Shown: piece by piece, positions 1 through 64,000 of the stretch
How the letters are laid out: each line of letters starts with the position of its first letter
Numbering within the stretch: position 1 is the first letter of the stretch
From: Pseudomonas sp. Leaf58
GTDB taxonomy: Bacteria; Pseudomonadota; Gammaproteobacteria; Pseudomonadales; Pseudomonadaceae
NCBI RefSeq assembly: GCF_003627215.1
Contig: NZ_CP032677.1
Coordinates: 5,027,501 to 5,091,500 of the forward strand
Reading direction: 5' to 3'
Length of the DNA: 64,000 nucleotides
Notes under the pieces: model-generated
The model's database searches: none
What the model was told of the DNA's origin: nothing
Seen by the model: the letters and a program-made list of their open reading frames with translations, nothing else
Made by a program: the position numbers and the translations under genes

Positions 1-134
1 CTCATCTCGGCACGAACCTGCGGCTTGCCGTCGACCTTGATTTCCTCGAAGGCCACGCCCTTGCTCTCAAGCAGGTACTTGGCGCGCATACAGTAAGGGC
101 AGTAGTCGCTGGAATAGACGATGACGGGCTTCAT
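1..134 (-). CDS. grxC: Glutaredoxin 3 (GrxC), 3' end cut off by the window
   Basis: The 44 visible N-terminal residues start MKPVIVYSSDYCPYCMRAK and carry the CPYC dithiol active site at residues 12-15, as in class I monothiol/dithiol glutaredoxins of about 84 residues. The protein reduces disulfides using glutathione in the cytoplasm. The gene runs off the left edge, so the GSH-binding TVP and GG motifs are not visible. Its ATG lies 1 bp beyond the stop of the upstream rhodanese-like gene, so the two are translationally close. The same rhodanese-grxC pair, divergent from gpmI, exists in E. coli (yibN-grxC). Confidence 0.93.
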   Translation of the reverse strand, partial: MKPVIVYSSDYCPYCMRAKYLLESKGVAFEEIKVDGKPQVRAEM

Positions 135-135
135 A

Positions 136-549
136 TCACTTCACCAGGGGCAGGTTATCGGCTTTCCAGCTGGAAACGCCACCGCTCAGTTTGGCCGCGT
201 TGTAACCAGCTTTAAGCAGCTCACGGCAGATGGTGCCAGACTGCTGGCCCATCGCGTCGACAACGATCAGGGTCTTCTCTTTGTGCTTGTCCAGCTCGCT
301 CATGCGGTTGACCAGCTTGTCCTGCGGGATGTTCAGCGCACCGACAATGTGGCCGGCGGAGTATTCCTTGGCCGGGCGAATGTCGACCACCAGCGCTTTC
401 TCGGCATTGACCAGCGCCGTCAGCTGGCCATTGCTCAGGCTCTGGCCGCCACGGCGGATTTCGTTGACCAGCAGCAGGACCAGCAGAATGAGGAAGATCG
501 CAACCAGGATGTAGTGATCTGTCGCGAATTGAATCAGGTGAGCAACCAT
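136..549 (-). CDS. yibN: Membrane-anchored rhodanese-like protein (YibN family)
   Basis: This is a 137-aa protein. One N-terminal transmembrane helix (about residues 10-28) is followed by a single rhodanese domain (about 45-130) with typical DIRPAKEY and GHIVGALNIP motifs. The loop that normally holds the catalytic Cys reads VVDAMGQQSG, with Asp where the Cys should be, so sulfurtransferase activity is not expected and a binding or regulatory role is more likely. The start MVAHLIQF was chosen over an ATG 42 bp upstream because it leaves a short N-tail before the membrane helix. It is followed directly by grxC. Confidence 0.85.
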   Translation of the reverse strand: MVAHLIQFATDHYILVAIFLILLVLLLVNEIRRGGQSLSNGQLTALVNAEKALVVDIRPAKEYSAGHIVGALNIPQDKLVNRMSELDKHKEKTLIVVDAMGQQSGTICRELLKAGYNAAKLSGGVSSWKADNLPLVK

Positions 550-756
550 CAGCGGTGTTCCAGGCGATTGAAAATGCCGGCCAGTATACACAGCCCCTTG
601 GTGCCACCAAAGCCCGATGGGCCGGCCACAAAACCACCTTCATGTTGCTAACACAGGTGCGCCGGTCGGGGGAATGGGACGAATATTCGCCGTGGGTGGC
701 GCATTTGCCCTAAAATGCGTTTCTTTATCATCTTTGAACAACCGTGAGTTTGATTG

Positions 757-2292
757 ATGACGAGTACGCCCAAACCCCTGGTCCTGATTATCCTGGATGG
801 CTTCGGCCACAGCGAAATCCCCGAACACAACGCCATCTTTGCCGCCAATACGCCGGTCTATGATCGCCTGCGCGCCACCCAGCCGCATGGCCTGATTTCC
901 GGCTCTGGCATGGATGTCGGCCTGCCGGACGGGCAGATGGGCAACTCTGAAGTCGGCCACATGAACCTCGGCGCAGGCCGTGTCGTGTACCAGGATTTCA
1001 CCCGGGTGACCAAGGCCATCCGTGACGGCGAGTTCTTCACCAACCCGGTGCTCACCGGTGCCGTGGACAAGGCTGTCGGCGCCGGCAAGGCCGTGCACAT
1101 CCTTGGCCTGCTGTCCGATGGCGGCGTACACAGCCACCAGGACCACCTGGCTGCCATGGCCGAACTGGCCGCGCAACGGGGTGCACAAAAGGTCTACCTG
1201 CACGCCTTCCTCGATGGCCGCGACACGCCGCCACGCAGTGCGCAATCCTCCATCGAACTGCTCGATGCCACCTTCGCCAAGCTGGGCAAGGGCCGCATCG
1301 CCAGCCTGATCGGCCGCTACTACGCCATGGACCGCGACAACCGTTGGGACCGCGTTAGCGCCGCCTACAACCTGATCGTCGACAGCGCTGCCGAGTACAC
1401 CGCCGATACCGCCCTGGCTGGCCTCGAAGCGGCCTATGCGCGTGATGAAAGCGATGAATTCGTCAAAGCCACGCGCATCGGTGAAGCAGTCAAGGTCGAA
1501 GACGGCGATGCCGTGATCTTCATGAACTTCCGCGCCGACCGCGCCCGCGAGCTGTCGCGTGCATTCGTCGAGCCGGACTTCACTGAGTTCGCCCGGGCCC
1601 GCCTGCCAAAAATGGCGGCCTACATCGGCCTGACCCAGTATTCGGCGAAGATCCCGGCACCGGCAGCCTTTGCGCCGTCCAGCCTGAACAACGTATTGGG
1701 CGAATACCTGGCTAAAAACGGCAAGACCCAGCTGCGTATCGCCGAGACCGAAAAGTACGCCCACGTCACCTTCTTCTTCTCGGGGGGCCGCGAAGAGCCG
1801 TTCGAAGGCGAAGAGCGTATCCTCATCCCATCGCCAAAGGTCGCCACCTATGACCTGCAGCCCGAGATGAACGCGCCGGAGGTGACCGATCGCATCGTCG
1901 AAGCCATCGAGCAGCAGCGTTTCGACGTGATCGTGGTCAACTACGCCAACGGCGACATGGTCGGCCACACCGGCGTGTTCGAGGCGGCGGTCAAGGCAGT
2001 CGAAGCACTGGATACCTGCGTCGGGCGTATTGTCGAGGCGCTGGACAAGGTCGGCGGCGAAGCGCTGATCACCGCCGACCACGGCAACGTCGAGCAAATG
2101 GAAGACGCGTGCACCGGCCAGGCGCACACCGCGCACACCACCGAACCGGTGCCGTTCATCTATGTGGGCAAGCGCAACGTCAAAGTGCGCGACGGCGGCG
2201 TGCTGGCCGACGTGGCGCCGACCATGCTGAAGCTGTTGGGGCTGGAGAAGCCGGTGGAAATGACCGGCACTTCGATCCTGGTCGACGCTTAA
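757..2292 (+). CDS. gpmI: 2,3-bisphosphoglycerate-independent phosphoglycerate mutase
   Basis: This 511-aa enzyme interconverts 3- and 2-phosphoglycerate in glycolysis and gluconeogenesis, using two Mn2+ ions and a phosphoserine intermediate. The N-terminal metal motif [10 protein letters not shown], the catalytic serine in [10 protein letters not shown], the insertion-domain motif DGRDTPP, and the C-terminal metal-ligand motifs [12 protein letters not shown] and [10 protein letters not shown] are all present. The length equals the family norm. An in-frame TTG directly precedes the ATG; the ATG is preferred. It is the first gene of a rightward series with envC, ctpA and yibQ, divergent from yibN-grxC. 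Confidence 0.97.
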
Positions 2293-2377
2293 GCTGCAAG
2301 CTGCAAGCTGCAAGCTGCAAGAAGAAGCCTGCCATTGCTCGCTTTTTCTTGCAGCTTGTAGCTTGGCGCTTGCAGCT
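2292..2377. repeat. Inverted repeat built from AGCTGCAAG heptads
   Basis: Two 30-nt arms (2292-2321 and 2348-2377) match at 27 of 30 positions when one is reverse-complemented, around a 26-nt loop. The left arm is an almost pure tandem repeat of the 7-mer AGCTGCA. It begins at the gpmI stop codon and may act as a transcription terminator or as an mRNA-stabilising stem between gpmI and envC. A second member of the same family lies between gltB and gltD at 43813-43910. Confidence 0.8.
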
Positions 2378-2420
2378 ACTCCATACTAGGCCAGTCTCCA
2401 CCCTTGGTACGCCAAACCCC

Positions 2421-3725
2421 ATGCTTCGCGCCCTGATCCTCCTCGCCCTGTCTTGCCTGCTCAGCCCGGCCTTTGCCGATGAGCGTGCACAGACCCAGCA
2501 GCAACTGGACGCCACCCGCCAGGACATTGCCGAGCTCAAGAAAACGCTGGGCAAGCTCCAGGAAGAAAAAGCCGGTGTGCAAAAGGACCTCAAAGCCACC
2601 GAGACCGATATCGGCAACCTCGAAAAACAGGTGGAGGCACTGCAACAAGAACTAAAAAAGACCGAGGGCGACCTGGAGCGCCTTGAAACCGAGAAAAAAA
2701 AACTCCAGAGCGCCCGCGTTGAACAACAGCGACTGATTGCTATCCAGGCCCGTTCGGCCTACCAGAACGGCCGCGAGGAATACCTCAAGCTGCTGCTCAA
2801 CCAGCAGAACCCCGAGAAGTTCGCCCGCACCCTCACCTACTACGACTACGTGAGCAAGGCGCGCCTGGAGCAACTGCGCACCTTCAACGAGACCCTGCGC
2901 CAGTTGGCCAATGTCGAGCAGGACATCTCCACCCAGCAGCAACAACTGCTGGCCCAGCGTGGCGACCTCGACAGCCGTCGCCAGGCCCTGGATACCGAGC
3001 GCGCCAAGCGCCAACAGGTACTGGCCAAGCTCAACAGCGACATGAAAGACCGCGACCAAAAGCTGCAAGCCCGCGAGCAGGACCAGGCCGATCTGTCCAA
3101 AGTCCTCAAGACCATCGAAGAAACCCTGGCTCGCCAGGCTCGCGAGGCCGAGGAAGCCCGCAAGAAGGCCTTGCTGGCTCAGCAGGAAGCGGAAAAACGC
3201 CGCCAGCAGGAAGCCCTGGCCGCCGCCGCCGCGCGCGAACAGGCCCGCGAACCCGTGGAGCCACCGAAAAAGGCCCGCACCACCCTGGGCCCGATCGTTT
3301 CCAGCGACGGCGCGAACTACGGCGGCGCATTTTCCGCCGCACGGGGAAAACTTCCCTGGCCGGTCAATGGTCGATTGCTGGCACGCTTCGGCGATGCCCG
3401 CGGCAGCGATGCCCGTGCCAAGTGGGACGGGGTAATGATCAGCGCCAACCCTGGCACCCAGGTACGCGCCGTGCACGGCGGGCGGGTGGTATTCGCCGAC
3501 TGGTTGCGCGGCGCCGGGCTTCTGGTCATTCTCGACCATGGCAACGGTTACCTGAGCCTGTACGGCCACAACCAGAGCCTGCTCAAGAGCGCAGGTGATA
3601 TCGTCAAGGCGGGTGAAGCCATTTCCACCGTTGGCGACAGCGGCGGCCAGGAAGCTGCCGGCTTGTACTTCGCCATCCGCCAGCAGGGCCGGCCTACCGA
3701 CCCTTCGCAGTGGTGCCGGGGCTAG
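2421..3725 (+). CDS. envC: EnvC-like murein hydrolase activator
   Basis: This is a 434-aa exported protein with a signal peptide (MLRALILLALSCLLSPAFA), long coiled coils (about residues 22-275), a low-complexity Ala/Glu/Arg linker and a C-terminal LytM/M23 domain (about 310-430). The LytM domain looks catalytically dead: the first zinc-ligand His is absent at KWDGVMI and the last HxH is replaced by LYFAIR. This is as in E. coli EnvC, which activates the amidases AmiA/AmiB during cell separation instead of cutting peptidoglycan itself. The start at 2421 places the signal peptide at the N-terminus. It is flanked by gpmI and ctpA. Confidence 0.93.
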   Translation: MLRALILLALSCLLSPAFADERAQTQQQLDATRQDIAELKKTLGKLQEEKAGVQKDLKATETDIGNLEKQVEALQQELKKTEGDLERLETEKKKLQSARVEQQRLIAIQARSAYQNGREEYLKLLLNQQNPEKFARTLTYYDYVSKARLEQLRTFNETLRQLANVEQDISTQQQQLLAQRGDLDSRRQALDTERAKRQQVLAKLNSDMKDRDQKLQAREQDQADLSKVLKTIEETLARQAREAEEARKKALLAQQEAEKRRQQEALAAAAAREQAREPVEPPKKARTTLGPIVSSDGANYGGAFSAARGKLPWPVNGRLLARFGDARGSDARAKWDGVMISANPGTQVRAVHGGRVVFADWLRGAGLLVILDHGNGYLSLYGHNQSLLKSAGDIVKAGEAISTVGDSGGQEAAGLYFAIRQQGRPTDPSQWCRG

Positions 3726-3803
3726 TCAACTTTATACGGCGTAGCCTGCGGGCTGCGCCGATGCTCCCTAGGGAGCGCTTACAGGATCAGGAGTTCGTTC
3801 GAC

Positions 3804-5120
3804 ATGCTGCACTCGCCTCGTCTCACCCAGCTGGCCCTGTCCATCGCCCTGGCGGTCGGCGCGCCCCTGGCCACTGCCGCAGAGCCGGCCAAGGCCACCG
3901 CAGTGCCAGCCACCGAGGTGACTGCCAAGGCGCCACTGCCGCTTGAAGAGCTGCGTACCTTCGCCGAGGTCATGGACCGCATCAAGGCCGCCTATGTCGA
4001 GCCAGTGGACGACAAGACCCTGCTGGAAAACGCCATCAAGGGCATGCTCAGCAACCTCGACCCGCATTCGGCCTACCTCGGCCCCGAGGACTTCCAGGAG
4101 CTGCAAGAAAGCACCAGCGGCGAGTTCGGCGGGCTGGGTATCGAAGTGGGCCAGGAAGACGGCTTCATCAAGGTGGTATCGCCAATCGATGACACCCCGG
4201 CCTCGCGAGCCGGCGTGCAGGCGGGCGACCTGATCGTCAAGATCAACGGCGCCCCCACCCGTGGCCAGACCATGACCGAAGCGGTCGACAAGATGCGCGG
4301 CAAAGTCGGCGAAAAAATTACTCTGACCCTGGTGCGCGACGGCGGCACCCCCTTCGACGTGACCCTGGCCCGCGCAGTCATCCAGGTCAAGAGCGTGAAG
4401 AGCCAGCTGCTGGAGAACGACTACGGCTACATCCGTATCACCCAGTTCCAGGTCAAGACCGGCGACGAAGTGGGCAAGGCCCTGGCCAAGCTGCGCAAGG
4501 ACAACGGCAAGAAGCTGCGCGGCGTGGTACTGGACTTGCGCAACAACCCCGGTGGCGTACTGCAATCGGCGGTGGAAGTGGCCGACCACTTCCTGACCAA
4601 AGGCCTGATCGTCTACACCAAGGGCCGCATCGCCAACTCCGAGCTGCGCTTCTCGGCCGACCCGGCCGACGCCAGCGAAGGTGTGCCACTGGTAGTACTG
4701 ATCAACGGCGGCAGCGCCTCGGCCTCGGAAATTGTCGCCGGTGCCTTGCAGGACCAGAAACGCGCCGTGCTGATGGGTACCGACAGCTTCGGCAAAGGCT
4801 CGGTGCAGACCGTGCTGCCACTGGCCAACGACCGTGCGCTGAAGCTGACCACCGCGCTGTACTTCACCCCCAATGGCCGCTCGATCCAGGCCCAGGGCAT
4901 CGTCCCCGACATCGAGGTGCGCCCGGCCAAGCTCACCGCCGAAGCCGACACCGACAACTTCAAGGAAGCCGACCTGCAGGGCCACCTGGGCAACGGCAAC
5001 GGCGGCGCCGAGCGCCCGACCGGCAGCAGCAAACGCAAGGAGCGCCCGCAGGATGACGACTTCCAGCTAAGCCAGGCCCTGAGCCTGCTCAAAGGCCTGA
5101 ACATTACCAAGGGCGACTGA
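3804..5120 (+). CDS. ctpA: Carboxy-terminal processing protease CtpA (S41 family)
   Basis: The protein has 438 aa with a Sec signal peptide (cut near ATAAEPAK). It has an N-terminal helical part, a PDZ domain (about residues 100-185, with GLGIEVGQEDG), and an S41 core with the nucleophile serine in GGSASASEIVAGAL and the general-base lysine in SFGKGSVQTV. The C-terminal 45 residues are a charged, variable tail. In P. aeruginosa the orthologue works with the lipoprotein LbcA to degrade peptidoglycan endopeptidases; that role here is inferred by homology. AGGAG lies 11 nt before the ATG. It is 8 bp from yibQ downstream, suggesting co-transcription. Confidence 0.95.
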   Translation: MLHSPRLTQLALSIALAVGAPLATAAEPAKATAVPATEVTAKAPLPLEELRTFAEVMDRIKAAYVEPVDDKTLLENAIKGMLSNLDPHSAYLGPEDFQELQESTSGEFGGLGIEVGQEDGFIKVVSPIDDTPASRAGVQAGDLIVKINGAPTRGQTMTEAVDKMRGKVGEKITLTLVRDGGTPFDVTLARAVIQVKSVKSQLLENDYGYIRITQFQVKTGDEVGKALAKLRKDNGKKLRGVVLDLRNNPGGVLQSAVEVADHFLTKGLIVYTKGRIANSELRFSADPADASEGVPLVVLINGGSASASEIVAGALQDQKRAVLMGTDSFGKGSVQTVLPLANDRALKLTTALYFTPNGRSIQAQGIVPDIEVRPAKLTAEADTDNFKEADLQGHLGNGNGGAERPTGSSKRKERPQDDDFQLSQALSLLKGLNITKGD

Positions 5121-5128
5121 TCCACCCC

Positions 5129-5917
5129 ATGCGTTATCTGCTGTGTTTGTTGTTCTGCCTGTTGGCCGGCGTCGCGCAAGCGGCAGCGGCCGGCAAGGCC
5201 TACATGAGCATCATCATCGACGATCTGGGCCAGAACAGCGAGCGCGACAGCCGCACCCTTGCCCTGCCCGGCCCGGTGACCATGGCGATCATGCCCGACA
5301 CCCCGCACGCGAGCGACTTCGCCCGCCAGGCCCACAAGGCCGGCAAGACGGTGATTCTGCACATGCCTATGGACCCGGCCAACGGGCCCTATGCCTGGCA
5401 CCCTGGCACGCCGATCGAAGAGCTGGCCAAACGCCTGGATGCGGCCCTGGCCAAGGTCCCGTATGCCAGCGGCATCAACAACCACATGGGCAGCCGCATG
5501 ACCGCCCAGCGCGAAGCCATGGCCTGGTTGATGGGCGAGTTGCAGCAACGCCACCTGTTTTTCGTCGACAGCCGCACCAGTGCGGCCACGGTGGCAGCGA
5601 GCCAGGCGCAGGCCATTGGCCTGGCCCAGGTATCGCGGGATGTGTTCCTGGACAACGTGAGCACCCCTGAGGCCATCACCGCGCAGTTACAGCAAGGGGT
5701 CGCGCTGGCCCGCCGGCAGGGTTCAGCGGTGCTGATCGGCCACCCCTACCCGGCGACCCTGGCCGTACTGGCGCGGGAAATCCCGCGCCTCAAGCAACAA
5801 GGCGTCGAACTGATCATGCTGGAGCAAATGATTGCCGAACGGGGCAACCAGACGATGCCTGCACACCGCACGCATCGCCCGGCCCCCGCCATTGCGCCGG
5901 TCAGTGGAAAGGAATGA
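5129..5917 (+). CDS. yibQ: Divergent polysaccharide deacetylase family protein (YibQ-like)
   Basis: The protein has 262 aa with a signal peptide (MRYLLCLLFCLLAGVAQA) and a NodB-related fold of the 'divergent polysaccharide deacetylase' family: SIIIDDLGQN near residue 28, a His-rich strand VILHMPMDP, NNHMGSRMT and LIGHPYPATL. A periplasmic role in cell-wall or exopolysaccharide editing is plausible, but the substrate is unknown. It is the last gene of the gpmI-envC-ctpA series, as in E. coli where yibQ follows envC. Its 3' end overlaps the convergent giant gene by 17 bp, leaving no room for a separate terminator. Confidence 0.9.
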   Translation: MRYLLCLLFCLLAGVAQAAAAGKAYMSIIIDDLGQNSERDSRTLALPGPVTMAIMPDTPHASDFARQAHKAGKTVILHMPMDPANGPYAWHPGTPIEELAKRLDAALAKVPYASGINNHMGSRMTAQREAMAWLMGELQQRHLFFVDSRTSAATVAASQAQAIGLAQVSRDVFLDNVSTPEAITAQLQQGVALARRQGSAVLIGHPYPATLAVLAREIPRLKQQGVELIMLEQMIAERGNQTMPAHRTHRPAPAIAPVSGKE

Positions 5918-8900
5918 TGCCTCGCGCCTGCTCAAGTGTCAGCTTGCCACGGTGCACCCGTTGCCCCGAACCAATCTCCTCACGGCCACTCATGCGGCGC
6001 TGGCTCCAGGTTTTCAGGTGGCCTTCGGTAAATTGTTCGGCAAACGCGTCCGCGCTTGGCAGGTGAAAATGCGCTACCCATAGGTTTCGCCCTTGCGAGG
6101 CCCCGGGCGCTGTCAGGCGCATGATCTTGTACTCGTCGAATGCGCTGCCGTTGAGCATGGTCCTTCTTTCGGTGTACTCCACCTTGATCAACCCTTGCGT
6201 GTGCAAGAACTGCAACGCCGCCGCAGAAGGGTAGCGAGTGTCGGTGTACAGCAAGGTAAGTTGCAGATTCTTGGCCGCGCGCAGCTGGTCGCCAGTGTGC
6301 TCCAGCGCCTTGACGAGCATGTCGCTGCCACCTCGGTCACTCAAGGTTGTGGCCAGCTGATCGACCCTGGCGAGCTGGCGATCGAACAACCTGGCCAATG
6401 AGGCACCTTTGATGTCATTGGCGACATAGCTCTTAGCCTTGTCGATCACGCCTTCGCTCTCGTCCTGCAAGGCCTGCACCTGCATGGCCATGTCCCCGGA
6501 ATAGCTCGGATCGGCTTGCTCCGGCGCCTCGTCCTCACGCTCCCGCCAGGTGTCATCGACCCAGTCGAAGCGGCTCATCACCGCACCGGTGAACAATTCG
6601 CGCACCTCTACCACACGCTGCCCATCGACAGTCGTTTCGGTACCGATGAGGAGCTGCCCCTCTGTGTTGCGCACCACTCGCCGCACATCACCCGAAACGA
6701 CGTAGGGCACACGCTGGCGGAGTTGGGGGTGGCCGTCCTGCTCGCGGATGGCCTCGACCAGACGCCGACCCGCATCCAGCTTGAGTTTTCTGACATGCTC
6801 GCGATACCGCTCAAGCATGGCGGGCTCTATCAATGCGCCACCTTCCTTCAAGATGCGTTCGCTGTCGAGCAGGGCGGTGGTGTATTCATCCCAAGCCTCC
6901 TGCAAGATCACCACCTTGTCGTCTATCGACACCGTGACCAGGTCCAGTTCGCCATGCGCCTCTGCCGCGTTGCGCATGACGTTACCGGCAATCTCATCCC
7001 TATAGCCAGCAAGCGTAGACTGGGCCTCAGGCGCATCCAGATGCAACGCCAGGTCCGCCAGGTTGAGCACCTGATTGAAGCGCAGCTGGACGGTTGTGAA
7101 GCTGCGCTGAGCGATAAGCTGGGCCACCGTTTGGGTGTACTCGGGAAGCGCACCGGTTATCTCCAATTGGTCAGCTGCATCGACTAACAAAGCATCGAGG
7201 TGTTCGTGAGCGACCAGCATGCGGTCTTGAATGCGGGCAACCTGTTCGAGTTTACGGCGAAGCTTCACGTACAGCTCGCCGACGTCTGCAAGCGGCCGCC
7301 CATGAAGCGCTTGCTGCAACGCCCCAAGCTCGGAATACTTCGCAAGTCCCCACAACTCATTAAAAATAAAGTCGTTCTTGCGAATAAGGCTGACCTGAAT
7401 TTGCGCTTCGCGTAAAGGAAGAGTGCCCTCCCACCCCCCTTTCTTGCGCTCGTTGGCGAACTTAGGCTCTTGCAGGGTAGTTAGCAGCGGCAGCATCGCA
7501 GCTTCCGCTTCAACGGCCTTCTCCACAGACTGAACAGTTTCCTCTCGCAGGTTGGCGATATCCACCGTCCATTGCGCGATTCGGCTATCGTACTGGGCGA
7601 TGATCCTCACCGAGGCGGTGGTATCAGCGCCTTCAGGCAGCGCGCCCAGCTTGGCCTGCTCAATGGCCTTCAAGCTCGTGAGCTTGTTGATGCGGCCTTG
7701 CAGGTCAAGCACGCTTTTGCTTAGCCGTTCGCACTCGGCCATGGCGGCGTTGGCCCGCAAATCAAACTGGTTAACTGCTTCATGCGCTTCGCGAAAGCGC
7801 TTGGCGAGCTTCTCTTGAATGGCCTTGGGTGGCATGCCACCAAGGTAACGCAGGTCGTTGTCCACCCTCCAGGCACCGTCGACACGAGCCAGCCATGGGC
7901 CTGGACTACCGTCCTTCCCGACCACCCGAACGTTGCCGTCCTTTAGTTCAACACGGTATACATCGCTGGCCAGGACGGCGTAATGGTTACCGTCAACCTG
8001 ATATAGCCCCGCGCCCTCTCCCACTGCCATCGGTACCAGGCCATTCAGCGCCACACTCGATCGCATGGCCTCCAGTTTCTTCCTGGCAAACGCAGGCAGC
8101 CAGTTGAAACCGTTATTGCCCCGCCAAGAAAAGTCCAGCTGCTGGCCCGCTATTGCTGCCAAGTCGCCCAGCGCCTTCGATGGGGTTTCAGTGGGCGACA
8201 CGCCCACTTCGGAAAATGCACCGCGTTGCAAAGCCGGCCCTTCGTATGCCGATGCGTCAAGCGCCTCGCCCTTGGGCACAACGGCCAATGCGGGTTGGCG
8301 AACATGCAACAGTGCCATGCCGATATTCAGCAACAGGTCGGCGACAGCAGCAGAGCGGTCGAACTCACCACCCTGTTCGAGCGATGTCAGGTCGTTTTGC
8401 AACGATCCGAGTAGTTGCACTAACCAGGCCACCGTGGCGACCGGGCCTCGCACCAGCAATGTGGCGACATCGAACAGCAACCACGCCCCTTGGCTGAGGA
8501 CTTCCCAGCGGCTTTCAACATTGGAGACCGACTGCATGTCCGCTAACTCGACCAGCAGATCGCGGTTGGCCGAGTAAAGCTTTTCATCCAAATCGCTTCG
8601 CCACAAGGCGATATCGAGAACCGCCGGCTTGGGACGTTCTGGCAGTTCGTAAGGGTCGAGCCCGATATGGGTAATGTGCGGCTCGGCAAAGCCGCCATTT
8701 TCATAAATGTGCCGGACGTCCTGGGCCATCCAGTCAAGCAGGCTGCCCTGCAAGATTTCAGACTCACGAACGCTTTCCAGCAACGCCTCGAGGCTGGCGT
8801 ACTCGCGGACTGTGTCTTGCGTGTACAGCGGGCGATACAACAGTACTACCGCGGGTTCGGCGCAAAACAGGACATACATGCCCCGCACTCGGTCCTTTTT

Positions 8901-10577
8901 TCGCGACGTCTGGCTGCGCCTAAAGGCCAGGGGAAAGAATGAGATACGCGGTGCGACTGGGTGCAACCATCCGGCACAGAAGTCGACGACGCATTGCAAC
9001 CCAGCCTCCGAGACCTTGCCCTCCAGCTTGGCAGCCATGGCACTGAGTGTCAGCGCACTGCGCCACTCTCTTGCAAAGCGGGCGACCCGCTCCGGGCGCT
9101 GGTTTGTATCATCCAGTTCTGCCGCCACGTAGGCCGGGTACCGCCCTCCGATATCGACCTGCGCCACCAATTGCCTGGCGGCTTCGGCATCAAGCCAGTC
9201 GGGCGCTGCGTTGCCATCGGAACGCAGAATTTGGGTGATGGCGGCACCTTTGAGTGATGAAAGGTTGCCAATGGCGAATTCGGTGAGGGTTTTCTCGCCG
9301 GCGTAGACTAGCGCCTCTCCCCCGCCGGCCCCCGTTGCCGAGCCCCCCGGTACACCTCGCGCCAGGCTCAGTTGCAAAACCAAGTCATCTGGCGATGTGT
9401 GGTCTTGATGATCCTTGCTCATCTGCTTGCTGAGTTGCTGGCGGGTGTATTCATTCAAGCACTGAATGCCATCCAAAGCAGCTCGCCCCTCGCCGTCGAG
9501 TTGGTCCAGTGCTAGCTGCAACATTGCGCTGCAATAGGCGAAGCTGTCCTGCGCAGAAGCGCTCAGCAGACCAGGAGGCGCTTTCAATGCAGGGGTTTCA
9601 TTGACGTAGCTGGCGAACCAGCGTGCAGGGTCGCTGGTTTGAGCGAAACGCTGCTCGAGCTGCGCAGTGCCCACCACCTGCAGATACCGCAGGCGGTCGA
9701 CCCGACTGAACAGGCTTTCCAGCATCAGGCTAACCTGCTGGGCAAAGACATTGCCCTCGACGCTGTATCGGTGCCAGGACATCTGCTCGAATTGGTAGCG
9801 CTGCGCCAGGTCGTTACGCAGCGCCTGGCCAAATGCCGTTAGTGAAGGATAACTGCGCACAGCGCCCGATGGCGCACACCACAGCACGACCTGGCGCTCA
9901 TCCCACTCGCCAAGTACCAGCATATGGCACTGCAATTCATCGAACTGCAGGGACGCGGCGGTCAAACTCACCTGGACGAAAAACACCTGCGGTTGGTCCG
10001 GGCCGCCTCGGATCAGGCCACGCAAGCACGCCTGCTCCTTGGTATCCAACCCCTGGAGAGGCAGACCGCGCAACAATGCGGTTTGCAGCAGCAATTGCAG
10101 CCAGCGATCCCGACTGACGCCGGCGCTGCCTTGGGCGTTCCAGTATTCAAGCTGGGCATCGCAGAAATATTGCGGCAAACATTCCACCAACGCCTGTAGC
10201 GACGCCGACAAGTCACTGAGCTGCCGCGTATCGAATTCACTGCTTGAGCCGGCGAATCGGTAGGCTGCCGTCAGCCCAAGGTTGTGATAACGCCCATCCA
10301 CCGGCTCCAGATCCAACGGCTCCGCGTCGAGCAGCGCTTGCAGCACACGATCGACGAAAGGCTGCGTAGTCCAGTACGCCGTGGCAGGGTCCGGGCTGTC
10401 GAGCATCAGCGGGTCGGCATCCTCCAGCGCTGGTTGCACCGAGGCCAGCCACGGCAGTTTTGCCAGCAGCACCTTGAGCAGTTGTTGGCTGGCAACCTGC
10501 CGCAGGGTCGGACGGTCACCGAACTGCTGAGCGACAATGTGCTGGAAATCGAACGTTGGGATATCGGGAGTGGACAT
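5901..10577 (-). CDS. Giant protein resembling Pseudomonas dermonecrotic-toxin-like (DUF6543) proteins
   Basis: The protein has 1,558 aa and no signal peptide. I recognise no enzyme motif with certainty. Visible parts: a mostly helical N-terminal half; two similar strand-rich blocks near residues 205-260 and 560-630 (HMLVLGEWDERQVVLWCAP and MYVLFCAEPAVVLLYRPLY); a hydrophobic stretch near 695-730 (WLLFDVATLLVRGPVATVAW); coiled coils about 920-1050; and a C-terminal motif WVAHFHLP...GHLKTWSQRR. That motif and the block style recall the large 'dermonecrotic toxin domain' proteins common in pseudomonads, an assignment made from memory. The start at 10577 was chosen because GGAGG lies 7 nt before it, but only 1 nt before the ATG at 10583. 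Confidence 0.6.
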   Translation of the reverse strand: MSTPDIPTFDFQHIVAQQFGDRPTLRQVASQQLLKVLLAKLPWLASVQPALEDADPLMLDSPDPATAYWTTQPFVDRVLQALLDAEPLDLEPVDGRYHNLGLTAAYRFAGSSSEFDTRQLSDLSASLQALVECLPQYFCDAQLEYWNAQGSAGVSRDRWLQLLLQTALLRGLPLQGLDTKEQACLRGLIRGGPDQPQVFFVQVSLTAASLQFDELQCHMLVLGEWDERQVVLWCAPSGAVRSYPSLTAFGQALRNDLAQRYQFEQMSWHRYSVEGNVFAQQVSLMLESLFSRVDRLRYLQVVGTAQLEQRFAQTSDPARWFASYVNETPALKAPPGLLSASAQDSFAYCSAMLQLALDQLDGEGRAALDGIQCLNEYTRQQLSKQMSKDHQDHTSPDDLVLQLSLARGVPGGSATGAGGGEALVYAGEKTLTEFAIGNLSSLKGAAITQILRSDGNAAPDWLDAEAARQLVAQVDIGGRYPAYVAAELDDTNQRPERVARFAREWRSALTLSAMAAKLEGKVSEAGLQCVVDFCAGWLHPVAPRISFFPLAFRRSQTSRKKDRVRGMYVLFCAEPAVVLLYRPLYTQDTVREYASLEALLESVRESEILQGSLLDWMAQDVRHIYENGGFAEPHITHIGLDPYELPERPKPAVLDIALWRSDLDEKLYSANRDLLVELADMQSVSNVESRWEVLSQGAWLLFDVATLLVRGPVATVAWLVQLLGSLQNDLTSLEQGGEFDRSAAVADLLLNIGMALLHVRQPALAVVPKGEALDASAYEGPALQRGAFSEVGVSPTETPSKALGDLAAIAGQQLDFSWRGNNGFNWLPAFARKKLEAMRSSVALNGLVPMAVGEGAGLYQVDGNHYAVLASDVYRVELKDGNVRVVGKDGSPGPWLARVDGAWRVDNDLRYLGGMPPKAIQEKLAKRFREAHEAVNQFDLRANAAMAECERLSKSVLDLQGRINKLTSLKAIEQAKLGALPEGADTTASVRIIAQYDSRIAQWTVDIANLREETVQSVEKAVEAEAAMLPLLTTLQEPKFANERKKGGWEGTLPLREAQIQVSLIRKNDFIFNELWGLAKYSELGALQQALHGRPLADVGELYVKLRRKLEQVARIQDRMLVAHEHLDALLVDAADQLEITGALPEYTQTVAQLIAQRSFTTVQLRFNQVLNLADLALHLDAPEAQSTLAGYRDEIAGNVMRNAAEAHGELDLVTVSIDDKVVILQEAWDEYTTALLDSERILKEGGALIEPAMLERYREHVRKLKLDAGRRLVEAIREQDGHPQLRQRVPYVVSGDVRRVVRNTEGQLLIGTETTVDGQRVVEVRELFTGAVMSRFDWVDDTWREREDEAPEQADPSYSGDMAMQVQALQDESEGVIDKAKSYVANDIKGASLARLFDRQLARVDQLATTLSDRGGSDMLVKALEHTGDQLRAAKNLQLTLLYTDTRYPSAAALQFLHTQGLIKVEYTERRTMLNGSAFDEYKIMRLTAPGASQGRNLWVAHFHLPSADAFAEQFTEGHLKTWSQRRMSGREEIGSGQRVHRGKLTLEQARGIIPFH

Positions 10578-10651
10578 CGGCATGCCTCCAGGTGAAAGCC
10601 CGGTAGGCTGATGCGAAGGCGGAACAGGCTTGCGCTACATAGTGCTTGAGC

Positions 10652-10690
10652 CAAAAAAAAAGGCCTTGCATCGTCGATGCAAGGCCTTTG
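10652..10690 (-). terminator. Rho-independent terminator of betT
   Basis: A perfect 15-bp stem (10659-10673 with 10675-10689, one-nucleotide centre) is followed on the minus strand by a run of T (A-run at 10653-10661 on the plus strand). It begins 18 bp after the betT stop codon and isolates betT from the giant gene downstream. Confidence 0.9.
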
Positions 10691-10706
10691 CTTTAGCACA
10701 AAGCCA

Positions 10707-12710
10707 TCAGCTGTACACACGCCCCAGCAACTGGCGGTGGCTTTCGAACTGGTCCAGCACGTCACGCACGATCTGCTCTGGCGCAAAGCCCATCAGGTCG
10801 TACTCCTGGCTGCCATCGTGCAGGTAGACCTCGGCACGGTAGAAGCGCTGGCGCACTTCCGGCTCGCCTTCCACCGGTGCTTCGCTCGGCGCGGCCATGT
10901 AGCCGTCCAGGCTCACTTCATAGACGAACGGGTTGCCCTCTTCCATCATCACCCGCAGGCCCATCGTGCTGCGCGACTGACCTACTCGGGTTTCTACGTC
11001 AAAGCCCAGGGTCTGCAACTGCGCGGCAGCTTCTTTCAGCGCCGGGCTGACCTGCTTGTCCATGAACCGCTGGACCACGGCCTGGGTCGGCTGCAGCTCC
11101 AGCTGGGTCAGGCGCTCGCTGAAACCGCGACGGCCACGGGCGGCCAGCTCGGCACGCTCCTGCTCGACCGCCACGTCCTGCTTCATGGCCTTGTACAGGC
11201 CGAACATGAACAGCACCAGCACCACCGAGAACGGCAGGCCCGCCAACACCACCATGGTCTGCATGGCTTCGAAGTTACCGGCGAACAGCAGGCCGATGGT
11301 GACCAGGGTGATGACCACCGACCAGAACACCACCATCCAGTGCGGCGCGTCTTCGTCGACCTTGCCGCCTTTGCACGACAGGTTGGCCATCATTACCGCG
11401 CCGGAGTCGGCCGGGGTGAGGAACAGCACGAAGCCGACGAACACCGCCACACCAATCACGATCTTGGCCGCCGGGAAGTACTCCAGCAGCTGGTAGATCG
11501 ACATCGATGGCTGTTCCAGCGCCGTCTTGCCCAGCTCCACGGCGCCCTGGTTGATCACCAAGTCCAGCGCGGTGTTGCCGAAGATCGACAGCCAGGCCAG
11601 GGTGAAGCCCAGCGGGATCAGCAATACCCCCATGACCAGCTGGCGAACGGTGCGGCCCTTGGAGATTCGGGCGATGAACATGCCGACGAACGGGCCCCAG
11701 GAAATCCACCAAGCCCAGTAGAACACGGTCCACAGGCCCAACCAGCGCTCAGACTTGCCGGCCTCGCCTTCATACACATAGAGGTCGAAGGTTTTCAGCA
11801 CGATACCGTTGAGGTAGTCGCCCATGTTCTGCACAAAGCCATTGAGCAGATACAAGGTTTCGCCGCCCAGCAGCACGAAAATCAACAAACCACTGAACAG
11901 CGCGATGTTCAGGTTGGACAGGCGGCGAATGCCATTTTCCACACCCGATACTGCCGCCACCGTAGCCACACCCGCCATGACCAGAATGACCACCAGCAGG
12001 TTGGTCTTGCTGTGGTCCATGCCGAACAAGTACTCAAGGCCAGACGACACCTGCATCGAACCGATACCCAGGTTGGTCACCAGGCCCAGCAGGGTGACGA
12101 ACATGCCGAAGATATCCACGGCATTGCCGGCCGCGCCCTTGACCCAGCGCTCACCCACCAGCGGGTACAGCGCCGAGCGCAGTGCCAGTGGCTGGTTGTG
12201 GCGGTAGGCGAAGTAACCCACGGCCAGGCCGACCAGGGCGTAGATCGCCCAGCCATGCAGGCCCCAGTGCAGGAAAGTCAGCTGCAGGCCTTGGCGTGCG
12301 GCCTCGAGGCTGGCGGGGGTGCCTTCCGGTGGGTTGAAGTAGTGGTCCAGTGGCTCGGAGGCACCGAAGTACAACAACGAAATGCCAATTCCGGAAGAAA
12401 ACAGCATGCCGGCCCAGGCGCCGTAGCTGAAGTCGGGCTGGTCGTCCTTGCCGCCAAGCTTGAGGCTGCCATAGTCGGAAAACGCCAGGTAGACGACAAA
12501 CACCAGGTAGCCGCAGATGACCAGCATGTAGTACCAGCCAAAGGTGCGCGTGAGCCACTTCTGGGCCACGCCCAGCACCTGGCCGGCGGTTTCGGGTACA
12601 GCGATCAGCAAGGCAGTCAGAACGAGGATCATCAGCGCGGAGGTGAAGAACACCACGCGGTTGACCCGTACCCTCTCGGCGGGGGGCTTGGTAAGTGAGG
12701 CAGAACTCAT
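10707..12710 (-). CDS. betT: BCCT-family choline/betaine transporter BetT
   Basis: This 667-aa membrane protein has about 12 helices and the BCCT signature region (FYWAWWISWGPFVGMFIARI). It ends in a roughly 150-residue hydrophilic C-terminal domain, as in osmoregulated BetT proteins, where this tail senses osmotic strength. It imports choline with H+ or Na+, feeding BetA and BetB encoded divergently. The start MSSASLTKPP at 12710 was chosen because it precedes the cytoplasmic N-tail without extra residues; an upstream in-frame ATG would add 14 residues of poor character. It has its own terminator downstream. Synteny with betIBA supports choline as substrate. Confidence 0.93.
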   Translation of the reverse strand: MSSASLTKPPAERVRVNRVVFFTSALMILVLTALLIAVPETAGQVLGVAQKWLTRTFGWYYMLVICGYLVFVVYLAFSDYGSLKLGGKDDQPDFSYGAWAGMLFSSGIGISLLYFGASEPLDHYFNPPEGTPASLEAARQGLQLTFLHWGLHGWAIYALVGLAVGYFAYRHNQPLALRSALYPLVGERWVKGAAGNAVDIFGMFVTLLGLVTNLGIGSMQVSSGLEYLFGMDHSKTNLLVVILVMAGVATVAAVSGVENGIRRLSNLNIALFSGLLIFVLLGGETLYLLNGFVQNMGDYLNGIVLKTFDLYVYEGEAGKSERWLGLWTVFYWAWWISWGPFVGMFIARISKGRTVRQLVMGVLLIPLGFTLAWLSIFGNTALDLVINQGAVELGKTALEQPSMSIYQLLEYFPAAKIVIGVAVFVGFVLFLTPADSGAVMMANLSCKGGKVDEDAPHWMVVFWSVVITLVTIGLLFAGNFEAMQTMVVLAGLPFSVVLVLFMFGLYKAMKQDVAVEQERAELAARGRRGFSERLTQLELQPTQAVVQRFMDKQVSPALKEAAAQLQTLGFDVETRVGQSRSTMGLRVMMEEGNPFVYEVSLDGYMAAPSEAPVEGEPEVRQRFYRAEVYLHDGSQEYDLMGFAPEQIVRDVLDQFESHRQLLGRVYS

Positions 12711-13186
12711 TGCACGAATGCTCCGGGCAGTACGGCTGTGGAGGCTAATCAATCTTTCCCGAGCAATTGGTGGAATATCCCCACTGCATCAGGTGTTATA
12801 AAAGCACCCTGGAAACCGTGATCCCGAATCGATACGTTGCAAAAAACAGTCAGGTGGTCTGCTGAAAATGCCACGCCCTCCGCGGAGGTGCGCGCATTGG
12901 TCACAGATCACCCCGCCCGCTCCAAGGGCCCGCCGCAGGGTCCATGACCGCACGGCAGAATCTGCATTTCGCATCGCTCATGCCCGTCAACGCCTTGTAT
13001 TCCGGGGGTTACGCGATTTCCTGGGGTGTCAATCCATGCCTTTTCGACGGCCTGAATAACTGTCAATGGCACAAATTGTCGCAGAGCTTATTCTTTATTG
13101 ATTGAACGTTCAATCAAAACAAAATAGACTGGCCTTCGCCGAGTCAGCCGCTTGTCGTCTGCTCGCAGGCCTGAGGAGATAGCGAG
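12711..13186. promoter_or_regulatory. Divergent betT / betIBA control region
   Basis: This 476-bp non-coding region holds the outward promoters of betT (left) and betIBA (right). I see a BetI-type operator near the betI end (listed separately) and no open frame with coding character. No equivalent full palindrome is visible close to betT, so betT may be controlled from the same operator at a distance or by another regulator. Confidence 0.7.
13098..13130 (+). promoter_or_regulatory. BetI operator overlapping a candidate sigma-70 promoter of betIBA
   Basis: TTGATTGAACGTTCAATCAA at 13098-13117 is a perfect 20-bp palindrome of the kind bound by BetI (a choline-responsive TetR repressor). A -35 box TTGAAC (13102-13107), 17-bp spacer and -10 box TAGACT (13125-13130) can be drawn so that the operator covers the -35 element. 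That would explain repression by BetI. The transcription start is inferred, not known. Confidence 0.75.
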
Positions 13187-13843
13187 ATGCCCAAGGTCGG
13201 TATGCAACCCATCCGCCGCCAGCAGTTGATCGAAGCCACGCTGCAGGCGGTCGATCAGGTCGGTCTGGGGGACGCCAGCATTGCGCTGATTGCCCGTTTG
13301 GCCGGTGTGTCGAACGGCATCATCAGTCACTACTTTCGGGACAAGAACGGCCTGATCGCAGCGACGATGGGTTACATCATGAACATGCTTAACGAAGGCG
13401 TTAGAGCGCGTCGCCTGGCCCTGACGGACGCCAGCCCGCGCGCCCACCTGAAAGTGATCATCGAGGGCAACTTCGATGCCAGCCAGGTGAACGGCCCGGC
13501 GATGAAAACCTGGTTGGCCTTCTGGGCTTCCAGCATGCACCAGCCCGACTTGCACAGGTTGCAGCGGATCAACGACCACCGCTTGTATTCCAACCTGTGC
13601 TGCCAGTTCCGCCGCGCCCTGCCGCTCTACCATGCGCGCAAGGCAGCCCGCGGCCTGGCGGCTTTGATCGACGGCTTGTGGCTGCGTGGCGCCCTGTCGG
13701 GTGATGCATTCGACACCGACCAGGCAATACGGATTGCTTACGAATACATGGATCTACAACTGGCTAAACAGCACACCCTGGGTACAAACGACCAGGCCGC
13801 TGAACAGCCGCGCACGGCCCTTGCCAACACGGCAGGAGCGTGA
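13187..13843 (+). CDS. betI: Choline-responsive TetR-family repressor BetI
   Basis: The protein has 218 aa: an N-terminal TetR helix-turn-helix (about residues 10-55, with [19 protein letters not shown]) and a C-terminal ligand-binding domain of the BetI type (about 65-190). It represses the bet genes in the absence of choline. A strong GAGGAG lies 8 nt before the ATG. It is the first gene of betIBA; betB begins 38 bp later. The palindrome just upstream indicates autoregulation. The roughly 25-residue C-terminal tail is hydrophilic and variable. Confidence 0.97.
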
Positions 13844-13881
13844 CGCGCTAGCCAACCACACACTGCACTTGCGAGGACACT

Positions 13882-15354
13882 ATGGCCCGTTTCGGAACGC
13901 AAAAACTCTACATTGATGGCGCTTACGTCGACGCTGGCAGCGATGCCACCTTCGAAGCCATCAACCCGGCTACTGGCGAAGTCCTCGCCCACGTGCAACG
14001 TGCCACTGAGGCTGACGTCGAGAAAGCCGTGGAAAGCGCCGAGCGTGGCCAGAAAGTCTGGGCCGCGATGACCGCCATGCAGCGTTCACGCATCCTGCGC
14101 CGCGCCGTCGACATCCTGCGCGAGCGCAACGACGAGCTGGCTATGCTGGAAACCCTGGACACCGGCAAGTCGTATTCCGAAACCCGCTACGTCGACATCG
14201 TCACCGGCGCCGACGTGCTGGAATACTACGCAGGCCTGGTGCCGGCTATCGAAGGCGAGCAAATCCCGCTGCGTGAGTCGTCCTTCGTCTACACCCGCCG
14301 CGAGCCGCTGGGCGTTACCGCCGGTATCGGCGCCTGGAACTACCCGATCCAGATCGCCCTGTGGAAATCCGCCCCGGCCCTGGCCGCCGGCAATGCGATG
14401 ATCTTCAAGCCGTCCGAAGTCACCTCGCTGACCACCCTGAAACTGGCCGAAATCTACACCGAAGCCGGCCTGCCGAACGGCGTGTTCAACGTGCTGACCG
14501 GCAGCGGCCGCGAAGTCGGCACCTGGCTGACCGAGCACCCGCGCATCGAAAAAGTCTCCTTCACCGGCGGCACCACCACTGGCAAGAAGGTCATGGCCAG
14601 CGCCTCGAGCTCGTCGCTCAAGGAAGTCACCATGGAACTGGGCGGCAAGTCGCCATTGATCATCTGCGCCGACGCCGACCTGGACAAGGCCGCCGACATC
14701 GCCATGATGGCCAACTTCTACAGCTCGGGCCAGGTGTGCACCAACGGCACCCGCGTCTTCATCCCAACCGAGATGAAAGCTGCTTTCGAAGCCAAGATCG
14801 CCGAACGCGTTGCCCGTATCCGTGTTGGCAACCCAGAAGACGAAAACACCAACTTCGGCCCGCTGGTCAGCTTCCAGCACATGGAAAGCGTGCTTGGCTA
14901 CATCGCCAAGGGTAAAGAAGAAGGTGCCCGCGTGCTGTGCGGCGGCGAGCGTCTGACTGCCGGTGATTTCGCCAAGGGCGCCTTCGTCGCCCCGACCGTG
15001 TTCACCGACTGCACCGATGACATGACCATCGTCAAGGAAGAGATCTTTGGCCCGGTGATGAGCATCCTCACCTACGAAACCGAAGAAGAAGTGATCCGTC
15101 GCGCCAACGACACCGAGTACGGCCTGGCCGCCGGTGTGTGCACCAACGACATTACCCGCGCCCACCGCATCATCCACAAGCTTGAAGCCGGTATCTGCTG
15201 GATCAACGCCTGGGGTGAATCGCCTGCCGAAATGCCGGTGGGTGGCTACAAGCAGTCGGGCGTCGGCCGTGAGAACGGCGTCAGCTCGCTGGCTCAATAC
15301 ACTCGCATCAAGTCGGTCCAGGTCGAGCTGGGCGGCTACAACTCGGTCTTCTAA
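13882..15354 (+). CDS. betB: Betaine aldehyde dehydrogenase BetB
   Basis: This is a 490-aa NAD(P)+-dependent aldehyde dehydrogenase that oxidises betaine aldehyde to glycine betaine. The general-base Glu lies in [10 protein letters not shown], the catalytic Cys in [13 protein letters not shown], and the cofactor-binding motif is [11 protein letters not shown]. The length matches the family. GAGGA lies 4 nt before the ATG. It is the middle gene of betIBA, with betA 78 bp downstream. In pseudomonads this step supports both osmoprotection and growth on choline. Confidence 0.97.
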
Positions 15355-15432
15355 GGCCTTGTACAGCCACGCCCGTGCCGCCGTGCACGGGCGTTTCCGC
15401 TCCCTGATCACCGCCAACACGAGGGTACTTTC

Positions 15433-17130
15433 ATGTCCCAAGAATTCGATTACATCATCGTCGGTGCCGGTTCGGCCGGTAACACCCTGGCTACCCGCCT
15501 GACCGAAGACGCCGGCGTCACCGTACTGTTGCTGGAAGCCGGTGGCCCCGACTACCGCTTCGACTTCCGCACCCAGATGCCAGCCGCCCTGGCCTTCCCG
15601 CTGCAGGGCCGCCGCTACAACTGGGCTTACGAGACCGACCCAGAGCCGCACATGGACGGCCGCCGCATGGAATGTGGCCGCGGCAAGGGCCTGGGGGGCT
15701 CGTCGCTGATCAACGGCATGTGCTACATCCGCGGCAACGCCATGGACTTCGACGGCTGGGCAGAACTGCCAGGCCTGGAAGACTGGACCTACCTGGACTG
15801 CCTGCCGTACTTCCGCAAAGCCGAAACCCGCGACATCGGCCCGAACGACTACCACGGCGGCGATGGTCCGGTCAGTGTTGCAACGCCTAAAGCCGGCAAC
15901 AACCCGCTGTTCCACGCCATGGTCGAGGCCGGCGTGCAGGCTGGCTACCCGCGCACCGAAGACCTGAATGGCTATCAGCAGGAAGGCTTTGGCCCGATGG
16001 ACCGTTCGGTAACCAAGAACGGCCGCCGTTCCAGCACCGCCCGCGGCTACCTGGACCAGGCCAAGAAGCGCCCGAACCTGACCATCGTCACCCACGCGCT
16101 CAGCGACCGTGTGCTGTTCGACGGCAAGCGTGCGATTGGCGTGACCTACCTGGTCGGCGATAGCGAAGAGCGTGTAGAAGCTCGCGCCCGCAAGGAAGTA
16201 ATCGTCAGCTCCGGCGCCATCGCCTCACCGCAACTGCTGCAGCGCTCCGGCGTCGGCCCGCGCGCCTTGCTGGAAAGCCTCGACATCCCGGTAGTGCACG
16301 ACCTGCCAGGTGTTGGCGAAAACCTGCAGGACCACCTGGAACTGTACCTGCAGTACGCCTGCACCCAGCCGGTGTCGCTGTACCCATCGTTGCTGTGGTG
16401 GAACCAGCCGGCCATCGGTGCCGAGTGGCTGTTCAACGGCACCGGCATCGGCGCCAGCAACCAGTTCGAGGCCGGTGGTTTCATCCGCACCCGCCCTGAG
16501 TTCAAGTGGCCGAACATTCAGTACCACTTCCTGCCGGTTGCCATTAACTACAACGGCTCCAACGGCGTGAAGGAACACGGTTTCCAGGCGCACATGGGCT
16601 CGATGCGTTCGCCAAGCCGTGGCCGTATCCAGGCTAAGTCGAAGGACCCGCGCCAGCACCCGAGCATCCTGTTCAACTACATGGCCACCGAGCAGGACTG
16701 GCAGGAGTTCCGTGACGGCATCCGCCTGACCCGCGAAATCATGGCCCAGCCGGCGCTGGACCCATATCGCGGTCGCGAGATCAGCCCGGGCGCGCACGTG
16801 CAAACCGACGAAGAGCTGGACAAGTTCATCCGTGAGCACGCCGAAACCGCCTTCCACCCGTCCTGCTCGTGCAAAATGGGCACCGACGACATGGCAGTGG
16901 TCGACGGCGAAGGCCGTGTACACGGCATGCAGGGCCTGCGTGTGGTCGACGCGTCGATCATGCCGATCATCATCACCGGCAACCTCAACGCCACCACGAT
17001 CATGATTGCCGAGAAAATTTCGGACAAGATCCGCAAGCGCAAGCCGCTGCCGCGCAGCACCGCCAAGTACTACGTGGCCAACGGTGCACCGGTGAAGGGC
17101 AAGCCTATGCGCGAGGTGAAGCAGGCATAA
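15433..17130 (+). CDS. betA: Choline dehydrogenase BetA
   Basis: This is a 565-aa FAD-dependent GMC oxidoreductase, membrane-associated, that oxidises choline to betaine aldehyde and passes electrons to the respiratory chain. The N-terminal dinucleotide fold [17 protein letters not shown], the ADP-binding Glu in LLLEAGG, the GMC signatures ([15 protein letters not shown] and [16 protein letters not shown]) and the catalytic His region HPSCSCKMG are all present. It is the last gene of betIBA. A pair of inverted REP elements follows the stop codon. Confidence 0.97.
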
Positions 17131-17137
17131 ACCTGCA

Positions 17138-17235
17138 CCGGCCTCTTCGCGGCTAAAGCCGCTCCCACAGGGATACCACCGCCTTCTAGGGCTGTGGAGT
17201 ACTTGTGGGGGCGGCTTTAGCCGCAAAAGGGCCCG
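17138..17235. repeat. Inverted pair of REP elements (BIME) after betA
   Basis: Two copies of the P. putida-type 35-bp REP core lie in opposite orientation, at 17138-17172 (GGCCTCTTCGCGGCTAAAGC...) and 17202-17235. Each contains the palindrome GCGGCTAAAGCCGC or its complement. Such pairs fold into stable hairpins and often sit at the ends of transcription units. Confidence 0.9.
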
Positions 17236-17385
17236 CCCAGGCAACCCACCCAAAGGCACCCATCGCGGTGCCTTTCGCACATCTGCAGAAACGCTTTACA
17301 TGCTGCCAATTCATCAGGTTAGAATCATTTGGCACGCGACTTGCCAGTCAAGCCCCTTTCCCGCGATATCCCGGAGTACCTGCCT

Positions 17386-19128
17386 TTGGATGCAAGCACC
17401 ATCAACAGCCTGTTCTTGATCGGCGCATTGCTGGTGGGCGCAAGTATCCTGGTCAGTTCGCTGTCGTCGCGCCTGGGCATCCCTATTCTGGTCATCATCC
17501 TCGCCGTCGGCATGGTCGCCGGTGTCGACGGTGGCGGCATCATCTTCAACAACTACCCAACCGCCTACCTGGTCGGCAACCTGGCACTGGCCGTAATCCT
17601 GCTGGACGGCGGCCTGCGCACGCGGGTGGCGAGTTTCCGCGTGGCGCTGTGGCCGGCGCTGTCGCTGGCCACCGTAGGGGTCATGATCACTACTGCCCTT
17701 ACCGGTTTGGTTGCCGCCTGGCTGTTCAACCTGAGCCTGATCCAGGGCCTGTTGATCGGCGCCATCGTTGGCTCCACCGACGCCGCGGCAGTGTTCTCAC
17801 TGCTGGGCGGCAAAGGCCTGAACGAGCGGGTCACCGCCACCCTCGAGATCGAGTCGGGCAGCAACGACCCGATGGCTGTGTTCCTCACCGTCACCCTCAT
17901 CGACATGATCGCCAGCGGCCAAACCGGCCTGCACTGGAGCCTGCTCACCCACTTGCTGCGCGAATTCGGTATCGGCGGGCTGCTGGGCCTGGGCGGTGGC
18001 TGGGTGATGCTGCAACTGGTCAACCGCATCAACCTGGCCGGCGGGCTTTACCCTATTCTGGTGATCGCCGGCGGCCTGGCGGTGTTTTCGCTGACCAACG
18101 CCCTGCACGGCAGTGGCTTCCTTGCCGTGTACCTGTGCGGCCTGGTGCTGGGCAACAAACCGATCCGCAGCCGCCACGGCATCCTGCACATGCTCGATGG
18201 CATGGCTTGGCTGGCCCAGATCGGCATGTTCCTGGTACTGGGCTTGCTGGTCACGCCGCACGACCTGCTGCCCATCGCCCTGCCTGCGCTAGGCCTGGCT
18301 CTGTGGATGATCCTGGTGGCACGCCCGCTGTCGGTGGTCGCTGCACTGCTGCCGTTCAAGGCCTTCCATGGCCGCGAGAAGGGTTTCATTTCCTGGGTCG
18401 GCCTACGCGGCGCGGTACCGATCATCCTGGCGGTATTCCCGCTGATGGCCGGCTTGCCGGACGCCCAGCTGTTCTTCAACCTGGCCTTCTTCATCGTGCT
18501 GGTGTCGCTGCTGGTACAAGGCACCAGCCTGCCGTGGATGGCCAAGTTGCTGAAAGTGACGGTACCACCAGACCCAGCGCCCATCTCGCGCTCCGCGCTG
18601 GAAGTGCACATCACCAGCGAGTGGGAAATGTTCGTCTACCGCCTGGGCGCCGAAAAATGGTGCATCGGCGCCGCCCTGCGCGAGCTGAAAATGCCCGAAG
18701 GTACGCGGATTGCCGCGCTGTTCCGCGGCGAGCAGCTGCTGCACCCTTCGGGCAGTACCGTGCTGGAAGTGGACGACATGCTCTGCGTGATCGGCCATGA
18801 GCACAACCTGCCGGCCTTGGGCAAACTGTTCAGCCAGGCACCACAACGTGGCCTGGACCTGCGCTTTTTCGGCGACTTCGTGCTCGAAGGCGATGCCGAA
18901 CTGGGCGCGGTGGCCGCGCTGTACGGCCTGAAACTCGACGGCCTGGACGCGAAAATGCCGTTGGCCCAGTTCATCCGACAGAAGGTCGGAGGCGCTCCAG
19001 TAGTGGGTGACCAGGTCGAATGGCATGGCACGATCTGGACCGTGGCGACCATGGACGGGAACAAGATCCAGAAAGTAGGCGTCAGATTCCCCGAAGGAAC
19101 GCGACCCGGACCAGGATTGTTCCTCTAA
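17386..19128 (+). CDS. cvrA: K+/H+ antiporter, CPA1 family (CvrA/NhaP2)
   Basis: The protein has 580 aa, almost the same as E. coli CvrA (578). About 13 membrane helices cover residues 1-400, including [16 protein letters not shown] and [13 protein letters not shown], which carry the ion-binding acidic residues. Cytoplasmic TrkA_C (about 405-485) and CorC/HlyC-type (about 495-575) domains follow. It extrudes K+ in exchange for protons. The start is a TTG at 17386 ([12 protein letters not shown] follows, aligning with CvrA residue 2), with GGAG 10 nt upstream. An earlier TTG at 17329 would add 19 residues not found in relatives. Confidence 0.9.
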
Positions 19129-19163
19129 ACTTCGTTTCTGCCGGATCCACAAGTAGTCTGCCT

Positions 19164-22100
19164 ATGTCTCTGCGCGTGTACCTTCGCACAGCCCTGCTCG
19201 GGCTGTGCCTGTCTCTCTCTTTTGCCGCTACCGCAGCAGAAGCCCCGACCACCGCCAGCATCCAGAACAGCCTCGACAAGATCGCCGAGCGCAAGCTGCC
19301 CGAGGCCGAACAAAAAGCCCTGCAGCAAGTGCTGGAGCAAACCCTCAGCCTGCTCGCCAGCAAGGAAGACAACGAGAAGAAACTGGTCGCGCTCAAGCAG
19401 CAGCTGGCCGGTGCACCGAAAGAAACCAGCGATAGCCAACGCGAACTGGCCAAGCTCAACGAAAGCAAGCAGCCACCGGTGGCCCAGCGCTACGCCAGCC
19501 TCAGCGTGCCACAGCTGGAGCAGATGCTCAGCGAACGCAGCACCCAGCAGGGCGAGCTGCAGAAGGCACTGTCCGAAGCCAACAGCCTGATCATCAATTC
19601 ACAAACCCGCCCCGAACGCGCCCAGGCCGAAATCAGTAGCAGCCAAGCGCGTACCCAGCAGATCAACAATATCCTCAAGACCGGCAAAGACGCCGGTAAA
19701 CCGGTCAACGCCGACCAGCGCAATCAGCTTAATGCCGAGCTAGCCTCGCTCAATGCGCTGACCTTGCTGCGCCGTCAGGAGCTGGCCGGCAATGGCCTGC
19801 TGCAGGATCTGGGCAATGCCCGCCATGACCTGCTGATCGAGCGCGCCGCACGCATGGAGCAGGAAATCCAAGACCTGCAGACGCTGATCAACGAAAAGCG
19901 CCTGGCCCAGTCCCAGCAAACCGTCACCCAGCAGTCGATCGAAGCGCAAAAAGCAGGCGGCAGCAGCCTGCTGGCCACCGAGAGCGCGGCCAACCTCAAG
20001 CTGTCCGACTACCTGCTGAAAAGCACCGACCGCCTCAACGAGCTGACTCAGCAGAACTTGCGCACCAAGCAGCAACTCGACAGCCTGACCCAGGCCGACC
20101 AGGCGCTGGACGAGCAGATCAACGTGCTCAAGGGCAGCCTTTTGCTGTCGAAGATCCTGTACAAGCAAAAGCAGGCGCTACCGCACCTGAAGCTCGACCG
20201 CGACCTGGCCGACCAGATCGCCGATATTCGCCTGTATCAGTTCGAAATCAATCAGCAGCGCGAGCAGATGAGCAGCCCGGTGACCTACGTCGACAGGCTG
20301 CTGGTCAACCAACCGCAGGAGGACGTTACCCCCCAACTGCGCAAGGCCCTGCTGGAAGTGGCGATCACCCGCAGCGACCTGCTGGAGCGCCTGAACCGCG
20401 AGCTGTCGGCACTGCTGAACGAATCGATCACCTTGCAGCTCAACCAGAAACAGCTGCAGGGTACTGCGTTGGGGCTGCGCAACACCCTCGACGAACAGAT
20501 GTTCTGGATCCCCAGCAACAAGCCGCTGGATTGGGACTGGCTGCGTTATGTACCCGAGCGCCTGCCAGACCAAGTGGCCAGCCTGCCGTGGGGTTCGGGT
20601 ATCAAGGAACTGGCTGACGGCCTCAGCCAACGCCCGCTGCTGTTCCTGCCGCTGCTGCTGGCGATCGGCGCCCTGCTGTGGCGGCGCAAGTACCTGTACC
20701 AACGGTTGGGCAAGGTACACCAGGACATCGGCCACTTCCGCCGTGACAGCCAGTGGCACACGCCCCAGGCGATCTTTATCAACATCCTACTGGCTATGCC
20801 GGTCAGCCTCGGCCTGGCCCTATGCAGCTATGCCTTGCAAATCGATGCCCGCGGGCAAAACGCCAACCTGGGCGCGGCACTTTGGCAACTGGCCCAGGCT
20901 TGGCTGGTGTTCTACACCGCTTACCGCATCCTGGCCCCCGGTGGCGTGGCGGAAATCCACTTCCGCTGGCACAAGCCGCAGGTCGAGTTCCTGCGCGGCT
21001 GGGTACGTCGCCTGGGCACCGTGGTACTGGCGCTGGTCGGCGTGGTCGCTGTCGCGGAGCACCAGCCCTCGGCGCTGGCCGACGACGTGCTGGGCATCGG
21101 CGTGGTGCTGACCTGTTACGCGCTGATGGCCTGGCTGCTCAGCCGCCTGCTGCTCAGCAGCCCAGCGCACCGCGACACCTCGCTGTTCCGCAAGGCCGTG
21201 GGCGTAGCCTTCACCGCCCTGCCCATCGCCCTGTTCGTGGCTGTTTGCTTCGGCTACTACTACACCGCGCTGAAGCTCACCGACCGGCTGATCTACACCC
21301 TCTACCTGCTGCTGTTCTGGCTGGTGATCGAGGCCGCCTTCGTGCGCGGCCTGTCGGTGGCGGCACGCCGCCTGGCCTACCAGCGCGCGCTGAGCAAGCG
21401 GGCGGCGGCCAAAGAAGGGTTGGATGGCGAAGTCATCACCGAAGAGCCAACGCTGGACATCGAGCAGGTCAACCAGCAGTCGCTGCGCCTGATTCGCCTG
21501 GCCCTGCTCGGCGGCTTCATCGCCGGCCTGTACTGGGTGTGGTCGGACCTGATCTCGGTGTTCGCCTACCTGAACAATTTCGTCCTGTACGAGTACGCCA
21601 GCGGCGCCGGCGCTGCCGCCAGCATGGTGCCGATCAGCCTCGGCGACCTGCTGGGGGCGCTGGTAATCGTCGGCATCACCTTCGCCCTGGCCGGCAACTT
21701 GCCGGGCCTGCTGGAAGTACTGGTGCTGTCACGCCTGAACCTGGCCCAAGGCAGCGCCTACGCCACCACCACGCTGTTGTCGTACATCATCGTCGGCGTC
21801 GGCATCGTCAGCACCCTGTCGACCCTGGGGGTCAGCTGGGACAAGCTGCAGTGGCTGGTGGCCGCGTTGTCGGTAGGCCTGGGCTTCGGCATGCAGGAGA
21901 TTTTCGCCAACTTCATCTCCGGCATCATGATCCTGTTCGAGCGCCCGGTGCGCATCGGCGACACCATCACCATCGGCAACCTTTCCGGCACGGTGAGCAA
22001 AATCCGCATCCGCGCCACGACCATCACCGACTTCGACCGCAAGGACATCATCGTCCCCAACAAGACCTTCATCACTGGCCAGTTGATCAACTGGTCGCTG

Positions 22101-22472
22101 ACCGACACGGTTACCCGGGTGACGCTGAAGCTGGGCATCGACTATGGCTCCGACCTGGACCTGGTACGCGACCTACTGCTCAAGGGTGCGCATGAGAACC
22201 CACGGGTGCTCAAGGACCCGGAGCCGATCGTGTACTTCCTCAATTTCGGCGAGAGCTCGCTGGACCATGAGTTGCGCATGCATGTGCGTGACCTGGGCGA
22301 CCGCAACCCGACGTTGGATGAGCTCAACCGCTACATCAGCCGGGAGTTCAAGGCGCATGACATCAAGATTTCGGTGCGCCAGGTGGAGGTGTTTCTGATG
22401 GACCCGAAAGGCGGCAAGCAGCAGCTGATCCCGCTGGAACAGCCGAAACTGGATGGCACTGCGGCAAGCTGA
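19164..22472 (+). CDS. mscK: Potassium-dependent mechanosensitive channel MscK (KefA)
   Basis: The protein has 1,102 aa with a signal peptide (cut near FAATAAEAPT). A large periplasmic coiled-coil domain fills residues 25-500, about 11 membrane helices lie between 510 and 960, and the C-terminus is an MscS-like pore and beta domain. The pore-proximal motif GLGFGMQEIFANFISG and the beta-domain motif FERPVRIGDTITIG are diagnostic. It protects cells from hypo-osmotic shock, with K+-dependent gating in E. coli. Its gene starts 35 bp after the K+/H+ antiporter gene, so the two are probably co-transcribed and functionally linked through K+. Confidence 0.93.
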   Translation: MSLRVYLRTALLGLCLSLSFAATAAEAPTTASIQNSLDKIAERKLPEAEQKALQQVLEQTLSLLASKEDNEKKLVALKQQLAGAPKETSDSQRELAKLNESKQPPVAQRYASLSVPQLEQMLSERSTQQGELQKALSEANSLIINSQTRPERAQAEISSSQARTQQINNILKTGKDAGKPVNADQRNQLNAELASLNALTLLRRQELAGNGLLQDLGNARHDLLIERAARMEQEIQDLQTLINEKRLAQSQQTVTQQSIEAQKAGGSSLLATESAANLKLSDYLLKSTDRLNELTQQNLRTKQQLDSLTQADQALDEQINVLKGSLLLSKILYKQKQALPHLKLDRDLADQIADIRLYQFEINQQREQMSSPVTYVDRLLVNQPQEDVTPQLRKALLEVAITRSDLLERLNRELSALLNESITLQLNQKQLQGTALGLRNTLDEQMFWIPSNKPLDWDWLRYVPERLPDQVASLPWGSGIKELADGLSQRPLLFLPLLLAIGALLWRRKYLYQRLGKVHQDIGHFRRDSQWHTPQAIFINILLAMPVSLGLALCSYALQIDARGQNANLGAALWQLAQAWLVFYTAYRILAPGGVAEIHFRWHKPQVEFLRGWVRRLGTVVLALVGVVAVAEHQPSALADDVLGIGVVLTCYALMAWLLSRLLLSSPAHRDTSLFRKAVGVAFTALPIALFVAVCFGYYYTALKLTDRLIYTLYLLLFWLVIEAAFVRGLSVAARRLAYQRALSKRAAAKEGLDGEVITEEPTLDIEQVNQQSLRLIRLALLGGFIAGLYWVWSDLISVFAYLNNFVLYEYASGAGAAASMVPISLGDLLGALVIVGITFALAGNLPGLLEVLVLSRLNLAQGSAYATTTLLSYIIVGVGIVSTLSTLGVSWDKLQWLVAALSVGLGFGMQEIFANFISGIMILFERPVRIGDTITIGNLSGTVSKIRIRATTITDFDRKDIIVPNKTFITGQLINWSLTDTVTRVTLKLGIDYGSDLDLVRDLLLKGAHENPRVLKDPEPIVYFLNFGESSLDHELRMHVRDLGDRNPTLDELNRYISREFKAHDIKISVRQVEVFLMDPKGGKQQLIPLEQPKLDGTAAS

Positions 22473-24050
<1,578 letters not shown>

Positions 24051-24093
24051 ATCCTGGGGCCGCTTGGCGGCCGCAAAATCTCAAGGAAACGAC

Positions 24094-24528
24094 ATGTCCG
24101 CCCCACTGGTAATCCCCTGCCCCCACTGCAACGGCCTCAACCGCCTGCCCGCCGAGCGCCTGGGCGATGCGCCGAAATGCGGCCGCTGCAAACAGGATGT
24201 ACTGCTGAGCCAGCCCTTCGCGCTCAGCGAAGCCAGCTACGCCAGCCAGATCAAAGGCGACTTGCCGCTGCTGGTGGACATCTGGGCCGATTGGTGCGGC
24301 CCCTGCAAGTCCTTCGCCCCCACCTTCGAACAGGCCGCCCGCCAGCTGGCCGGCCGCTGCCGCCTAGCCAAGCTCGACAGTGAAGCCAACCGCAACTTGG
24401 CCGGGCAGCTCGGCATCCGCTCGATCCCCAGCCTGCTGCTGTTCAAAAACGGCCGCGAAGTCAGCCGCCAGGCCGGGGCGTTTCCACTTCAGTCGTTGCT
24501 GGAGTGGCTGCGCAGCCAAGGGGTCTAA
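24094..24528 (+). CDS. trxC: Thioredoxin 2 (TrxC)
   Basis: The protein has 144 aa. An N-terminal zinc-binding extension with two CxxC pairs (CPHC and CGRC) is followed by a thioredoxin domain with the WCGPC active site and the cis-Pro motif RSIPSLLLF. It reduces cytoplasmic disulfides and, in E. coli, responds to peroxide. The ATG at 24094 is preceded by AAGGAAA. Its stop codon overlaps that of the convergent parA-like gene by 4 bp. Confidence 0.95.
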   Translation: MSAPLVIPCPHCNGLNRLPAERLGDAPKCGRCKQDVLLSQPFALSEASYASQIKGDLPLLVDIWADWCGPCKSFAPTFEQAARQLAGRCRLAKLDSEANRNLAGQLGIRSIPSLLLFKNGREVSRQAGAFPLQSLLEWLRSQGV

Positions 24529-25298
24529 GCGTTCTCTTCGAGCAGCGAATGCAACTCGACAAACTGCTGGGTCAGCTTGTGCTTGGGCTCCAGGTGAATC
24601 AGCGGCAGGCTGGCGTGGTGCGATTCACGCATCTTCACCGAACTGCCCAAGTACACCGGCAGCACCGGAAGGCCTTCGGCCAGCAGTTCGTCGAGCATCT
24701 GCTGCGGCAGGCTGGCGCGCGACTGGAACTGGTTAACCACGATGCCTTCGACCATCAGGTCTTCGTTGTGGTCTTCCTTGAGGTCTTCGATCTCGGCCAG
24801 CAGGCCATACAAGGCCTGGCGCGAAAAGCTGTCGCAGTCGAAGGGAATCAGCACGCGGTCGGCGGCAATCAGCGCGGACACCGCATAGAAATTCAGCGCT
24901 GGCGGGGTGTCGATGTAAATCCGCTCGTAGTCCTCGTCCAGTTCGTCGAGCAACTTACGCAGCTTGTTGATCTTGTGCTTGGCCTCAAGCTTGGGCTGCA
25001 GGTCGGCCAGCTCGGCAGTGGCCGTGACCACGTGCAGGTTGTCGAACGGCGTTTCGTAGATATCGACCTTGTTCTTCCTGCTGAACGGCCCGCTGGACAG
25101 GCTTTGCTTGAAGAAGTCGGCAATGCCCATGGGGATGTCCTCGCCGGTGAGGCCGGTGAGGTACTGGGTCGAGTTGGCCTGGGCATCCAGGTCGATCAAC
25201 AGGGTCCGGTAGCCTTCATTGGCACTGACCGCCGCCAGGTTGCAGGCGATGCTTGACTTGCCCACGCCACCTTTCTGATTGAACACCACGCGCCGCAT
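24525..25298 (-). CDS. Orphan ParA/MinD-family ATPase
   Basis: This 257-aa P-loop ATPase has the deviant Walker A motif QKGGVGKSS at residues 7-15, the Walker A' motif LLIDLDAQANST and the Walker B motif YIDTPP. It lacks the N-terminal DNA-binding domain of plasmid ParA, and no parB lies beside it. It probably positions a protein or complex on the nucleoid or membrane; the cargo cannot be read here. The start MRRVVFNQKGG has GGAGG 8 nt upstream. It lies 76 bp downstream of the lysR gene on the same strand, and its end overlaps trxC by 4 bp. Confidence 0.88.
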   Translation of the reverse strand: MRRVVFNQKGGVGKSSIACNLAAVSANEGYRTLLIDLDAQANSTQYLTGLTGEDIPMGIADFFKQSLSSGPFSRKNKVDIYETPFDNLHVVTATAELADLQPKLEAKHKINKLRKLLDELDEDYERIYIDTPPALNFYAVSALIAADRVLIPFDCDSFSRQALYGLLAEIEDLKEDHNEDLMVEGIVVNQFQSRASLPQQMLDELLAEGLPVLPVYLGSSVKMRESHHASLPLIHLEPKHKLTQQFVELHSLLEENA

Positions 25299-25374
25299 GA
25301 TTGACCTCCGTGTTTCAACGAATGCCCGAGTATGTGACGCCACCGCAGCAATGACCAGCGCCATTTGCCCGGCC

Positions 25375-26274
25375 CTACCGCTGCCCGACCACCTGCCCCG
25401 TCAACAGCTGCGCAAACGCCCTGGCCATCGCCGACCCGCCGCGCTCGCGCTGCACCAGCCACACCGCCGTCATCGCCCCGTCATCCAGTAAAGTCCGGTA
25501 CACCACCCCCTCGATGCGCATGCGCTGGAACGACGCGGGTAGCACTGACACCCCCAATCCCGCCGACACCAGGCCAATGATGGTCATCGCCTCGCCCGCC
25601 TCCTGGGCGAAATGCGGGCTGAAGCCCGCCTGCCGCGCCAAGCTCAGCAACTGGGCGTGCAGGCCGCTGCCATAACTGCGTGGAAAGAACACGAACGGCT
25701 CATGGGCCAGCGCCGCCATGCGCACGCCCTGTTCGGTGCCTTGGGCCAGCGGATGCGACGCGTTGATCACCGCCACCAGCGGCTCACTGAACAGCTCGGT
25801 GGCCAGCAAGCCCTCTGGCAGCGGCATCGGCCGCATCAGCCCTACCTCAATGGACTCGTCGAACACCGCTTCGGCGACATCGCGGCTACTCATTTCCTTG
25901 AGGTTCAGATGCACTGCCGGAAAGCGCTGACGGAAGGCATGGATGGCCTTGGGGATCTTCGAGGTGAACGGTGCCGAGGAGGTAAAGCCGATTTTCATTT
26001 CGCCCAACTCGCCTAGCTGCGCACGCCGGGCCACGTCGGCGGCCTTTTCAACCTGCGCCAGCACTTGGCGGGCTTCCTCAAGGAACAGCCGCCCCGCTTC
26101 GCTCAGCTCGACGCGCCGGTTGGTACGCTCGAACAGCCGAGCCCCCAGCTCTTGCTCAAGCGCCTGGATCTGTTGGCTCAAGGGGGGTTGCGATATACCC
26201 AGTTGCTGGGCAGCGCGGCCAAAGTGCAGTTCTTCGGCCACGGCGATGAAATAACGCAAATGGCGCAGTTCCAT
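25375..26274 (-). CDS. LysR-family transcriptional regulator
   Basis: The protein has 299 aa: an N-terminal winged helix-turn-helix (MELRHLRYFIAVAEELHFGRAA, residues 1-60) and a periplasmic-binding-like effector domain (about 90-295). It is divergent from the MFS transporter gene across a 109-bp gap with direct repeats, so it is the likely regulator of that gene. The effector is unknown. MEPIMEL at 26286 is an alternative start, but MELRHLRYF is the family-typical N-terminus. Confidence 0.9.
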   Translation of the reverse strand: MELRHLRYFIAVAEELHFGRAAQQLGISQPPLSQQIQALEQELGARLFERTNRRVELSEAGRLFLEEARQVLAQVEKAADVARRAQLGELGEMKIGFTSSAPFTSKIPKAIHAFRQRFPAVHLNLKEMSSRDVAEAVFDESIEVGLMRPMPLPEGLLATELFSEPLVAVINASHPLAQGTEQGVRMAALAHEPFVFFPRSYGSGLHAQLLSLARQAGFSPHFAQEAGEAMTIIGLVSAGLGVSVLPASFQRMRIEGVVYRTLLDDGAMTAVWLVQRERGGSAMARAFAQLLTGQVVGQR

Positions 26275-26284
26275 GATCGGCTCC

Positions 26285-26315
26285 AAATAGGTCGTTAAAC
26301 GTCTTAAATAGGTCG
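26285..26315. promoter_or_regulatory. Candidate LysR-type operator (direct repeats AAATAGGTCG)
   Basis: The 10-mer AAATAGGTCG occurs at 26285-26294 and again at 26306-26315, spaced 21 bp (two helical turns), in the 109-bp gap between the divergent lysR and MFS genes. It sits next to an AT-rich tract (26316-26340) suited to a promoter. Binding by the LysR protein is an inference from position. Confidence 0.55.
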
Positions 26316-26383
26316 AACAATATATTGGATATAATCATTAGCCAGCTATATGCTTTTTTTCATTGCGCCAGAGGTACCCGCCC

Positions 26384-27628
26384 GTGAAAACTGCTGTAGC
26401 CCCCCTTCTCGCCAAGCCAGAACCTGCCCCCCTGAACGATATGTGGATTGAAAAAGGCACCCCCGCCTTCATGAAGACCGTGCTGGCACTGTTCAGCGGC
26501 GGTTTCGCCACCTTCGCCTTGCTGTACTGCGTGCAGCCGATGATGCCGCTGCTGTCCCGGGAATTCGCCATCAACGCGGCGCAGAGCAGCCTGGTGCTGT
26601 CGGTGGCCACAGCCCTGTTGGCGGTCGGCCTGCTGATAACCGGCCCTATCTCTGACCGCATCGGGCGCAAACCGGTGATGGTGTTTGCCCTGGTCTGTGC
26701 GGCGCTTTCCACCTTGGCCAGCGCGGTGATGCCGAGTTGGGAGCTGGTACTGGCCACCCGCGCTCTGGTCGGCCTGTCACTAAGTGGCTTGGCGGCGGTA
26801 GCCATGACCTACCTGAGCGAAGAGATCCACCCGCAGCACATCGGCCTAGCTATGGGCCTGTACATCGGCGGCAATGCCATTGGCGGCATGAGCGGGCGCC
26901 TGATTGCCGGCGTATTGATCGACTTCGTCAGCTGGCACACGGCGATGCTGGCCATCGGCGGCCTGGCCTTGGTGGCTGCGCTGGTGTTCTGGAAGGTGCT
27001 GCCCGAATCGCGCAATTTTCGCCCGCAGGCGATGAACCCGCGCAGCCTGCTGGACGGCTTTGTCATGCATTTCAAGGATGCCGGGCTGCCCTGGCTGTTC
27101 CTCGAGGCCTTCCTGCTGATGGGCGCGTTCGTCACGCTGTTCAACTACATCGGTTACCGCCTGCTAGCCGAGCCCTACCACATGAACCAGGCACTGGTCG
27201 GCTTGCTGTCGGTGGTGTACCTGTCGGGCATCTACAGCTCGGCGCAGGTCGGGGCCCTGGCCGACAAGCTGGGCCGGCGCAAGGTGTTCTGGGCCAGTAT
27301 CGTGGTGATGGCGGGCGGCTTGTTGATGACCCTGGCCAACCCGCTGGCAATGGTGATCGTGGGTATGCTGGTGTTCACCTTTGGCTTCTTTGGTGCGCAC
27401 TCGGTGGCCAGCAGCTGGATCGGCCGCCGGGCATTGAAGGCCAAGGGCCAGGCGTCGTCGCTGTACCTATTTTGCTACTACGCCGGGTCGAGCGTGGCCG
27501 GTACAGCGGGTGGGGTGTTCTGGCACCAGTGGGGCTGGAATGGCATTGGGCTGTTCATTGGCAGCCTGTTGGCGATGGCGTTGTTGGTGGCGTTGCACCT
27601 GAGCAAATTGCCGCCGAAAACTGCCTGA
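26384..27628 (+). CDS. MFS transporter, YnfM-like
   Basis: The protein has 414 aa and 12 predicted membrane helices, with the MFS loop 2-3 motif GPISDRIGRKPVMV and a second copy ADKLGRRKVFW in the other half. FALLYCVQPMMPLLSREF in helix 1 is typical of the YnfM/arabinose-efflux branch. The substrate is unknown. The GTG at 26384 (VKTAVAPLL) is preferred because AGAGG precedes it by 9 nt; a TTG at 26363 has no such site. Control by the divergent LysR protein is likely. It ends 15 bp from the convergent end of the secretion operon. Confidence 0.87.
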   Translation: MKTAVAPLLAKPEPAPLNDMWIEKGTPAFMKTVLALFSGGFATFALLYCVQPMMPLLSREFAINAAQSSLVLSVATALLAVGLLITGPISDRIGRKPVMVFALVCAALSTLASAVMPSWELVLATRALVGLSLSGLAAVAMTYLSEEIHPQHIGLAMGLYIGGNAIGGMSGRLIAGVLIDFVSWHTAMLAIGGLALVAALVFWKVLPESRNFRPQAMNPRSLLDGFVMHFKDAGLPWLFLEAFLLMGAFVTLFNYIGYRLLAEPYHMNQALVGLLSVVYLSGIYSSAQVGALADKLGRRKVFWASIVVMAGGLLMTLANPLAMVIVGMLVFTFGFFGAHSVASSWIGRRALKAKGQASSLYLFCYYAGSSVAGTAGGVFWHQWGWNGIGLFIGSLLAMALLVALHLSKLPPKTA

Positions 27629-27643
27629 ACTTGCGCCTCTAGG

Positions 27644-28105
27644 TTATGTTTCGGCCAGCACCAAGGCGAAGCGTGCCTGAAGCAGCTCACCCTCGACCTG
27701 CAACTGAATGCTGAGCATCTTGCCCCCTTCCTGCTCAAGCGCATGCAGCCAGGCCAGCACGGCCGCCACCGGGCCTTCCAGGCTAACATCCACCTGGCCG
27801 GCCTTGGCTTCCAGGCCGGCGACGCGGATACCGGCGGCCCGAGCGCGCTCGTTCAACCTGGCAGGCGTCAACAACTCGGTGGCGCTTTGCGACCGGGGCG
27901 GCCCTTGCACCATTCGCTGCAGTTGGGCACCTAGTTCGCGTTCACGCGTTAGCAGTTCTTCGGCCTGCTGCATACGAGCCTGCCCCGGCAGCCAGAACAA
28001 CTGGCAGATCATCATCACGGCCCCCCCCCAAAGCGCTACTTTCACCAACGCCTGCCGGCCCGGTGTTAGCTGCTGCCATTGCCACAGATTGCTCCAACGG
28101 TTCAT
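27644..28105 (-). CDS. gspM: Type II secretion protein GspM
   Basis: The protein has 153 aa: a short cytoplasmic N-tail, one membrane helix (about residues 20-40), then a periplasmic coiled coil and a ferredoxin-like fold (about 70-150) as in GspM. It would partner GspL in the inner-membrane platform. Sequence similarity is weak, as usual for this family; last position in the gsp operon and the topology support the call. Its ATG overlaps the gspL stop (ATGA). It is the last gene of the leftward operon; no terminator hairpin is visible in the 15 bp before the convergent MFS gene. Confidence 0.85.
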   Translation of the reverse strand: MNRWSNLWQWQQLTPGRQALVKVALWGGAVMMICQLFWLPGQARMQQAEELLTRERELGAQLQRMVQGPPRSQSATELLTPARLNERARAAGIRVAGLEAKAGQVDVSLEGPVAAVLAWLHALEQEGGKMLSIQLQVEGELLQARFALVLAET

Positions 28106-29217
28106 TCAACCTCCTGCCAGGTAAGAGTCGCCCGTACACCTTGGTCGGCCTGCCGGCCATGTTCCATCCGCACCCCGGGAACACGTGCGCCCAACCGCTC
28201 CAGGTCGTCAAAACCCTGAGCGACAACCTCGACGCGCCAGCCTTGCGCAGGCGTCGACTCGGCTCGCTCGATGGTCACGTTGCCAACGCCGACCAGGTGC
28301 TCGGCAAACAGCGCCAGCTGCTCTACAGCGGTGGATGGCCTGGGGGCACGTTCGAGCAACCTGATCTGCGTCGCCAAGTCTGCGCCGGAAGGCTGCACCT
28401 CTGGCGCCCAGCGCTGTACTGTCTGCACATTCTCGGCATGCTGGCGTGATGCCTGTTGCATCAGCCATTCAGCCCGCAGGTAATCGGCCAGGCATACCAT
28501 CAGCAATGCCAGCGCCACACCACCGGCCACCCCTTGCCATGCCGGGCCTTTGCGGCGCCGACGCAGGGCACCCTGGCGCAGGTCGACAGCGCCGACATTG
28601 GCCTGCACCAGGGTTTCCACAGCGCTGGCGACTGCCTGGTCGCTACAGATCGCGTGCATGGCTGTCGGCTCGGCAAGCCAGGGCATCGAAGCACAATGCG
28701 GCTTCAGTACTCGAGCGGCCTGGTCGCTGATCGCCAAGCACGCGCCCTCGGTCCCTCCCAGCAACCACCGCCCCTCGAACCACAGTGCACAGGCCCGCCC
28801 GGCACACAGCAGGTCAGCATCGATGTGCACGGCGACGGGGTCAATGCCTTGGGCCAACAAGCTCGACATGACCCGGTGCAAGCGGGTCAGCTCTACCGCC
28901 AACACCTTTCGCTGGCCCTTGTCATCCGCTGGCCCAAACGCCAAGTGCAATGCTTCCAGCGGTGCGGCCAACTGCTCTTCCGCCGCATAGGCCAACGTTT
29001 CCCGGCTGGGTCGCCTGCCGGGTACAGGGCCGATCACGCAGTGCCCAGCCATCTCCATGGGCAATACCAGCACCACGGCCGCAACGGCCAACTCAGGCGG
29101 CAGGTTACCCAGCCGGGACCGGTATCCATCGCCCAGGGTTGTACGAACGAGCACAGGCCACTGCTCATCGGTTTCGGCCATGCCCTGCGGCAGTAGAAAC
29201 AGGTAAACATCACTCAT
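28102..29217 (-). CDS. gspL: Type II secretion protein GspL
   Basis: The protein has 371 aa: an N-terminal cytoplasmic actin-like domain (about residues 1-225) that docks GspE, one membrane helix (about 235-255, with GVALALLMVCLADYLRAEWL), and a periplasmic ferredoxin-like domain (about 290-370). The start MSDVYLFLLPQG at 29217 overlaps the end of gspK by 8 bp; an upstream ATG would extend the overlap without family support. GspL links the ATPase to the pseudopilus assembly platform with GspM, GspC and GspF. Confidence 0.9.
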   Translation of the reverse strand: MSDVYLFLLPQGMAETDEQWPVLVRTTLGDGYRSRLGNLPPELAVAAVVLVLPMEMAGHCVIGPVPGRRPSRETLAYAAEEQLAAPLEALHLAFGPADDKGQRKVLAVELTRLHRVMSSLLAQGIDPVAVHIDADLLCAGRACALWFEGRWLLGGTEGACLAISDQAARVLKPHCASMPWLAEPTAMHAICSDQAVASAVETLVQANVGAVDLRQGALRRRRKGPAWQGVAGGVALALLMVCLADYLRAEWLMQQASRQHAENVQTVQRWAPEVQPSGADLATQIRLLERAPRPSTAVEQLALFAEHLVGVGNVTIERAESTPAQGWRVEVVAQGFDDLERLGARVPGVRMEHGRQADQGVRATLTWQEVE

Positions 29218-30067
29218 CTGGCAGTTGCTCCGGCAGTGCAGAATAAACACGACGCAACACGCGGACCTTATGCGTGTTCAGATCGATCTCCAGGTCGCTG
29301 TACAGGTAAATGCGCTTGCCTCCCTGCTCCGCGCGCACCTGCAGGCGGAACCAGCGGCTCGTTACCGCCAACCCATGGCTGTCGATGCCAAGGCCAATCA
29401 GCTGCGGCTGGGCCAGAAACCGCTGTACGCTGGTATGGCCTTCATCGCCTCGCTCGGCCGCCAGGGCCTGGGCAGTAGCGCGCTCCACGCCCTCAAGGCT
29501 TTCGAGCACGTGTGCCGAGGCGGTATTGATATTGAGCCCCGCCTCTGGCGGCAACGCCACGACCCATGGCCGTAACCGTGCCATTACCTCGGCATCAACT
29601 CCTGGCAGGGTGCGCAACTGGCTTGGATCGAGCATGGGCTGCCCTGCCAAGGGCTCCAGCACCGGCGCTTCGATCTGCAGGGCGCGACACAAGCGCTGCC
29701 AACGCTTCAGCAACACCGGGTCGAGTGCCTTTCGCTTAGTCAGCGCAGCGAGGTTGAAGCGGCCGGAGAGATCTTCCAGGCGCACGCGCACCTGCCCCTG
29801 CCCGAGCGCCAGCGAGCGGGTTTGCGCCCACGGTTGGCCACCGTGGGTCACCTGCAGCAGGGCGGCAGCCTGCTGTTTCAACTGCGCCAAGGCTTGGCGT
29901 TCGCCAGCATGGGCAAGCTGCAGCAGGTGCGAAGCTTCGATCTGCTGGCGGACGCCCCCCAGCATGCCGTGGTGGCTGCGCAACATGCTGGCGACCAATA
30001 GGGTCAGCAGCGCCATCACCAGCAGCACGGTGATCAGAGCCACCCCCCGTTGTCCTGTACGTTTCAC
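29210..30067 (-). CDS. gspK: Type II secretion minor pseudopilin GspK
   Basis: This 285-aa protein has a prepilin signal (KRTGQRG|VALITVLLVMALL) lacking Glu at mature position 5, which is normal for GspK, and a large alpha-helical insertion with the motif GLNINTASAHVL. It caps the pseudopilus tip with GspI and GspJ. The start is a GTG at 30067 overlapping the gspJ stop (GTGA). It is cleaved and methylated by a prepilin peptidase that is not encoded in this operon. Confidence 0.93.
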   Translation of the reverse strand: MKRTGQRGVALITVLLVMALLTLLVASMLRSHHGMLGGVRQQIEASHLLQLAHAGERQALAQLKQQAAALLQVTHGGQPWAQTRSLALGQGQVRVRLEDLSGRFNLAALTKRKALDPVLLKRWQRLCRALQIEAPVLEPLAGQPMLDPSQLRTLPGVDAEVMARLRPWVVALPPEAGLNINTASAHVLESLEGVERATAQALAAERGDEGHTSVQRFLAQPQLIGLGIDSHGLAVTSRWFRLQVRAEQGGKRIYLYSDLEIDLNTHKVRVLRRVYSALPEQLPDE

Positions 30068-30642
30068 AAGCTCGCCCCGGCCAATGGCAATACCCGGCGT
30101 ATGCCTTGAAAGCGCTTGGTCGATAGCGTGATTTCAAGCGCCTGCGGCGGCTGTGCAGCCGCCCAGCTGGTCACCCATCCGCTCTCCACGGCATACAAGC
30201 GCCAACGCAGCTCAACAATGCCGTCAAGCAGCCGTTGACGGCGCCCTTGGCCGTGTTCAAACGTGCGCCGCTGGCGCCACAGCACACCGTCCTCCAGCCA
30301 GTACTCGACAATGCTCAGATCACTGCGGGGCAATGACTGTCGATCGGCTTCAGCACCAAGCAACCAGCCCACCCGTTGGGGCGTTAGTAACACACCATGG
30401 TTCGCGCCCTTTTTTCCGCTTGCAGGCCAGTACCCTTGCAACGCGTCCCGTTGCATCACACTCATTGCCCGCCCAAGGGCGCGCAGTTCGTCTGCCTGGG
30501 CCTGGCGTGCGGCATCGGTGCGTACCAGCGCAGCCAGCAATTGGCTGGTACCCGCTGCCAACAGCGCAAACACGGCAATCGCCAGCAGTAGCTCCAGCAG
30601 GGTAAAACCCCGCTGGGCTGGGGCGAAGTCACTGCGCGGCAT
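30064..30642 (-). CDS. gspJ: Type II secretion minor pseudopilin GspJ
   Basis: The protein has 192 aa. The prepilin motif QRG|FTLLELLLAIAVFALLAAG follows a 12-residue leader, and the rest is the beta-rich GspJ fold. The start MPRSDFAPAQRG at 30642 gives a normal short leader; the longer frame would add 21 residues translated out of gspI. It overlaps the 3' end of gspI by 14 bp. Confidence 0.93.
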   Translation of the reverse strand: MPRSDFAPAQRGFTLLELLLAIAVFALLAAGTSQLLAALVRTDAARQAQADELRALGRAMSVMQRDALQGYWPASGKKGANHGVLLTPQRVGWLLGAEADRQSLPRSDLSIVEYWLEDGVLWRQRRTFEHGQGRRQRLLDGIVELRWRLYAVESGWVTSWAAAQPPQALEITLSTKRFQGIRRVLPLAGASL

Positions 30643-31012
30643 CAGCAACCTCCAGCCAGCCCACCGCGTGGTGAAGCGGCTGCCGGTCAGCCGCCAGGCC
30701 GACATCCACGCTTACTTCCATAAGGCCAAGCTCAACCTGGCGACGCCGCGACTCGATGATGAACCAGGCACGCTGATCGAATTGCACTTCCAGGCCGCGC
30801 TGCTGCGTAGCGCTGATGGCGTGCAGGCGAAGCTCATTCAGGTGGTTGTCGGCCAGCCAACTGGCAAACAGTCGATCACGCATGCCCTGCGACTGTGCCA
30901 ACACCTGCTGGCTGGCAGTGCTCACGGCTGCGGCCAGTACGGCGAAAACAGACAGCGCCACCAGCACTTCCAGCAGCGTGAAGCCACGCTCAGCGTTCGA
31001 GCTGGGGGTCAT
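30629..31012 (-). CDS. gspI: Type II secretion minor pseudopilin GspI
   Basis: The protein has 127 aa with leader MTPSSNAERG and a prepilin N-terminus FTLLEVLVALSVFAVLAAAV. The C-terminal half matches the GspI fold (LADNHLNELRL). The ATG at 31012 was chosen because it gives a 10-residue leader; an ATG three codons earlier (31021) is possible. The gene overlaps gspH by 23 bp and gspJ by 14 bp, so translation of this operon is tightly coupled. Confidence 0.92.
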   Translation of the reverse strand: MTPSSNAERGFTLLEVLVALSVFAVLAAAVSTASQQVLAQSQGMRDRLFASWLADNHLNELRLHAISATQQRGLEVQFDQRAWFIIESRRRQVELGLMEVSVDVGLAADRQPLHHAVGWLEVADAAQ

Positions 31013-31454
31013 TGAGGCCATCGCCCGATACCTGGGCAAGGCCGACGCCTGCCTCTTGGAATGACAACGAGAACGGGATGTACTCGTCGTTACGGTAAAA
31101 CACCAGCTGCGCAGCGCTTTGCGGCCTGGTGAGCAGCACAGGGAACCCATCGATCTCAAGCCGCAGGTCCAAACCGGTATCGCGGTGCCGCCCGGCCGCC
31201 GTCCACGTGCGCCCACCGGCTTTCATCAGCTGATAACCGCGGGCGTCGATGCGGACGCCCAACTCCCGCCCCTCAAGCACAGCTTGCTGCCTGGCGTACT
31301 GCACCAATTGCAGAAACAGGCCCGCCTCTTGGTCAGCCAGGCGTTGAGGGTTACGCCCCAGTTGTAATCCGGCCATGCCTATGACAATGCCTGCCAGTAC
31401 CAGCACCAGCAGCATTTCAAGCAAGGTGAACCCTTGTGAGCGGCGCAGCGTCAT
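30990..31454 (-). CDS. gspH: Type II secretion pseudopilin GspH
   Basis: The protein has 154 aa, with leader MTLRRSQG then FTLLEMLLVLVLAGIVIGMAG, followed by the beta-sheet GspH domain (VLLTRPQSAAQLVFYRNDE). GspH joins the shaft of major pseudopilins to the GspIJK tip. The ATG overlaps the gspG stop by 4 bp (ATGA). Confidence 0.92.
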   Translation of the reverse strand: MTLRRSQGFTLLEMLLVLVLAGIVIGMAGLQLGRNPQRLADQEAGLFLQLVQYARQQAVLEGRELGVRIDARGYQLMKAGGRTWTAAGRHRDTGLDLRLEIDGFPVLLTRPQSAAQLVFYRNDEYIPFSLSFQEAGVGLAQVSGDGLNDPQLER

Positions 31455-31897
31455 TCGCCCCAGTTGCCGATATCGGCATCGGCATCTTCACCTGCTGGCT
31501 GGCCGTCGGCCCCTAGCGAGAACAGGTCATACCCCTGACCGGAGCGCGGGCCGGGGCTGACGTACTGATAAGGCGCCCCCCACGGGTCGAGTGCCGGGCG
31601 CTTGAGGTAGCCCTGCGCGTTCCACTGGCGAGGCAGCGGCGCAATGGTTGGGCGCCTGACCAGCGCTTCCAGGCCCTGGCTGGTGGTCGGATAGCGCCCA
31701 TTGTCCAGGCGGTAGATTTCCAGCGCTGTGGCAATGGACTGAATATCGGTACGCGCTGCGGTGAGCTTGGCGTGGTCCGGGCGGCTCATCACATTCGGCA
31801 GCACCAGCGCGCCTAGCACCCCGAGGATGACCACCACCACCATGATCTCGATAAGTGTGAAGCCGCGTTGCGCGCGGCGTGCAAAGCCAGAGGACAT
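31451..31897 (-). CDS. gspG: Type II secretion major pseudopilin GspG
   Basis: The protein has 148 aa. Leader MSSGFARRAQRG is followed by FTLIEIMVVVVILGVLGALV, with the conserved Glu5. The C-terminal part has the calcium-site and family motifs DNGRYPTTSQGLEALV, LDPWGAPYQYVSPG and YDLFSLGADG. It is the main subunit of the periplasmic pseudopilus that pushes substrate through the secretin. The gene starts 1 bp after the gspF stop. Confidence 0.96.
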   Translation of the reverse strand: MSSGFARRAQRGFTLIEIMVVVVILGVLGALVLPNVMSRPDHAKLTAARTDIQSIATALEIYRLDNGRYPTTSQGLEALVRRPTIAPLPRQWNAQGYLKRPALDPWGAPYQYVSPGPRSGQGYDLFSLGADGQPAGEDADADIGNWGE

Positions 31898-31898
31898 A

Positions 31899-33104
31899 TC
31901 AGTTGACCAGTTGGTTGAGGTTGAGAATGGGCAGCAAGATGGCCAGCACGATGAACAGCACAATACCGCCCATCACCAACAGCATCAGCGGTTCGCACAG
32001 GCTTACCAGCAGGGAGATTCGACCGGCCAAGTGCTTGGCCTGTAGCTCGGCGGCGCGCTCGAGCATGCTGTCCAGCTCCCCAGCACGCTCGCCGCTGGCA
32101 ATCATGTGCAACATCAGTGCGGACAGGGTCTCGCTGCGAGCCAGGCTGTTGGCCAGCGTTGCCCCTTCGGCCACTTCACGCGCAGCGGCTTGCAAGCGCT
32201 CGCGCAGTACCTGGTTGCCTACCACGCCTGCGCCAATGTTCATGGCATCGACCAGCACGACACCGCTGCGGCCAAGAATCGCCAGAGTGCTGACGAAGCG
32301 CGCGGCTTCACTGGCGCGAACAAAGCCGGCATAACCCGGCACCCGCAAGACCAGGGCATGCCATTGTCTGCGCCTGGCTGGCTGGCGCAGCGCGAACGCC
32401 ACGGCTGTGCCGCACGTGAGCATCACCGCAAAGGCCGCAAGCCCGAAGCGGCCAAAGCCATCGCTGAGTGCAATCAGTACCTGTGTCGCCATTGGCAACC
32501 GGGCCTGGTCGCGGGCAAATGCCTGCACCACATCTGGCACCACATAGCCGAGCAAAAAGCCCACCACCAGCAGCGAGACAAACATCAGGATCAACGGGTA
32601 GAGCATCGCCAGCTGCACCTTCTGCCGCAAAGCCTGCTGTTCCTCACCATGTGTTGCCAGGCGCTCCAATACTCCCGCCAGGTGCCCCGAACGCTCCGCC
32701 GCTTCGACCGTTGCGCGGTACACCACCGGGAATGCCAACGCGTAATGCGACAGCGCATCGGCGAAGCTATTGCCTTCGGCGACCCGCTCGGCCACGCCCA
32801 GCACTACCTGCCGGGCCTGTCGCTGGTCACTTTGCGCAGCCACCGCCTGCAGCGCCTCGGTCAATGGCATGCCAGCCTGCAACAGCGTTGCCAGTTGCCG
32901 AGTCAGCAGGCAGCGACGTACCAAGGACAGGCGATTGCGTGCAGCCAACGCGACAAAGGGTGACGGCGTTACCACCTCGAGGGTCAGCACCGCCAAACCC
33001 TGCTCACGCAGTTGCTGCCGAGCCTGGCGTGCACTAGCCGCCTCCAGTGTGCCGCGCTGGCGAAGGCCGCCCAGGCGTTGGGCCTGGTACCTGAAAACCG
33101 CCAT
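31899..33104 (-). CDS. gspF: Type II secretion inner-membrane platform protein GspF
   Basis: The protein has 401 aa: two cytoplasmic T2SSF helical-bundle domains (about residues 70-190 and 270-395) and three membrane helices (LYPLILMFVSLLVVGFLLGY, a helix near 220, and the C-terminal one GGIVLFIVLAILLPI). It starts MAVFRYQAQR at 33104, 2 bp after the gspE stop. It converts ATPase motion into pseudopilus assembly. Confidence 0.95.
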   Translation of the reverse strand: MAVFRYQAQRLGGLRQRGTLEAASARQARQQLREQGLAVLTLEVVTPSPFVALAARNRLSLVRRCLLTRQLATLLQAGMPLTEALQAVAAQSDQRQARQVVLGVAERVAEGNSFADALSHYALAFPVVYRATVEAAERSGHLAGVLERLATHGEEQQALRQKVQLAMLYPLILMFVSLLVVGFLLGYVVPDVVQAFARDQARLPMATQVLIALSDGFGRFGLAAFAVMLTCGTAVAFALRQPARRRQWHALVLRVPGYAGFVRASEAARFVSTLAILGRSGVVLVDAMNIGAGVVGNQVLRERLQAAAREVAEGATLANSLARSETLSALMLHMIASGERAGELDSMLERAAELQAKHLAGRISLLVSLCEPLMLLVMGGIVLFIVLAILLPILNLNQLVN

Positions 33105-33106
33105 GA

Positions 33107-34570
33107 TTAGCCCTGGCCCGTCACGCGTAGCAGTTCCTCGACACTGGTCTGCCCAAGGCAAACTCGCAGAACGCCATGCTGAAACAGGTTTGTCGCGCTC
33201 TGGCGCGCCAATTCAAGCATCTGCGCCTGTGATGCGCGGCTATGGATGGCCTGCGCCAACGGCGGGGTGATCACGACCATTTCATGCAAGGCCATACGCC
33301 CGCTGTAGCCCAGCTGGCACAGCTCGCAGCCAACGGCCTTGTATAACTGCGCCGGCAGGTCGCCAGGGTTGCCCAGGGCACTGGCCGTGGCATCATCCAC
33401 CTCATACGCGGCCTTGCAATGCGGGCACAGCACACGCACCAGCCGCTGGGCCATGACGCCGGCCAGGGACGAGGCCAGCAGGCAGGTATCCACCCCCATG
33501 TCGGCCAAGCGGGTGATGGCACCTAGCGCACTGTTGGTGTGCAGGGTGGATAGCACCAAGTGGCCGGTCAGCGATGCCTGCACGGCGATTTCAGCAGTTT
33601 CTCGATCACGGATCTCACCCACCATCACCACGTCCGGGTCCTGGCGCAGGATCGCCCGCAGCCCGCGAGCAAAGGTCATCTCGACCTTGGTGTTGACTTG
33701 GGTTTGGCCGATGCCGGGCAAGTGGTATTCGATCGGGTCTTCAACGGTGAGGATGTTGCGCGACTCCCGGTTTAGCACCGAAAGGGCCGTGTACAGGGTC
33801 GTGGTCTTGCCTGAACCGGTCGGGCCGGTCACCAGGAAAATGCCATGGGGTTTGTCCAGCATGGCCAGAAAGGCCTGCTGCACCGATGGCTGCATGTGCA
33901 TGTGCTGCACATCCAGGCGTACCGCCTGCTTGTCCAGCAAGCGCAGTACCACACGCTCGCCGTGCGCCGCAGGCAATGTGGAAACACGCACATCCACCTC
34001 ATGGCCGGCCAGCCGCAGGCTGATCCGGCCATCCTGCGGCACACGTTTCTCGGCAATGTCCAAGCGCGCCATGACCTTTATTCGCGATACTAGCAACGCC
34101 GCGAGCGCTCTGGGCGGCGTCAGCACCTCACGCATGACCCCATCGATACGCATGCGAACACGCAACTGTTGCTCGAAAGTTTCCAGGTGGATATCGGAAG
34201 CACGCGACCTCACCGCCTCGCTGAGCAAGGCATTGAGCAAACGGATGATCGGCGCATCATCCTGTTGCTCGAGCAGGTCACTGGTTTGCGGCAACCCCTC
34301 GGCCAGGCGGGACAGCTCGATGTGCTCGTCCAGCCCTTGAATAACCGACTGCGCTGCATCCTGGGCGCCGCCATAGCAAGCGGCAAGATGCTCGGCAAAC
34401 TGCTCGCTATCTACCAGGCGCAGCGGCCAGCCATGCCCAACGATACGTAGCGCCTCGGAGAGTGAATCCAGAGAGGCGTTGGCGCGCATCAGCAATACAG
34501 GTGCAGTGGCCTGCTGGTCGAGCAGAATGCCGTAACGCCGGGCAAAACCGAACGGTAGCGAAGGGTTCAT
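33107..34570 (-). CDS. gspE: Type II secretion ATPase GspE
   Basis: This 487-aa hexameric ATPase has Walker A VTGPTGSGKTTTLY, Asp box and Walker B motifs (NILTVEDPIEY and LRQDPDVVMVGEIRDRETAE), a His box STLHTNSALGAITRL, and a tetracysteine zinc motif CPHC...CELC spaced 29 residues apart. The N-terminal domain that contacts GspL is shorter than in some relatives. The ATG overlaps the gspD stop by 4 bp. The intact motifs argue that the system is functional. Confidence 0.96.
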   Translation of the reverse strand: MNPSLPFGFARRYGILLDQQATAPVLLMRANASLDSLSEALRIVGHGWPLRLVDSEQFAEHLAACYGGAQDAAQSVIQGLDEHIELSRLAEGLPQTSDLLEQQDDAPIIRLLNALLSEAVRSRASDIHLETFEQQLRVRMRIDGVMREVLTPPRALAALLVSRIKVMARLDIAEKRVPQDGRISLRLAGHEVDVRVSTLPAAHGERVVLRLLDKQAVRLDVQHMHMQPSVQQAFLAMLDKPHGIFLVTGPTGSGKTTTLYTALSVLNRESRNILTVEDPIEYHLPGIGQTQVNTKVEMTFARGLRAILRQDPDVVMVGEIRDRETAEIAVQASLTGHLVLSTLHTNSALGAITRLADMGVDTCLLASSLAGVMAQRLVRVLCPHCKAAYEVDDATASALGNPGDLPAQLYKAVGCELCQLGYSGRMALHEMVVITPPLAQAIHSRASQAQMLELARQSATNLFQHGVLRVCLGQTSVEELLRVTGQG

Positions 34571-36408
34571 TGGCCTGGGTCCTCGCCCTCAGGCATCCGC
34601 CGCGTTTCGAACATGCTGCGGGGGTCTTGAGGCATGCGCGCCGGGTCGGCTGCCTGCACGTCACCGTAGGCACGCCGCCCGGACTCGATCAGTTCTGCCT
34701 GAGAGCGCAAAATGGTCGGCCGCAGGAACACCATCAGGTTGGTTTTTTCCTGGGTGTCCCTGGTCCAGCGGAACAGGCCACCGATCAGCGGAATACGGCT
34801 GAGCAACGGCACGCCGCGCTGCTCCGTTCGCACACTGTCCTTGATCAGGCCGCCAATCACGATGATTTCGCCGTCCGCTGCCAGGATGGTGCTCTTGAGG
34901 GTCCGCAAGCTGGTAATCAGGTCGCCCTCGACCGTGCTGGGCGCCAATTCGGAGCTTTCCTGCTCGACCTCCAGGCGCAAGCTACGGCCCGCGTTGATGT
35001 GCGGGCGAACCTTTAGGCTGATACCGATATCCTTGCGTTCTACGGTGGTGAACGGGTTATCCGCGCCACTGCCTGAAGTGGTGTAAGAGCCGGTCTTGAA
35101 CGGCACGTTCTGCCCTACCAGGATCTGCGCTTCCTGGTTGTCGAGGGTGAGCAGGCTGGGGGTGGACAGCAGATTGCTACGGCTGTTACTGGCCAAAGCG
35201 GACACCAACACCCCAAAGCGGTCAGACCCCAATGCCAACGCTGCACCGCTGGGCAGCGTCTTTTCCGCGCCAACCAGGTCGGCCCAGGCAGCACCGCTGT
35301 CAGGGAAGGTTACCCCGCCCTTGAGGCTGCCGGTGTCTACCCCCCATTGCAGCCCCAAGGCCTCGTTGATATCGCCACTGACCTCGACGATGGCTGCATG
35401 AATCAACACCTGTGCGCGGGGCTGGTCGAGTTGCTCAATGATCTGCACCACATTCACCAGTGTCTGGGGTTCGCCCAACAGCACCAGCGCGTTCTGGCTA
35501 ACGTCAGCCTTGACCATCGCCCCCGCCGCAAGCGGCTGGCCCAACGTTTCGGTACCAGCCTTGCCATCTAGCCGCTTGCCCACTTCATTGAGCACCTCGG
35601 CCAGTTGCTCGGCATTACCGTGCTGAAGCCGCACCACTCGCCAGTGTTGTGAGCTTGCAGGCGCAGGTACGTCCAGCTCGCGGGCCAGCCGTGCGAGGCG
35701 TTGTCGGGATTGTTCCGGGCCGAGCACCAGCAAGCGATTGCTGCGTGGGTCGGGTAACACACGTACCCCACTGTCCGGGCCACCCGCTGAAGCCTCGACA
35801 ACCGGCAACACATCCATCGCCTGTGCGAAGCGGAGCACCACCAGTTCATAATCGTGCCGCTGACCGCTGTCCAGTTGCGCCACCAGCGCTTGCAAGCGTT
35901 CAAGGTTGGCAGCCGAGTCAGTGACGACCAAGGCATTGGCTGAACTGGACGGGCCAATGTACCCATTGCTGGAAACCAGCGGCCTTAGCAAGCCGGCCAG
36001 GTCAGCGGCAGTGCTGCCGGCCAGGCTGAACACCCGCGTGGTAAATGCGGCAGGAATCGCATCGACTTGCTGGTTGGCCCAGGCTTTCGCTTCACTCGCT
36101 GGCAACACCAGCAGCCGATCACCATCGTTTACCGCGGCAAACCCTTGCGCATTGAGGACGGAATAAAATAACCGGCGCACGCCCTCGCGGTCGTGCGCTT
36201 CGTTGGACAACACCGTAATGCGGCCTTGCACCCGCGGGTCGAGCACGATCGTCTGGTCCAGAATGGCCCCGACCTCGCGCACCACATCGCGCACGTCAGC
36301 ATCGCTCATGGCCAGTTGCCAGGTTGGCGCATCAGCCTGGGCCAGCGGGCCAGTCAAAGTCAGGCAGGCCCCGAATGAGGCTGCCCACAGGTAGCGTTGG
36401 ATTGTCAT
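34567..36408 (-). CDS. gspD: Type II secretion outer-membrane secretin GspD
   Basis: The protein has 613 aa with a signal peptide (cut near GPLAQADAP), an N0 domain (about residues 30-105), N1-N3 repeats and the secretin C-domain (about 370-570, with VPLLSRIPLIGGLFR and NLMVFLRPTI). A short tail rich in charged residues may be the pilotin-binding S-domain, though no pilotin gene is present. The start MTIQRYLWA at 36408 overlaps the gspC stop by 4 bp. It forms the 15-mer outer-membrane channel. Confidence 0.96.
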   Translation of the reverse strand: MTIQRYLWAASFGACLTLTGPLAQADAPTWQLAMSDADVRDVVREVGAILDQTIVLDPRVQGRITVLSNEAHDREGVRRLFYSVLNAQGFAAVNDGDRLLVLPASEAKAWANQQVDAIPAAFTTRVFSLAGSTAADLAGLLRPLVSSNGYIGPSSSANALVVTDSAANLERLQALVAQLDSGQRHDYELVVLRFAQAMDVLPVVEASAGGPDSGVRVLPDPRSNRLLVLGPEQSRQRLARLARELDVPAPASSQHWRVVRLQHGNAEQLAEVLNEVGKRLDGKAGTETLGQPLAAGAMVKADVSQNALVLLGEPQTLVNVVQIIEQLDQPRAQVLIHAAIVEVSGDINEALGLQWGVDTGSLKGGVTFPDSGAAWADLVGAEKTLPSGAALALGSDRFGVLVSALASNSRSNLLSTPSLLTLDNQEAQILVGQNVPFKTGSYTTSGSGADNPFTTVERKDIGISLKVRPHINAGRSLRLEVEQESSELAPSTVEGDLITSLRTLKSTILAADGEIIVIGGLIKDSVRTEQRGVPLLSRIPLIGGLFRWTRDTQEKTNLMVFLRPTILRSQAELIESGRRAYGDVQAADPARMPQDPRSMFETRRMPEGEDPGQ

Positions 36409-36899
36409 TGCACCTCCCGCAATAGGCGGGGTGAATCGGCAGGGGCAGGACCACGCTCGGCGGTACTGCCAGATTGAACGAAGACGTTGGCGCGGTTGCC
36501 CGACAACGCCACGATTTGCTCGCTGCCGCCGTCCCAAAGCGTAATGGCGCGCACGTCGATACCGCGCAACACGCTGCCGCCAGGCAGGCGATCGCCAACC
36601 TGATAGAGGCGCTCACCCTCACGGCTGCCTATCAGAGCGCGGGCTTGGCCACGGCTGGAGACGAAACACGCCTTGAGCACCAACCCAGCCTGGCTTGCAG
36701 CCTCGCCCGCAGGTTCGCTGTAGCCAAAAGCCAGTGCCAGAGCTGCCACAGGCAACGGCTTGTGCACGGGTGAGGCAGGGACGCCAGCGTGCTGCTGAAC
36801 AGGTTCGACCACGCCAGGGCGCGTCGCTTCTCTAACGAACAGAACCACCGCCACCAGCAAGGGAGCTGCCGCCCAGGGCAGTATCGAAAGGCGCTTCAT
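36405..36899 (-). CDS. gspC: Type II secretion protein GspC, short form
   Basis: The protein has 164 aa: one membrane helix (about residues 8-25, PWAAAPLLVAVVLFV) and a periplasmic homology region (about 55-140, with LVLKACFVSSRGQARALIG and YQVGDRLPGGSVLRGID) that binds the secretin N0 domain. The C-terminal PDZ or coiled-coil domain of typical GspC/XcpP (over 230 aa) is missing; the protein ends 25 residues after the HR domain. Because that domain contributes to substrate choice, a narrow or single-substrate system is possible. It lies 4 bp downstream of the cytochrome gene. Confidence 0.88.
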   Translation of the reverse strand: MKRLSILPWAAAPLLVAVVLFVREATRPGVVEPVQQHAGVPASPVHKPLPVAALALAFGYSEPAGEAASQAGLVLKACFVSSRGQARALIGSREGERLYQVGDRLPGGSVLRGIDVRAITLWDGGSEQIVALSGNRANVFVQSGSTAERGPAPADSPRLLREVQ

Positions 36900-36903
36900 T
36901 GGC

Positions 36904-37416
36904 TCAGGGCAACATCCGTCGCAGCACTCGCCGCCCCACAAGTTCATGCATAACGACCGCGCCAACATGCATCACTACCGCTATGGCCAAAACCAAATTC
37001 GCAGCCACATGCAGCGTTAGCCAGGCGCTGAGCCAGGATGGGTCGCTGAGCACAGGTGCAATGGCAAACCAGCCAAACACGTCGATCTCACGGTCCATCA
37101 TCAGCACGCCGGACAACAGCACCAGCGCCGTCACCCAGTACATGCCTTGGTGGACGATATGGGCGGCGCGCCTTGCTAGGGCGTTGTCATTCACCGCAAC
37201 TGGCCTGGCCATGAGCAACCGCACCAGCCAGCGCAGCAGGAAGACCGGAATGAAAAGCGTCGTCAGCCCGACGTTCACGAAACCGACAAACCGGGCTGTG
37301 GAGGGTTCGACATCAAACACCGAGACATAAAAACCACTGACCAGCGTCCAACCGATCACCCAGGCAGAGACCCAGTGCAACAGGATCTGCTGCCAGCAAT
37401 ATGTGTGTTGTTCCAT
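36904..37416 (-). CDS. Cytochrome b561-family membrane protein in the secretion operon
   Basis: The protein has 170 aa and four predicted membrane helices (about residues 12-30, 38-62, 83-103 and 132-160). His residues in helix 1 (LLHW), helix 3 (AHIVHQGMYW) and helix 4 (LHVAANLVLAIAVVMHVG) fit haem-b ligands. Helix 2 has no His where b561 proteins usually have HKS-G. The start MEQHTYCWQQ at 37416 avoids an upstream ATG inside a hairpin. It lies between the LPMO and gspC genes, so a redox role linked to the LPMO is possible but unproven. It is otherwise a generic cytochrome b. Confidence 0.8.
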   Translation of the reverse strand: MEQHTYCWQQILLHWVSAWVIGWTLVSGFYVSVFDVEPSTARFVGFVNVGLTTLFIPVFLLRWLVRLLMARPVAVNDNALARRAAHIVHQGMYWVTALVLLSGVLMMDREIDVFGWFAIAPVLSDPSWLSAWLTLHVAANLVLAIAVVMHVGAVVMHELVGRRVLRRMLP

Positions 37417-37429
37417 TGGAAATACCGTG

Positions 37430-37467
37430 GTGTGGCCTGGCACCCTTCTCAAGTTGCCAGGCCACAC
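37430..37467 (-). promoter_or_regulatory. Perfect 13-bp intercistronic hairpin between the LPMO gene and the cytochrome/gsp genes
   Basis: The arms at 37430-37442 (GTGTGGCCTGGCA) and 37455-37467 are perfectly complementary around a 12-nt loop. No T-tract follows on the minus strand, so it is not a standard terminator. It begins 4 bp after the LPMO stop. It could stabilise the upstream LPMO message or reduce downstream expression, letting secreted enzyme be made in excess over the exporter. Confidence 0.8.
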
Positions 37468-37471
37468 TCCT

Positions 37472-38935
37472 TCAGTGCTTGATCCAGGCGTCTTGCCAGT
37501 TGCTGCCTACACCAGGCTCATAGTGGTTGGCATTTTCCGAATAGCTCTTGCACCAGCCTTCGAACGGGAACGGCTTGCACTCGAAGACTTCGCCAGTCTT
37601 CGGTTGCAGGACACGTGTCCCTTCCTTGTAGCTTGCAATCGATTGAGGGAATTCGAAGTCGTACCCGTCACCAGCGGCTTTCAGGGTTACTTCGCGTTGC
37701 TCTTGCAGCAACACGCGCTGGCGCTTGTCCACACCAACGACTTTCAGCGTATGCGCACCCTCTACGCTGGCGGCGTCCAGCACCAACTTGCCCGTTCCCT
37801 CCACTTGCTGCCGAACGAACCCGACTTGCTTGTTGGCGGCATCGAACAGCCGCGCACTCACCTGCAAGCCCAAATTGCTCATCACGGTGAAGTCGAGAGT
37901 GGTCTTGCCTTCCTTGAGCATGTACTCAGGCTTCAGGTCATGCAGATGCATGTAGCCAGGCTCACCGGCGGCCGCGTCGATATCCAGCTCAAAACGGGTA
38001 ACCCCGCTCTCGGCCTTGGCGTAGAGGGTGTTTGAGCCCTGCACTGGCTCAATGTCGCCGTCATCGTTGAACTTGCCTGCTTTGATGAGGGCCTGGCTCT
38101 CGTTGATACGGCTGGCCAGTTTGTAGGCCCAGTTGGCGGCGGTGCCTTCCTCGGCACGTTCGATCACAATGGTCGTGCTGTACTGCTCACTCTCGACACC
38201 GCCGACGAACGCCCGGGCCTTGACCTTGTCCCCCACCTCCAGGTCCCTGTGCGGATTGATTGAACCTACGGGTGGCCACTCTGGTGCAGGACCGCCTTCT
38301 GCCTGGATATCGACATCAATGATGTTGTGGAATGCGGCAGCGGTATCCGCGACCGTCCATAACCCCAGAATGGCGTGGTGCCCGGTGCGATCGGCGGGTA
38401 AGGTACAACGATGCTTTTCCGGCGCAGGGCCCTGGCCGGCCTCTTCACCGCCAGTTGCAGGTTTGCCATGCCCGTCCACGCTGCAGAATGGGGTCGCTTC
38501 GAAGGCATCGCGGCTCAACGGCGCATTGGGATTCCACCCAGACTTGGTAACGAAGTACTCCCACTTGGTGGTCTTGTGGCCTGTGGTATAGAACCAGTCA
38601 AAATCGATGACACGGTCACGTATCGGGGTCAGGTGCCAGCGATTGGCCGATTGCTCGTCGAGCAGTGCGAAATCGGGACGCACGCCGCCGCTGGCAATCT
38701 TGCCATCCTCAGGCCCGAGGAGGGGGAAGCCTTTAGGCGCTTCACCTACAGAATTCGGCTCATACATCGGCTGGCCGCACTCCGTATTCAGACCCAATCG
38801 GCACGCATAAGCGCGAGAGGGCGGCTCACTGGCATAACCATGGGCATTGGCCACCTGGGCGTGTATGCCTACTCCTGTGATTGCCAACCACGCAGTGCTG
38901 GCAACAATGTTTCGATATTTTTTGCGTGTACGCAT
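37472..38935 (-). CDS. gbpA: Secreted lytic polysaccharide monooxygenase, GbpA-like (AA10)
   Basis: The protein has 487 aa, like Vibrio GbpA (485). The Sec signal peptide ends ANA|H, leaving His32 as the mature N-terminus. His32 and His120 (YTTGHKTTKWEYF) form the copper histidine brace, and Phe202 (AAFHNIIDVDI) is the axial residue. Domains: AA10 (32-210), GbpA-type middle domains (about 220-420), and a C-terminal chitin-binding CBM73/CBM5-like module with W residues (GWCKSY...NWQDAWIKH). It oxidatively cleaves or binds chitin or GlcNAc polymers outside the cell. It heads the gsp operon, so it is the likely type II substrate. Confidence 0.93.
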   Translation of the reverse strand: MRTRKKYRNIVASTAWLAITGVGIHAQVANAHGYASEPPSRAYACRLGLNTECGQPMYEPNSVGEAPKGFPLLGPEDGKIASGGVRPDFALLDEQSANRWHLTPIRDRVIDFDWFYTTGHKTTKWEYFVTKSGWNPNAPLSRDAFEATPFCSVDGHGKPATGGEEAGQGPAPEKHRCTLPADRTGHHAILGLWTVADTAAAFHNIIDVDIQAEGGPAPEWPPVGSINPHRDLEVGDKVKARAFVGGVESEQYSTTIVIERAEEGTAANWAYKLASRINESQALIKAGKFNDDGDIEPVQGSNTLYAKAESGVTRFELDIDAAAGEPGYMHLHDLKPEYMLKEGKTTLDFTVMSNLGLQVSARLFDAANKQVGFVRQQVEGTGKLVLDAASVEGAHTLKVVGVDKRQRVLLQEQREVTLKAAGDGYDFEFPQSIASYKEGTRVLQPKTGEVFECKPFPFEGWCKSYSENANHYEPGVGSNWQDAWIKH

Positions 38936-38990
38936 GACGCACTCCGGACTACTTGAGCTTGCGTCGGGGAGGCCCGACCAGGAGTGCGCG
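38936..38990 (-). promoter_or_regulatory. LPMO leader RNA structure covering the ribosome binding site
   Basis: GGAG at 38942-38945 (6 nt before the ATG) lies inside GGAGTGCG (38938-38945), which pairs perfectly over 8 bp with CGCACTCC at 38981-38988. The 35-nt interval contains its own 6-bp hairpin (GTCGGG/CCCGAC, 38963-38978). In the folded leader the site would be masked, so translation could be controlled by temperature, a protein or a small RNA. Confidence 0.6.
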
Positions 38991-39021
38991 ATTCTAGAAG
39001 TAGTTCAGGCTGCGATATGTA

Positions 39022-39053
39022 AGAGAAAACCTGCATAAATGCAGGCTTTTCTC
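39022..39053 (-). terminator. Terminator after the BOF-family gene
   Basis: The hairpin GAGAAAACCTGCA...TGCAGGCTTTTCTC has a near-perfect stem of 13-14 bp with loop TAAA. It lies 5 bp beyond the stop codon of the BOF gene and ends its message before the LPMO promoter region. Its A/T flanks would let it work in both directions. Confidence 0.85.
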
Positions 39054-39057
39054 GCCA

Positions 39058-39405
39058 TCAATTGAGGATTTCAACCAAGTCCACATCCACTTCACGGCTC
39101 ATCAGGTGCTTCTCCACCTCCCCCGTCAGCTTGACTTTGGTCTTGTCGTTGAACGGCGTCGGCGGCAGGTCCTCATCATCGATTTCCACGGTGATGGTAC
39201 CGGTGCTGTCCTTGAACTCGTACTTGTCGTCGTTGTTGATCTTCTGGGTCACGAAGCCTTGCAGCACCACCGGGGTGTCATCCGCTGCATCATTGGCCGC
39301 TGCGACGGTGCTGGCCGACTGGGCACCGGGGCCGGTGTAGCCGGCAGCCAAGGCAGCCGTGCTGAACAGTGGGGCGAGAATCAGTGCGAGGTAGCGGGTT
39401 TTCAT
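39058..39405 (-). CDS. Periplasmic BOF (bacterial OB-fold) protein, YgiW/YdeI family
   Basis: The protein has 115 aa with a signal peptide (cut after STAALA) and an OB-fold domain (about residues 45-114) with the family pattern VVLQGFVTQKI, YEFKDSTGTITVEID and KVKLTGEVEK. Relatives such as E. coli YgiW are periplasmic stress-related proteins of unclear mechanism. It is monocistronic with its own terminator, between the secretion locus and hemE. Confidence 0.9.
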   Translation of the reverse strand: MKTRYLALILAPLFSTAALAAGYTGPGAQSASTVAAANDAADDTPVVLQGFVTQKINNDDKYEFKDSTGTITVEIDDEDLPPTPFNDKTKVKLTGEVEKHLMSREVDVDLVEILN

Positions 39406-39476
39406 GGCAATCAGGTCCTGGTTCGGTTTTGATTGGACCAGATTAGCGACGATCGCTGAATTAAAACTTAATGCAA

Positions 39477-39508
39477 CAAAAAGCCCAGCACATGGCCGGG
39501 CTTTGCTT
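39477..39508 (-). terminator. Terminator of hemE
   Basis: The stem AAAGCCCAGC/GGCCGGGCTTT has one mismatch, and the minus strand continues into a T-run (plus-strand AACAAAAA). It lies about 14 bp after the hemE stop. Confidence 0.8.
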
Positions 39509-39521
39509 TTCAGTGATCAGT

Positions 39522-40586
39522 TCACTGATGGTACTGCGCCGACAGTTCGTGCACGGCGTTGATGAACACGCCAGCATGCTCCGGGTCGACTTCCGGGGTA
39601 ATCCCGTGGCCCAGGTTGAACACATGACCCGTGCCATGGCCATAGCTGGCCAGGATGCGCGCCACTTCCTGACGGATCGCTTCGGGCTTGGCGTACAGCA
39701 CGGTCGGGTCCATGTTGCCTTGCAGGGCCACTTTGTCACCGACGCGGCGGCGGGCGTCGCCGATCTCACAGGTCCAGTCCAGGCCCAATGCGTCGGCGCC
39801 GGCTTCGGCAATGCTTTCCAGCCACAGGCCGCCGTTCTTGGTGAACATGATTACCGGCACCTTCCGCCCTTCGTGCTCGCGGATCAGGCCGCTGACGATC
39901 TTGCGCATGTAGGCCAGGGAGAACTCCTGGTAGGCCGCCGCCGACAGGTTACCGCCCCAGGTGTCGAAGATCTGCACAGCTTGGGCGCCCGCGAGGATCT
40001 GGCCGTTAAGGTAGCTGGTGACCGACTGAGCCAGCTTGTCCAGCAGCAGGTGCAAGGCTTGCGGGTTGTCGTAGGCCATGGCCTTGGTTTTGCGGAAGTC
40101 CTTGGACGAGCCGCCTTCGACCATGTAGGTGGCCAGAGTCCATGGGCTGCCGGAGAAACCGATCAGCGGTACTCGGCCATTGAGCTCACGGCGGATGGTG
40201 CTGACCGCGTCCATCACATAGCCAAGGTCTTTCTGCGGGTCGGGGATCGGCAGCGCTTCGATGTCGGCCGGGGTGCTGATGACCTTCTTGAAACGCGGGC
40301 CTTCACCGGTCTCAAAGTACAGGCCCAGGCCCATGGCGTCAGGGATGGTGAGGATGTCCGAGAACAGGATCGCCGCGTCCAGCGGGTAGCGGTCCAGCGG
40401 CTGCAGGGTAACTTCGCAGGCGAACTGCGGGTTCATGCACAGGCTCATGAAATCACCGGCCTTGGCACGGCTAGCGCGGTACTCCGGCAGATAGCGGCCG
40501 GCCTGGCGCATCATCCACACCGGGGTGACGTCTACGGGTTGCTTGAGCAGTGCACGCAGGAAACGGTCGTTCTTCAGGGCAGTCAT
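39522..40586 (-). CDS. hemE: Uroporphyrinogen decarboxylase HemE
   Basis: The protein has 354 aa and decarboxylates the four acetates of uroporphyrinogen III to give coproporphyrinogen III in haem synthesis. Signature [16 protein letters not shown] lies at residues 22-37, and family motif [16 protein letters not shown] follows. The substrate-binding Asp in [15 protein letters not shown] is present. The length is standard. It is monocistronic, with a terminator downstream and a candidate sigma-70 promoter at 40675-40702. Confidence 0.97.
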
Positions 40587-40674
40587 GTCGGCATCCGGAA
40601 AAATAGTGCGGGCATTTTCTCAGACGCGCAGGGAAAAGGCACGGCTGATCGCCCTGCCTTTTCTCTATAGGTTT

Positions 40675-40702
40675 GTTATAGATCAATAGTTTTTGTATAC
40701 AA
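40675..40702 (-). promoter_or_regulatory. Candidate sigma-70 promoter of hemE
   Basis: On the minus strand TTGTAT (40697-40702), a 16-bp spacer and TATAAC (40675-40680) lie in an AT-rich gap 89 bp upstream of the hemE ATG. The assignment is by pattern only. Confidence 0.45.
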
Positions 40703-40723
40703 CCAACACAAATGCTTGGCTGT

Positions 40724-42247
40724 TCATTTCACCTTCAAGGCTTGCTCAAAGGCGAAGCCCATGGTCAACAACGACACTTCTGTGTAGGGCAGGCCCGAAA
40801 AATACATCCCAACCGGTTGCCCAGAATCATCGAGCCCTGCAGGCACATGCAAACCAGGATACCCTGCCTGCGCTCCTGCACCGCGCAGGTCGCCATCAGG
40901 CAGGTCAAGCAGCGCATCCAACACATGCCGGCGCGTAACGCTATCGAACATTTCCCGAGGCACATTGCGCAGTTTGTGGGCCATGAGCCAATAGGCAGGC
41001 TCATCCAAGTCTTGTGCCTGAGCGCCTTCGAGCAGCCCTTGCCCGTAACCCTCCGGCCCCGGATGCTCGCGGTTGAAGGCAATGATATCCATCAGACTCT
41101 GTGCCTCGATTCCTGCGCGGCCTTGCAGGTAGCGGCCAAGTTCACGCTTGAGGTCATGGTTGATGACTGCAATTTGCTCCTCGAACAGATCCGGAATGAC
41201 CATATGAACAGGCACCAGCGTTGCTCCTGCTTGTTCGAGCACACTGGCCAGCCGGCTGAAGTGCGGATGATCAATCGTCAAGGATCCGTCAGGACGATAC
41301 CGCGGGTACCCCAAGCGCCTGCCCAAAAGCGCATTGGCATCCAGCTTGGCCAGATAGTCCACATCAATGTGCCGCCCACCGGCTGCTCGCGAAGTGTTTT
41401 CGTCCATCTCCAGCATGGTGCCTAGCAACAAGGCGATATCGGTGACCGTCCGCGCCATCGGACCTGGCGTATCTTGCCAGCTAGACAAGGGAACCAGGCC
41501 TGCCTGGCTCACCAGGCCCAAGGTCGGGCGCAAACCCACCACAAGGTTCGCGTGGGCCGGGCAAATGAGCGAACCGTTGGTCTCCGTCCCCACCGACAGT
41601 GATACGAACCCTGCCGCAACTGCTACGGCCGGGCCCGCACTGGAGCCACAAACAGCCAGGTTGAGCCCCCAGGGATTACGCACCTGCCCTCCTCGACCAC
41701 TCCAACCAAGCGGGATGCCCCAGTCTCTGAACCCAGCCAACTCACCACCATTGGCTTTTCCCAGTACCACGGCACCCGCCTGACGAAGCCGTTTGACGAC
41801 TGCCGCATCCTCACGAGCGGGCTGGCCTATCAAGGCTAAGGACCCGCTGCTGGTCTGCATCGAGTCCCCCGTATCGATATTATCCTTGAGCAGGATTGGT
41901 AACCCATGCAGAGGACCGCGTAGCCGCCCCACGGCCCGCTCTTGATCCAGGGTATTGGCGATAGTCAAGGCATCGGGATTGATCTCGACCACGGCATGAA
42001 GGTTAGGCCCTTCACGATCAAGCGCACGAATACGGGCCAGGGCCCGCTCTACCAACTGCACTGAAGTGACCTCACCATTGGCCATGCGCTGCTGCAACTC
42101 ACGGGCGCTGGCGAAGTCGTTTTCATCGGGAGGAATCAAAGACGAAAAAACCGGCCCATCAAAAAACGGACCGGTTTTTGCGGTGGCGCTCTGGGCGCTT
42201 GCCATACCCAAGCTCATGAAAATCAACAAGCTTGCCAGTTTGTTCAT
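40724..42247 (-). CDS. Exported amidase-signature family protein
   Basis: The protein has 507 aa with a signal peptide (MNKLASLLIFMSLGMASAQS). The amidase-signature Ser-cisSer-Lys triad can be placed at Lys121 (LLKDNIDTG), Ser202/203 (CGSSAGPAVAVAAGF) and Ser226 (GTETNGSLICPA). The GGSSGG core is altered to GSSAGP, and the Arg usually after the nucleophile is Ile. It would hydrolyse an amide in the periplasm; the substrate is unknown. A terminator-like hairpin lies within codons 23-34. The start at 42247 gives the signal peptide directly. Confidence 0.88.
   Translation of the reverse strand: MNKLASLLIFMSLGMASAQSATAKTGPFFDGPVFSSLIPPDENDFASARELQQRMANGEVTSVQLVERALARIRALDREGPNLHAVVEINPDALTIANTLDQERAVGRLRGPLHGLPILLKDNIDTGDSMQTSSGSLALIGQPAREDAAVVKRLRQAGAVVLGKANGGELAGFRDWGIPLGWSGRGGQVRNPWGLNLAVCGSSAGPAVAVAAGFVSLSVGTETNGSLICPAHANLVVGLRPTLGLVSQAGLVPLSSWQDTPGPMARTVTDIALLLGTMLEMDENTSRAAGGRHIDVDYLAKLDANALLGRRLGYPRYRPDGSLTIDHPHFSRLASVLEQAGATLVPVHMVIPDLFEEQIAVINHDLKRELGRYLQGRAGIEAQSLMDIIAFNREHPGPEGYGQGLLEGAQAQDLDEPAYWLMAHKLRNVPREMFDSVTRRHVLDALLDLPDGDLRGAGAQAGYPGLHVPAGLDDSGQPVGMYFSGLPYTEVSLLTMGFAFEQALKVK
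42145..42179 (-). promoter_or_regulatory. Terminator-like hairpin inside the amidase coding region
   Basis: AAAAACCGG (42146-42154) and CCGGTTTTT (42171-42179) form a perfect 9-bp stem with a 16-nt loop. On the minus strand the stem ends in six T. It lies about 70-100 nt after the start codon, just behind the signal-peptide codons, where it could terminate transcription early. Confidence 0.6.
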
Positions 42248-42372
42248 ATCGCTGCCCTCAACTGAATCGTTCGCTCCGTATGGAGCCATTCAGCCTTGCA
42301 ATTCAGCGATAGTGGCAACAGGCGGTAAACCTTCCGCGAGGGGCCCGCGCACACGACGTGCGCGGTCGAACA

Positions 42373-43794
<1,422 letters not shown>

Positions 43795-43812
43795 TCAAAA
43801 CCTCTTTACAGC

Positions 43813-43910
43813 AGCTGCAAGCTACAAGCTGCAAGCCGCAAGACGATCACTTAAGCCGGGCAAACCTCGTACTGCTGTTACTTGCAGCTTGAGGCTTGCC
43901 ACTTGCAGCT
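43813..43910. repeat. Second heptad-type inverted repeat, between gltB and gltD
   Basis: The 30-nt arms at 43813-43842 and 43881-43910 belong to the same family as 2292-2377 (core AGCTGCAAGCTACAAG). They pair at about 24 of 30 positions around a 38-nt loop. The element lies within a two-gene operon, so it is more likely an mRNA processing or stability element than a full terminator. Confidence 0.75.
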
Positions 43911-43914
43911 ATTG

Positions 43915-46900
43915 TTACTGCGGGTTGGCACGCGTGCTGGACAGCAGTTGCTTCAGGTTGGCTGCCTTTGGCTTGACCAGCCAGAAGCGCCGCACATAGT
44001 CGTCCAGGTTCTCCGAGAGCTCACGCCCCCACTCGCTACCGGTCTCTTCCACGTACTCGGCAAGGACCCGCGCCAGGTGGCTGCGGTAGGCCTCCATCGC
44101 TTCACCACTGATACGCTGGATTTCCACCAGTTCGTGGTTGAGCTTATCGACGAAGGAGTTGTCCATGTCGAGCACGTAGGCGAAGCCGCCAGTCATGCCA
44201 GAACCGAAGTTGTAACCGGTCTTGCCCAGCACGCAGACAAAGCCACCGGTCATGTATTCACAGCAGTGATCGCCAGTGCCCTCGACAACAGCGTGGGCGC
44301 CGGAGTTACGCACAGCGAAGCGCTCGCCCGCGGTGCCCGCGGCGAACAGCTTGCCGCCGGTGGCACCGTACAGGCAGGTGTTGCCGACGATGGCGCTGTG
44401 CTGGGTTTCGAACGGGCTGCCAACAGGCGGCACGATGGTGACCTTGCCACCGGTCATGCCCTTGCCGACATAGTCGTTGGCGTCACCTTCCAGGTGCAGG
44501 TTCAGGCCACCGGCGTTCCACACGCCAAAGCTCTGGCCCGCAGTACCTTTGAAGCGGAAGGTGATCGGCGCCGCAGCCATGCCCTGGTTGCCGTGCAGGC
44601 GGGCGATTTCGCCCGATACACGCGCACCGATGGAGCGGTCGCAGTTGCAGATATCGAGGCTGAACTCGCCACCGGCCTGGTCACGAATGGCCGGCATGGC
44701 CATGTCTACCATCTTCTCGGCCAGCTGGCCTTCGTCGAATGGCGGGTTCTTGTCGACTTCGCAGAACTGTGGCTTGTCCGCCGGGATGTGCGAGCTGCCC
44801 AGCAGCGGGGTCAAGTCCAAGTACTGCTGGCGCTCGGTGTCGCCTGGCAGCACGTCGAGCAGGTCGGTACGGCCGATCAGCTCGCCGAGGCTGCGCACGC
44901 CCAACTTGGCCAGCCACTCACGGGTTTCTTCGGCGACGAAGGTGAAGAAGTTGATCACCATGTCGACGGTGCCGATGTAGTGGTCCTTGCGCAGCTTGTC
45001 ATTCTGGGTGGCCACGCCGGTGGCGCAGTTGTTCAGGTGGCAGATACGCAGGTACTTGCAACCCAGGGCGATCATTGGCGCGGTGCCGAAGCCGAAGCTT
45101 TCGGCGCCGAGGATGGCCGCCTTGATCACGTCCAGGCCGGTCTTCAGGCCGCCGTCGGTCTGTACCCGCACCTTGCCGCGCAGGTCGTTGCCACGTAGGG
45201 TCTGGTGGGTTTCCGCCAGGCCCAGTTCCCACGGGGCGCCAGCGTACTTGATGGAGGTCAGCGGCGAAGCGCCGGTACCACCGTCGTAACCAGAGATGGT
45301 GATCAGGTCGGCGTAGGCCTTGGCCACGCCAGCGGCGATGGTGCCCACACCGGCTTCTGCCACCAGCTTGACCGATACCAACGCCTGCGGGTTGACCTGC
45401 TTGAGGTCGTAGATCAGCTGCGCCAGATCTTCGATCGAATAGATGTCGTGGTGCGGCGGCGGCGAGATCAGGGTCACACCCGGTACCGCGTAACGCAGCT
45501 TGGCGATCAGGCCGTTGACCTTGCCGCCCGGCAGTTGGCCGCCCTCGCCGGGCTTGGCGCCTTGGGCAACCTTGATCTGCAGCACTTCGGCGTTGACCAG
45601 GTATTCCGGGGTCACACCAAAGCGGCCGGTGGCCACCTGCTTGATTTTCGAACTGCGGATTGTACCGTAGCGGGACGGGTCTTCACCGCCTTCACCGGAG
45701 TTGGAGCGCGCGCCCAGGCGGTTCATTGCCTCGGCCAGCGCTTCGTGGGCTTCTGGCGACAGTGCACCCAGCGAGATACCGGCGGAGTCGAAGCGCTTGA
45801 GGATGGCCTCCAGCGGTTCGATCTGCTCCAGCGCCAGCGGCTGATCGGCCACCTTCACCTTCAGCAGGTCGCGGATCATCGAAACCGGGCGCTGGTCGAC
45901 CAGCGTGGTGTATTCCTTGAACTTGGCGTAGTCGCCTTGCTGCACGGCAGCTTGCAGGGTGTTGACCACGTCCGGGTTGTAGGCGTGGTATTCGCCACCG
46001 TGGACAAACTTCAGCAGGCCACCTTGCTGGATCGGCTTGCGCGCGCTCCAGGCTTCGGCAGCCAGCAGCTTCTGGTCGCTTTCCAGGTCTTCGAAGCGCG
46101 CACCCTTGATGCGGCTGGACACGCCCTTGAAGCTCAGGCCAACCACTTCCTCGGCCAAGCCGATGGCTTCGAACAACTGCGCACCACGGTACGAGGCGAT
46201 GGTGGAGATACCCATCTTCGACAGGATCTTCAGCAGGCCCTTGGAGATGCCCTTGCGGTAGTACTTGAAGACTTCGTCCAAGTCGCCCAGCACTTCGCCG
46301 GTACGAATCAGGTCGGCCAGCACTTCATAGGCCAGGTACGGGTAAACAGCCGAAGCACCGAAGCCCAGCAGCACGGCGAAGTGGTGCGGGTCGCGGGCGG
46401 TGGCGGTTTCCACCAGGATGTTGCTGTCGCAACGCAGGCCCTGCTCGGTCAGGCGGTGGTGCACCGCGCCAACGGCCAGCGAGGCGTGTACCGGCAACTT
46501 GCCTGGGGCAATGTAGCGGTCGCTCAGCACCAGCTGGGTCTTGCCGCCGCGCACCGCTTCTTCAGCCTGGTCGGCGATGTTGCGGATGGCCGCTTCAAGG
46601 CCGACGCTCTCTTCATAGTTGAGGTCAATCAGCTGGCGCTCGAAACCTTCGCGCTCCAGGTTCATCAGCGAGCGCCACTTGGCGGGTGAGATGACCGGCG
46701 AGCTGAGGATCACCCGCGAAGCATGCTCCGGGGACTCCTGGAAGATGTTGCGCTCAGCGCCCAGGCAGATTTCCAGAGACATGACGATCGCTTCGCGCAG
46801 CGGGTCGATCGGCGGGTTGGTCACCTGTGCAAACTGCTGGCGGAAGAAGTCGTACGGCGAACGCACGCGCTGCGACAGCACGGCCATCGGCGTGTCGTCG

Positions 46901-48360
46901 CCCATCGAGCCGACCGCTTCCTGGCCCTGCTCACCGAGCGGGCGCAGCACCTGGTCACGCTCTTCGAAGGTAACCTGGAACATCTTCATGTATTGCTTGA
47001 GCTGGTCAGCATCGTAGCTGGCCACGCCCTGGTCATCGGTCAGCGTCGCCTGAATACGGGTGGCGTGCTGACGCAGCCAGCGCTTGTATGGGTGGCGCGA
47101 CTTCAGGCGGTTGTCGATGGCATCGGTGTCGAGAATCTGGCCGGTCTCGGTGTCCACGGCAAGGATCTGACCCGGGCCGACACGGCCCTTGGCCAGCACT
47201 TCCTCAGGCTGGTAACCCCATACGCCGATTTCCGAAGCGATGGTGATGTAGCCATTGGTGGTAGTTACCCAACGCGCTGGGCGCAGGCCGTTACGGTCGA
47301 GCAGGCAGACCGCATGGCGGCCTTCGGTCATGACGATACCGGCCGGGCCATCCCACGGCTCCATGTGCATGGAGTTGTATTCGTAGAAGGCGCGCAGGTC
47401 GGCATCCATGGTTTCGACGTTCTGCCAGGCTGGCGGTACCAGCATGCGTACGCCACGGAACAGGTCGATGCCGCCAGTGACCATCAGCTCCAGCATGTTG
47501 TCCATGCTCGAGGAGTCGGAACCGACGCGGTTGACCAGCGGGCCGAGCTCTTCGAGATCGGGGATCTGGTCATTGGCGAACTTGGTGCGACGGGCCATGG
47601 CCCAGTTGCGGTTGCCGGTAATGGTGTTGATCTCGCCGTTGTGGGCGAGGAAGCGGAACGGCTGCGCCAGCGGCCATTTTGGCAGGGTGTTGGTGGAGAA
47701 GCGCTGGTGGAACACGCAGATTGCGGTTTGCAGGCGCTCGTCACCCAGGTCTGGGTAAAACGCCGCCAGATCGCGCGGCATCATCAGGCCTTTGTAGATG
47801 ATGGTCTTGTGCGAGAAGCTGCAGATGTAATGGTCGGCGTCATGGGCGTTGGCCACAGACGAACGGCGACGGGCACTGAACAGCTTGATGGCGAATTCCT
47901 GGTCGCTCAGGCCTTCACCGCCGATGAACACCTGTTCGATCTGCGGCAGGCGCTCCAAGGCCAGGCGGCCGAGTACGCTGGTGTCGATCGGTACCTTGCG
48001 CCAGCCGACCAGCTTCAGGCCGGCGTTGATGATTTCCCGGTCCATGTTGGCGCGGGCGGCTTCGGCTTTGATCGGGTCCTGGTTGAAGAACACCATGCCG
48101 ACGGCGTACTGCTTGGGCAGCTCGACGGCGAAGTGGTCCTGGGCCACGGCACGCAGGAATTGATCAGGCTTCTGCATGAGCAGACCGCAACCGTCACCGG
48201 TTTTGCCGTCGGCGTTGATGCCGCCGCGGTGGGTCATGCAGGTCAAGGCCTGCATGGCGGTTTGCAGAAGGTGGTGGCTCGGTTCGCCCGTCATATGGGC
48301 GATCAGGCCAAAACCACAGTTGTCCTTGAATTCTTCGGGATGGTACAGACCTGTTTTCAT
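43915..48360 (-). CDS. gltB: Glutamate synthase large subunit GltB
   Basis: The protein has 1,481 aa. A 14-residue propeptide precedes Cys15 ([13 protein letters not shown]), the N-terminal nucleophile of the glutaminase domain (15-about 430). A central domain, the FMN synthase domain (about 830-1200, with the [3Fe-4S] motif [15 protein letters not shown]) and a C-terminal beta-helix (GXXGXXXG repeats, about 1260-1440) follow. The start at 48360 places the propeptide correctly; the longer frame would add 13 residues. It heads gltBD, behind a roughly 370-bp leader region. Confidence 0.97.
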
Positions 48361-48639
48361 AGACACATTCTCACCAGGTTCACCTCTCAACGGAGGCAAA
48401 TCTCTTTTTTAACAACCACTTACCATCCACGCCGATCAAATGCCAGCTTTTTTGCGGTGGCCATGGAGAACCATTGTTGCACAGCGACAGCGATGCTCAC
48501 AAATTTTCATGTCTCACCATTGAAAATTTATGTCGCAATTTTGAATGTTTTTGCGCCGTGCGCCGTGATAGCGGCGTGGCTGGAGTCTGAAGCGTTTCAG
48601 CCATGACTGCAAGTGAGGCTTGTGGCCGGCAGTCTGGGA
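48361..48639. promoter_or_regulatory. gltB upstream region with a 9-bp inverted repeat
   Basis: This is a non-coding, relatively AT-rich stretch. AAATTTTCA (48501-48509) and TGAAAATTT (48521-48529) form a perfect inverted repeat spaced by 11 bp, about 140 bp before the gltB start, a suitable position for an operator. No gene was found here. The regulator cannot be named from sequence. Confidence 0.55.
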
Positions 48640-48672
48640 CAGAAAAGCCTGCCGCGTTCAAACGCAGCAGGC
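48640..48672 (-). terminator. Terminator of the pilM-...-aroB-damX operon
   Basis: The stem AGCCTGCCGCG/CGCAGCAGGCT has 11 bp with one G-T pair and loop TTCAAA. The minus strand continues TTTTC. It lies about 60 bp past the damX stop. Confidence 0.85.
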
Positions 48673-48733
48673 TAGACGAAAAGTCAGGATTCGCTCAGCA
48701 ACTGGGCGGCGGGGTGGTGCCGCCCGGTAGGGA

Positions 48734-50356
48734 TCAGCGGGCCGTAGCCAGCTCTTGTTGGACGCTGCCGACGGTACGTGGCCAAGGTTTACCAGCCTGG
48801 ACCTGCGCTGGCAAGTTCTTGATTGCTGCAACCGCTGCGTCGCGGTTGGCGAAGTTGCCGTAAGTGACAACGTACAGCGGCTTGCCCTGCAGGTTTTTCT
48901 TGAAGTAGCGATAGTCGCCACCCTGGGCCTTGACGAACGCCTGGGCCGAGGCCTCGGAGCTGGTACCCAGTATCTGCACCACATAATTGCCCGGCTTTTG
49001 CCCGCTGTACCAGCCGCTGTTGCCGTTGCCGTTGCCGGCAGCCGCTGGCTTGTCGGCCGGCTTGGTGGCCGGCTTGGCCATGGCGACCTGAGTTGGCGCG
49101 GGCGCAGGCTTGGCGGGTGCAACCGGTTTGGCGGGCTGGGTTGCGACCGGTTTTGGCGCAGGCGCAACCGGGCGCGGCGGTACCGGCTGGGGCGACCCAA
49201 TGGCGACAGGCTGAGCCGGCGCGGGTGCCGGGCCGGCCGGCACTCCTTGCGGCGGCGCGATGGTGGTCACGGTGGGCGGCGGGTTGCCAGGCTGCAGGGC
49301 GGTATTGCCAGCAGGGCTACCCTCCTCACCTTCGCCCATGCCCGCAGCTTGTGCCAGCGGCTCACGCATCACCGGCTGCGACTGACCGACCAGCGGCAGC
49401 GGCATAGGTTGGGACGAGCCGGAAAACTCGATGGCAGCGCCAGACTGGCCCTCACCCAATGGCAGTTGCGCTTGGGCCGGCGCTTCAGCCGGTGCCTTGT
49501 CGCCTTTCTTGGGCATGAGGACCGCGGCAGCAACAGCGACCACGACGACAGCGGACAACGCGAGCACATGTTTTTTAGGCATCTTGAACCCCATGGATGG
49601 TCGTTTGGCCGTCGAGCGGCTGGCGATCATGGCTTCGATCAAAGTGTCACGGGCGACCTGGTTGATGTTGCCAGGCCAACCGTCGGAGTTTTCGTGGATA
49701 TCGACGATCTGTTCACGGCTGAACACCTCGATGCCCCGGCCAGCACCTTCCAGGCGCTGTTCCAGGTACTCGCGGGTCTCTTCCTCACTGTAGGGGGCAA
49801 GCTCGATGATGTGGAAGCGTTCTTCCTCGACATTGAGCTCATCCAGCCCGGCAATCAGCGACGGTTCGCCGAACAGGAACACATGCGGGCGCCCTTCGGG
49901 AACCCCCGCCGCCAACTCCAGCAACGCTTGGAGTGCCGACTCGTCGAGTTGTTCCGCATCGTCCACGAGCAAATACACTTCCTGGCCGGTCAGTGCCAGT
50001 TGCACCACTTTGGACAGGATCGCCTGCATTTCGGCCTGTGCTACATCCAGGGTCTGGGCGACCTGGCCGAGCACACTGGCCGCATCGCTGGCACCGCGGG
50101 CAGATACCACAACGCTCTGCACCGCCTGCTTGTTGGTGCTGGCTACCAGGGCCTGTCGCAGCAGCGTCTTACCGCTGCCCAGCGGGCCGCTGACAACCAG
50201 CATCATCTGGCTGTAGCGCGCCAGGTGGTGCAACTGGCCAAGCACAGGCTTGCGCTGGGCCGGGAAGAACTTGAAGCCCGGTACGCGAGGGGCGAACGGG
50301 TCGTGGCTCAACTGGTAATGGTCGAGAAAGGCCTCATCGGCATGCAAACTGGTCAT
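48734..50356 (-). CDS. damX: DamX-like SPOR protein with an N-terminal ExeA-type AAA+ ATPase
   Basis: The protein has 540 aa. An AAA+ domain (about residues 20-245) carries Walker A VVSGPLGSGKTLL and Walker B EVYLLVDDAEQL. One membrane helix lies near 264-282 (HVLALSAVVVVAVAAAVLM), followed by a Pro/Ala/Gly-rich periplasmic linker (285-455) and a SPOR domain (about 458-530, with YVVQILGTSSEASAQAFV) that binds denuded glycan at the septum. The ATPase end resembles ExeA/GspA, unlike E. coli DamX. It is the last gene of the pil-aro operon. Confidence 0.9.
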   Translation of the reverse strand: MTSLHADEAFLDHYQLSHDPFAPRVPGFKFFPAQRKPVLGQLHHLARYSQMMLVVSGPLGSGKTLLRQALVASTNKQAVQSVVVSARGASDAASVLGQVAQTLDVAQAEMQAILSKVVQLALTGQEVYLLVDDAEQLDESALQALLELAAGVPEGRPHVFLFGEPSLIAGLDELNVEEERFHIIELAPYSEEETREYLEQRLEGAGRGIEVFSREQIVDIHENSDGWPGNINQVARDTLIEAMIASRSTAKRPSMGFKMPKKHVLALSAVVVVAVAAAVLMPKKGDKAPAEAPAQAQLPLGEGQSGAAIEFSGSSQPMPLPLVGQSQPVMREPLAQAAGMGEGEEGSPAGNTALQPGNPPPTVTTIAPPQGVPAGPAPAPAQPVAIGSPQPVPPRPVAPAPKPVATQPAKPVAPAKPAPAPTQVAMAKPATKPADKPAAAGNGNGNSGWYSGQKPGNYVVQILGTSSEASAQAFVKAQGGDYRYFKKNLQGKPLYVVTYGNFANRDAAVAAIKNLPAQVQAGKPWPRTVGSVQQELATAR

Positions 50357-50371
50357 TGCGCTGTCACAACC

Positions 50372-51469
50372 TCAAAGCTGGGCCACGATCGCGCGGTAAT
50401 CCGCCGACAGCGTGGCCTGTAAAATCTCTTTCGGATAGTCGTCGGTCACTACGGCTTCGCCCATCTGGCGCAGCAGCACCAGACGCAGGCGGCCGTCGAG
50501 CACCTTCTTGTCGACCGCCATGTGCTCCATGAAATGCGCCGGGGTCATTTCCTGTGGTGGCACCACCGGCAAACCTGCGTCCTGCAACAGGCGAATTCCG
50601 CGATCGCGCTCGGCCTGGTCGATCCAGCCAAGGCGCATGGACATCTCCAGGGCCATCACCGTGCCCGCCGCCACGGCTTCGCCGTGCAGCCACACGCCAT
50701 AGCCCATATGGGTTTCGATGGCATGGCCGAAGGTATGCCCCAGGTTCAGCGTGGCCCGCACACCGGACTCTCGCTCGTCAGCGCCGACCACTGCAGCCTT
50801 CGCCGCACAGGAGCGGCGGATAGCTTCGGTCAGGGCTACCGAGTCGAGGGTGCGCAGCGCCTGCATATTGTCCTCGAGCCAGGCGAGGAACGGTTTGTCG
50901 CAGATCAGGCCGTACTTGATCACTTCGGCCAAGCCCGCAGACAGCTCGCGCGCTGGCAGGGTCTTGAGGCTGGTGGTATCGATCAGCACCGCATTGGGCT
51001 GGTAGAAGGCACCGACCATGTTTTTGCCCAGCGGGTGGTTGATGCCGGTCTTGCCGCCCACCGAGGAGTCGACCTGAGACAGCAGGGTGGTCGGTACCTG
51101 GATAAAGTCGACACCACGCTGGTAGCAGGCGGCAGCAAAGCCGGCCATGTCACCGATTACGCCGCCACCCAGGGCGACCACGGTAGTACGGCGGTCATGC
51201 CGGGCCTTGAGCAGGCCATCGAAGATCAGTTGCAGGGTTTCCCAGTTCTTGTAGGCTTCGCCGTCGGGCAACACCACCGGCAGCACCGAGTAGGCACCCA
51301 GGGTCTTGCTCAGGCGTTCAAGATACAGCGGCGCGACGGTCTCGTTGGAAACGATGGCAACCTGCCGCCCGGCGATATGCGGCGCCAGCAGTTCAGGCTG
51401 GTCCAGCAGCCCTTCGCCAATGTAGATCGGGTAGCTACGCTCGCCCAGGTCGACCTTTAGTGTCTGCAT
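50372..51469 (-). CDS. aroB: 3-dehydroquinate synthase AroB
   Basis: The protein has 365 aa and converts DAHP to 3-dehydroquinate in the shikimate pathway, using NAD+ and Zn2+. Motifs: [32 protein letters not shown], and zinc ligands in [12 protein letters not shown]. The start MQTLKVDLG at 51469 gives the standard N-terminus. It follows aroK by 97 bp and precedes damX by 15 bp, as in E. coli. Confidence 0.97.
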
Positions 51470-51566
51470 GTATCCCCACAATGTACTTGGGCGCGGCGCC
51501 GTTCAGGCGACCCACGCGGTAACGTTGAACCTCGCCTCGGCGCTGGGGGCCGAGAATAGACCCGGG

Positions 51567-52085
51567 TTAACGGGGCGGCAACTGCTGCAAACGCTCGAGA
51601 ATATCGATCACCACCATGCGTGGCGGCCGCTCGTCGGTTTCCACTACCAGGTCGGCGATCTCGCGGTAGAGCGGGTCGCGGGTTTCCAGCAGCGCGCGCA
51701 AGGTCGCCTCGGGGTTGGCGGTGCGCAGCAGGGGGCGATTGCGGTCGCGCGCGGTGCGGCCAACCTGCTGCTCCACCGAAGCATGCAGGTAGATTACCCG
51801 GCCGCCCTGGTGCAGAGCCTGGCGGTTGGCTTCGCGCATCACCGCGCCACCACCGGTCGCCAGGACTACGCCGTCGAGTGAGCAAAGCTCGGCGATCATC
51901 GCCTGCTCGCGGTCACGGAAACCCGGCTCGCCTTCCTTGTCGAAAATCCACGGAATGTTGGCGCCGCATCTCAGTTCAATTTCCTTGTCGGAATCTTTGA
52001 ACAGCAGGCGCAGCTCTTTGGCCAATAGGCGTCCTATGGTGCTTTTACCAGCACCCATGGGCCCCACAAGTATCAAATTTCGCAC
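51567..52085 (-). CDS. aroK: Shikimate kinase AroK
   Basis: This 172-aa kinase has Walker [13 protein letters not shown], the shikimate-binding DSDKEIE and FRDRE motifs, and the GGGAV Walker B-like loop, with a lid Arg in [11 protein letters not shown]. It phosphorylates shikimate at O3. The start is a GTG at 52085, only 4 bp after the pilQ stop, so the gene is translationally linked to the pilus genes. Confidence 0.97.
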
Positions 52086-52089
52086 AGAA

Positions 52090-53361
52090 TCAACGACTCA
52101 CAGCAATCGCCTGGTCACTCATGATACGCGGAGTCAGGAAGACCAGCAGCTCGGATTTTTTCTCTTGTAATGCATCGCGTCGAAACAGCCGCCCAACATA
52201 CGGCAGATCGCCGAAAAATGGCACCTTGTCGACCACATTGTTTTGCGAAGTCGAGTAGACGCCACCGATAACGATCGTTTCGCCGTCAGCCACGCGAACC
52301 TTGGCATTGACCTCGTTCTTGCGAATCGGCGGTACGTTGTTCAAGGCATTGACGTAGTCCGGCTCGTCCTTGGTCACCCTGACGGTCATGATCACCTTGT
52401 TGTCCGGGGTGATTTGCGGGGTCACCTCCAGCGACAACGAGGCCTCGCGGAACGACACCGAGGTAGCGCCACTCTGGCTGGTTTCCTGGTACGGCACCTC
52501 GGTGCCCTTGAGTATCCTGGCCGTTTCCTTGTTAGCCGTGACCACCTTGGGTTGCGAGATGATCTCGCCGTTGCCGCTCTTTTCCATGGCGCTGAGCTCA
52601 AGGTCAAGTAACACCCCGCCGCGCAGCAAGCCCAGGCCGATGCTGCTGCCAGCCCGCTCCACCCCGAGGTCGACGAACACGTCCTTGCCCAGTTGTGCGC
52701 TTTCAGCGTACAGAGGCCCACCCCAGCGTACCCCCAGGCTCTTTTCGTAATCGACATTGGCTTCGACGATGCGCGCCTCGATCGCCACCTGGCGTACCGG
52801 TACATCAAGCTGCGCCACCAATTGCCGCAGCTCGGCAAGGCGCTCGACAGGCTGGTACACCACCAAGGTATTGGTGCGCTCATCGACACTCAGGCTACCC
52901 CGCCCAGTAAGAATGCCGTCATCCGCCAGGCTTGCCATCAGTAACTCCGCCAACTCGGCGGCCTTGGCGTGGTGGATGGCCACCAGCTCCCGTTGCAACG
53001 GTTGCAACTGCGCATCCAGCACCTGCCCTACGCGGGTATCGAACGATTGTGCGGCAAGCTCGGCCGCAGGCGCCACCAGCAACACATTGCCTTCCTGACG
53101 CTGGGCCAGGCCCTTGCTGCGCAACACCAGGTCAAGGGCCTGGTCCCACGGCACATCCTGCAAACGCAAGGTGACATTGCCCTGCACGGCGTCGCTAGCA
53201 ACCAAATTGACGCCGGTATAGTCGGCCAGCACCTGCAACACCGAACGCACCTCCACATCCTGAAAGTTCAACGACAGTGGCTCACCCTGATAAGGCGCCG
53301 CCGACGCCAATTGCATCGACAGCAGGGGCGCCAGGCCCCACTTCATCACTGTTTTCATCAT
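52090..53361 (-). CDS. pilQ: Short PilQ/HofQ-type secretin
   Basis: The protein has 423 aa with a signal peptide (cut near LASAAPYQG), an STN/N0 domain (about residues 28-100), one N1 domain (110-200) and a secretin core (about 230-415, with [17 protein letters not shown]). P. aeruginosa PilQ is about 714 aa with N-terminal AMIN domains; these are absent, so size and layout match E. coli HofQ (412 aa). A strong AAGGAGG lies 9 nt before the ATG, inside the coding end of the pilO-pilP fusion gene, which it overlaps by 80 bp. Confidence 0.9.
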
Positions 53362-54298
53362 GGTCCGGGGCCTCCTTGCCCAGGCGCTTTGCGAGGGTGA
53401 TGAACGCCGTACGTTCGTGCCATACCCCCGCCATGAACAACCGCTCGCGTACCTCGACCTGATGTTGGTCGACTTGCGTTATAACGCCCTGATCACGCCC
53501 CACCCGGTCACCTGGGCGCACGCGATAAAGCCTGCCAGCCGCCATCAGCAGTGCTTCGTGCACTACCCCGCGCGACAGGCTGCCGACCATTTCCAACTGC
53601 GCCAAAGGCACGCTGCCCAGCCCGGCGCCCGACAGCCGTAACCCCCGCGGGGCAAACGGGTCGAGCGTCGGCGTAAGCAGTGCAGCCCTGGCCGGTACCC
53701 GTGCTAGCACTGCGGGCGCAGGCAAAGGGGCAGACGCCTGGTAGGTATCGACCTGCAGCTGCAAGCGCAACAACCCAGGCCGGCCCTCGACCGCCACCAG
53801 GTTCATATCACCGCTGCGCAGCACTCGGGCCTGGCCCAACCAGTCATCCAACCACTGCAGCAACGCGGTGTAATGCCCCACCAGCTGCAGCGCCAGCGGT
53901 ATTTTGTTGAATCCGGCGTGTGACTCGCCTTCATGCACATCGAGCCGCTCAATGAGCAAACCATGCGCATGCCCCAAGGCCGTCAGGCGGTCGAGCAGGT
54001 CGCTCATGCTCTCCCCGGCGGCCAGGTGCCAGCGCGCCTCCTGCAACCGTTGCCCGGCGACGGCTTCAGCCGCCTGCAGCTGCGCCAGCTCGGCCAACTG
54101 CGCGGTGCTGGCTACCTGCTGTTCGTGCAAATCGTCATGCCGAGCCTCCTCGTGCGCTTGCGCCTGCCAAACTGCCGGCAGGCGTACCGCGCAGCCCAAG
54201 CCAAACAACGCCACCGCCACCAGCACGGGTGCTGCCCGCCTGAATCGGCTGGAGCCTTCGGCAGCCGCCAGCCAGGCGAAGGCCGATACAGCACTCAC
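53282..54298 (-). CDS. PilO-PilP fusion protein
   Basis: The protein has 338 aa. The N-terminal part (1-about 205) has the PilO layout: one membrane helix (about 22-42), a coiled coil and a ferredoxin-like fold. The C-terminal part (about 205-310, from LDPFAPRGLRL) has the PilP beta fold with LAQLEMVGSLSRG and VRPGDRVGRDQGVI. In other pseudomonads pilO and pilP are separate and PilP is a lipoprotein; here no lipobox or internal stop separates them. The last 26 residues are encoded over pilQ. Its start overlaps the pilN stop by 4 bp. Confidence 0.85.
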   Translation of the reverse strand: MSAVSAFAWLAAAEGSSRFRRAAPVLVAVALFGLGCAVRLPAVWQAQAHEEARHDDLHEQQVASTAQLAELAQLQAAEAVAGQRLQEARWHLAAGESMSDLLDRLTALGHAHGLLIERLDVHEGESHAGFNKIPLALQLVGHYTALLQWLDDWLGQARVLRSGDMNLVAVEGRPGLLRLQLQVDTYQASAPLPAPAVLARVPARAALLTPTLDPFAPRGLRLSGAGLGSVPLAQLEMVGSLSRGVVHEALLMAAGRLYRVRPGDRVGRDQGVITQVDQHQVEVRERLFMAGVWHERTAFITLAKRLGKEAPDHDENSDEVGPGAPAVDAIGVGGALSG

Positions 54299-54831
54299 GA
54301 CCAGAACGCCGAGACACGCGCAGAGAGCAAAAACTCATCGCCGCTCGGCAGGCTCTTGATGTGCTTTAGCTCCAGATCCAGCAGCACACTCGAGCGGCCC
54401 AGGTCGCGCATGAATTGCGCAACTACGGCACCGGACGCGGCCAGCCCAGTCACCTGTAAGCGGCCGTTTTCAAGGCTGAGTTCGCGCAGTTGAACACCCA
54501 CGGGCAACGCAACCTCAAGGTCCGCGAACACCCCGACCAACACTCCCTGATGGCTGCGCAAGCCCTCCAGCGCTGCGGCACGGGCGAGGAGCGTTTCGTG
54601 CTGCGCACGTAGATCGGCCAGCGGCTGCAGTTGCGCGCGCAGCAGGCCAAGGGCTACCTGGCGCTGGTTATTGGCCAGCGCCAGTTGCTGCCCGCGCTGG
54701 CGGGCCAACTGGTCGACCAGTGTCACTGCCACCAGGGCCAGCACCGCGCTGATGACCAGTTGCCTGCGAAAGCGCCGGAGCGCGGCCTGGCGCTGCCGTT
54801 CGCGCCAGGGCAACAAGTTCAGTCGCATCAT
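54295..54831 (-). CDS. pilN: PilN-like pilus/uptake assembly protein
   Basis: The protein has 178 aa. The N-terminal motif MRLNLLPWRE, which binds PilM, is diagnostic. One membrane helix (about residues 22-40), a coiled coil and a periplasmic ferredoxin-like fold follow. The start at 54831 is 8 nt from GGAGGG and overlaps the pilM stop (ATGA); the next codon is also ATG. Confidence 0.9.
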   Translation of the reverse strand: MMRLNLLPWRERQRQAALRRFRRQLVISAVLALVAVTLVDQLARQRGQQLALANNQRQVALGLLRAQLQPLADLRAQHETLLARAAALEGLRSHQGVLVGVFADLEVALPVGVQLRELSLENGRLQVTGLAASGAVVAQFMRDLGRSSVLLDLELKHIKSLPSGDEFLLSARVSAFWS

Positions 54832-55700
54832 GGCTGCAACCCTCCCAGTGCCAAGGCGCAAGCCAGAATCATCGTGCCATCGACGGGCTCAGGACCCGTA
54901 AGGCCGGGCAAGTGCCGGCACGGCACGTTCAGCAAGCGCTGCAGCTCGTCCGTGTCGATCGGTGAACTACCAGCAACCCACATGCTCGCAGGCAGGTGCT
55001 CGCCGCCAAGCACCGTGTGCAAGCGCTCGGGCAAGCCCCCCATTGTCTTCGCTCCCGCCGCTTGCAGCTCACGGCGCTGGCAACTCCGACCCGGCGGCCA
55101 GTCGTAAAGGGTCGCGCCGTGCGCTTCGACACGTAGCAGTGCCGCCCCCTCGAGGCTACCCTGGGGCAGCAGGCGGCGTAGGGCAATGCTGTCGACCTCC
55201 ACAACCTCCAGTTGCAAGCCGGCATCCTCGACGACAGCTGCGAGTGGCGCCAGCGCACTTTGCCGGCATGCCGCCACCATCACCTCGGCACAGCCTGGTT
55301 GCACAAGGGAGGGTCCCATGACCTGAAAGTCCAGGGCCAGGTCCTCCAGCGGAAACGGAAACAGCCGTTCAGCGTCGGCGAGCAGTTGTGCTTCCATTTC
55401 TGCCTCACCGTGCTCAACCGGCAGGTGGCACAACTTGCAGATGACCTGCTCGGCCGGCAGCGCTAGCGCTACACGGCGCTGCCTGAGGCCACTGCGATGG
55501 CAAACACGCTGCAAAGCAGCCGCCACAACGGCAGGTTCTGCCGCCCAATCACAGCCTGGCGTCAATTCGAATCGCTCTTGCGCCCAGGCCACCACTCCGC
55601 AGCGCCGGTTGCGCCGCTGCAGTTGCACAATACGTACAGCGTCGGGGGCAATCTCCACCCCCACCAGTGAACCGACATCCTTGCCGAAGCGTCCTAGCAT
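54828..55700 (-). CDS. pilM: PilM/HofM-like actin-fold protein
   Basis: This 290-aa cytoplasmic actin-like ATPase of the PilM family starts LVGVEIAPDAVRIVQL (phosphate-1 loop) and contains EMEAQLLADAERLFPF and VVEVDSIALRRLL. It is shorter than P. aeruginosa PilM (354 aa) and closer to HofM (259 aa); part of the C-terminal subdomain is reduced. It is the first gene of the pilMN(OP)Q-aroKB-damX operon, divergent from mrcA with a 216-bp gap. Confidence 0.87.
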   Translation of the reverse strand: MLGRFGKDVGSLVGVEIAPDAVRIVQLQRRNRRCGVVAWAQERFELTPGCDWAAEPAVVAAALQRVCHRSGLRQRRVALALPAEQVICKLCHLPVEHGEAEMEAQLLADAERLFPFPLEDLALDFQVMGPSLVQPGCAEVMVAACRQSALAPLAAVVEDAGLQLEVVEVDSIALRRLLPQGSLEGAALLRVEAHGATLYDWPPGRSCQRRELQAAGAKTMGGLPERLHTVLGGEHLPASMWVAGSSPIDTDELQRLLNVPCRHLPGLTGPEPVDGTMILACALALGGLQP

Positions 55701-55845
55701 CGCGGCTTCCTTGCTGCCTGTCGCAGCGGGTTATCGTTGCGGCCGTCGTAGCCGCCTGTCGCAACCCCGCGCCAACACTAGGCCGCACCGACCGTTCAAG
55801 GCGACGGACAGCCTGGCCGGTAACCCGGAGAGACGAAAAAATGCT

Positions 55846-55851
55846 TATAAT
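55846..55851 (+). promoter_or_regulatory. Consensus -10 box upstream of mrcA
   Basis: A perfect TATAAT lies 66 bp before the mrcA start in the pilM/mrcA divergent gap. No good -35 box at 16-18 bp is evident, so it may depend on other contacts or an activator. Confidence 0.5.
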
Positions 55852-55916
55852 GCCCAGCGTTTTTTGGTCCGCCGGACCTGCGTGCAATCCACTCCCAACC
55901 TGGACACCGAAAAGCC

Positions 55917-58370
55917 TTGATACGTCTGCTGAAGTTCTTCTGGTGGTCTTCCGTCGCAGTCATCTGCGCGCTCGTACTCGGTGTGAGCGGTGCGTTTCTG
56001 TATCTTAGCCCTAGCCTGCCCTCGGTCGAGTCACTCAGAAGCATCCAGTTGCAGATCCCCCTCAGGGTGTACAGCAGCGACGGCAAGCTGATTGCCGAAT
56101 TCGGCGAAATGCGTCGCTCGCCGATCCGCTTCGCGGAAATTCCCCCACAGTTCATCCAGGCGCTTCTGTCCGCAGAGGACGACAATTTCCTCAACCACTA
56201 CGGTGTCGACCCCAGCAGCCTGATGCGCGCCGCGACCCAGCTGGTGAAAACCGGGCATATCCAGACCGGCGGCAGCACCATCACCATGCAGGTGGCGAAA
56301 AACTTCTTCCTCACCAGCGAGCGCAGCTTTTCGCGCAAGACCAACGAAATTCTGCTGGCCCTGCAGATCGAGCGCGAGCTGACCAAGGACGAGATCCTCG
56401 AGCTGTACGTGAACAAGATCTACCTGGGCAACCGCGCCTACGGCATCGACGCCGCTGCGCAGGTGTATTACGGCAAGTCGATCCGCGACGTGAGCCTGGC
56501 ACAAATGGCGATGATCGCCGGCCTGCCAAAGGCACCTTCGCGCTTTAACCCGCTGGCCAACCCGGTGCGCGCCAAGGAGCGCCGCGACTGGATCCTCGGC
56601 CGCATGTACAAGCTGGGCAAGATCGACGAAGCCAGCTACCAGGCAGCCCTGGCCGAGCCGCTCAACGCCAGCTACCACGTGCCCACGCCTGAAGTGAATG
56701 CCCCTTACATCGCCGAGATGGCCCGCGCCGAAATGGTCGGCCGCTACGGCAGCGACGCTTACACCGAAGGCTTCCGGGTTACTACCACGGTGCCCAGCGA
56801 CATGCAGGAAATGGCCAACAAGGCCATCCTCAATGGCCTCTCAGACTACGACGAACGCCACGGCTACCGCGGCCCAGAGGCACGCTTCCCGGGCCGCACC
56901 CAGGCAGCCTGGCTGCAGGAACTGAGCAAGCAGCGCACCCTGGGTGGCCTGGAGCCCGCCATCGTCACCCAGGTCGATAAGACCGACCTCAAGGTGCTGA
57001 CCCGGAGTGGACAGGAAGAACTAGTCGCCTGGGACACCATGAAGTGGGCGCGCCCATTCATCAACAGCAATGCCCAAGGCCGTGCGCCACAGTCACCGGC
57101 CGACGTGGCCCAGGTCGGTGACCTGGTGCGCGTGCAGCGCCTGGCCGATGGCAAGCTCAAGTTCAGCCAGGTGCCTGGCGCGCAAAGTGCGCTGGTCACC
57201 CTCGACCCTTACAACGGTGCCATCCGCGCGTTGGTCGGCGGCTTCTCGTTCGAGCAGAGCAACTACAACCGCGCCATGCAGGCCAAGCGCCAGCCGGGCT
57301 CCAGCTTCAAACCGTTCATCTACAGCGCCGCCCTGGACAGTGGCTATACCGCCTCCAGCTTGGTCAACGATGCGCCGATAGTCTTCGTCGACGAGTCGGT
57401 AGACAAAGTATGGCGGCCGAAGAACGACACCAACACCTTCCTCGGCCCGATACGCATGCGCGAGGCGCTGTACAAGTCGCGTAACCTGGTGTCGATCCGC
57501 CTGCTGCAGGCCATGGGTGTGGACCGCACCATCGACTACATCGCCAAGTTCGGCTTCAACAAGCAGGACCTGCCGCGCAACCTGTCGCTGGCACTGGGCA
57601 CCGCCACCCTGACCCCAATGGAAATCGCCACCGGCTGGAGCACCTTTGCCAACGGCGGCTACAAGATCACCCCGTACCTGATCGAGCGTATCGAGAGCCG
57701 TAGCGGCGAGACGCTGTTCACCGCCAACCCGGCCCGCACACCGCAAGGTGCCCAAGACCAGGCAGGCCTGGCCGCCCCTGAGCAGCCAATCAGCACCGCA
57801 GCCATGCCAGGCGAGGCCCCTTCGGCCTTCAGCCAGATGGCCGCTGCACCGCAGGCGCCGGCTATGGCTGAACAGATCATCGACGGGCGTACTACCTACA
57901 TTCTCACGAGCATGCTGCAGGACGTGATCAAACGCGGTACCGGCCGCCGGGCGCTGGCCCTGGGCCGCACCGACCTGGCAGGCAAGACCGGTACCACCAA
58001 CGAGTCCAAGGACGCCTGGTTCTCCGGTTACAACGCCGACTACGTGACCACCGTGTGGGTCGGCTTCGACCAGCCGGAAACCCTGGGCCGGCGCGAGTAC
58101 GGCGGCACGGCGGCGCTGCCGATCTGGATGAGCTTCATGGGTGCCGCCCTGAAGGACAAGCCGAACCACGCACCGGCTGAGCCTGAGGGCATCCTAAGCC
58201 TGCGCGTCGACCCGGTCAGCGGCCGGGCCGCCTCGCCGGGCACGCCGAATGCCTACTTCGAGCTGTTCAAGGCCGAAGACTCGCCGCCGTCGGTGGACGA
58301 ACTGGGCACTGGCGCAGCACCGGGCAGCCCGCTGCCGGCGGATGAAGCGGCGCCGATGGATCTGTTCTGA
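55917..58370 (+). CDS. mrcA: Penicillin-binding protein 1A (class A PBP)
   Basis: This 817-aa bifunctional peptidoglycan synthase has an N-terminal membrane anchor (about residues 9-30), a glycosyltransferase domain (about 55-230) with ALLSAEDDNFLNHYGVD and GGSTITMQVAKNFF, an OB-like insert (about 310-420), and a transpeptidase domain with the SxxK motif PGSSFKPF, SxN SRN, and KTG AGKTGTTNE. The start is a TTG at 55917; the encoded MIRLLKFFWW matches Pseudomonas PonA N-termini. It is divergent from pilM, the same order as mrcA-hofM in E. coli. Confidence 0.95.
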   Translation: MIRLLKFFWWSSVAVICALVLGVSGAFLYLSPSLPSVESLRSIQLQIPLRVYSSDGKLIAEFGEMRRSPIRFAEIPPQFIQALLSAEDDNFLNHYGVDPSSLMRAATQLVKTGHIQTGGSTITMQVAKNFFLTSERSFSRKTNEILLALQIERELTKDEILELYVNKIYLGNRAYGIDAAAQVYYGKSIRDVSLAQMAMIAGLPKAPSRFNPLANPVRAKERRDWILGRMYKLGKIDEASYQAALAEPLNASYHVPTPEVNAPYIAEMARAEMVGRYGSDAYTEGFRVTTTVPSDMQEMANKAILNGLSDYDERHGYRGPEARFPGRTQAAWLQELSKQRTLGGLEPAIVTQVDKTDLKVLTRSGQEELVAWDTMKWARPFINSNAQGRAPQSPADVAQVGDLVRVQRLADGKLKFSQVPGAQSALVTLDPYNGAIRALVGGFSFEQSNYNRAMQAKRQPGSSFKPFIYSAALDSGYTASSLVNDAPIVFVDESVDKVWRPKNDTNTFLGPIRMREALYKSRNLVSIRLLQAMGVDRTIDYIAKFGFNKQDLPRNLSLALGTATLTPMEIATGWSTFANGGYKITPYLIERIESRSGETLFTANPARTPQGAQDQAGLAAPEQPISTAAMPGEAPSAFSQMAAAPQAPAMAEQIIDGRTTYILTSMLQDVIKRGTGRRALALGRTDLAGKTGTTNESKDAWFSGYNADYVTTVWVGFDQPETLGRREYGGTAALPIWMSFMGAALKDKPNHAPAEPEGILSLRVDPVSGRAASPGTPNAYFELFKAEDSPPSVDELGTGAAPGSPLPADEAAPMDLF

Positions 58371-58420
58371 GGCAGGGTGCCTGGCTAGGTGCCCGACTCT
58401 GGTTTTGCGTGGGCGCGTAA

Positions 58421-58671
58421 ATCGAGCGCCGCCCGCGCGGCGCTTCGCGGGGCAAGCCCGCTCCCACATTTGTTGCAACGTGGCCATGCCTGTGAGGGCA
58501 TGGTTGTCAGCCTTGTTGGCATGACTGGATTTCGAGGTGGGCATTTGATGCCGCCCCACCTGCCTCAAGACCTGTACCAAGGCAGGCAACCATGGCCTCA
58601 CAGGTTCGGCACGTTGCAACAAATGTGGGAGCGGGCTTGCCCCGCGAAGCGCCGCGCGGGCGGCGCTCGAT
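58421..58671. repeat. Ancestral palindromic element (complete first copy)
   Basis: The first copy alone has full-length arms: 58421-58506 and 58587-58671, about 86 nt each and nearly complementary. In later copies the outer 20 bp of the left arm (58421-58440) are missing, showing that the amplification began inside this arm. Confidence 0.85.
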
Positions 58672-59985
58672 CTCATAGGCGCCAACAATATTGTGACAAG
58701 CACCTGGCAGCCCTGACACATCCCCATCGCCCACAAAAAAGCCCCGGCTCTCACGCTTCGCGGGGCAAGCCCGCTCCCACATTTGTTGCAACGTGCCCAT
58801 GCCTGTGAGGGCATGGTTGTCAGCCTTGTTGGCATGACTGGATTTCGAGGTGGGCATTTGTTGCCGCCCCACCTGCCTCAAGACCTGTACCAAGGCAGGC
58901 AACCATGGCCTCACAGGTTCGGCACGTTGCAACAAATGTGGGAGCGGGCTTGCCCCGCGAAGCGCCGCGCGGGCGGCGCTCGATCTCATAGGCGCCAACA
59001 ATATTGTGACAAGCACCTGGCAGCCCTGACACATCCCCATCGCCCACAAAAAAGCCCCGGCTCTCACGCTTCGCGGGGCAAGCCCGCTCCCACATTTGTT
59101 GCAACGTGCCCATGCCTGTGAGGGCATGGTTGTCAGCCTTGTTGGCATGACTGGATTTCGAGGTGGGCATTTGTTGCCGCCCCACCTGCCTCAAGACCTG
59201 TACCAAGGCAGGCAACCATGGCCTCACAGGTTCGGCACGTTGCAACAAATGTGGGAGCGGGCTTGCCCCGCGAAGCGCCGCGCGGGCGGCGCTCGATCTC
59301 ATAGGCGCCAACAATATTGTGACAAGCACCTGGCAGCCCTGACACATCCCCATCGCCCACAAAAAAGCCCCGGCTCTCACGCTTCGCGGGGCAAGCCCGC
59401 TCCCACATTTGTTGCAACGTGGCCATGCCTGTGAGGCCATGGTTGTCAGCCTTGTTGGCATGACTGGATTTCGAGGTGGGCATTGATGCCGCCCCACCTG
59501 CCTCAAGACCTGTACCAAGGCAGGCAACCATGGCCTCACAGGTTCGGCACGTTGCAACAAATGTGGGAGCGGGCTTGCCCCGCGAAGCGCCGCGCGGGCG
59601 GCGCTCGATCTCATAGGCGCCAACAATATTGTGACAAGCACCTGGCAGCCCTGACACATCCCCATCGCCCACAAAAAAGCCCCGGCTCTCACGCTTCGCG
59701 GGGCAAGCCCGCTCCCACATTTGTTGCAACGTGGCCATGCCTGTGAGGCCATGGTTGTCAGCCTTGTTGGCATGACTGGATTTCGAGGTGGGCATTGATG
59801 CCGCCCCACCTGCCTCAAGACCTGTACCAAGGCAGGCAACCATGGCCTCACAGGTTCGGCACGTTGCAACAAATGTGGGAGCGGGCTTGCCCCGCGAAGC
59901 GCCGCGCGGGCGGCGCTCGATCTCATAGGCGCCAACAATATTGTGACAAGCACCTGGCAGCCCTGACACATCCCCATCGCCCACA

Positions 59986-60019
59986 AAAAAGCCCCGGCTC
60001 TCACGAACCGGGGCTTTTT
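59986..60019 (-). terminator. Terminator of maeB
   Basis: A perfect 12-bp stem AAAAAGCCCCGG/CCGGGGCTTTTT with a 10-nt loop lies 20 bp past the maeB stop. The left half, with its A-run, is present in every tandem unit to its left; the right half occurs only here. Confidence 0.92.
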
Positions 60020-60039
60020 CATGACAGCTACAACAGCAA

Positions 60040-61308
60040 TCAGCCGTTGAACACGTCATCCACGCTGGTCAGCGGGTAGTGCTTCGGATACGGCAGGGTA
60101 GCCACGCCGGATTCGATGGCGGCCTTGGCCACTGCGTCGGAAACGACGGTGATCAGGCGTGCGTCCAGCGGCTTCGGAATGATGTACTCGCGGCCGAATT
60201 CCAAGGCCTGAACGCCGTAAGCATCGCAGACTTCCTTCGGTACTGGCAGCTTGGCCAGGTCTTTCAGGGCGATGGCGGCGGCGATCTTCATTTCTTCGTT
60301 GATGCGCTTGGCGCGAACGTCCAGGGCACCACGGAAGATGAACGGGAAGCCCAGTACGTTGTTGACCTGGTTCGGGTAGTCGGAGCGACCGGTAGCCATG
60401 ATCACGTCGTTACGAGTGGCGTGTGCCAGCTCTGGCGAGATTTCCGGATCAGGGTTCGAGCAGGCGAACACGATCGGGTTGGCAGCCATCGACTTCAAGC
60501 CTTCAGCGCTCAGCAGGTTCGGGCCCGACAGGCCTACGAACACGTCGGCACCGTCAAGGGCGTCAGCCAGGGTGCGCTTGTCGGTAGCGTGAGCGAACTG
60601 GGCCTTGTACTGGTTCAGATCGTCACGGCCAGCGTGGATCACGCCGCTGCGGTCGATCATATAGATGTTCTCGACCTGAGCACCCATGCTCACCAGCAGC
60701 TTCATGCAGGAGATGGCGGCAGCGCCAGCACCCAGGCAAACGATCTTGGCTTCTTCCAGCTTCTTGCCGGCGATTTCCAGGGCGTTGATCATGCCGGCCG
60801 CGGTGACGATAGCGGTACCGTGCTGGTCATCGTGGAACACCGGGATGTCGCACTGTTCGATCAGGGTACGTTCGATTTCAAAGCACTCAGGTGCCTTGAT
60901 GTCTTCGAGGTTGATACCACCGAAAGTGATCGAGATGCGGCGAACGGTGTCGATGAACGCTTGTGGGCTTTCCGATTCGACTTCGATGTCGAACACGTCG
61001 ATACCGGCAAAACGCTTGAACAGAACACCCTTGCCTTCCATGACCGGCTTGGAAGCCAGTGGGCCGAGGTCACCCAGACCGAGGATGGCGGTGCCATCGG
61101 AAATCACCGCAACCAGGTTGCCTTTGCCGGTGTATTTGTAAGCCAGCTCTGGATCACGGCCAATTTCGCGCACGGGCTCTGCAACACCTGGGCTGTAGGC
61201 CAGGGCGAGGTCACGGGCGGTGGCAGTGGGCTTGGAGAGCTCGACGCTCAGTTTCCCCGGACGAGGTTGAGCGTGATATTCGAGAGCGGCGGTTTTCAGG
61301 TCTGACAT
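60040..61308 (-). CDS. maeB: Malic enzyme, MaeB-type without PTA domain
   Basis: The protein has 422 aa and decarboxylates malate to pyruvate with reduction of NAD(P)+. Motifs: LAYSPGVAEPVREIG, the catalytic Lys in FKRFAGIDVFDIEV, metal-binding FHDDQHGTAIV, and dinucleotide fold IVCLGAGAAAISCMKLL. E. coli MaeB has a C-terminal phosphotransacetylase-like domain (759 aa); this short form lacks it. The start MSDLKTAAL at 61308 was chosen over an upstream ATG that would add 22 residues. Confidence 0.95.
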   Translation of the reverse strand: MSDLKTAALEYHAQPRPGKLSVELSKPTATARDLALAYSPGVAEPVREIGRDPELAYKYTGKGNLVAVISDGTAILGLGDLGPLASKPVMEGKGVLFKRFAGIDVFDIEVESESPQAFIDTVRRISITFGGINLEDIKAPECFEIERTLIEQCDIPVFHDDQHGTAIVTAAGMINALEIAGKKLEEAKIVCLGAGAAAISCMKLLVSMGAQVENIYMIDRSGVIHAGRDDLNQYKAQFAHATDKRTLADALDGADVFVGLSGPNLLSAEGLKSMAANPIVFACSNPDPEISPELAHATRNDVIMATGRSDYPNQVNNVLGFPFIFRGALDVRAKRINEEMKIAAAIALKDLAKLPVPKEVCDAYGVQALEFGREYIIPKPLDARLITVVSDAVAKAAIESGVATLPYPKHYPLTSVDDVFNG

Positions 61309-61492
61309 GGTGGGCATTCCGCTATTTACTGTTCTGACGGACCGCCGAGGATACGCAAAGAGCCGGGGAGCCACAAGACTGGTCGGTCACTTGTGTCAAG
61401 GCCTTTAGCCTACGACTTTACGCTATAACCCACGGGGGCATACGGCTAACAGTGTGTACAATCCGATAGCGAAATGTCTACATCTTTTAGCC
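61309..61492. other. maeB upstream gap
   Basis: This 184-bp gap lies between the maeB start and the end of the nuclease gene, both leftward. It presumably carries the maeB promoter. I see no gene and no strong terminator hairpin for the nuclease message. Confidence 0.5.
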
Positions 61493-62308
61493 TTAAATAC
61501 GCTGCAACATACTTGGATCGGTCAATGGCAACACCCAGCGCCGCTGCCCGGGCTTGAGGCCGCCCTTGCGGGACCGATCCAGCACCCAGCCGCGCGCTTC
61601 AACCTGGCGTCCCTTGAGGTTATCGAAGAAGCTGGTAGGGAAGTTGCGTTGTAGACGAGCGGGAACCTGCAGCACTACGGCACTGTCCAGGGTTAGCCAA
61701 ACCCCGCCACGGTTGCGTTCCACACCTTCGATACGGCCAGCGATAACCGCAAAACCGGACTGCCTCACCTCGCCCGCTCGCAGCACCGGCGAACGCCGCC
61801 ACAGCCCCCGACCGGCCTGGCGCGCCGCCTGCTCGGCGAGCTGTTGGCAGCCGCTGAGGCGCACATTGGGGGCGACCGCTACGCGATAGCCCAAGCCCTC
61901 GCCGAGCAGTTGTGCTTCCAGATTGTCGCCACTGCGACTGTAGATATGCGCCAACGTGCGGCCGTATTTGTCCTTGGCATCAATGCCAGGCACCAGCCCG
62001 ACACGCCCGTCACTGGCTTTGACCAACGCCTGCAGGCGCCGCTTGGCGGCCTCCGCATAGGGCTCGCTGGTGCGCCCATTGCGGCCGATTTCCGGGGCAT
62101 TGATGCCAATCAGCCGCACACTGCGGCCGTCGACCAGGCGCAAGGTATCGCCATCCACCACCTGCCGCACCGCTACCTGCTGCGGCCTGTCCGGCAGCGG
62201 GCAGAATGCCAGGGCTGGGAAATGCCAGATGACGCCCATAAAAAAAGCGCCCACAAGGGGCGCCTTTTTTTGCAGCAATGCGAAACCCGAGGGGCTCGCC
62301 ATGCGCAT
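61493..62308 (-). CDS. Secreted thermonuclease-family (SNc) nuclease
   Basis: The protein has 271 aa. The staphylococcal-nuclease domain (about residues 44-180) has VVDGDTLRLVDG, VRLIGINAPEIG and DKYGRTLAHIY, with Arg/Glu/Asp positions typical of an active enzyme. A C-terminal OB-like extension (190-271) follows. The ATG at 62308 is preceded by AAGAAG and gives a signal peptide (basic QKK, hydrophobic core, cut near FPALA). An ATG at 62239 has no ribosome binding site and leaves too short a leader. The hydrophobic core is encoded by the rpmE terminator. Confidence 0.85.
   Translation of the reverse strand: MRMASPSGFALLQKKAPLVGAFFMGVIWHFPALAFCPLPDRPQQVAVRQVVDGDTLRLVDGRSVRLIGINAPEIGRNGRTSEPYAEAAKRRLQALVKASDGRVGLVPGIDAKDKYGRTLAHIYSRSGDNLEAQLLGEGLGYRVAVAPNVRLSGCQQLAEQAARQAGRGLWRRSPVLRAGEVRQSGFAVIAGRIEGVERNRGGVWLTLDSAVVLQVPARLQRNFPTSFFDNLKGRQVEARGWVLDRSRKGGLKPGQRRWVLPLTDPSMLQRI
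62239..62275 (-). terminator. rpmE terminator hairpin lying inside the nuclease coding region
   Basis: On the minus strand A7, GGCGCCC, loop CTTGT, GGGCGC and T7 form a strong intrinsic terminator 36-72 bp after the rpmE stop. The same bases encode QKKAPLVGAFF of the nuclease signal peptide. Confidence 0.88.
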
Positions 62309-62310
62309 GA

Positions 62311-62526
62311 TTACTTCTTGGTACCGAACATACCGAAGCGATCGGCGAACTTCTGTACGCGACCACCGGTGTCCAACACTTTCTGCTTACCGGTGTAGAA
62401 CGGGTGGCACAGGTTGCAAACGTCGATCGACAGGGTGTTGCCCAGGGTCGAACGGGTTTCGAACTTGTTGCCGCAGCTGCAGGTGACTGCAACTACTTCG
62501 TAGTTCGGGTGGATACCTTCTTTCAT
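62311..62526 (-). CDS. rpmE: 50S ribosomal protein L31, zinc-binding form
   Basis: The protein has 71 aa. Cys16, Cys18, Cys37 and Cys40 (TCSCGN and VCNLCHPF) form the zinc site of the C+ type. The start [10 protein letters not shown] at 62526 is standard; an upstream in-frame start would add 12 residues. The stop codon is only 2 bp from the nuclease start, so the two may be translationally coupled when the terminator is read through. Confidence 0.97.
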
Positions 62527-62596
62527 GGTCACTTCCTCGAGCTGCGTGCCGCCACCCAACACCTATTGTTGAATACCGCACGTAATTAGGCGGCGA

Positions 62597-62624
62597 ATAA
62601 TACCAGAGCACGGCGCCAGTGCAA
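62597..62624 (-). promoter_or_regulatory. Candidate sigma-70 promoter of rpmE
   Basis: On the minus strand TTGCAC (62619-62624), a 16-bp spacer and TATTAT (62597-62602) lie 71 bp before the rpmE start, in the rpmE/priA divergent gap. Confidence 0.6.
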
Positions 62625-62693
62625 GTTGTCGCTTGCACCGACCGTCGTCTGCTAGGCTCGCCAGTCCTTGTAACGCCCTCCGAGACTTTCCGC

Positions 62694-64000
62694 GTGTCCG
62701 ACGTCATCCTGCGCCTTGCCCTGCCCTCCCCACTGCGCCGCCTGTTCGACTACAAGGCGCCGGCGAGCATGGCGCGTCAGGCCCTGGCCCCGGGCATGCG
62801 CATTCGCGTGCCATTCGGCCGGCGCGAAATGATCGGGGTGCTGGTAGAAGTGTGCGCGCAAAGCGAAGTACCGGCAGACAAGCTCAAACCAGCCAGCGCC
62901 CTGCTCGACCCGGTGTCACCGATCCCACCGTCGTTGTTCAAGCTGTGCCTGTGGACTGCCCAGTACTACCAGCACAGCCTGGGCGACACCCTGAGCTGGG
63001 CCCTGCCGACGCTACTGCGCCAGGGCGAACCCGCCGAAATGCGCCAGGAGCGCTTTTGGCACGTGGCCCCCGGTGCCCGCCTGGAGGACCCGCGCATCGC
63101 CCGCGCACCACGCCAGCGCGACGCCCTCAAAACCCTGGCCCAGCACCCGCACGGCGTCGCCCACAGCCTGCTGGCCAAGCTCAACCTGAACAAGGACAGC
63201 CTAGACCTGCTGCTGGCCAAGGACCTGGTGCAGATCGAGGTTCGCCGCCACCTGCCGGCGCTGCGCCACGAACACTGGCTGGCACAGCCGGAACTGCCGC
63301 TCAACGAAGAGCAGCGCGACGCCTTTGACGCCGTGCGCGAAGGCTTTGACGGCTTCGGCGCGTTTCTGCTGGCCGGTGTCACCGGCAGCGGCAAGACCGA
63401 GGTCTACCTGCAGCTGATCCGCGAAACCTTGGAAGCCGGCAAGCAGGCCTTGGTACTGATCCCGGAAATCAACCTTGGCCCGCAGACCCTGGCGCGCTTC
63501 GAGCAACGCTTCAATGCCCGTATTGCCCTGCTGCATTCGGCGGTGAACGACCGCGAACGCTTGGATGCTTGGCTGGCCGCCCGGGACGGCGAGGCTGACA
63601 TTATCATTGGCACCCGCTCGGCCCTGTTCACGCCGATGAAAAACCCCGGCCTGATCATCATCGACGAGGAGCATGACGGCTCCTATAAACAGCAGGAAGG
63701 CTTGCGTTACCACGCCCGCGACCTGGCGCTGGTACGCGCCCACCAGGAAAACATTCCCATTCTGCTCGGGTCTGCCACGCCGTCGCTGGAAACCCTGCAC
63801 AACGCCCTGACCGGTCGCTACCGCCTGTTGCGCATGAACCAACGCGCTGGCGGGGCCCGCCCACCGCGCATGCTGCGCCTGGATGTGAAGAGCCTGCCGC
63901 TGGACAGCGGCATCAGCGGCCCGTTGCAGCAGGCCATCCGCCAAACCTTGGAAGCGGGCCAGCAGGTGCTGGTGTTTCTTAACCGCCGCGGTTTCGCCCC
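62694..64000 (+). CDS. priA: Primosomal helicase PriA, 5' part (cut off by the window)
   Basis: 435 codons are visible of about 739. The N-terminal DNA-binding domain (SDVILRLALPSPLRRLFDYK) contains PGMRIRVPFGRRE, followed by the helicase domain with Walker A GVTGSGKTEVYLQLI, TRSALFTP, DEEH box IIDEEHDGSYKQQEG, motif III GSATPSLET, and VFLNRRGFAP at the right edge. The start is a GTG at 62694. PriA restarts stalled replication forks. It is divergent from rpmE, as in many gamma-proteobacteria. Confidence 0.96.
   Translation, partial: MSDVILRLALPSPLRRLFDYKAPASMARQALAPGMRIRVPFGRREMIGVLVEVCAQSEVPADKLKPASALLDPVSPIPPSLFKLCLWTAQYYQHSLGDTLSWALPTLLRQGEPAEMRQERFWHVAPGARLEDPRIARAPRQRDALKTLAQHPHGVAHSLLAKLNLNKDSLDLLLAKDLVQIEVRRHLPALRHEHWLAQPELPLNEEQRDAFDAVREGFDGFGAFLLAGVTGSGKTEVYLQLIRETLEAGKQALVLIPEINLGPQTLARFEQRFNARIALLHSAVNDRERLDAWLAARDGEADIIIGTRSALFTPMKNPGLIIIDEEHDGSYKQQEGLRYHARDLALVRAHQENIPILLGSATPSLETLHNALTGRYRLLRMNQRAGGARPPRMLRLDVKSLPLDSGISGPLQQAIRQTLEAGQQVLVFLNRRGFA

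Follow-up and report, generated by a model that had tools for sequence, protein, structure and literature searches.

A GbpA-type LPMO gene beside a candidate dedicated type II secretion system, with an optional b561 cytochrome, at the hemE site of Pseudomonas

Thirteen consecutive minus-strand genes at positions 27644–38935 of the window (the whole 64,000-nucleotide stretch of Pseudomonas DNA that was analysed) encode a GbpA-type AA10 LPMO, a b561 cytochrome and the type II secretion system (T2SS) components GspC to GspM, as identified by ORF and profile searches. The reading that we favour, at a probability of about 0.55, is that of a type II exporter dedicated to a single GbpA-type chitin LPMO, a relative of the Txc and Yts1 systems seated at the hemE site, with b561 as an accessory. 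It draws on computed gene content, linkage, selection, RNA folding, protein fold and residue patterns, which suggest that the LPMO is the fixed partner of the exporter and b561 an optional one.

The LPMO gene (37472–38935; 487 aa) is followed by b561 (36904–37416; 170 aa, four-helix; PF01292, 58.2 bits) and then by gspC (36405–36899; a short 164 aa; PF11356 at 25.2 bits, under the cut-off of 27, and named by position), the secretin gene gspD (34567–36408; TIGR02517, 477 bits), the ATPase gene gspE (33107–34570; TIGR02533, 645 bits), gspF (31899–33104; TIGR02120 at 421.7 bits, slightly below the cut-off of 424, with a clear PF00482 match), the major pseudopilin gene gspG (31451–31897; PF08334), gspH (30990–31454; PF12019), gspI (30629–31012; PF02501), gspJ (30064–30642; PF11612), gspK, with a GTG start (29210–30067; NF037980), gspL (28102–29217; TIGR01709) and gspM (27644–28105; PF04612 at 27.8 bits, equal to the cut-off of 27.8, and position). 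Pfam and NCBIfam profiles bear out the order given in the sequence-only reading, and the single operon holds a complete gspC–M set, with GspC slightly under its cut-off and GspM at it. The tight overlaps described from gspC onward are also present: with the start codons that we chose, 8 of the 10 gspC–M junctions overlap by 4–23 bp, the E/F and F/G junctions having gaps of 2 bp and 1 bp. Upstream, b561 and gspC are 4 bp apart, and the LPMO gene and b561 55 bp. No prepilin peptidase gene was seen within the operon. The flanking genes, outside the system, are on one side a BOF (OB-fold) stress protein gene (39058–39405, minus strand; NF033674) and a gene that we take to be hemE (39522–40586, minus strand; 87–99% identical in the loci at this site), and on the other an MFS gene (26363–27628, plus strand), whose name is that of the sequence-only reading; hemE and the MFS gene border the site in relatives.

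The LPMO scores 495.8 bits against NF009690 (cut-off 481) and carries the domains LPMO_10 (PF03067) and GbpA_2 (PF18416). A signal peptide is predicted at residues 1–31, the cleavage site being judged by eye, and is followed by His32; this residue and His120, the expected copper brace of an LPMO, are kept in 76 of 76 aligned rows. By its two domains, N-terminal histidine, second histidine and equivalog score the protein belongs to the GbpA subfamily, and its closest solved relative is V. cholerae GbpA (8gul; E 2.6e-93). Across 298 genomes of the genus, which contain 122 GspD rows, a GbpA-type LPMO adjoins the 73 best-scoring rows and one GspD fragment (G269), and lies beside none of the other 48; the division into 74 and 48 is one by score. 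The proposal, made earlier from gene order, that the LPMO is the dedicated cargo is supported by this linkage, and relatives lacking the LPMO, which would have spoken against it, number 0 among the 74 exporter loci. The link between LPMO and exporter is therefore strong at the level of gene linkage, and the LPMO is presumably the cargo of the neighboring T2SS.

One relative genome with the same gene order, which is probably PA7, is consistent with Txc/CbpE. Its b561 lies between the LPMO gene and gspD, in the slot of PSPA7_1418, a gene that the published excerpts do not mention, and its proteins are 52% (GspD), 37% (LPMO) and 40% (b561) identical to those of the window, at a different genome site. 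The published excerpts describe Txc of P. aeruginosa PA7 (P. paraeruginosa) in like manner, as 11 txc genes with the gene of a GbpA-homologous LPMO (PMC12369383, PMC7902821), and report that it secretes CbpE (PMC12369383), a GbpA homologue (PMC7902821). However, Txc has an adjacent two-component system (TtsS/TtsR), and none of this type was seen among the ORFs at 24.5–42.3 kb of the window; we therefore liken the present system to Txc in its working and do not class it as Txc. Loci away from the hemE site have large putative sensor-like ORFs upstream of the LPMO gene. Yts1 of Yersinia and the Yts1-like systems of Erwinia and Serratia, with ChiY as cargo, also unite b561, a T2SS and a GbpA-type LPMO in one cluster, but in another order: b561 comes first, then a small gene where a PclR-type regulator has been reported, the gsp genes from gspC on, a prepilin peptidase gene (confirmed by Pfam in L236) and the LPMO gene last. 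Six such Enterobacterales clusters were found, with GspD 34–36% identical to the Pseudomonas queries. The exporter of V. cholerae GbpA is a general one, encoded elsewhere. Secretion of that GbpA by a T2SS is recorded in a 2012 review, which, in the part available, also places the linkage of LPMO, T2SS and cytochrome in print for P. putida and P. aeruginosa, its function then unknown, and asks whether a cytochrome beside exporters marks an insertion site or a function (PMC3521999). A 2012 comparison of Pseudomonas genomes mentions, in its accessible text, a novel T2SS, and a chitin-binding protein or b561 not by these terms (PMC3390384). The counts of LPMO, b561 and exporter linkage presented here are new.

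Just 3′ of the LPMO stop codon, inside the 55-bp spacer, a perfect 13-bp inverted repeat (37430–37467, minus strand) is predicted to form an RNA hairpin with a 12-nt loop and no T-run. The folding z-score is −5.95 in the window and below −2 in 71 of the 74 loci, against controls that, owing to the gene overlaps, come mainly from coding sequence; this hairpin, too, is described here for the first time. A simple intrinsic terminator was rejected, the terminator search listing none at this place in the window. The inverted repeat may partly uncouple the LPMO transcript from the downstream genes, and LPMO mRNA would by this means be made or kept above the level of the machine mRNA.

The cytochrome is held less firmly than the LPMO. 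Its gene lies between the LPMO gene and gspC in 46 of the 74 exporter loci, after gspM in one and as a relic in one, and was undetected in 26 (tblastn, E 1e-3, stretches of 16–20 kb), so that about a third of these relatives, and not most of them, lack it. A Fisher test set 48/74 genomes with the LPMO-exporter pair against 23/224 without it, relatedness being ignored. On a GspD tree built from the 74 alone the absences are scattered: they require 14 or more changes, and 108 of 500 shuffles gave a number as low. L037 falls outside both groups of this count, and in G180 (rows L065 and L037) b561 is on a different contig with other neighbors. Intact b561 occupies the same hemE/MFS site without LPMO or exporter in 12 genomes, and a genome-wide LPMO search at E 1e-60 matched in none of them. 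Together, the 26 loci, the scattered loss and the 12 genomes speak against an obligate LPMO–b561–T2SS unit, a reading that was rejected; the link of b561 to the LPMO and exporter appears, on gene content, real but optional.

This pattern leaves some room for b561 as a passenger: it would then be a quinone-linked redox protein of general use that happens to lie in the cluster, functionally unconnected with LPMO and exporter. We hold this to be the most serious competitor though an unlikely one. The gene is often lost from intact operons and survives without them, and the purifying selection on it (dN/dS 0.11–0.31 in 17 of 17 pairs tried, in itself a point for the accessory reading) is alike with and without the exporter, although the solo pairs may be recent exporter losses. 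Stand-alone relatives exist: 18 of the 80 named b561 loci (the 80 most similar to the query among 102, and so not an unbiased sample of contexts) have neither LPMO nor exporter within 8 kb, and of four records from a plasmid search the three examined (two Duffyella, one Pantoea) carry b561 without LPMO or T2SS neighbors; viral contigs were scanned too and yielded no relative. At the level of the order, searched with one query each, b561 was near the LPMO in 0 of 16 loci fetched (from 19 found) in other families, and of the six GspD loci that most resemble Yts1 in a sample of 74 genomes, which includes the query genome, one had the LPMO without b561 and three had neither. Against a passenger stands the fact that b561 remains in the locus on moving to the operon end (after gspM in six further named loci) and that it is also found at LPMO loci of Yersinia, Erwinia, Pantoea, Serratia and Endozoicomonas, where the genes are arranged differently and an exporter is not always next to them; in L151, L248 and L249 the two genes are adjacent or one gene apart and no T2SS was seen beside them. 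Such recurrence, across lineages, divergent T2SS, positions and genome sites, is poorly explained by a single preferred insertion site.

Structure comparison gives b561 the four-helix b561 fold, which is that of superoxide oxidase, and it might be supposed to act as a safety valve, removing superoxide from the copper-loaded periplasmic LPMO and passing the electrons to quinone as in E. coli. The residues make this role rather improbable, and on them b561 was rejected as a member of the superoxide-oxidase family. His14, His89, His136, His150 and His157 are conserved, the first four in 153 of 153 rows, but at the position of His45 of E. coli CybB (5oc0), the second-helix haem-ligand histidine, stands Asn48, an asparagine in 152 rows and a lysine in one; the rows include same-species repeats (137 are distinct over residues 6–160), and seven with cut or doubtful ends were excluded (L055, L076b, L087, L099, L100, L116 and L170). 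Ten distant b561 rows, compared by eye, have histidine there in 10 of 10. Of the superoxide-collecting residues of CybB, R30, R35 and K134 are missing from most rows (lysine at the K134 position in 12/153) and D164 is replaced; the R38 position holds K in 84/153 and R in 20/153, and R108 falls in an alignment gap beside Arg109, which is kept in 127/153. A b561 subfamily combining the superoxide-oxidase fold with asparagine for a haem-ligand histidine is new here.

LPMOs need a reductant and peroxide, the latter as co-substrate, and b561 could instead be a feed, passing quinol electrons to the LPMO copper or to oxygen (as superoxide or peroxide) and priming the LPMO before or during export. A secretion-coupled redox feed had been raised as speculation in the sequence-only reading; the association behind it endures, since b561 turns up repeatedly at LPMO loci with a different gene order, even where no T2SS is seen beside them, whereas an obligate feed is unsupported, given the 26 loci without b561 and the 12 genomes in which it survives alone. 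The replacement of histidine by Asn48 points to a vacant axial position at the periplasmic haem; the ligand role of His45, and with it the choice of haem, is deduced from the topology of 5oc0, and the asparagine is common to stand-alone members too. Furthermore, the LPMO acts outside the cell, where an inner-membrane protein cannot touch it. A b561–LPMO redox partnership is plausible from these comparisons, but the feed as stated seems distinctly improbable, and its most specific form, in which members of the LPMO-linked subfamily use quinol to reduce oxygen in the periplasm, the haem left five-coordinate by the missing histidine binding oxygen and releasing superoxide or peroxide, is a longer shot still. 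The LcoA-BcnA system of Burkholderia is similar in that a b561 gene is paired with an exported partner in oxidative chemistry, but in the available description it joins b561 with a lipocalin in place of an LPMO and includes no T2SS (PMC9113575).

Least credible is a recent mobile insertion of the whole cluster between the MFS gene and hemE, as the sequence-only reading had suggested from KT2440: 224 of the 298 genomes lack the LPMO-exporter pair and the gspM–MFS stretch takes up other cassettes, but 66 of the 74 loci share the hemE/MFS site, the distances for GspD and for the LPMO track those of hemE plus MFS (Mantel over 63 loci, 0.88 and 0.83, relatedness ignored), relics (L063, L055) indicate loss, and GC content matches the respective flanks (0.61–0.65 in the gsp genes, as in the region to their right in gene order; 0.58–0.61 in the LPMO/b561 part, resembling the 0.57–0.63 of the hemE side). 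Because locus divergence follows its neighbors, a recent insertion is not favored; older inheritance with repeated loss would fit.

In the dedicated-exporter reading, the LPMO would enter the periplasm through Sec, fold there and take up copper, and the GspC–M machine, its pseudopilins processed by a peptidase encoded elsewhere, would pass it across the outer membrane to chitin. We infer that b561 would exchange electrons between quinone or quinol, at the haem facing the cytoplasm, and a one-electron partner at the haem facing the periplasm, which could be oxygen, superoxide or LPMO-related copper chemistry; the direction of flow may be either. It would be useful where the LPMO is made, dispensable for export, and would have a separate use of its own.

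The operon thus exemplifies a type of exporter for which the 73 top-scoring secretin rows in the genus sample all adjoin the cargo gene. For the cytochrome, the variety of genome sites, of positions and of divergent T2SS argues against one insertion site, and its frequent loss and survival alone argue against an obligate role, leaving a testable accessory role for which Asn48 is a concrete residue to examine. The wider question is how bacteria provide secreted LPMOs with electrons and peroxide; if b561 does reduce oxygen, an LPMO passing through its dedicated exporter would receive from it its co-substrate as well as its priming electrons.

The operon in the window (27644..38935, minus strand) comprises thirteen genes, encoding the LPMO, cytochrome b561 and GspC to GspM, and is bordered by hemE and the BOF gene on one side and by a convergent MFS gene on the other. 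The compact leftward order described in the sequence-only reading is present: 8 of the 10 gspC–M junctions overlap by 4–23 bp, and gaps occur at E/F (2 bp) and F/G (1 bp). The LPMO matches the GbpA equivalog profile, and its closest solved structure is V. cholerae GbpA; His32 (residue 1 following the predicted signal peptide) and His120 are conserved in all 76 rows of an alignment that excludes relatives' loci L055, L058, and L063 and includes the window's LPMO twice. Besides the operon's gspD, the Leaf58 genome holds five more secretin-domain matches on contigs C1 and C2, at C1:5079620 (about 52.1 kb in the window), C1:2466722, C1:3544250, C2:104293, and C2:12809.

Protein searches across 298 genomes of the genus, made separately for each query, matched b561 in 71 genomes (E 1e-12), the LPMO in 77 (E 1e-60), and GspD in 116 (E 1e-120; 122 rows). 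An LPMO lies 0.6–1.3 kb away in all 73 top-scoring GspD rows (at least 538.6 bits; one per genome) and is likewise adjacent to the GspD fragment of genome G269. It is adjacent in none of the remaining 48 rows, 44 of which come from genomes without an LPMO match and four of which are unlinked to the genome's LPMO (G133, G242, and two of G122); these GspD sets were separated by score, and 49–50% identity is found in both. Three of the 77 LPMO genomes are without the exporter, and their LPMOs are 37–41% identical. The LPMO is the exporter's fixed partner. Because 74 of the 122 GspD rows (the 73 best-scoring and the fragment) adjoin an LPMO and the other 48 do not, gene linkage supports the earlier proposal that the LPMO is cargo, and the protein is best described as a candidate substrate of this exporter.

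Cytochrome b561 is an optional partner. Among the 74 LPMO-exporter loci it lies between the LPMO and gspC in 46, follows gspM in one (L038), is a shortened relic in one (L055), and was undetected in 26. On a GspD tree made by a quick method without bootstrap, its absence takes 19 changes, at least 14 of them forced by well-supported branches, and is not more clustered than under shuffled labels (mean 20.9 changes; 108 of 500 as low). Intact b561 also occurs at the hemE/MFS site without LPMO or exporter in 12 genomes (L022, L026, L063, L064, and L066–L073), a state that takes 8 changes, at least 7 of them forced, on the b561 tree. Remnants of LPMO and gspM on either side of the intact b561 in L063 show the process of operon loss around a kept cytochrome. 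In Pseudomonas fontis (L217), LPMO similarity in two frames (6400–8510) adjoins an intact b561, and an exporter match is absent from the 16.5-kb stretch; this is a further decaying locus retaining the cytochrome. Pairwise dN/dS of b561 is low both in five solo pairs (0.11–0.23) and in nine operon pairs (0.15–0.31; LPMO 0.10–0.19 and gspD 0.06–0.15 in operon pairs), therefore purifying selection acts on b561 in the presence of the exporter and, provided that the losses are not very recent, in its absence too. The idea that b561 supplies electrons to the LPMO is thus contradicted as an obligate step, since the cytochrome went undetected in 26 of 74 exporter loci and persists in 12 genomes without LPMO or exporter; an accessory role remains plausible and is supported by the repeated linkage of the two genes.

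That linkage recurs across lineages. In a scan of named genomes by b561 alignment, the best 80 of 102 loci comprised 49 with LPMO and type II secretion system (T2SS) genes within 8 kb of b561, 11 with T2SS genes and no detected LPMO, two with an LPMO only (L162 and L217, both LPMOs broken), and 18 with neither. Longer stretches of five of the 11 (Yersinia proxima, Y. ruckeri, Y. artesiana, Erwinia aphidicola, and Pantoea sp. 1.19) revealed an LPMO at the distal end of a series that starts with b561 and a small gene and continues from gspC; the other six are Pseudomonas loci with b561 after gspM and a flank too short to reveal an LPMO. Serratia sp. AKBS12, among the 49, has its LPMO upstream, and the Enterobacterales GspD proteins at b561 loci are 34–36% identical to the Pseudomonas queries. 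The LPMO adjoins b561, with a divergent T2SS, in Endozoicomonas (L021/L200); the pair occurs with no T2SS seen alongside in genome G500 (L151), in a further Serratia locus that also encodes a GH18 protein (L248), and in G662 (L249), where one regulator gene separates the two. Other results point the opposite way. Sampling of 74 genomes of the Y. proxima family, that species included, found b561 in 4 and GspD in 11; the six nearest GspD loci carry b561 and LPMO in two cases, both known beforehand, LPMO alone in one, and neither in three. At order level (332 genomes, Leaf58 counted in), b561 was found in 6 and the LPMO in 18 at a threshold of E 1e-30; the LPMOs paired with b561 in G031 and G500 score below this threshold. 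Neither this b561 nor these gsp genes lay near any of the 16 fetched LPMO rows, some at contig ends, of the 19 outside Leaf58, and three plasmid loci with close b561 relatives are without an LPMO. Some Pseudomonas and Enterobacterales loci have large sensor-like ORFs next to b561 or the LPMO (L131, 16726–19830; L225, 2469–6062; L172, 3658–6018; L168, 4222–7282; L194, 4109–7739); in L168 and L194, Pfam identifies hybrid kinases carrying a solute-binding-type domain, together with LuxR-type response regulators.

The suggestion that the operon is an insertion between hemE/BOF and the MFS gene is disfavored, since 66 of the 74 loci share this site and, across 63 loci with both flanks, distances among hemE+MFS are tracked by those of GspD (Mantel 0.88) and LPMO (0.83). 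The LPMO-exporter locus instead looks old. For b561 (39 of these loci) the values are 0.68 against GspD, 0.70 against LPMO, and 0.62 against hemE+MFS. Five of the eight off-site loci (L032, L062, L098, L105, and L130–L133) form a single well-supported branch of the GspD tree. The L062 secretin shares 70% identity with its counterpart in a genome of PA7's size, where the slot between LPMO and gspD holds b561 (1434048–1434554). In the window, the BOF gene (39058–39405) separates LPMO from hemE; in L090, L092–L094, L072, and L165 it is found instead on the MFS side, after gspM or b561 and before MFS, therefore a small rearrangement occurred at this site. In several species, the interval from gspM or b561 to MFS seemingly holds a two-gene PtuA/PtuB (Septu-type) defence cassette beside the operon; PADLOC matched both genes in L050 and PtuB in L102, and the cassettes of L039 and L067 were assigned by eye.

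A hairpin follows the LPMO stop (37430..37467 in the window). Compared with dinucleotide shuffles, the 55 bases 3′ of this stop fold with z < −2 in 71 of 74 loci (median −4.4), as against 2 of 46 after b561, 1 of 74 after gspD, 2 of 74 after gspE, and 1 of 74 after gspG; the hairpin sequences vary, and the fold is kept with or without b561 next. The window hairpin has no T-run, so partial termination and 3′-end protection are both possible; either would leave the LPMO in excess of the machine.

The window exporter is a new LPMO-linked T2SS of the Txc/Yts1 kind, and resembles Txc in its working as known here from genes. Txc has an adjacent two-component system, whereas none was seen beside the window exporter (24.5–42.3 kb of the window). 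Txc-like loci carry two tandem GbpA-type LPMO-like genes upstream of the exporter (L132 and L133, about 14.9–18.3 kb; L062, 1.6–5.0 kb). In its 2025 description, Txc is PSPA7_1407–1417 and CbpE is 1419 (PMC12369383), which leaves PSPA7_1418 free as the b561 slot. A 2012 Yersinia review reports the genetic linkage of a cytochrome, a T2SS, and a ChiY-type protein, including in P. aeruginosa and P. putida, and leaves undecided whether the cytochrome linkage reflects an insertion site or function (PMC3521999). Titles and abstract openings of the open literature, with subscription journals mostly outside, yielded no other account of a functional link between b561 and LPMO or chitin secretion. Pyocyanin and azurin influence the P. 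aeruginosa LPMO CbpD, according to one study (PMC7902821), therefore further redox helpers exist. The basic pattern of LPMO, exporter, and b561 was published earlier. New here are the counts, the hairpin, and the change of a haem ligand, and they turn the question of 2012 into a testable one.
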